26,215 nucleotides of DNA, taken from positions 1-26,215 of IMG/VR virus record IMGVR_UViG_3300023176_002312, one strand, 5' to 3'. The position numbers and the translations under genes were made by a program. Of the stretch, positions 1 to 26,215 are shown piece by piece. The stretch is from a virus. The notes beneath the pieces were generated by a model. The model saw only the letters and a program-made list of their open reading frames with translations. It searched no databases and was not told the DNA's origin. The stretch's first letter is position 1. The number at the start of each line of letters is the position of its first letter.

Positions 1-3000
1 TAATCAGCCCAGTTCTAAACAAAAATACTGTTATTACTTACACGCCACAGAACGTAAAAGCATTTGGTGCTTCTTATGGATCTGGTGGAGCAAATAACTT
101 TACCGCCGATGTCGTTGTTGATGATAGAACTTATTCAAACATTTCATCTGTAACTGACTTCACTTTCTTTGGATCGAAAGGAACTAAGTTTCTTGAGTCT
201 ACAAGTTTCAGTGCTGATGCCAGCACGGTCGTCCAGCAAGGAGATCTCATTCAGTTCTCTGATGCTTCCAATAACGTTATTAGAGCAATTGTACAATACG
301 CAACTGTACAGAAAGGTTCTTCGAAGACAAGAATCTACATTGATGAAACTTTGTATGATGATGTAACCAATACTAGTGTTGTACTACTACGTCCAAGAAT
401 TCAGAATCCAAACTCAGGATCACTTCTGTTCCCAACTGGAAGCAAGCAGGTTCAGAAAATTTCTGCTGGAACGGAAGATACCAAGATCAAATACTACTTC
501 CGTAGAGATTTTGTCACCGCTGGATCAACTGGCGGTGGTTTGATTACTTTTGCTGCTCAATTACCATTCGGAACACAGAGATTTACGGCGTTCAATGAGA
601 AGAATTATATTGTAACCGTTCTCAGAAGCAATAGTGCTGATCTCGTTGAAGATGGCGATATTGTTTATATTGATGAGGACAACGTAGAGATCGTATCTTC
701 TACCGATACCGCTAGCGGTCTAACTTCTGGAAGCATTAAGTTTGAATTGCCAACGTCATACTTCAATTCAAACTTTGCTGGAGAAGCAAATTACGTAGCA
801 CCAGAATTGAAACTAACTGCTACCCTTGAGGTAGAGAATGCTAAACCAAGATTGAAGACTGCGGTTAGAAAGAGAAGAATTGTTGTTGATTCTTCTGGTG
901 ATAGAGTTGTTCCATTTAGAGGAACCGATTATGATAGTGATACTGTAGAGACTCTATCATATTCAGACGCTTTCAAATTGCGTTATGTCTACGAAGGTAC
1001 AACCTCACAACCACCAGAGATTGATAGTGCTGGCAACTTGGTATCTGGAACCGATGTAACCCATAGATTCACTTTTGATGATGGTCAGCGTGATACTGTA
1101 TATGATGTTTCTAGAATTGTCATCAAACCTGGATTTGAACCAACTGTTGGTCAACTTGTAATTGCCTTTGATTATTTTGAGCATTCACAGGGAGACTTTG
1201 TAACTATCGATAGTTATCTACACGAAGCTGGTGTACCTGAGGATGAAATTCCTTCATTCAACTCATCAGTATTTGGTAACGTAGAACTCAAGAACGTTAT
1301 CGACTTCAGACCAAAAGTAAACACTTCTACAATTGTTCCTGGTTATCAGGACACATCATCATTGGAAGTTACCACCAGCAACTTCACTGGCGCTGGATCG
1401 GTTGTAGCAAGCACCCCTGCTCCAGATGTAAACCTTGAGTACACATTCTCGTTCAGTCAGGTACAATACCTAGATCGTATTGATGGAATCTTCCTCAATA
1501 AGAGAGGAGAGTTTATCGTCAAGGAAGGTAATTCTTCACTCAATCCATCAAAACCAGATCCTGTAAAGGATGCTGTTCCTCTATTCTATGCTTACATTCC
1601 AGCATACACATCTACAAGTAAGGATGTAAGAATCACTCCTGTAGAACATCGTAGATATACGATGAAGGATATCGGTAAACTCGAAAAGCGTATTGAGCGT
1701 CTTGAGTATTACACCACTCTCAGCATCCTTGAGCAGCAAGCATTGAATATGCAAGTCAAGGATGAAATTGGTCTAGACAGATTCAAGTCTGGATTCTTTG
1801 TTGATAATTTCGAGACACATGGTATTGGTAATCTTGTTTCAGCAGATTACAGATGTTCTATTGATAGCAGACAGTCTGTTCTAAGACCACAATCTAAGGA
1901 AGATTCTCTACTTCTAAGAGAGGTCAACACAAGACAAGATCAAAGATCTGTTGCTGGTTATCAAAGATCTGGAGATATCGTCACTCTTCCATACACAAGT
2001 CTAAAACTTCTTGGAAACGATTTCGCATCGAAGACGATCAATCCAAACCCATTTGTTGTATTCCAATATGTTGGTGAAGGTTCTGTATCGCCACAAATTG
2101 ATCAGTGGTACGATCAGAGCATTGAACCTCTAGTAGTAGACACTAACACAAGTTTGTTTGACATCTTTATTGCTAAAGATAACGTCAAAGAGAGTTTCTC
2201 AAGTCTTCACAATTCATTCATTGTAAACTGGGTCGGAACTTCTTCTTCGTTTACATCAATCAATTCTCTTGGTGATACTAACTCCGTAGCAGCAAAGTCT
2301 GCGGTCAAGTCCGCTTCTGTTGGTAGTTCTTCAAACATCAGTCCTCAAAATAACGAACTTGGTAAAGGAGTTCAGACTAAGACCGTTGGTGAGAATGTTG
2401 TTTCAACCTCACTACAGTTCTTTGCTAGAACAAGACCAATCAAGTTTGTCATCGGAAGACTGAAGCCCCTTACCAAAGTTTCTGTATTCTTAGAAGGCAG
2501 AAATATCAACCGTTGGGTAAATCCAGATCTAAGATTTACTGGAGTTGCTGGCAACTCTCTATCCGCATTCAACGGCGAAGTAGTAACGGATGAAAATGGC
2601 AATGCCAGTGGTTTGATTCTTCTTCCTGCTGGATATGCTCCTAGAGAAAATGCTACTTGGTCTGGAGACGCAGATACCGTTGAATACGATGAGACATCAG
2701 AAGAACTCCGTTTCACTTCTGGAGAATTGACATTTAGATTTACTTCAAGCACAACCAACGAAGATAAGGCAACTGTAGATACCTACGCAGAAATTAAGTA
2801 TTATGCTTCTGGTATTCTTCCTCAGAATCCTGCTAGCATCGTTTCTACGAGACCATCATACTTCAAATCCAATGAGGGAGTTCAGTTTGTAGAAAGCAAC
2901 ACTGATAATCCACTAAGACCAAATCCACTAGCACAAGTATTCAAGGTTGAGAACTTTGATGGTGGTGTGTTTGTAACTGGCGCTGATCTATACTTCAAGA

Positions 3001-5708
3001 GCAAGAGTACAAATGTTCCAGTCAGAGTTTACATGACTAATGTTGACTTCGACAAACCCGCTAAGAATATTGTACCTGGAACCGAGAAAACTCTATCTCC
3101 AGACACATACTTGAAGTGCTATGCTTCTGGTAATCTCTCAATTACCAAAGGTGAGTATGTAGTTGGAACAAGTTCTGCTGCTTCTGGTCCTATTTCCAGA
3201 CTTATCGATAAGAATGGTGTAGAACTAACACCATCATCCACTGGTGTATATGATCTAACAAATGAGCAAGTCTATACTCTTGTTCTTAGCAACCACAATG
3301 GCAAGTCCTTCTTACAGAATGAGCAACTAGAAATTCCTTCGGTAACTCTAGCAAATGCTACTGAGGGCACTGATGTAAGTCTAACTATTGCTAAAGATAG
3401 CGGTAAGTTATCTGATATCAGAATTACTAATCCTGGTCAGAATTACGATAGCGCAGTTCTCACTATTGAAAGTCCACAACTTCCTGGTGGTTCAGTTGCT
3501 ACTGCTAAGATCAATGTGTCTGACGGTAAGATCTACAACGCCGATGTATCAATTGCTGGATTTGGATATACCGAAGCCCCATCGGTGGTCATCAAAGGTG
3601 TCGGAAACGGCGCTGGAGGATGTGTTGTAGAGACCTTCATAGAGATTGATACCCCAGCAGTTAGAATGGGCGTAGCAACCGATTTCGTAGGTCTCACAGA
3701 GTCCACAACACCAACCCACTTTGCTTTTGATTACCCTGTATATCTGGAAAACGATTCCGAATATGCAATGGTTGTTGAGACAGATTCAACTGATTATGAA
3801 ATCTGGTCTTCTAAGTTAGGTCAAACCGATCTATCTACCAGCACTGTAATTACTACACAACCATCACTCGGTTCTCTTTACAAGTCTCAGAACACTGAGA
3901 ATTGGACTGAGGATCTAGATCAGGATCTCAAGTTCACTCTATATCGCGCTGAGTTCGATATCTCCAGACCATCCGAGTTGCTACTCAAGAACGTAGGTCT
4001 TGGTTACGAGTTGCTTGATACAAATCCAGTTGAAACTGACGCAACTTCCGAATCTATTGCTACTTCTAAGTTGTTCAAGAATAACAATAGTGTTATCAAG
4101 ATCAACCATAGAGATAATGGATTTGAGGATAGTGGAAAGTCTTATGTATTCTTCAGAGGAGTTTCTGAAGTTGGTGGTGTAACTTCTGAGGTATTCAATA
4201 CCAACCTATTCCAAGTTTCAAACTCTGGTGTTGATTCTTACAACATCAGAACGATCACTAAAGCTTCCAGAAGCACCAGTGGTGGTGGTTCTGTGTACGC
4301 AACATACAACAGAAAGTTTGAAACTCTATACCCACAAGTTCATTACATCACTGTTTCTGGAACAACCATTAATAGTTCTGTAAAGACAACTAACATTGTT
4401 CCTGTTGATTCTTCAACAACAAACTATACTTCATATTCACAAACTGATTTTGAGAAGACGTTCCTAAACGAACCACATTACTTTGACAATCAGAAGGTAA
4501 TCGCATCAGAGATCAATGAAACTCTAAACAATGTTACAAGATCTCTAACTTATAAGATGGAACTTTCTTCCACTTCTTCTCACTTATCTCCAGTTATTGA
4601 TCTTTCCAGTGCTTCTGTCAAAACTGTTTCAAACAGAATTGAAAATGCTGGCGGTCAAGAAAACAGATATGGAAGAAGAAATCAAATTCTTGAGTTCTAT
4701 CCTGTTTATTCATTCTCATTATCAACAGTTACTCCCGATGTAACGTATCAGAATAACCAGAGTGTCAAAGGAAAGACATCTGGTGCTTCTGGAACAGTTG
4801 CTAAGGTTGATGGAAATAATGTTTGGATCAAGGTCAAGACTAAGCAAGGATTCACAACTGGTGAAGAACTTGAAATGACTCAGTTTACTAGCGTCTCCAA
4901 CGCTCCAACAATCACTGTTGGATCAAGTCCATCACTAGTAACACCGATCATCAATAGTTCGACTCAATCAGCAGCGGGTGAGTCAATCACAATCGTTGCC
5001 AGAAACCCTGTTGAGTCTAAGATTCTAAACACATACGACAACAGAATTACTGGTAAGTCTGTAATTTGGAATAGAACAACCAGACAACTAACTCTTAGAA
5101 CAGATATTCAACCAATCAACGATGACTACACTGGTAGAATCATTGATAATGTTCTGTTCAATAGAGCAAATGTTGAGACAGATCAGATTGCTGATATCTT
5201 CCGCGTTGGTGATATCATCTCATATCCAAACCAACCAGATGATGAAGCGTTCTTTATGGAAGTCGCAAAGGTAACATACAGCAATGGTGTTGACTTTGTT
5301 GCCGAAGATACATCTAAGAACAGTTCTTCTGTTGCTAAGTATGTAACCAAGGAAATCTACATCACAAATCCTGCTACAGCAATTGATGTTCATCTACTTG
5401 CTAATGTCAAGAATATCGCTAACATCGAAGTTCTTTACAAGTACAAGAGAGCATCAAGTCAAGAGAACTTTGAAGACGCAGAGTGGTTCTATTTCAATGA
5501 CAATGGTCAACCAGATTCACTAGAGATTGCTAGCGCCGAGAATACTATCTCAAGCATTGTTGAGAAGCAGTCGGCATATCAAGATCTCAAGTACAGCGTA
5601 TCTGGTTTACCAGAGTTCTCATCATTCGCAATCAAGGTTGTGATGAAGGGAGTTGATCCAGCATACGTTCCAAAAGTTCAAGATATTAGAGCAGTCGCAG
5701 CATTCTAA
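1..5708 (+). CDS. Large virion structural protein, 5' end outside the window (DUF4815-like)
   Basis: The frame that ends at 5708 is open without a stop from base 3, so the first internal Met (351) is not the real start; about 1901 residues are visible. The protein is rich in Ser, Thr, Asn and beta-branched residues, with no membrane segment, as in phage baseplate or fibre components. A helical stretch near 1636-1870 carries 'YTMKDIGKLEKRIERLEYY' and then 'GLDRFKSGFFVDNF', which I recall from the DUF4815 family of T4-like cyanophage virion proteins (recollection, not searched). Around 3415-3630 there are beta repeats of the NPGQNY / GFGYTEAPSV type also found in the downstream fibre genes. The C-terminus (FAIKVVMKGVDPAYVPKVQDIRAVA) resembles the ends of other phage structural proteins. 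It opens a run of same-strand structural genes, with only 9 bases to the next. Structural role likely; exact location in the particle unknown. Confidence 0.8.
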   Translation, partial: ISPVLNKNTVITYTPQNVKAFGASYGSGGANNFTADVVVDDRTYSNISSVTDFTFFGSKGTKFLESTSFSADASTVVQQGDLIQFSDASNNVIRAIVQYATVQKGSSKTRIYIDETLYDDVTNTSVVLLRPRIQNPNSGSLLFPTGSKQVQKISAGTEDTKIKYYFRRDFVTAGSTGGGLITFAAQLPFGTQRFTAFNEKNYIVTVLRSNSADLVEDGDIVYIDEDNVEIVSSTDTASGLTSGSIKFELPTSYFNSNFAGEANYVAPELKLTATLEVENAKPRLKTAVRKRRIVVDSSGDRVVPFRGTDYDSDTVETLSYSDAFKLRYVYEGTTSQPPEIDSAGNLVSGTDVTHRFTFDDGQRDTVYDVSRIVIKPGFEPTVGQLVIAFDYFEHSQGDFVTIDSYLHEAGVPEDEIPSFNSSVFGNVELKNVIDFRPKVNTSTIVPGYQDTSSLEVTTSNFTGAGSVVASTPAPDVNLEYTFSFSQVQYLDRIDGIFLNKRGEFIVKEGNSSLNPSKPDPVKDAVPLFYAYIPAYTSTSKDVRITPVEHRRYTMKDIGKLEKRIERLEYYTTLSILEQQALNMQVKDEIGLDRFKSGFFVDNFETHGIGNLVSADYRCSIDSRQSVLRPQSKEDSLLLREVNTRQDQRSVAGYQRSGDIVTLPYTSLKLLGNDFASKTINPNPFVVFQYVGEGSVSPQIDQWYDQSIEPLVVDTNTSLFDIFIAKDNVKESFSSLHNSFIVNWVGTSSSFTSINSLGDTNSVAAKSAVKSASVGSSSNISPQNNELGKGVQTKTVGENVVSTSLQFFARTRPIKFVIGRLKPLTKVSVFLEGRNINRWVNPDLRFTGVAGNSLSAFNGEVVTDENGNASGLILLPAGYAPRENATWSGDADTVEYDETSEELRFTSGELTFRFTSSTTNEDKATVDTYAEIKYYASGILPQNPASIVSTRPSYFKSNEGVQFVESNTDNPLRPNPLAQVFKVENFDGGVFVTGADLYFKSKSTNVPVRVYMTNVDFDKPAKNIVPGTEKTLSPDTYLKCYASGNLSITKGEYVVGTSSAASGPISRLIDKNGVELTPSSTGVYDLTNEQVYTLVLSNHNGKSFLQNEQLEIPSVTLANATEGTDVSLTIAKDSGKLSDIRITNPGQNYDSAVLTIESPQLPGGSVATAKINVSDGKIYNADVSIAGFGYTEAPSVVIKGVGNGAGGCVVETFIEIDTPAVRMGVATDFVGLTESTTPTHFAFDYPVYLENDSEYAMVVETDSTDYEIWSSKLGQTDLSTSTVITTQPSLGSLYKSQNTENWTEDLDQDLKFTLYRAEFDISRPSELLLKNVGLGYELLDTNPVETDATSESIATSKLFKNNNSVIKINHRDNGFEDSGKSYVFFRGVSEVGGVTSEVFNTNLFQVSNSGVDSYNIRTITKASRSTSGGGSVYATYNRKFETLYPQVHYITVSGTTINSSVKTTNIVPVDSSTTNYTSYSQTDFEKTFLNEPHYFDNQKVIASEINETLNNVTRSLTYKMELSSTSSHLSPVIDLSSASVKTVSNRIENAGGQENRYGRRNQILEFYPVYSFSLSTVTPDVTYQNNQSVKGKTSGASGTVAKVDGNNVWIKVKTKQGFTTGEELEMTQFTSVSNAPTITVGSSPSLVTPIINSSTQSAAGESITIVARNPVESKILNTYDNRITGKSVIWNRTTRQLTLRTDIQPINDDYTGRIIDNVLFNRANVETDQIADIFRVGDIISYPNQPDDEAFFMEVAKVTYSNGVDFVAEDTSKNSSSVAKYVTKEIYITNPATAIDVHLLANVKNIANIEVLYKYKRASSQENFEDAEWFYFNDNGQPDSLEIASAENTISSIVEKQSAYQDLKYSVSGLPEFSSFAIKVVMKGVDPAYVPKVQDIRAVAAF

Positions 5709-5717
5709 TTTCCGCGT

Positions 5718-5924
5718 ATGAGCTACATCAAAGTAAAAGGGCATGATGGTCTTGTCAGAGACGAGACCACAGGTGCCATCTTGAATCACGACAGTTCTGC
5801 TATTGAAGCAAGACGTAAATTGAAACACTTGAATTCCGCGTTGGAAGACATAAATATGTTGAAGGATGAAATCTCTGAAATCAAATCCCTACTTAGAGAG
5901 TTAGTAAAAAATGCCAGCAATTAA
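5718..5924 (+). CDS. Small coiled-coil protein of the structural cluster, function unknown
   Basis: This 68-residue protein starts 9 bases after the preceding stop and overlaps the next gene by 14 bases, so it is probably translated by coupling within a structural operon; no clear Shine-Dalgarno is visible. The N-terminal half (SYIKVKGHDGLVRDETTGAI) looks like a small folded strand segment. The C-terminal half (about residues 28-66) is a strongly charged amphipathic helix with heptad-like Leu/Ile spacing (LKHLNSALEDINMLKDEI...LLREL), which predicts a coiled coil. The opposite-strand frame over the same bases has no recognisable content. A place between two large virion genes suggests a minor structural or assembly-helper role, which is inference. 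I do not recognise a named family. Confidence 0.75.
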   Translation: MSYIKVKGHDGLVRDETTGAILNHDSSAIEARRKLKHLNSALEDINMLKDEISEIKSLLRELVKNASN

Positions 5925-8900
5925 CGTCGCCAAAACTGATACTTTTGAGATTCAAAGGCAAAAGATCAATCAAATTGGTAATCAGATTTTTACAATTTCC
6001 CAGGGTGGTAGTGACCTTGCTACTGGAAATTTGAAAATTGGAGATGGAACAAGAGAACTTCCATCACTTGCTTTTATCAGTAAAAATTCACTTGGAATTT
6101 ATAAGTCTGGACTTTCAACCATTGGAATTGCTTCTGATGGTAAAATTATTGCTGACTTATCTCTAGAAAAAAACGTTTCATACCAAGATTTTTCTGTACA
6201 GAAAAAAATTATTACCACTCTTGGTTCTTCTATTCTAACAAATGGAGAAAATTATGATCCAGGCAATTACGAAGATATTCCCCTAATTGGTGGAACTGGT
6301 AGTGATGCTACCGTTGATTTATTTGTAGATGTTTTTACTGGATCTCTAACAAACTCTGGTCAGAATTTCAATCCTGGCAATTATCTCAATAAAGTTTTAA
6401 TTGGTGGTTCTGGAGAAAACTCTGTTTGTTCTTTCACTGTTGATGGAATTTCAGGAACAACTTCTTCTGGTGGATCTGGATACATCCCAAGAAATTTTGA
6501 AGATGTACCTCTCCAAGGAGGTTCTGGATCTGGAGCATTAGCAGACGTTACAATTAGTGGTACTGTTGATTACACTGGTACAATTGTTGGAGGTTCTGGA
6601 TACACAGATACAAATTATCCAAACATAGTTTTATTCAACCCACCAACACAAACATTTACTGTAACTTCTGTAGCAAATCCTGGATCACCTCCACCAGACA
6701 ATGTTTACAGTGTGAATGGTGTAACACAACCAGTTTTAACATTAATAAAAGGAAATACATATCGTTTTGATATGTCGGATGCTTCCAATGCTGGTCATCC
6801 TCTATTTTTTGAAGATCCAAATGGTGATTTTCTAAACATTACAAATTTTCTCGTAACTACAAAAGGAACTGCTGGAGATCCTGGAGCATTTGTTGATATT
6901 CTAATCAAACCAGATACTCCAACCCAAACAATTGTATATAATTGCGTAAACCATGATGGCATGGGAGCAAACATCAATGTTGTTGATGGAACTGCTGGAA
7001 GTTATGGAACTGGAATCGCTGCCTCTATTTTGGTTAGTGGTGGAGCAGTAACAGATGTAACAATTTTTATTTCTGGTGAGAATTATCAAGTTGGAGAAGT
7101 TCTAACTGCATATGATCCAGACTTAGGTGGTGGATCTGGATTCTCATTTGAAATTACTTCTATTACATACAATGGAGCAATTACTGATATTGTAGTAACT
7201 GATATTGGTCAAAATTATTTAAATGGCGACGTTCTAACTATCAATAACTCAGATCTTGGTGGTTATGGATCTGGATTTTCATACACTGTAACCACAGATC
7301 CAGGAATTGTACAAAATCTTACTTTTACCACAAAAGGTATTGGAACAGTATCTGGAGATGTTTTGACATTGCCAGGACCTGTCACTGGAGTAACAATTAC
7401 ATTAGATGGAACTGGAAGTACATTTACACTTCCTAATGTCAGCACTATTTCAGTGGGGGACAGTGTAGTACAAACAGGAGGTACGGGAACATTAGGGGAC
7501 GGAGTTACTGTATCGGATGTTAATGTTCTCCAAAATGAAATTACACTTTCTTCTTCTGGAGAAGCACCTGGAACCGCAACTCTAACATTTACTCCAATTT
7601 ACGGAAATCCAACTACAAATATTACATATACTGTTGCTTCTATTGGAGCGGTAACGAGTTTTGATATCAATAATGGTGGAACATCATACACAAATCAAGA
7701 CGTACTTTCTGTAAGTCCATCATCTTTGGTTCAACCAATTATTTACACAGTATTTGTAAATGCTGTACAGACAATCACATTTACTGGTACTGTATCATCC
7801 AGTGCATTTTCAGTTGGAGATTCTATCAAAAAACCAGATGGTGTAATTGAATCTGTAAGTATTTCAAGTTCTACCGATATTCTTGCAGCAGAAAATCAAA
7901 CTTTCACTGGTGTTGCTGCTACGGGAGGATCTGGTTCTGGTGCTACTTTTGATATTGAAAGAGGTTTAGGTGGTGGTATTATTACCACTACAATAAACAA
8001 TGCTGGATCTGATTACACAATTGGAGATAGTATTATTATTGCTGGTAATTTAGTTGGTGGTTCTTCTCCAACTGATGACATTACATTAAATGTTGATACA
8101 GCAACCTCAGAAACAGCAAATGAAGTTTATAAAGTAAATTCTTCTGGTGGAAATATAACATCTCTTGTTTGTGCTTGTCCAGTTGGAGAAGATTATGTAT
8201 CTTCCGATGTATTGAAAAATACTTCTTCTCCAACAACATATACTGTTGATACTGCTAGTGGATCTGTAAATAGATACTTTATTGATATTGGAGATGGCAA
8301 TGGAGCATCCATTTACCCAGATCTTTCACTGTATGTTGGTAATGTATATAAATTTGATCTAGTAAACGCATCCGAGCATCCATTCAAACTAAGTAAAGAA
8401 CCAGATGGTAAGTGGTACACTGTAGAAGGTATTACAACGTCTTTAGTTTCAACAAGCAAAGAGATTACAGTTTCTTCAACTGCTGGTATTTTTGCTGGAA
8501 TGGTTGTTACAACCCAAGCAGGTAGTTCTGGGGCATTATCAAATACAACAACATATGTCGATGAAGTTGTTGACGCTACAACACTCACACTAACAGAATT
8601 CCCCAGTCTTTCTGGAACGTCTGTATTAGATTTTGCTGGTACAGAATATACAGATGGTGTTACTAGTGGTCAAGATTTTCTTCAAATAACAGTAAGTACA
8701 GAAACTCCAACTCTATATTATTATTGTGATCTCCATCCAGACATGGCAGGAGAAGATGGATCTGAAGCTTCTATAACAATAGATCAAAATAACCCAAAGG
8801 TTTTTGGTTCTGGATTCCAACTATTAGTATCTGAAACAACAGACCAAGATGTTATTTTTGGTGATGTTGTAACTGGAGATTTGAGATCTATTTCGTTTAC

Positions 8901-9753
8901 TGGTAATTCTGGAAATATTACGGATTTAGTTTCTACGACCATTGAGTCTACTAGTGTTGACACAAGTTCACTAAACGTTTCAACAATTTCTTCAGATTCT
9001 TCAATATCGGTTACAGCAGAATCAACTTTTTCTAGTAATGTCAATATTGGCACTACTATTCAAATAGCATCTGGATCTGGAAATCTTACAACTTCTGGAA
9101 TTATCAGATCTAATGATGCTATCAACGTAAGTAATCAATTATTACTTCAAAACTCAACAATCTCATCTATTGGATCTTCCGATGTAATCGTAACACCAGC
9201 TTCTGGTAGATTGGCAAAGGTAGATTCTACCACAGCATTACAAATTCCAGTAGGAACTACACTTGAAAGACCGACTAGTTTGGCATCAGATGGTTCAATT
9301 AGATTCAATACAACAACTGGACAATATGAAGGTTACAATGCTTCAACGACTTCATGGTCTTCTTTAGGCGGAGTAAGAGACATTGATGGCAACACATATA
9401 TTCTAGCAGAACTAACTGCTGGAGCAAATGATAATACATTGTGGTTCTACAATGATGGTAATAACACTGTAAGACTAACTCAAAACTTCTTTGATTTTAG
9501 AACTGTCAAGAAAATTTCTTCTACCAGATTAGGAATTCCAAGTTTCTCTCTTTGGACAGCAAATACACCAGTTGTTATTGGTCAATATTTGAAATATTTG
9601 AATAATATTTACGAAGTAACAGCATCTGGTACTACAGCATCTTCTGGTAATGAACCAACACATACAAGTGGTGTTCAAAACAACGGAACAGCACAACTTA
9701 CTTGGTATTCTCTAGCGGTTTCTCCATTGAGTTTACTGAAATTGAAGAATTGA
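5911..9753 (+). CDS. Tail-fibre-like structural protein with two cupredoxin-like domains (N-terminal part of a frame-disrupted gene)
   Basis: 1280 residues. In order: an N-terminal attachment-like segment (1-100); three tandem 38-aa repeats plus a fourth at 40-aa spacing (about 110-245, pattern G-x-x-Y-x-P-x-N-Y/F...GGxGSxA); a cupredoxin-like domain (about 250-360) with His296, Cys345, His348 and Met351; four further GxxYxxGDxL...LGG repeats (about 390-720); a second cupredoxin-like domain (about 800-950) with His823, Cys939, His942 and Met945 and a beta insertion between the first His and the Cys; then Ser/Thr-rich beta structure and the module 'GSIRFNTTTGQYEGY...SLGGVRDIDGNTYI' (about 1130-1170). 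The start ATG overlaps the upstream stop region by 14 bases. The last residues (SPLSLLKLKN) look like out-of-frame read-through, because the expected continuation sits in the -1 frame, in the 9702-10790 frame. Probably one polypeptide of about 1626 residues in ancestors. Copper binding is unproven. Confidence 0.8.
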   Translation: MPAINVAKTDTFEIQRQKINQIGNQIFTISQGGSDLATGNLKIGDGTRELPSLAFISKNSLGIYKSGLSTIGIASDGKIIADLSLEKNVSYQDFSVQKKIITTLGSSILTNGENYDPGNYEDIPLIGGTGSDATVDLFVDVFTGSLTNSGQNFNPGNYLNKVLIGGSGENSVCSFTVDGISGTTSSGGSGYIPRNFEDVPLQGGSGSGALADVTISGTVDYTGTIVGGSGYTDTNYPNIVLFNPPTQTFTVTSVANPGSPPPDNVYSVNGVTQPVLTLIKGNTYRFDMSDASNAGHPLFFEDPNGDFLNITNFLVTTKGTAGDPGAFVDILIKPDTPTQTIVYNCVNHDGMGANINVVDGTAGSYGTGIAASILVSGGAVTDVTIFISGENYQVGEVLTAYDPDLGGGSGFSFEITSITYNGAITDIVVTDIGQNYLNGDVLTINNSDLGGYGSGFSYTVTTDPGIVQNLTFTTKGIGTVSGDVLTLPGPVTGVTITLDGTGSTFTLPNVSTISVGDSVVQTGGTGTLGDGVTVSDVNVLQNEITLSSSGEAPGTATLTFTPIYGNPTTNITYTVASIGAVTSFDINNGGTSYTNQDVLSVSPSSLVQPIIYTVFVNAVQTITFTGTVSSSAFSVGDSIKKPDGVIESVSISSSTDILAAENQTFTGVAATGGSGSGATFDIERGLGGGIITTTINNAGSDYTIGDSIIIAGNLVGGSSPTDDITLNVDTATSETANEVYKVNSSGGNITSLVCACPVGEDYVSSDVLKNTSSPTTYTVDTASGSVNRYFIDIGDGNGASIYPDLSLYVGNVYKFDLVNASEHPFKLSKEPDGKWYTVEGITTSLVSTSKEITVSSTAGIFAGMVVTTQAGSSGALSNTTTYVDEVVDATTLTLTEFPSLSGTSVLDFAGTEYTDGVTSGQDFLQITVSTETPTLYYYCDLHPDMAGEDGSEASITIDQNNPKVFGSGFQLLVSETTDQDVIFGDVVTGDLRSISFTGNSGNITDLVSTTIESTSVDTSSLNVSTISSDSSISVTAESTFSSNVNIGTTIQIASGSGNLTTSGIIRSNDAINVSNQLLLQNSTISSIGSSDVIVTPASGRLAKVDSTTALQIPVGTTLERPTSLASDGSIRFNTTTGQYEGYNASTTSWSSLGGVRDIDGNTYILAELTAGANDNTLWFYNDGNNTVRLTQNFFDFRTVKKISSTRLGIPSFSLWTANTPVVIGQYLKYLNNIYEVTASGTTASSGNEPTHTSGVQNNGTAQLTWYSLAVSPLSLLKLKN
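6229..6650 (+). repeat. Tandem 114-bp (38-aa) protein-coding repeats
   Basis: Equivalent proline codons occur at 6259, 6373 and 6487, exactly 114 bases apart. A fourth, diverged unit follows 120 bases on (Tyr codons at 6481 and 6601). Each unit carries an aromatic-x-Pro/Thr-x-Asn-Tyr/Phe element followed by a GGxGSxA turn. The units are clear in protein but diverged in DNA, so the duplication is not recent. Confidence 0.8.
6640..6990 (+). other. Cupredoxin-like domain 1 (type 1 copper ligand set)
   Basis: Part of the 5911-9753 protein. A strand 'NTYRFDMSDASNAGHPLFF' supplies the first His (residue 296) and 'YNCVNHDGMG' supplies Cys345, His348 and Met351. The C-x2-H-x2-M spacing matches amicyanin-type blue copper proteins rather than plastocyanin (C-x2-H-x4-M). 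All four ligands are present. Whether copper is bound in the virion cannot be told from sequence. Confidence 0.65.
8310..8760 (+). other. Cupredoxin-like domain 2, with an inserted beta module
   Basis: Part of the 5911-9753 protein. His823 lies in 'NASEHPFKLS', and Cys939, His942 and Met945 in 'YYYCDLHPDMAG'. The His-to-Cys distance is 116 residues, against 49 in domain 1, because a Ser/Thr/Val-rich segment (about 840-910, 'EITVSSTAGIFAGMVV' onward) sits between them. The ligand spacing C-x2-H-x2-M equals that of domain 1. Confidence 0.6.
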
Positions 9754-10150
9754 GAGTAGCACCACAGAAAAATGCTCCTCTAATTGTAAATGCTTCGCTG
9801 AAGATTGGAGGAACTACAAACGCAGATTGGAATACAATCGCAACACTGAGTGAAGATCTTACTCTAAGACCAAATCCTGGTAAAAAAGTTGTAATTGATT
9901 CGTATACGCACCTAGCAATTCCTGCTGGAAACAACAATCAAAAGAACACCGCATCTGCCGTCCCTGGTTCAATTAGATTCAACACAGAGATTCAGCAGTT
10001 TGAAGGTTATAGTGGTACTAACTGGTCTTCTTTGGGTGGCGTTAGAGACGTTGATGGTAATACGTATATTATTCCTGAAACTGCTCCAGCAGCGAACGAG
10101 AATATCTTGTACTTCTACAATGATAATCTCAATACAATGAAGTTGTCTAG
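9180..10150 (+). repeat. Duplicated fibre module spanning the frame break
   Basis: Two copies, at about 9180-9480 and 9860-10150. Copy 1 reads DVIVTPASGRLAKVDSTT..., GSIRFNTTTGQYEGY, SLGGVRDIDGNTYI, LWFYNDGNNTVRL. Copy 2 reads DLTLRPNPGKKVVIDSYT..., GSIRFNTEIQQFEGY, SLGGVRDVDGNTYI, LYFYNDNLNTMKL. At DNA level 17 bases (ggttcaattagattcaa) are identical at 9293 and 9967, and the rest is diverged. The copies lie in different reading frames, which supports the view that one gene was split. Confidence 0.75.
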
Positions 10151-10790
10151 CACTGCTCTAGACTTTACAAACATTGATACTATTACAACTTCTGGATTAA
10201 ATAACCTTTCTCTTGATACTCCATTAGTAACTCTAAATCTAAATGAAACTACTATTGACAACCGAGACGTAACTAGAACTTTCATTAGTTCAAGTAAGCA
10301 ATATCTCGATCTAGGTCTTTCTTCTGGTTTGGTTGTTGATCCTATTCTTAGATTAGATGATCAAGGGGATGTCTATCTCAACACAACATTTGGAACAGGA
10401 ACTTTCAACGGAGTAAAAGTTTTTGACGGTGATCTAAAAGAATTTGAACTTGCTGATTATGCAATTAGAACTACATCATTCTCTTTAGGAAAGGGTGCCG
10501 CAGAAACATCAGCAGTCAATCTGTATCCAACATCAACTAATAAAGGATGTAAAGTGACCGTTGTTTCTAAGTCATCTTCTGGAAAGAGATCTATGACAGA
10601 ATATCATGTTATAGATAATGGTACTGATATTTTTTATAATGAATTTGGGTCTTTGAATACATCTCTAGATCAATATACAGCATCGTTTGATTACAATGCT
10701 GGCGAAGTCAGAATCACTTTGACATTATCTGACGACCATACTAATGGAGATATTATATCGTTCACCGTACTAAATCAGGTAATTAAGTAA
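9702..10790 (+). CDS. C-terminal part of the frame-disrupted tail-fibre-like protein
   Basis: This frame is open from 9654 (after TGA at 9651) and has no ATG near its beginning: only TTG codons at 9702 and 9750, then ATG at 10137, which falls inside a conserved module. The protein continues the preceding gene: 'EFTEIEELRVAPQKNAPLIVNASLKIGG' leads into 'DLTLRPNPGKKVVIDSYTHLAIPAG' and 'GSIRFNTEIQQFEGY...SLGGVRDVDGNTYI', a second copy of the module at the end of the 5911-9753 frame. The rest is beta-rich fibre sequence ending in 'FTVLNQVIK'. The next gene starts 1 base after its stop. It may be expressed by frameshifting, by re-initiation at TTG 9750 (which overlaps the TGA at 9751-9753), or not at all if the lost base is real. 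A sequencing error is also possible. The protein-coding nature of the frame is sure; the start is not. Confidence 0.7.
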   Translation: MVFSSGFSIEFTEIEELRVAPQKNAPLIVNASLKIGGTTNADWNTIATLSEDLTLRPNPGKKVVIDSYTHLAIPAGNNNQKNTASAVPGSIRFNTEIQQFEGYSGTNWSSLGGVRDVDGNTYIIPETAPAANENILYFYNDNLNTMKLSSTALDFTNIDTITTSGLNNLSLDTPLVTLNLNETTIDNRDVTRTFISSSKQYLDLGLSSGLVVDPILRLDDQGDVYLNTTFGTGTFNGVKVFDGDLKEFELADYAIRTTSFSLGKGAAETSAVNLYPTSTNKGCKVTVVSKSSSGKRSMTEYHVIDNGTDIFYNEFGSLNTSLDQYTASFDYNAGEVRITLTLSDDHTNGDIISFTVLNQVIK

Positions 10791-10791
10791 A

Positions 10792-11292
10792 ATGGCAGTA
10801 AACAACAAAGAGTTTGATTCTTTAGGTGGGTTTTCAGTTGATCAAGTTTCTGTCGTAGATAAAGACAGAAATGCCAAAGATCTAAACACCCTAGAAATAA
10901 AAAATAGATTTTATTCTGATAGTAAAACTACCAACTATATTCTAAGAGGAGCAAATACAGCAACACTTTCTTTAGATGACGTAGGAACTGCTATTCCAAT
11001 AGCAAATTCAACATTGAATTTTATAACTGGACATTTCTTAGCGTCAAATCCAAGTGGAACTGTTTATACTGGGAAAATTGAGTCTTCTGTAGTTGCCAAT
11101 TCTGTTGGAGCAATTACAGTTCAGTCCAGTATGCTAACAATTATCAAGCATGACGTTCCAACTGGAGAGTCATGGGATATTGAGACGTTTTCTTCTACAA
11201 ATAGATTTAGTTACAATGTAATTAGAACTGGAACTACACAGGTTATCAAATGGGCAGTTTCCACTCAAGTTGTTAGTATTGCCTGGGCATAA
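10792..11292 (+). CDS. Small structural accessory protein, function unknown
   Basis: A 166-residue protein whose ATG follows the previous stop by a single base, so it is very likely translated by coupling with the fibre gene. The first 50 residues are polar and charged (NNKEFDSLGGFSVDQVSVVDKDRNAKDLNTLEIKNRFYSDSK is the order of elements, given here in outline). The remainder is a beta-type sequence with a central 'STLNFITGHFLASNPSGTVY' and a C-terminal 'VIRTGTTQVIKWAVST'. There is no signal peptide, membrane helix or catalytic motif. It sits between two fibre-type genes and ends 49 bases before a late-type promoter and the giant fibre gene, so a role in fibre attachment or assembly is plausible, by position only. 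I do not recognise a named family. Confidence 0.75.
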   Translation: MAVNNKEFDSLGGFSVDQVSVVDKDRNAKDLNTLEIKNRFYSDSKTTNYILRGANTATLSLDDVGTAIPIANSTLNFITGHFLASNPSGTVYTGKIESSVVANSVGAITVQSSMLTIIKHDVPTGESWDIETFSSTNRFSYNVIRTGTTQVIKWAVSTQVVSIAWA

Positions 11293-11294
11293 TG

Positions 11295-11301
11295 CTAAAT
11301 A
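11295..11301 (+). promoter_or_regulatory. Late-promoter-like box CTAAATA
   Basis: The bases CTAAATA lie just after the stop of the 166-aa gene and 40 bases before the ATG of the giant fibre gene. T4 late promoters are a lone TATAAATA -10 element read by gp55, and cyanophage versions are shortened forms of it (established knowledge). This is the longest gap (49 bases) within the structural run, which fits a promoter here. No -35 element is needed or seen. Confidence 0.5.
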
Positions 11302-11323
11302 TACAATAGGATAGATCTAAGGC

Positions 11324-11329
11324 AAGGAG
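11324..11329 (+). promoter_or_regulatory. Ribosome binding site AAGGAG of the giant fibre gene
   Basis: AAGGAG is the best Shine-Dalgarno match in the window and lies 12 bases before ATG 11342. Most other genes here lack a clear one, so this gene seems to be set up for independent, strong initiation. It also supports ATG 11342 as the start. Confidence 0.6.
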
Positions 11330-11341
11330 CTAGGCAGCACC

Positions 11342-14300
11342 ATGAGTTTTCATATTAATTCCGACAAAGAGAAAATTAGAGGCGTAAACCCTAAACTCAT
11401 CGGTGATAATGAAGCTACAATTAGAATTGGTACAGGTTCTGATGAAAGAGAAGTATTCAGAGCACAGTTAGATCCTAATAGCAATCTCCCAAGAGTTGGT
11501 ATTAATAGAACTGGTCAGAAAGTCAATAACATTGACGTTACTGCGGGTGGTTCTGGATATACCCTCGCTCCAAATGTTGTAGTCTCAGCACCTGGAGCTG
11601 GTGGAACTCAGGCACTTGCTTCTGCTTTTATCTTTAATGGTTCTGTAACATCAATTGCTGTCAATGATCCTGGATCTGGATATACATCTCCACCAACTAT
11701 AACTATTACTGGTGGTAATGGTGCTGGTGCTACAGCAGAGGCATTCCTAGATACTATTGATTTTGAACTTGATATTAATGGTGCTATTAGAACTTCAACT
11801 TCTATCATCTCGGATACTGCTAGAGTTCTAAACCTCGACATTGAAAACTTTGTTACTCCTGATTTGGAACACAGAGGTCCAAATCTAAAAACATATATGA
11901 ATGCCACTGGCACAATTTGGGCTGCCAATGTTATTCTTCAAAAAGATGATTATCGATATTTCGGACAAAATGTTTATCAAGCACTAAACTCTGGTCAGAC
12001 TGGAAATATTGGTCCTGTTCACGGAGATGGTGTTGCTCTAAATGGTGAAGTACAATTCAAGCATATTGGTTTTAGAGTAATTGACGAAAATGCTCCATAT
12101 TATTTAGAGACTGGTCAGTCTGGTATTTTCCCAAGATCAATTACACCTCTTCTAGGTGATAGATCCGACAAAATTGCTACTACTGAATACGTCCTCAATC
12201 TAGCAACGAATGACGTTGGTGGTCGTATTTACGTTTCATCTCAAATTGGTTCTGACTTGAACGATGGTCGTTCGGCAGTAAACCCAGTCAGAACAATCAA
12301 AAAAGCAGCACAACTTGCTTGGGCAACTCCTGGAGTAAAAGAAACTTTAGTCGTTTCTGGTGGAGACTACGTAGAAGATAACCCAATTTCACTACCACCA
12401 GACTGTTCGGTTGTTGGCGATAACCTCCGTTTGGTTATTATTAGACCAGCAAATCCAAACAAACACATCTTTAAGTTTGGTGATAAGAACTACGTCACTG
12501 GTGTTACATACAGAGACCAAATTGATTCTAATGGCGATTCAGTTGCTACTTGGGATTATGCGATGGTCTTTGACGACAAGCAAAGAATTCTAGTTGACTA
12601 TGATGCCAATGGTGATTTTGGAACTAATTTCCCAATCGGTCATCAAATTTTTGGACCAAACAGGTTTAGAGTCGCTTTCCAAAATAATACTGGATTATCA
12701 AATCTAACAACTGGATTAGAGGTTGTTGGTGTTAACACTGGTGCTAGAGCAGGTGTTATTGATGTTGTTTTTACCACAACGACAGGAGCTAGTGCTTATA
12801 TCTCTGGTACTATCGACGTACAACTAAATTCTGGTTCCTTTGTTGAAGGTGAGCAATATAATTATATCACTTCTGCTGCAACTGGGGCAGCAATTAGTCT
12901 AACAATTAGTCAAACTGCTGGAACAAATACTCTAAGATTTACAGATGATCCAACTGCTGACATTCCAGTAGGTACTTACGTTTATCTAGATGATACCACA
13001 GATGCGAATTTTACTGCTGGGTATTACCAAGTAGGTTCTATTGATGATGCTAGTGCTCCTACTTATTGGGACGTATTGTTTATCCCAATTCTCAATGCAC
13101 CCTCTTGGGACACTTCAGCAAGTGCTTCTATAACAATCAACGAAGCAACTCCAACAATCAATGTTATTGATACCACCTCACTAAGATCAATTAGAGCTGA
13201 GGGTGAGGTCGTATCTGTAGATGATGATATTGTTGCTACTTTGCCAATCACAAGACTTGACTTCTCTTTACAAGGAGATCCAAGTATTGCTACTGGCGGT
13301 TTCCAGGAAGCACAATTTGGAAGTGCTGAAGATCTTGGTGGTGTTGTTTTCTACACTAACGATCTTGTAGGAAGATCCAATATCCACGACTTCAAAGAAG
13401 GTCAAGAAATTATAATTACGGGACTTCCAACTAGTAACCCAGATCTTTCTGCTTTGAATGGAAAGCAAAGAATTTATAAAGTTATTGAAGACGCTGATGG
13501 TCGTGCTAGAAGATTTGTAATTCCCAAAAAATTCCCAGGACTCGCTACTCCTGATTTAGATCCTGGTGAATTTGCTACTGTAAAATCGTATGCTAAAGCA
13601 GTTACGATTTCACTACTCAACTCACCAAACAAATTCCAGATTTCAACACCAGTTGATAGAAGATATCAGGATGCTTGTCTGCTTATCAAGAACAACCGAG
13701 ACTTCATTGCTGATGAAGTAGTAGGAAGAATCAATGACGAGTTCAAAAAAGAATATTATTCTGCTTACAATATTGACAATGTTGCGAATACATTTGATGT
13801 GTTCTTGGGAACTAGTAACTATGAACATACCTATGTAAGCGGTGGAACTGTAACTTGGAATGCTACAAATTACACAATTACAGATTTTGTTTGGGATAAT
13901 GCTTCTACTGGCGTTGCTACAATAACTCTATCTGGAACTCCTGGATTTGCTGAAGATGATATTGTAAAACTTTCCAATATTCTCGTAGAGTGTTCAAATG
14001 GTCAAAAACTCTATCCAAGTTTTAGCATCCCAGTAGATGATGAACAGTGCCGTCAAGACATCGTACACTTCTTAAACGCTCTAACAAGAGACCTCGAATT
14101 TGGTTCGAACCACAACGTTTTAGAAGCTGGTACAAAATATATTGTTGGTGCGAAAATTGATTATGTTGAAAATGAAATTATTCAAACTGTTCGTGCGATT
14201 GAATATGCTAGAGAACTAGCAATCTTTGCTATGTGTAATTGGAGAACTGGAAACAGAACTCCAGGAGATCCTTTATATACACCACAATATTCCACACTTG

Positions 14301-17300
14301 ATAGATATTTTGATGATACCGTCATTACTGCTACTGCTGGAACCCCCGCTTGTGCTAACGTAGCATCTGCTATTTCTACTTTATCATATCTATTCATTGA
14401 TGTTGTTGCCAATAACACCTCAGGAACTTACTTAGATGCTGCTTATCTAATCGGAAGAAACAAAGATCTTATTGCTCATCAGGCATTATTAGATACTCAA
14501 GCACAATATCCATCACTAGGTCTTTCAAATACACATGAAAGAAAGTGTTTGAGAGATATTGGTTATATTCTAAGAGGACTTATTAGAGACTTAAGTCTTG
14601 GTGGAAATTCTGGAATTGTAACAGCAGCTCAAGCATATTTCACTGGTAATGTTTTAAATGGCGTTGAAGCAAATCAAATTGCAGAAACAAGATATGCTTA
14701 CCAGAGAGTAGCAACATATGCAATCGCAGCAATGCGTAATTGGACTGATGGTTCAGGAAACGCAATCACAACTTCGTCTGATATCCCACAATTCACAGAT
14801 AACACTATTCTTGCTGATCCTGGTGATCCAGATTGCGCTAATGTAGCATCTTCAATCACCACTGAAATGGATCTATTAGATTCTATTTTAGAGTATGGCG
14901 AAGATGATACAAGTCCAACTGCTGTTGCTCCAACTTCTGTAACCAAGACTTACGGAACACTTTATGATTTTTCTGATATTGTTACATATCCAGATAGTTA
15001 CATTTATGACTTTAATAACCAAAGAGTAGCAATCCGTGGAGACTTTGACGATTATCCCATTATTGAAGCGTCTCCATACACCCAAAACGCTTCTGTTATC
15101 TCCTTCCTGGGCGGTAGCGGTGCTCTGGTTGACGGTTCTAAAGTTAAGCAACCCAACTGTCCTTTCCCTGGTCTAGAACTAGACGGAACAGCGTCCTTCC
15201 CCAACCAGGGTAAGTCGATGGTTGCTGCGGCATTCACGATCGTCTCCTTTGGTGGTACAGGATACAGAATTATTGAAGATGGTTATGTTCAGTTAGTTTC
15301 TGTATTCGTTATCTTCTGCCAAGATGGTGTCCTATCAGAAAGCGGTGGTTACGCATCTATCACTAACTCTGCTACAAATTTCGGTACATTTGCTCTCAGA
15401 GGAAAAGGATATAGAAGAGAAGCATATGAGTTTGACGTAGCAACTGTAGATGTTGTATCCCAAACCGCTACTGGTAGAACAACTCTAACAGTTTCTGGTC
15501 TTGGCAGAGAACCACTTGAGCACTATGTTGCTAAGTTTGATGGATTTACAAACTTTGATCCAGAAAGAGAATTCTTTATCGATGCCGTAACTAATGTTAC
15601 AGTTGGTCCTCCTTTCTCTGCGACAATTACACTCGAAGAAGGAACTGGACAACCACTACAACTTATTAGAGATTCTGATGGTGCTGTCATTACTGGTTTA
15701 ACAAACCTACAAAATGCTCTAACTCCACAGGGCAACAACGCAACTATCAGACTACATAGACCATCTATCGTCAACTCTTCTTCTCACACTTGGGAATTTG
15801 CTGGTTCTGGTACTAACTATCTGGCACTACCAGAAAACGGTGGTACTAAGATTGAGGCATACGAACAAGTATCAGAAGATTATGGTCGCGTTTACTGCTC
15901 TGGTACTGACGAACTTGGTGACTTCAAGGTTGGTACGTTTGCTAGAATTGAAAACAGAACTGGTAACATCACCTTCACTGGAACGGTTACCATCTCCGAA
16001 GTTGAATTCTTGAAACTGAAAGGTGGAGACGTTGTTGTTACTGGTTTCGATGCATCCAACACACTTGGCGGAGCTAACGCAACTGATTCCAAACTACCCA
16101 CACAGAAGGCAGTTAGGGACTATATCACCAACAACCTCGGTCCATATATCAATAAACCATACTCTACCAATGCTGTTCCTAGAGCACTGGTTGAACTTAC
16201 CGATTCTGGTAAGATTTCTGTCGATCAGATTCCAGCACTTAGACCATTCAGTGTTTATACTGTTGCCGATCAAGCAGCAAGACTTGAAATTGAAGGAGCA
16301 CTTGCTGGTGACATCGCAATTCAACAAGATACATCACAGTCATTCATTCTAAACAATGACTTAGATAGTCTATTCCTTGGTTTTGCTGTCGATCCTACAT
16401 TACAATTTACCCTACAAAATGTATATACTGGCACTCCTTCTACTGGTAGAATTCAAGCAACTGAGTATAGAGAAGGTGTTGTATACCAAATCAACATAAC
16501 AAATGGTGGTTCTGGATATACCGTTGCTCCAACTATTCAAATTACTGGTGGAAATCCAGATCCAGGTGGAGTTGCTGCTACAGCAACTTGTACCATTGCT
16601 AATGGTGAAGTTGTTACTGTTACCATTACAACAAATGCTGGATACAAAGGTGGTTTTGGTTACACAACTACTCCAACAGTTACATTCTCTGCTCCTCCTG
16701 GTGCTGGATCACAAGCAACTGGCACTGCTCTGCTAGAGAGTAGACTTTATGGTAACATTGTCAACAACATCAAAATGGTTGACACTGATACATTTGATGA
16801 TGATGCGGCAGCAACCATTAATATCAACCGTGTAGTTAACACATCTGGTAATACCAATTCAAACTGGGTATCTCTATCTACAAACCAGATTGCTGCTTCT
16901 GATATTACTTCTGGTGTTATTGAAACTGATAGATTGGCGTCTGGTGGTGCTGCAAACTCATTCACATTCCTCAGAGGTGATCAGAACTGGGCACTAGCAG
17001 TTCAGTCAATCAAAGGTGCTGAATCTAGATACTTTGCTCAACTCTATTCTGTTGCTACAGTTGGATCTTCCCAACTTATCTTCACAACCAACTCAAATAC
17101 TTTGATTGGACATGAAGTAATTCCTAACGTTGCTGGTATTGCCAACGACACTTCTATCAATGGTGTTATCACTACTGGTGGTCTAACAACGGTTTCAATC
17201 AATAATCCACTAACAGCAGAAATTGCTGCTGGAACTGTTATTGAATTTGAGAGAGGAGCATCACCACTCGTATTCGAATCATCATATACTCTCGGTGGAT

Positions 17301-20300
17301 TTGTCGAGCAGGTTGTCGTTGGTAGTGGAGGTCAAAACTTTACAGATGGTCAATATTTTGATGTTGGACTTGATGGTGGATCTGGAACAGGTCTGCGTGG
17401 AAATATCATTGTTTCTGGTGGAGCAGTTACCGAGGTAACTGTAACTAGTTCTGGAACAGGATACAATAATGATTTCACTATCACTCCAAATCCAGTTGAA
17501 ATTGGTTCTGGAACTGGTCTTGTTCTTCTCGGTAAAATTAGTACAGTCAACAGACAATATGCTAACGTCTCTCTTGATGTTCAGCGTGTTTCGGATCTGA
17601 CTATTTCTGCTGATGCTTACGGAACAATTGGTGTTGCTAGATTCAAAAAATCCCAATTCAAATTGGGTGAATCTGGTAATGGTTCTGTTGATATCAAAAC
17701 TGGTCCAGATAGTGGACTTGACGCTGACCTACTTGATGGCGCACAGGGTAGTTTCTATACCAATGCTTCCAATATCAGTTCTGGTACATTAGATTCAGAC
17801 AGACTATCTGGAACTTATAACATTGCTATTTCTGGTCAGTCTGCCAACACAATTAGACTACTAACTGGTACTACAAACCCATCTTCAAACCCACTACCAA
17901 AAGACTTTGCTTCTGGTGTTGTTCTAAACACTGTATTCAATAGTTCCAATGGATTGTCTACAGCATATCCAGATATCACTGGTATTGATCCAGATGATCC
18001 ACTTTCAACTCCAACATCAACCAAACATATGGTTATGACCCTCCGTAATGAGGGATCTGGAATTTCGACTGCTGGTGGTGTAAGACAACTAGCATTTGCT
18101 GATGATAATAACATCTACATCCGTGGATCTGGAACCGAAGCTGCGTCCGAGACTACATTTGGTTCTTGGAATAAGATTTGGTCGTCTGGAAACCATGGAA
18201 TTAATTCTCTACTTGATGCTGATAAACTTGACAACAAAGAAGGTCTTTGGTATCAAGACGCTTGGAATATCAAAACTAATGAACTATTCAATACTAGAAT
18301 CCCAACTTGGATGAGTTCAACCAAGTTCCGCAATCAAATTGAAGTTAAGTCTTACAGTGGAACTGATGTTTACTATAGAATTCTAGTTAGAAAGGCATTA
18401 GATGTTAATCCTGGTGGAGACTACGAGGCAAACTCTCAAGTCAACGTATATAATATCGGTAAACAGGATATCACTGACTTCTTTATTACTTCCACGGCAC
18501 AAAACATTGATAACGATGATCCAACAAATACTTATACCATTCTAATTGGTAGAGTTCCTTCTGGTGGAGATCTATCAACTGCCGCTTTCATTGGTTTTGC
18601 TGGTGAGGAAGAACCATTTGAAAACTACGAAATTTATGATGCCAATACTTACACATCAGCAAAACTTGGCAATGATGCTGGTTCAGGATTCTTACAGCTA
18701 GGAAGAAGAGATGGAACTGCTTCAAGTCCATACATTCATTTCAATTCATCTGCTACAGCTGCGGTAGATGGTAATAGTGATCCAACGTACAATGCTGCCA
18801 TTATTGCTTCTGGTGGTGATGGAACTGAGGGATCTGGAACACTTGAATTCAAGGTTGCTAATGAAAACGCATTGGAAATCAATGGCAGTGTTATTTGGAA
18901 CGCATCTAACGTAGCATTCAATAGTGCTAACGTTGCTACAACATATACTGGCGGCGGGGATCCTATCCTAAGATCTGCTGTAATGCGTGATTCTTTGGGT
19001 AATTTTGATGCTGGAACGATTACTGCTTCACTAACTGGTGCTGCTTCTCTCAACGTTCTGAGAGCAGGTGATGACATGACTGGTCCTTTGACCATTGGAA
19101 ATGTTGACGCAGCTAATCAAGCATTAGAAGTTTCTGGTAGAGCAGACTTCTTGAGCAATATCACCGTTGCTACAAACCTCACCGTTGATTCTGGAACACT
19201 TTATGTAAACGCTACTAATAATAGAGTTAGCATCAATACCCCAATTGATGGTGGAACAGGATCATTTATTGAAACTAATCCACTCAAGTTGAATGTTTAT
19301 TCTGCTTCTGGAAGTTTGTTATTCCAATCAAATACCGCACTCTCAACAAATACCGACTTCTACCAAGCATCAGTATTCAATAAAGTGGATGGTGGTGAAA
19401 CTGGATTACTTCTACAGCATGGTGCTACAACGACAGCACAATGGGGTATCTCTACTGTAAGAACTGGAAATTATGTTGGCAATCTTATCTTCAGAACAAG
19501 AACTGCTAATGCTACAAATGCCCTGAGACTAACTATCACAAATGGTGGAGACCTACTTCCTGGTACTGATAGTGATCAAGATCTCGGAAGCTCCACTCTA
19601 AGATGGCAAACTATTCATGGTGATGTCTACTTAGCAAAAGACAGTCTAAGAATTGGCGATGCTTCTACTAACGCCGAAGCGGATGTTCAATTCAAGGGTG
19701 CTGGTGCTTCTCCTGGTGGTGGTAGAAACTTCCGTGTTGGTAACAACATTGGTGCTGGTGTAGATGTATTTGCTATTTACTCTTCTGGAACTGATGGTGG
19801 AACTGATTGGAAGAACACTCTCGCAACTCCTCTTGCTCCAGCGTTAGCAATTCAGGGAACTAATAATAGACTTGCCATCAATACAACTGACTTCTCTGGA
19901 ACCGATAACACAGATCCAGATAACCCAGTAAATAGAGATTACATTTTGAATGTTGGTGGAGATGTCAATATCAATGGTCAGTTGTTCCAAAACAATGCTG
20001 AGTTTGTCACTTCAAGATGGACAGAAGCAACCAATGGTGATGATATTTACAGACTGTCTAGAGTTGGTATCAACAAAGCAGATCCAGAATATACTTTGGA
20101 TTGCGATGGAGACTTCAACGTAACTGGTGCTCTTTATGTAAACGGTATCGTCAAGTGGATTGATGCTGGTGGAATTATAAATATTGCTGGACAGACCATT
20201 TCTGAAAATCTAACCACACCACAGAACTCAATTCTGTATAGTTATGGAAATATAACTATAAATAGTGGATATGCGGTAACAGTTGGTGCTGGTACTTCTT

Positions 20301-20314
20301 GGACAATTTACTAA
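11342..20314 (+). CDS. Giant (2990-aa) tail-fibre-like virion protein with beta-helix-type core and twin helical modules
   Basis: Order of parts: an N-terminal head with two GGSGYTLAP / GSGYTSPPTI beta repeats (about 65-140); 'IYVSSQIGSDLNDGRSA' and 'PVRTIKKA' (about 295-325), the signature that opens right-handed parallel beta-helix proteins; Ser/Thr-rich beta segments; two related alpha-helical modules (about 770-1018 and 1028-1183); a second beta-helix-like part (about 1200-1390, 'GYASITNSATNFGTFALRG'); a fibre shaft with 'QKAVRDYITNNLG', another GGSGYTVAPTI repeat, and 'DADLLDG' / 'LLDADKLDN' repeats (about 1600-2320); and a tail with 'DSDQDLGSSTLRWQTI' and a closing 'GAGTSWTIY'. No membrane segment or signal peptide. 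It has its own late-type promoter box and a good ribosome site, and is followed by a glycine-rich tip-like gene. The length is far above T4 gp37 (about 1026 aa). The role as a long fibre or side appendage is inferred from motifs and order. Confidence 0.85.
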   Translation: MSFHINSDKEKIRGVNPKLIGDNEATIRIGTGSDEREVFRAQLDPNSNLPRVGINRTGQKVNNIDVTAGGSGYTLAPNVVVSAPGAGGTQALASAFIFNGSVTSIAVNDPGSGYTSPPTITITGGNGAGATAEAFLDTIDFELDINGAIRTSTSIISDTARVLNLDIENFVTPDLEHRGPNLKTYMNATGTIWAANVILQKDDYRYFGQNVYQALNSGQTGNIGPVHGDGVALNGEVQFKHIGFRVIDENAPYYLETGQSGIFPRSITPLLGDRSDKIATTEYVLNLATNDVGGRIYVSSQIGSDLNDGRSAVNPVRTIKKAAQLAWATPGVKETLVVSGGDYVEDNPISLPPDCSVVGDNLRLVIIRPANPNKHIFKFGDKNYVTGVTYRDQIDSNGDSVATWDYAMVFDDKQRILVDYDANGDFGTNFPIGHQIFGPNRFRVAFQNNTGLSNLTTGLEVVGVNTGARAGVIDVVFTTTTGASAYISGTIDVQLNSGSFVEGEQYNYITSAATGAAISLTISQTAGTNTLRFTDDPTADIPVGTYVYLDDTTDANFTAGYYQVGSIDDASAPTYWDVLFIPILNAPSWDTSASASITINEATPTINVIDTTSLRSIRAEGEVVSVDDDIVATLPITRLDFSLQGDPSIATGGFQEAQFGSAEDLGGVVFYTNDLVGRSNIHDFKEGQEIIITGLPTSNPDLSALNGKQRIYKVIEDADGRARRFVIPKKFPGLATPDLDPGEFATVKSYAKAVTISLLNSPNKFQISTPVDRRYQDACLLIKNNRDFIADEVVGRINDEFKKEYYSAYNIDNVANTFDVFLGTSNYEHTYVSGGTVTWNATNYTITDFVWDNASTGVATITLSGTPGFAEDDIVKLSNILVECSNGQKLYPSFSIPVDDEQCRQDIVHFLNALTRDLEFGSNHNVLEAGTKYIVGAKIDYVENEIIQTVRAIEYARELAIFAMCNWRTGNRTPGDPLYTPQYSTLDRYFDDTVITATAGTPACANVASAISTLSYLFIDVVANNTSGTYLDAAYLIGRNKDLIAHQALLDTQAQYPSLGLSNTHERKCLRDIGYILRGLIRDLSLGGNSGIVTAAQAYFTGNVLNGVEANQIAETRYAYQRVATYAIAAMRNWTDGSGNAITTSSDIPQFTDNTILADPGDPDCANVASSITTEMDLLDSILEYGEDDTSPTAVAPTSVTKTYGTLYDFSDIVTYPDSYIYDFNNQRVAIRGDFDDYPIIEASPYTQNASVISFLGGSGALVDGSKVKQPNCPFPGLELDGTASFPNQGKSMVAAAFTIVSFGGTGYRIIEDGYVQLVSVFVIFCQDGVLSESGGYASITNSATNFGTFALRGKGYRREAYEFDVATVDVVSQTATGRTTLTVSGLGREPLEHYVAKFDGFTNFDPEREFFIDAVTNVTVGPPFSATITLEEGTGQPLQLIRDSDGAVITGLTNLQNALTPQGNNATIRLHRPSIVNSSSHTWEFAGSGTNYLALPENGGTKIEAYEQVSEDYGRVYCSGTDELGDFKVGTFARIENRTGNITFTGTVTISEVEFLKLKGGDVVVTGFDASNTLGGANATDSKLPTQKAVRDYITNNLGPYINKPYSTNAVPRALVELTDSGKISVDQIPALRPFSVYTVADQAARLEIEGALAGDIAIQQDTSQSFILNNDLDSLFLGFAVDPTLQFTLQNVYTGTPSTGRIQATEYREGVVYQINITNGGSGYTVAPTIQITGGNPDPGGVAATATCTIANGEVVTVTITTNAGYKGGFGYTTTPTVTFSAPPGAGSQATGTALLESRLYGNIVNNIKMVDTDTFDDDAAATININRVVNTSGNTNSNWVSLSTNQIAASDITSGVIETDRLASGGAANSFTFLRGDQNWALAVQSIKGAESRYFAQLYSVATVGSSQLIFTTNSNTLIGHEVIPNVAGIANDTSINGVITTGGLTTVSINNPLTAEIAAGTVIEFERGASPLVFESSYTLGGFVEQVVVGSGGQNFTDGQYFDVGLDGGSGTGLRGNIIVSGGAVTEVTVTSSGTGYNNDFTITPNPVEIGSGTGLVLLGKISTVNRQYANVSLDVQRVSDLTISADAYGTIGVARFKKSQFKLGESGNGSVDIKTGPDSGLDADLLDGAQGSFYTNASNISSGTLDSDRLSGTYNIAISGQSANTIRLLTGTTNPSSNPLPKDFASGVVLNTVFNSSNGLSTAYPDITGIDPDDPLSTPTSTKHMVMTLRNEGSGISTAGGVRQLAFADDNNIYIRGSGTEAASETTFGSWNKIWSSGNHGINSLLDADKLDNKEGLWYQDAWNIKTNELFNTRIPTWMSSTKFRNQIEVKSYSGTDVYYRILVRKALDVNPGGDYEANSQVNVYNIGKQDITDFFITSTAQNIDNDDPTNTYTILIGRVPSGGDLSTAAFIGFAGEEEPFENYEIYDANTYTSAKLGNDAGSGFLQLGRRDGTASSPYIHFNSSATAAVDGNSDPTYNAAIIASGGDGTEGSGTLEFKVANENALEINGSVIWNASNVAFNSANVATTYTGGGDPILRSAVMRDSLGNFDAGTITASLTGAASLNVLRAGDDMTGPLTIGNVDAANQALEVSGRADFLSNITVATNLTVDSGTLYVNATNNRVSINTPIDGGTGSFIETNPLKLNVYSASGSLLFQSNTALSTNTDFYQASVFNKVDGGETGLLLQHGATTTAQWGISTVRTGNYVGNLIFRTRTANATNALRLTITNGGDLLPGTDSDQDLGSSTLRWQTIHGDVYLAKDSLRIGDASTNAEADVQFKGAGASPGGGRNFRVGNNIGAGVDVFAIYSSGTDGGTDWKNTLATPLAPALAIQGTNNRLAINTTDFSGTDNTDPDNPVNRDYILNVGGDVNINGQLFQNNAEFVTSRWTEATNGDDIYRLSRVGINKADPEYTLDCDGDFNVTGALYVNGIVKWIDAGGIINIAGQTISENLTTPQNSILYSYGNITINSGYAVTVGAGTSWTIY
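13651..14890 (+). repeat. Two related helical modules inside the giant fibre gene
   Basis: Module 1 (about 13651-14390) and module 2 (about 14430-14890) share an ordered set of elements: DACLLIKNNRDFIADEV / DAAYLIGRNKDLIAHQA; CRQDIVHFLNALTRDLEFG / CLRDIGYILRGLIRDLSLG; N-x-x-V...A-x-x-Y; YARELAIFAMCNW / YQRVATYAIAAMRNW; and ACANVASAIST / DCANVASSITT. Module 1 is longer because of a beta insertion after its first helix (about 13760-14000). The helical character contrasts with the beta-rich rest of the protein. Confidence 0.75.
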
Positions 20315-20339
20315 GTTGTAAAACTTTCTATTAGGAACT

Positions 20340-21371
20340 ATGTCAGAATTAAATGTTGGAAGATTGAATGCCACTGGAAGTGGTGTAAAATTCCCCTCAT
20401 TCGCAACAGCGAACTTACCAGCTGGTGAGATCGGACTAACTGTTTGGGATACGGATGATGAGAAACTAAAAATTTATAATGGAGCTAACTGGGTTGAAGT
20501 TCCTGGTCAAGCAGATCACCCAGTTGGTAACCAAGCATTTTCATATACGGGAAATGATCAATCTTGGGTTGTTCCCGAAAACGTAACCAAGATCAGAATT
20601 AAGGTCTGGGGCGGCGGCGGAGGCGGCGGCGGTAAATCTGGATGGTCAGATGGTGGTCGCGGAGGCGGCGGCGGATACGCCAGTGGCATTATGGATGTTA
20701 CACCAGGAACCGCTTACACAGTTGTAGTGGGTGCTAGTGGTGTACAAAGATCTCCAACACAAACATATGGTGGCGGAGGAAGAGCAAATAATGCTTGGGG
20801 TCCTGGATCTGGTGGTGGTCTTTCTGGAGTGTTCAACGGAGGAAACTCAGTATTTTCTGGATATACTCCACAAACTGGAGCATTTTCTAGAGTTCTTCTA
20901 GTAGCTGGTGGCGGTGGTGGCGGTGGTGCTAACCGCAACCCAGGTTCTACCAATGGTGGTGGAGGTGGCGGAACTTCTGGTTCTAACGGTACATCTAACT
21001 ATGGTGGAAACAACGGTACTGGAGCATCACAGTCTTCTGCTGGATCAAGTAACTGCACTACTGCTGCTGGTCAACTAAGAGGTGGTGATGTTAATGGTCC
21101 ATATGGCGGCGGCGGTGGCGGCGGTTATTATGGCGGAGGTGCTGGTTGCTATCAAGAACCACTTGATATGGGTGGTGGCGGTGGTGGATCTGGTTACGTT
21201 TCCGCTGCCGTTTCTCAAGGTGTGCTAGTTTCTGGTGGTAATGGAACTGGAACTACTGCTGGAGGATCTCCTGGCAACAGTGCTGACGCTGATGGACAAG
21301 GTGCTGGTACAGGTGGTAATTACGATCAGGCAGGAAGTCCTGGTAGAGTTGTTATCTCTTGGCCCTACTAA
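20340..21371 (+). CDS. Glycine-rich fibre-tip / adhesin-like protein
   Basis: 343 residues. The N-terminus (about 1-60; 'ELNVGRLNATGSGVKFPSF', 'GLTVWDTDDEKLKIYNGANW') resembles the attachment segment used by many T4-like cyanophage fibre proteins. Then 'TWVVPENVTKIRIKVWGGGGGGGG'-type sequence (the strand order is SWVVP, KIRIKVWG, poly-Gly) begins a glycine-rich domain (about 85-343) with runs of Gly, YASGIMDVTPG, YTVVVGASG, VLLVAGGGGGGG and a final 'GRVVISWPY'. This matches the general Gly-rich domain found at phage fibre tips, and T-even gp38 adhesins likewise use glycine-rich segments to present host-binding loops. Two Cys (in SNCTTAAG and AGCYQEP) could pair. AGGA lies only 3 bases before the ATG, so initiation may depend on coupling. 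It follows the giant fibre gene, like gp38 after gp37 in T-even phages. Receptor binding is inferred. Confidence 0.7.
   Translation: MSELNVGRLNATGSGVKFPSFATANLPAGEIGLTVWDTDDEKLKIYNGANWVEVPGQADHPVGNQAFSYTGNDQSWVVPENVTKIRIKVWGGGGGGGGKSGWSDGGRGGGGGYASGIMDVTPGTAYTVVVGASGVQRSPTQTYGGGGRANNAWGPGSGGGLSGVFNGGNSVFSGYTPQTGAFSRVLLVAGGGGGGGANRNPGSTNGGGGGGTSGSNGTSNYGGNNGTGASQSSAGSSNCTTAAGQLRGGDVNGPYGGGGGGGYYGGGAGCYQEPLDMGGGGGGSGYVSAAVSQGVLVSGGNGTGTTAGGSPGNSADADGQGAGTGGNYDQAGSPGRVVISWPY
20608..20632 (+). repeat. GGC-rich triplet run coding for poly-glycine
   Basis: A run of GGC/GGA/GGT codons, the most G+C-rich short stretch in the window, encodes eight consecutive glycines. Similar shorter runs occur at about 20659-20675, 20908-20930 and 21104-21138. 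Mixed third bases (gga, ggt) interrupt perfect triplet repetition. Confidence 0.8.
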
Positions 21372-21959
21372 TCACCTAAATTTAGGACCACAAACCCATC
21401 CAACTAAAGCATATCTAGTACCTTCTGTTACTGGCAATACTTCATGAAGAATGTAGGATGGAAATGATGTCATCGTTCCGATTTCTTTATCGGCAATAAT
21501 AGCAGTATCACTATAATAAAATCTTAAATCTCCTCCAGTATACTCCTCTTCTTTTGAAAGTTGTATACTGAAGGAGATTTTTCTTGGTCTAGTTTCATAT
21601 TCTCCCATGTCCAAATGTTTACCATAAAAATCACCGTCTGATGTATATTCAGTAAATTGAAGATTTTGAATTAGATCAATATCAAATTTGTAGTATTCGG
21701 AATTTAGCAAATTTACAGCATCAGTTATTTTTTGAAATATCCATTCGTTCTCTCGAATATCCGATCTAATCCAAGAAAGTTTACATTTTCTATAACTAAA
21801 ATCCTGAACTTTATCGCCAATCATCGCATCAGTTTTTGATGAGTGTGTTTCCGATTTCCCAATTTCTATAATTTTTTCAATTTCTTTATTTGAAAAAATA
21901 TTTTTTATAGTGGCATAAGGAACATTATTATATTTTTGAGTCCACCAAGAATATTCCAT
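21372..21959 (-). CDS. 2-oxoglutarate/Fe(II)-dependent oxygenase, prolyl-4-hydroxylase-like
   Basis: 195 residues. The double-stranded beta-helix core shows the iron triad and 2OG anchor in order: His115-x-Asp117 in 'FYGKHLDMGE', His172 in 'SYILHEVLPV' and Arg182 in 'TEGTRYALVGWV'. The 'GGDLRFYYSD' strand and the 'EVLPVTEGTRYALVGW' ending are typical of the P4H/PKHD-type branch. Such enzymes hydroxylate an unactivated C-H bond using O2 and 2OG, releasing succinate and CO2; the substrate here is unknown (protein side chain or small molecule). It is the last gene of the five-gene minus-strand cassette, starting 2 bases after the halogenase stop. Its stop codon directly abuts the stop of the convergent glycine-rich gene. 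Fold and chemistry are well supported; substrate and role are not. Confidence 0.85.
   Translation of the reverse strand: MEYSWWTQKYNNVPYATIKNIFSNKEIEKIIEIGKSETHSSKTDAMIGDKVQDFSYRKCKLSWIRSDIRENEWIFQKITDAVNLLNSEYYKFDIDLIQNLQFTEYTSDGDFYGKHLDMGEYETRPRKISFSIQLSKEEEYTGGDLRFYYSDTAIIADKEIGTMTSFPSYILHEVLPVTEGTRYALVGWVCGPKFR
21375..21386. repeat. Perfect 12-bp palindrome at the convergent junction
   Basis: CCTAAATTTAGG is its own reverse complement and lies within the last codons of the minus-strand oxygenase (T-K-F-R region), just inside the point where the plus and minus transcription units meet. It lacks a loop and a T-tract, so it is not an intrinsic terminator. Confidence 0.5.
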
Positions 21960-21961
21960 AG

Positions 21962-23452
21962 TTAGTTTACAAAATCAATAAATGTTTCGATAGAAGATGA
22001 TACCCGATAAAAACTAGAAATTTTATCTAAATGATCGTTTAGTTCTTCTTCTAAAATTTCTTCTGGAATATTCCATGTTTTGAAGATAGACTCAATCGTT
22101 TCTTTATTGAAGTGACCCAATCCAGCCAAAACAGGATTCCATAAAATTTGGTTGGTTGATCCATAGTAGGTCTCAAAATCATCCCACCTAGTTAATCTCT
22201 CTTTACTAAGACTCAAAATTTCAGAAACTTTGTCAGTGATTTGTTTTTCATTTGTCACGTAATTCCAAAATTCTGTGTCTGTTCTTCCTCCAGTGTAATG
22301 TAATGAGATAAAGTCAACCATATTATCACACAATTTTGCTGTTCTCTTATTATATCCACTAACAACACTAGCAGAAAGAGTTCTATCAATGTCGTCATTG
22401 AAACAATTGCGTATAAAATCATTGATTTGGCAGACAGCGCAATGAATTTGTGTTGCCTGCATTGGTTCTACAGAAAGATTTGCCAAACCAATAGATACGC
22501 AGTTGCCATTGATAGACTTTTTCAATCTATTAGATTTAAATTTCCAGTTATTCTTTACTTTGATTTTAGATCCAAAGTATTCTTCAACCTCTTCAATGGC
22601 ACCGTCCTTATCCAAAAATTTATCACAGAATACATAACCTCGTTGAGTTGAATATTGTTTGAAGATTTCAAACATCCACCCAGCGTTCATAGCATTGGCA
22701 TTAGTATACGCATGTTTTTTTGGATCTTCATCTAAAACATCAAAAACAATACATTCATTTAGAGGTAAATAATCAGAGTAGTCTTTAGTTTCTACATCCA
22801 ATTCTTTTGATAAAATTCTAGCATAACCACTACAATCAAAGAACAGATCTCCTTCAACAACAGAACCATTCTCTAGAGTAACACTTTTGATTTTTTCTTC
22901 TTCTGTTGATACTTCTTTGATAGTAGAGTCAATAACAGATACTCCATTCTTGACAGACAGATCTCTAAAATATTCTCCAGTTTTATAGTTATCTAAGTGG
23001 TATGAGTGTAGCCCATAGTCATAAAAATTTATTCCGCCATTTTCAATAGAGAAAGAAGTTCTATCTCTATTACTCAGATATCCAGTAGCACTAGTATCAT
23101 CAACATCTTTATCTTTTAAAATACTGTAGAACAAAGTGCTATCAAGAAAATTTCCAGATGTAGCAGTTCCTTCGATAGGAGAGAAAAAAGAACTACCTTT
23201 AGTTGTCCAGTTGTTGAATTTTACTCCAAGCTTCGGAATCACATTTGCTTTCTTGATAAAATCAAATTCATTGATTTCAAAAAATGGTTCTGTAAGAATT
23301 CTTCTGAACACACCCGTTACTCCCTCACCAACACCAATGGTTGGAATTTTGGAACTGGAGATATTGATATATTCATGATTGGGTCGAATTTTAGACAACA
23401 TAAAAGTTGTAATCCACCCAGCTGTGCCACCACCAACAATTACGATTTTCAT
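21962..23452 (-). CDS. Flavin-dependent (tryptophan-type) halogenase
   Basis: 496 residues, near the usual 500-530 of the family. The FAD-binding start is 'MKIVIVGGGTAGW' (GxGxxG region at 7-13) and 'GVGEGV' follows at 40-45. The family's catalytic Lys is probably Lys74 in 'PKLGVKFNNW'. 'DLFFDCSGYARIL' (202-214) is the second FAD motif, and 'SVEPMQATQIH' matches the family's EP(L)E...IH element. The signature WxWxIP is altered to W-M-F-E-I-F (259-264). The family uses FADH2 and O2 to make hypohalous acid from a halide, which forms a Lys chloramine (or equivalent) that halogenates electron-rich aromatics. A cyanophage member, VirX1, has been described as a broad iodinating/halogenating enzyme (established literature, recalled). 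No flavin reductase is seen nearby, so a host one would be needed. Overlaps the methyltransferase by 4 bases. Confidence 0.85.
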   Translation of the reverse strand: MKIVIVGGGTAGWITTFMLSKIRPNHEYINISSSKIPTIGVGEGVTGVFRRILTEPFFEINEFDFIKKANVIPKLGVKFNNWTTKGSSFFSPIEGTATSGNFLDSTLFYSILKDKDVDDTSATGYLSNRDRTSFSIENGGINFYDYGLHSYHLDNYKTGEYFRDLSVKNGVSVIDSTIKEVSTEEEKIKSVTLENGSVVEGDLFFDCSGYARILSKELDVETKDYSDYLPLNECIVFDVLDEDPKKHAYTNANAMNAGWMFEIFKQYSTQRGYVFCDKFLDKDGAIEEVEEYFGSKIKVKNNWKFKSNRLKKSINGNCVSIGLANLSVEPMQATQIHCAVCQINDFIRNCFNDDIDRTLSASVVSGYNKRTAKLCDNMVDFISLHYTGGRTDTEFWNYVTNEKQITDKVSEILSLSKERLTRWDDFETYYGSTNQILWNPVLAGLGHFNKETIESIFKTWNIPEEILEEELNDHLDKISSFYRVSSSIETFIDFVN

Positions 23453-24057
23453 TTGTTCTTATACCAAATCCATGTGTTGTCATATGTACTCATTTGGGAT
23501 TGTAGATTATTAGTTTCTCTAAATCCCATTACTGCTAATTTAATTGCTGGACAATTCCAGTCATGACCAGCAAAAATTCCGCCGTCTTTTACTTTTGGAT
23601 ACCAGACTTCTAAGTCATTTTTAGCCTGTTCAAATGACATGTAAGTATCGATGAAAATGAAGTCTAAAGATTTATCTTCTACTTTCTGTGCCGCTTCATT
23701 GCTATCCATTTCGTAGAATATAATTTTTTCTTCATGACCAGAGTATTGCTGGTTATGGTATGAAGTCAATTTGATGTACTCAATTTGTTTCTTGTCTACA
23801 CAATATGCAGGTGTCTTGCCGTCATAATCATCTTTTAGATAATCCGCATATGGTTCATAAGAATCTACGCCATAAAGTTTCGAAACGTTGGGACAGTTTT
23901 GTAAAATAGTCAAAAAACTATCTCCCCTGTAAACTCCTATTTCAGCACCAACTAAATTGTCTCCGTGTAAATTTATACAATGAATGATGCTTTTGATATC
24001 TGTTTGGGCATCTTTATAATTGTAGAACGGATCACTAATAATCAAATGTTTTTCCAT
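23449..24057 (-). CDS. Class I SAM-dependent methyltransferase (Methyltransf_24-like)
   Basis: 202 residues with the Rossmann methyltransferase layout: SAM-binding motif I 'GAEIGVYRGDSF' (37-48), acidic residue at the end of strand 2 (Asp65 in 'LYGVDSYEPY'), 'LDFIFIDTYMSFEQAKNDL' (131-149) and 'KDGGIFAGHDW' (157-167). The IDxxxxFExxKxDLxxW...GGxxxGHDW ordering is characteristic of the Methyltransf_24 group seen in sugar and natural-product tailoring and in cyanophage genomes. Its acceptor cannot be read from sequence. It overlaps the upstream oxygenase gene by 16 bases and the downstream halogenase gene by 4 (ATGA), so the three are likely translated together. The C-terminus 'TYDNTWIWYKNK' is short with no extra domain. 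Fold confident, substrate unknown. Confidence 0.8.
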   Translation of the reverse strand: MEKHLIISDPFYNYKDAQTDIKSIIHCINLHGDNLVGAEIGVYRGDSFLTILQNCPNVSKLYGVDSYEPYADYLKDDYDGKTPAYCVDKKQIEYIKLTSYHNQQYSGHEEKIIFYEMDSNEAAQKVEDKSLDFIFIDTYMSFEQAKNDLEVWYPKVKDGGIFAGHDWNCPAIKLAVMGFRETNNLQSQMSTYDNTWIWYKNK

Positions 24058-24659
24058 AATTCATCCCGAAATACTTTTTCCCTGTCAACTATTCTATCAT
24101 ACTTATAAGAGTTATGTGGACCAGTTTTTTCGACATAGTGTAAGAACATTTGACCCAAATAGTAAGTCTCATCATGCTGACATTTTTCTCGCCAGTGTTC
24201 TACGTCTATACCTCGATAAATTACAGCATCGCCATCTTCTAGAAAAAATTTATCTCCTCCCATAAAAATAGGGTAGTTATAATTTTTTGTGTCCGACAGT
24301 TTTATGGTCACACTAATTTCACATGCTGGTCTGTCAACATGTTTTACCAATTCATTTCCATTTGTATAAATTCTTGCCATCGAATATGTTGGGTACAAAG
24401 ATAACCCAGTGATAGATTCTACCTTTCTTGTAGATGTTTTTAGTAAAGAGTCTAGAACGATATCATTTGCTTTCTGGCAAATACACCCTGGAACAGTTTT
24501 ACTAGTGACAATCTCTTCGCCTCTCAGCATAGAAACTTGAGTAGAAAATTTTAGATATTCATATAGAGTTTCTGCGAAATGGAGATCTATAAAATTTTTT
24601 ACAAGAGTATATCCTCTTTGCTCAAAAATTGAACGCAGCTGTAATTCTTGGTTTGTCAT
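24042..24659 (-). CDS. 2-oxoglutarate/Fe(II)-dependent oxygenase (second of the cassette)
   Basis: 205 residues from ATG 24659; an in-frame TTG at 24668 is a less likely start. His107-x-Asp109 ('LVKHVDRPAC') gives the facial pair, and 'GDAVIYRGIDVEHWRE' places the distal His at 155 with Arg157 near it. 'QMFLHYVEKTGPH' is a conserved-looking end to the core. 'SVTIKLSD' and 'YPIFMGGDKFFLEDGDAVIYRG' are the expected jelly-roll strands. This form (KHxDRP...SVTI...VEHWRE...FLHYV) recurs in T4-like cyanophage genomes as an uncharacterised oxygenase (recollection). It overlaps the upstream gene by 38 bases and the methyltransferase by 16, so it is tied into the operon by position. The 2OG-binding Arg/Lys is not certain by eye. 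Substrate unknown. Confidence 0.78.
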   Translation of the reverse strand: MTNQELQLRSIFEQRGYTLVKNFIDLHFAETLYEYLKFSTQVSMLRGEEIVTSKTVPGCICQKANDIVLDSLLKTSTRKVESITGLSLYPTYSMARIYTNGNELVKHVDRPACEISVTIKLSDTKNYNYPIFMGGDKFFLEDGDAVIYRGIDVEHWREKCQHDETYYLGQMFLHYVEKTGPHNSYKYDRIVDREKVFRDELWKNI

Positions 24660-25203
24660 TTGTTCCAATTTCTACCATATGTCTTATGTTTGATCTAAAG
24701 ATCAAAAGAGTTCTTTCTTGTGGTGAATAGAAAGATTGTTTGAATGTTAGATCATTTTCTTCTGTGATTCCTTTCACTGGAAGCATGTCTGGTTCCGTTG
24801 GGTTTTGGAAAATTATTCTTCCAGACCCAGGTGGTGTTGCTATGTAGTAGACAGCACTGAATGTGGAGTTTGCGTGGCAATGGTATTCTTGATATGAATT
24901 TTTTTGATTTATATTTAACCATCCACTATTACACTCATAGTCATGAGTAGAGTTGTGATACTTCAAAAAAGTTTTTAGGTGTTTGTTTATGTTGTTTAGC
25001 AGTGTATCAAACCTAGGATCTTCGATCACATTATGAGACCCCATGGTGTTTTTTGTGTTACAATTCCAATTGTGTGCTCCAGACTCACTCTTGTCAAAAA
25101 TTTCTTCAGAAAATTTTTTTAGGTCCTCATTGTATGAATGCTCTACAATATCTTCTGCGGCATATATTGCTGTTGGAAACCAAGTGTGTATTTGGAAGGA
25201 CAT
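24622..25203 (-). CDS. Putative 2OG-Fe(II) oxygenase of the 2OG-FeII_Oxy_5 type (first of the cassette)
   Basis: 193 residues from ATG 25203 (MSFQIHTWFPTAIY, the usual N-terminus of this group: 'WFPTxIY'). Core features: 'SGWLNINQKNSYQEYHCHAN' with His108-x-His110, where other subgroups have HxD; 'STFSAVYYIATPPGSGRIIF'; then 'LLIFRSNIRHMVE' with distal His175, and 'KPRITAAFNF' with Arg186. The frame extends upstream to an ATG at 25242 and another at 25218. Those would lie in or before the sigma70-like promoter, so I chose 25203, which leaves a leader of only a few bases. It overlaps the next gene by 38 bases. As first gene it sets the level of the cassette. Role unknown; in other phages this group is likewise uncharacterised. 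Confidence 0.75.
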   Translation of the reverse strand: MSFQIHTWFPTAIYAAEDIVEHSYNEDLKKFSEEIFDKSESGAHNWNCNTKNTMGSHNVIEDPRFDTLLNNINKHLKTFLKYHNSTHDYECNSGWLNINQKNSYQEYHCHANSTFSAVYYIATPPGSGRIIFQNPTEPDMLPVKGITEENDLTFKQSFYSPQERTLLIFRSNIRHMVEIGTNDKPRITAAFNF

Positions 25204-25213
25204 TTTTTCTTTT

Positions 25214-25242
25214 ATCATAGCATCACGGTTCAATAAAGTCAA
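25214..25242 (-). promoter_or_regulatory. Sigma70-like promoter of the minus-strand cassette
   Basis: Read on the minus strand: TTGACT (25242-25237), exactly 17 bases, then TATGAT (25219-25214). Each hexamer differs from consensus at one position. Start of transcription is predicted near 25207, about 4 bases before ATG 25203. T4-like cyanophage early genes use host-type sigma70 promoters (established knowledge), so early expression is inferred. Confidence 0.55.
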
Positions 25243-25248
25243 TAAATA
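25241..25248 (+). promoter_or_regulatory. Late-promoter-like box AATAAATA
   Basis: Ends 27 bases before ATG 25276, giving a predicted leader of about 20 bases. It shares bases 25241-25242 with the -35 hexamer of the opposing sigma70-like promoter. One base from the T4 late consensus TATAAATA. Confidence 0.55.
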
Positions 25249-25275
25249 TTATTCAGCGTTGTCTACTTATCAATC

Positions 25276-25542
25276 ATGCTTAGGGAAGAAATTGAGGTGG
25301 TAAAAATTGAAACCCACCCAGCTGGTCAAATCGGAATTCATAAAATTGAAAAAGTTTATAAAAATAATGATTTGTTGAGCACAAGAAACTTATTCAACTT
25401 ATATAATCCAGGAGATTCAATTCCAGCAGATGAAGATGATGCGGTCAAAAATATCGCAACGGTCATGTGGACTGAAGCGACGATCACTAGATATAACACT
25501 GACGCAGCTAGAACTATTCAAGATTATAAACCAGAAGATTGA
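25276..25542 (+). CDS. Small hypothetical protein, 88 aa
   Basis: Starts at ATG 25276, 27 bases after a late-promoter-like box; no Shine-Dalgarno precedes it. A GTG at 25297 preceded by AGGGAAGAA is a possible alternative start. The protein opens with strand-like 'EEIEVVKIETHPAGQIGIHKIEKVYKN', has a middle 'LFNLYNPGDSIPADEDDAVKNIA' and ends in acidic 'DYKPED'. No known motif, membrane helix or signal peptide. The first gene of a three-gene plus-strand group, it reads away from the metabolic cassette. The small size and late-type promoter suggest a minor virion or assembly protein, but I do not recognise it. Confidence 0.7.
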   Translation: MLREEIEVVKIETHPAGQIGIHKIEKVYKNNDLLSTRNLFNLYNPGDSIPADEDDAVKNIATVMWTEATITRYNTDAARTIQDYKPED

Positions 25543-25547
25543 ACGTT

Positions 25548-25898
25548 ATGAATATCAAACATTACACACATTGTCCAGAATGTGGTGAAAAATGGATTGG
25601 GGAACCAATTCCAATTGAAGATAGACATAAATACGAACCTCCATATTTTTATTATCATCTCATTGAATACGCAACTATAGATCCAGATAATAAATTTATC
25701 TATGAATGTCCTGGTTGCAGAGGATTTTTTCCAAAATTTTACGATCCAGAAAAAACAGACATTAATATTTGGAGATCAATTCTAAACTCATATGCTATAT
25801 CAAATGATAGTATGCGATGCGGCAATTGTCACACAGATTTAGAAGAATCCAAATTAATTGTGGAGGAATTAAAAAAGGTTGTTATTATAGAAGAATAA
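25548..25898 (+). CDS. Small CXXC-rich (zinc-ribbon-like) protein, 116 aa
   Basis: Start chosen at ATG 25548, 5 bases after the previous stop; a TTG at 25539 in frame would overlap it. Three CXXC pairs are visible: Cys9/Cys12 in 'HCPECGEKW', Cys54/Cys57 in 'YECPGCRGF' and Cys91/Cys94 in 'MRCGNCHTD'. Two could form one four-Cys zinc site and the third pair could be a second half-site. The first pair followed by GEKW is typical of treble-clef or ribbon-like proteins. Between them lies an aromatic patch (PPYFYYHLIEY). The last residues form a helix ending 'LKKVVIIEE'. A metal-binding, possibly nucleic-acid- or protein-binding role is inferred. The stop codon lies inside the next late-promoter-like box. 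No named family recognised. Confidence 0.7.
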   Translation: MNIKHYTHCPECGEKWIGEPIPIEDRHKYEPPYFYYHLIEYATIDPDNKFIYECPGCRGFFPKFYDPEKTDINIWRSILNSYAISNDSMRCGNCHTDLEESKLIVEELKKVVIIEE

Positions 25899-25901
25899 AT
25901 A
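25894..25901 (+). promoter_or_regulatory. Late-promoter-like box AATAAATA
   Basis: Overlaps the TAA stop of the CXXC gene and ends 27 bases before ATG 25929, the same spacing as at 25241-25248. Surrounding context GAATAAATACTA is repeated almost exactly at 26115-26125. Confidence 0.55.
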
Positions 25902-25928
25902 CTACACACACTATTACATGTGATAACT

Positions 25929-26120
25929 ATGGATCCCGCACAACTCAAAGCAAACTTTGAAGAGCAAATTGCTTCAACTGAAAAGCAAATCAAAGAACTA
26001 GAAGACAATCTAGTCAAAGCAAAAGAGTATAAGATCAAACTACAAGGCGGTCTAGAAACTCTGGGACTTCTAGAGCAAGAACCAGAAGCAGAAGTAGCAC
26101 CAACCGAAGTAGTAGAATAA
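25929..26120 (+). CDS. Small coiled-coil protein, 63 aa
   Basis: Start chosen at ATG 25929 rather than GTG 25920, because its distance from the upstream late-type box equals that of the 88-aa gene. Residues 1-40 are one long charged helix with regular Leu/Ile spacing (EEQIASTEKQIKELEDNLVKAKEYKIKL), predicting a coiled coil. The end is a Glu/Ala/Val/Pro-rich acidic tail (EQEPEAEVAPTEVVE). No Shine-Dalgarno is visible. Such small coiled-coil proteins are common between T4-like structural genes, and a scaffold or chaperone role would be a guess. Followed at once by another late-type box and an intrinsic terminator. Confidence 0.7.
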   Translation: MDPAQLKANFEEQIASTEKQIKELEDNLVKAKEYKIKLQGGLETLGLLEQEPEAEVAPTEVVE

Positions 26121-26123
26121 ATA
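26116..26123 (+). promoter_or_regulatory. Late-promoter-like box AATAAATA before the terminator
   Basis: Overlaps the TAA stop of the 63-aa gene. A transcript from here would start near 26130, inside the left arm of the terminator hairpin, so it might be cut short. Alternatively it is a chance result of the shared GAATAAATACTA context. Confidence 0.35.
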
Positions 26124-26125
26124 CT

Positions 26126-26163
26126 AAATCCCTTCTTCCTAAATAGGTAAGAAGGGATTTTTT
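26126..26163 (+). terminator. Intrinsic (rho-independent) terminator
   Basis: Perfect 12-bp stem: AAATCCCTTCTT (26126-26137) pairs with AAGAAGGGATTT (26149-26160), with a further CC/GG possible inside. The loop is about 11 bases, and a run of six T (26158-26163) follows. It ends the small-gene group just before the next late gene. Confidence 0.85.
26139..26145 (+). promoter_or_regulatory. Late-promoter-like box CTAAATA in the terminator loop
   Basis: CTAAATA lies in the loop of the hairpin and ends 25 bases before ATG 26171, close to the 27-base spacing of the two other boxes in this group. A transcript from it would begin near 26152, past the left arm, and so could not form the hairpin. Confidence 0.5.
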
Positions 26164-26170
26164 GTGTGTA

Positions 26171-26215
26171 ATGGCATCTCCAAGTTCTAGGGCTGATCTT
26201 ATCACTTACTGTAAG
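26171..26215 (+). CDS. Start of a late structural gene, 3' end outside the window (possibly neck protein gp13-like)
   Basis: Only 15 codons are visible: M-A-S-P-S-S-R-A-D-L-I-T-Y-C-K, with no stop to the window edge. 'MASPSSR...L..YC' resembles the N-terminus of a T4-like cyanophage neck protein (gp13 family) as I recall it, and neck genes follow the tail and fibre genes in T4-type order. The evidence is too short for a firm name. The ATG lies 7 bases after the terminator T-run and 25 bases after the loop promoter box. No Shine-Dalgarno stands free, although AAGAAGGG in the right arm of the hairpin is a weak match. Confidence 0.55.
   Translation, partial: MASPSSRADLITYCK

What the first reader, a model, noticed from the sequence alone, without database searches (positions are those of the whole stretch)
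21372..25203. Five-gene reverse-strand tailoring cassette: three 2OG oxygenases, a methyltransferase and a flavin halogenase
Seen: five genes on the strand opposite to the structural genes, joined by overlaps of 38, 16 and 4 bases and a 2-base gap, with one sigma70-like promoter at the head. Established: 2OG-Fe(II) oxygenases hydroxylate (some halogenate), the SAM enzyme methylates, and the flavin enzyme halogenates electron-rich aromatics. Inference: this is one functional set acting on the same or linked substrates, in style like a natural-product tailoring operon, carried as auxiliary metabolism inside the late virion region. Possible targets are a host pigment or indole compound, a cell-surface glycan, or a virion protein. 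No scaffold-building enzyme (NRPS, PKS, terpene synthase) is present, so the substrate would come from the host or virion.
Basis: partly seen in the sequence, partly recalled or inferred. Interest (0 to 1): 0.75.

Follow-up and report, generated by a model that had tools for sequence, protein, structure and literature searches.

The report
Adhesin-linked oxygenase and flavoenzyme cassette
A marine virus of bacteria carries a conserved five-gene set of oxygenases, a methyltransferase and a halogenase-like flavoenzyme that is inherited and swapped together with its glycine-rich tail-tip adhesin, which suggests that it chemically finishes the part of the virus that grips the host.

Summary
The five reverse-strand genes are real, with the stated overlaps. 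The single sigma70 promoter is no better than chance. The window is a T4-like (Kyanoviridae-type) phage fragment; the cassette lies between the giant tail fibre plus a poly-glycine adhesin and the gene that precedes neck gene g13. The same five families in the same order, ending convergent to the adhesin, recur in another IMG/VR contig (41-55% protein identity); two more keep the order with one or two extra oxygenases; a further contig has all five plus the adhesin, reshuffled. Across 14 phages, poly-glycine adhesin and enzyme battery at this locus go together (5/6 versus 0/8, p = 0.003; small, related sample), and two isolates of one species swap both together. The 'halogenase' keeps the flavin motif and catalytic lysine, but the glutamate of tryptophan halogenases is glutamine and WxWxIP is degenerate, so it should not be called a tryptophan halogenase. 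Gene 4 ('ferrochelatase' in PHROGs) folds like prolyl hydroxylases. Best explanation: post-translational tailoring of the phage's own adhesin; the substrate is unproven. Cyanophage halogenases and 2OG-oxygenase arrays are known; I found no paper describing the conserved adhesin-linked cassette or the glutamine clade.

The parts
11342..20314 (+). Giant tail-fibre protein (2990 aa), 5' border of the variable locus
   Evidence: same place in S-RIM44, S-RSM4, S-MbCM7
20340..21371 (+). Poly-glycine adhesin (343 aa, 29% Gly), proposed substrate; motifs WGPGS, RNPGS, GGYYGGGAGCYQEPLDMGGGGGGSGY
   Evidence: PF12810 ALK_LTK_GRD 37.7 bits; alignment with relatives
21372..21959 (-). OXY3: 2OG-Fe(II) oxygenase, PKHD/prolyl-hydroxylase-like, convergent with the adhesin gene (stop codons abut)
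   Evidence: PF13640 54.6 bits; HxD...H conserved; nearest PDB PKHD-type hydroxylases
21962..23452 (-). Halogenase-like flavoenzyme, glutamine type (Gln332 at the PrnA E346/PyrH E354 position, Lys74 kept, WMFEIF for WxWxIP)
   Evidence: PF04820; alignment; model pLDDT 91.4 and PDB fold hits
23449..24057 (-). SAM-dependent methyltransferase
   Evidence: PF13578 62.4 bits, TylF 29.4 bits
24042..24659 (-). phrog_2954 2OG oxygenase, labelled 'ferrochelatase' in PHROGs and phage records
   Evidence: phrog_2954 E 3.7e-44; model pLDDT 94.9, best PDB hits prolyl-4-hydroxylase 4iw3/4j25
24622..25203 (-). OXY5: putative 2OG-Fe(II) oxygenase, head of the cassette
   Evidence: PF13759 71.3 bits; TIGR02466 94.7 bits
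25920..26120 (+). phrog_580 protein that directly precedes neck gene g13 in relatives; 3' border of the locus

Best explanation
The cassette is an adhesin-maturation module. Five cytoplasmic enzymes modify the phage's own poly-glycine tail-tip adhesin (20340-21371) before or during virion assembly. The PKHD/prolyl-hydroxylase-like OXY3, encoded tail to tail with the adhesin, would hydroxylate residues in conserved loop motifs (candidates: the prolines of WGPGS and RNPGS). The other 2OG enzymes, the methyltransferase and the glutamine-type flavoenzyme would add hydroxyl, methyl and possibly halogen groups to other residues, for example Tyr/Trp in GGYYGGGAGxYxEP, and so tune receptor binding or stability. 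Shown: gene content, order, recurrence, linkage to the adhesin, and co-swapping. Inferred: that the adhesin is the substrate, which residues, and the chemistry of each enzyme.
For: Same gene order with tight spacing in window and 3300021356_001786; order plus insertions in 3300033273_000350 and 3300006345_000027; all five plus adhesin in 3300025785_000041. Motif-first adhesin scan: five of five informative contigs with the WGPGS and R(N/S)P motifs have OXY3 convergent 7-8 bases away; one 53.5-kb contig whose adhesin lacks both motifs has no OXY3. At the fibre-g13 locus of 14 phages, poly-Gly adhesin coincides with at least 3 enzymes (5/6 vs 0/8, Fisher p 0.003; Spearman 0.83). S-RIM44 isolates Np and W2 are 94-98% identical from phrog_580/g13 on but differ in adhesin and battery together. 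OXY3 and gene 4 resemble protein prolyl hydroxylases. Poly-Gly domains of S16/PP01 gp38 and of cyanophage Pam3 gp24 are receptor-binding tips.
Against: No substrate shown. The methyltransferase also occurs alone between late sigma factor and gp47 genes in S-P4 (60% identity), and glutamine-type flavoenzymes occur away from adhesins in S-PM2 and S-RIM44. Broad OXY3, OXY5 and halogenase families are not generally beside poly-Gly ORFs. Sf-CH1b has a poly-Gly adhesin with only one oxygenase. SnoN and other small-molecule 2OG enzymes are also top fold hits for gene 4. Samples are small and related.
Confidence: 0.5

Rival explanations
1. Receptor modification: the enzymes alter a host surface precursor (glycan, lipid or outer-membrane protein) that this adhesin recognises, so that infected cells exclude superinfection or released virions are not trapped on debris. 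Such a set would also travel with the adhesin.
For: Predicts the same adhesin linkage and swapping; the methyltransferase also matches TylF, which methylates sugar-bearing molecules.
Against: No glycosyltransferase or other glycan gene in the cassette; OXY3 and gene 4 look like protein hydroxylases; adhesin proline motifs track OXY3 in the few cases seen.
Confidence: 0.17
2. Small-molecule auxiliary metabolism: the five enzymes tailor a host pigment, indole or phenol.
For: PF04820 enzymes usually act on small aromatics; VirX1 iodinates many small molecules in vitro (PMC8407142); glutamine-type enzymes also occur without adhesins.
Against: Does not predict linkage to one adhesin type or co-swapping within a species; no scaffold enzyme, transporter or flavin reductase among the cassette genes.
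Confidence: 0.17
3. Loose collection: only OXY3 is tied to the adhesin; the other four are independent cargo gathered at a recombination hot spot near the fibre genes.
For: OXY3 is the one member always at the adhesin, while others drop out or move (L290, L292, L253); the methyltransferase and the flavoenzyme have separate homes elsewhere.
Against: The same five-gene order with tight spacing at 41-68% protein identity argues for joint selection.
Confidence: 0.16

Closest known systems
VirX1, flavin-dependent halogenase of cyanophage Syn10 (PDB 6QGM)
   Same: PF04820 phage enzyme; its gene lies next to fibre genes and a run of small genes in Syn10 (identity of the gene to 6QGM)
   Different: VirX1 keeps the catalytic Glu and WxWxIP; the window enzyme has Gln and WMFEIF and falls in another clade. 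VirX1 has shown activity; this one has none shown.
Cyanophage prnA (T4-GC 212) of S-PM2 and S-RIM44
   Same: Same glutamine-type clade, about 42% identity
   Different: Lies between tRNA, hli and talC-type genes, without oxygenases or an adhesin beside it
2OG-Fe(II) oxygenase arrays of T4-like cyanophages and pelagiphages (S-RSM4, HTVC008M, Mosig)
   Same: Same locus next to g13; HTVC008M also on the reverse strand
   Different: Different family mix and order, no methyltransferase with them; published idea is 2OG/nitrogen control or DNA repair (PMC3037559)
gp38 of S16/PP01 and Pam3 gp24 glycine-rich tail adhesins
   Same: Poly-glycine receptor-binding tip; Pam3 gp24 resembles an ALK extracellular domain and the window adhesin hits PF12810 ALK_LTK_GRD
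   Different: No modifying enzymes mentioned in the passages read
Viral prolyl 4-hydroxylase (PBCV-1)
   Same: Virus-encoded 2OG hydroxylase with peptide substrates (cited in PMC9301287)
   Different: Eukaryotic algal virus, tied there to collagen-like protein; no collagen-like repeats in four large structural proteins here

Membership tests
Tryptophan halogenase (PrnA/RebH/PyrH type) | PF04820 domain and fold | tested here: met
   285.8 bits; PyrH is the top fold hit
Tryptophan halogenase (PrnA/RebH/PyrH type) | GxGxxG flavin motif and catalytic Lys (PrnA K79) | tested here: met
   GGGTAG and K74, invariant in A7 and A9
Tryptophan halogenase (PrnA/RebH/PyrH type) | Catalytic Glu (PrnA E346, PyrH E354) | tested here: not met
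   Q332; Q in 33 of 272 distinct phage sequences, E in 208
Tryptophan halogenase (PrnA/RebH/PyrH type) | WxWxIP motif | tested here: not met
   WMFEIF; PMC8407142 says the motif is absent in some true halogenases
Flavin-dependent halogenase in the wide sense | Forms a carbon-halogen bond | not testable with these tools
   Needs enzyme assay
2OG-Fe(II) oxygenase (OXY3) | HxD...H iron triad and 2OG-binding Arg | tested here: met
   H115, D117, H172, R182 conserved
2OG-Fe(II) oxygenase (gene 4) | Double-stranded beta-helix fold with HxD...H | tested here: met
   H107, D109, H155 invariant; fold hits 4iw3, 4j25, PHD2
2OG-Fe(II) oxygenase (OXY5) | HxD/E...H iron triad | tested here: inconclusive
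   Aligned sequences show HxH...H instead of HxD; PF13759 and TIGR02466 membership is clear
Ferrochelatase (PHROGs label of phrog_2954) | Ferrochelatase fold | tested here: not met
   Best PDB matches are 2OG oxygenases
Glycine-rich (gp38/Pam3-type) adhesin | Poly-Gly domain beside tail-fibre genes | tested here: met
   29% Gly, PF12810 hit, follows the giant fibre gene
Glycine-rich (gp38/Pam3-type) adhesin | Binds the host receptor at the fibre tip | not testable with these tools
   Needs structure and adsorption assays

The most novel reading that the evidence does not exclude
Phages carry a dedicated multi-enzyme maturation system that hydroxylates, methylates and perhaps halogenates their own receptor-binding adhesin, with enzymes and adhesin exchanged as one module; the glutamine-type flavoenzyme would be a new class acting on protein tyrosine or tryptophan.
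Probability: 0.42. Interest if true: 0.88.

Novelty: new variant of a known kind. Interest (0 to 1): 0.62.

Why it matters
Cyanophage 'tryptophan halogenases' and the abundant cyanophage 2OG oxygenases have no established natural substrate in the papers read here and are usually filed as auxiliary metabolism. Linkage to one adhesin type turns this into a testable proposal: look for modified residues on the tail-tip protein. If true, post-translational chemistry is part of phage host recognition, and the natural role of VirX1 could be sought in the same place.

Tried and rejected
Ferrochelatase for gene 4: rejected by fold. Defence or anti-defence: PADLOC gives only generic CRISPR-associated 2OG models and nothing for the other genes. 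Collagen-like substrate: no Gly-X-Y runs in four large structural proteins. T4-like late promoter TATAAATA: 56 near matches against 45 expected, no exact match in the cassette head. A broad claim that all OXY3, OXY5 or halogenase genes sit beside poly-Gly ORFs is not supported: OXY3 23 adjacent against 14.8 at random positions, halogenases 1 against 7.0. L073 looked like a further oxygenase/RNP-motif pair, but its oxygenase is 22% identical with E 0.016, so it was dropped. Bacterial source of the glutamine clade: one genome-contig scan gave a single 31% relative, uninformative. Searching viral contigs with the single halogenase sequence found one 28% relative; alignments were used instead.

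Full report
OBSERVATION. The window is a 26,215-base virus record. The five reverse-strand genes exist, and the stated overlaps are right once the ATG starts at 25203 and 24659 are used. Pfam and PHROGs give PF13640, PF04820, PF13578, phrog_2954 and PF13759. The claimed sigma70 promoter is within chance (26 matches, 22.4 +/- 4.4 expected) and ends too close to the start codon.

WHERE IT IS. Structural genes match phrog_358, phrog_473, phrog_6005 and phrog_5449 and cyanomyoviruses at about 42%. The order giant fibre, poly-glycine adhesin, cassette, small genes, phrog_580 corresponds to the Kyanoviridae locus between the giant fibre and neck gene g13; the window ends just before g13. In cultured phages this locus may be nearly empty (S-H9-1, S-MbCM7), may hold about nine 2OG-like genes (S-RSM4), halogenases plus 2OG genes (S-RIM44 Np, Sf-CH3), or a reverse-strand oxygenase array (HTVC008M).

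CONSERVED CASSETTE. Viral-contig scans and profile annotation show the order OXY5, gene 4, methyltransferase, halogenase-like, OXY3, then the convergent adhesin, in 3300021356_001786 (enzymes 41-55% identical to the window's; the adhesin is only partly on the contig). 3300033273_000350 has the same order with one inserted oxygenase (enzymes 53-68%, adhesin 75%). 3300006345_000027 has the same order with two inserted oxygenases; its contig ends inside OXY3, so its adhesin is not visible. 3300025785_000041 has all five plus the adhesin, with the enzymes reshuffled and OXY3 still convergent with the adhesin. Two further contigs, close relatives of each other (3300021091_000332, 3300027759_000111), share adhesin, OXY3, OXY5 and the halogenase-like gene but lack the methyltransferase and gene 4.

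ADHESIN LINK. A motif-first scan for EPxDMGGGGG, independent of the enzymes, gave 7 contigs. The five with WGPGS and RNPGS/RNPNS/RSPGS motifs and visible flanks all have OXY3 convergent 7-8 bases away, stop codons not counted. One 53.5-kb contig whose adhesin lacks both proline motifs has no OXY3 and no PF04820 gene. One contig ends inside the adhesin. The motif-OXY3 association rests on one counter-case, so it is suggestive only. In a 14-phage comparison of the locus, poly-Gly adhesin and at least three enzymes coincide (5 of 6 against 0 of 8; Fisher p = 0.003). That table includes the window and a close relative; leaving them out gives 3 of 4 against 0 of 8 (p about 0.02, my arithmetic). Related phages are not independent, and the threshold of three enzymes was set after I had seen the loci. 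S-RIM44 isolates Np and W2 share 94-98% DNA identity from phrog_580 and g13 on, yet differ in adhesin and battery together.

THE FLAVOENZYME. Fold and family are clear. The position of the catalytic Glu of tryptophan halogenases holds Gln332, by alignment to PyrH E354. The glutamine-type sequences form one clade in the tree (99/97), and the three close cassette copies group with the window's (100/99). According to the review PMC8407142, Glu to Gln slows PrnA about 100-fold, phenol halogenases lack the Glu, and WxWxIP is thought to prevent monooxygenation. A phenol-type (tyrosine-like) halogenase and a monooxygenase are therefore both possible; this is inference.

THE OXYGENASES AND METHYLTRANSFERASE. 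OXY3 is nearest by sequence to PKHD-type hydroxylases and, more weakly, to the Pseudomonas EF-Tu prolyl hydroxylase. Gene 4 folds like that same hydroxylase and other 2OG enzymes, including small-molecule ones such as SnoN. OXY5 shows HxH...H in place of HxD...H. A JmjC_2 protein in the S-RIM44 array is of a family whose known members hydroxylate proteins (own knowledge). The methyltransferase matches no solved structure well (best E 0.024).

MECHANISM. I think the set most likely modifies the adhesin (0.5). Receptor modification predicts the same linkage and remains open, as do small-molecule metabolism and a partly independent cargo model. Nothing here shows a substrate, a modification or co-transcription.

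KNOWN VERSUS NEW. prnA and 2OG oxygenases in cyanophages are long known (PMC3037559, PMC2984593), as is VirX1 (PMC8407142), which I located in a fibre-adjacent gene array of Syn10. Paper searches for oxygenases with tail fibres and hydroxylation found no adhesin-modification proposal for cyanophages, but the library lacks most subscription papers. One paper notes that viral use of prolyl 4-hydroxylase 'remains cryptic' and mentions collagen in tail fibres (PMC9301287).

Noticed in passing
window 9702-9753: phrog_6005 (virion structural protein) is split over two frames, 5911-9753 and 9702-10790; a real frameshift or an assembly error cannot be told apart here.
   Followed up: partly
window 25539-25898: 119-aa Cys-rich, zinc-ribbon-like protein between cassette and phrog_580, with no relative among the fetched loci.
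   Followed up: no
L009 17804-18511; L378 6706-8904: A family without Pfam name in S-RIM44 (RIM103), with similar-looking genes (one a weak DUF6065 hit) beside the poly-Gly adhesin of the contig that lacks OXY3; perhaps another adhesin-linked enzyme family.
   Followed up: partly
L009 21035-21760; L391 25276-25971: JmjC_2 (PF08007) protein in the adhesin-linked arrays of S-RIM44 Np; a homologue by profile in Sf-CH3.
   Followed up: no
L181 11290-15132: A second, opposite-strand group of oxygenases plus DUF6445 and a NUDIX-like gene beside the reshuffled cassette.
   Followed up: no
L370 (G002), L205 (G011): Viral contigs with three and four PF04820 genes each.
   Followed up: no
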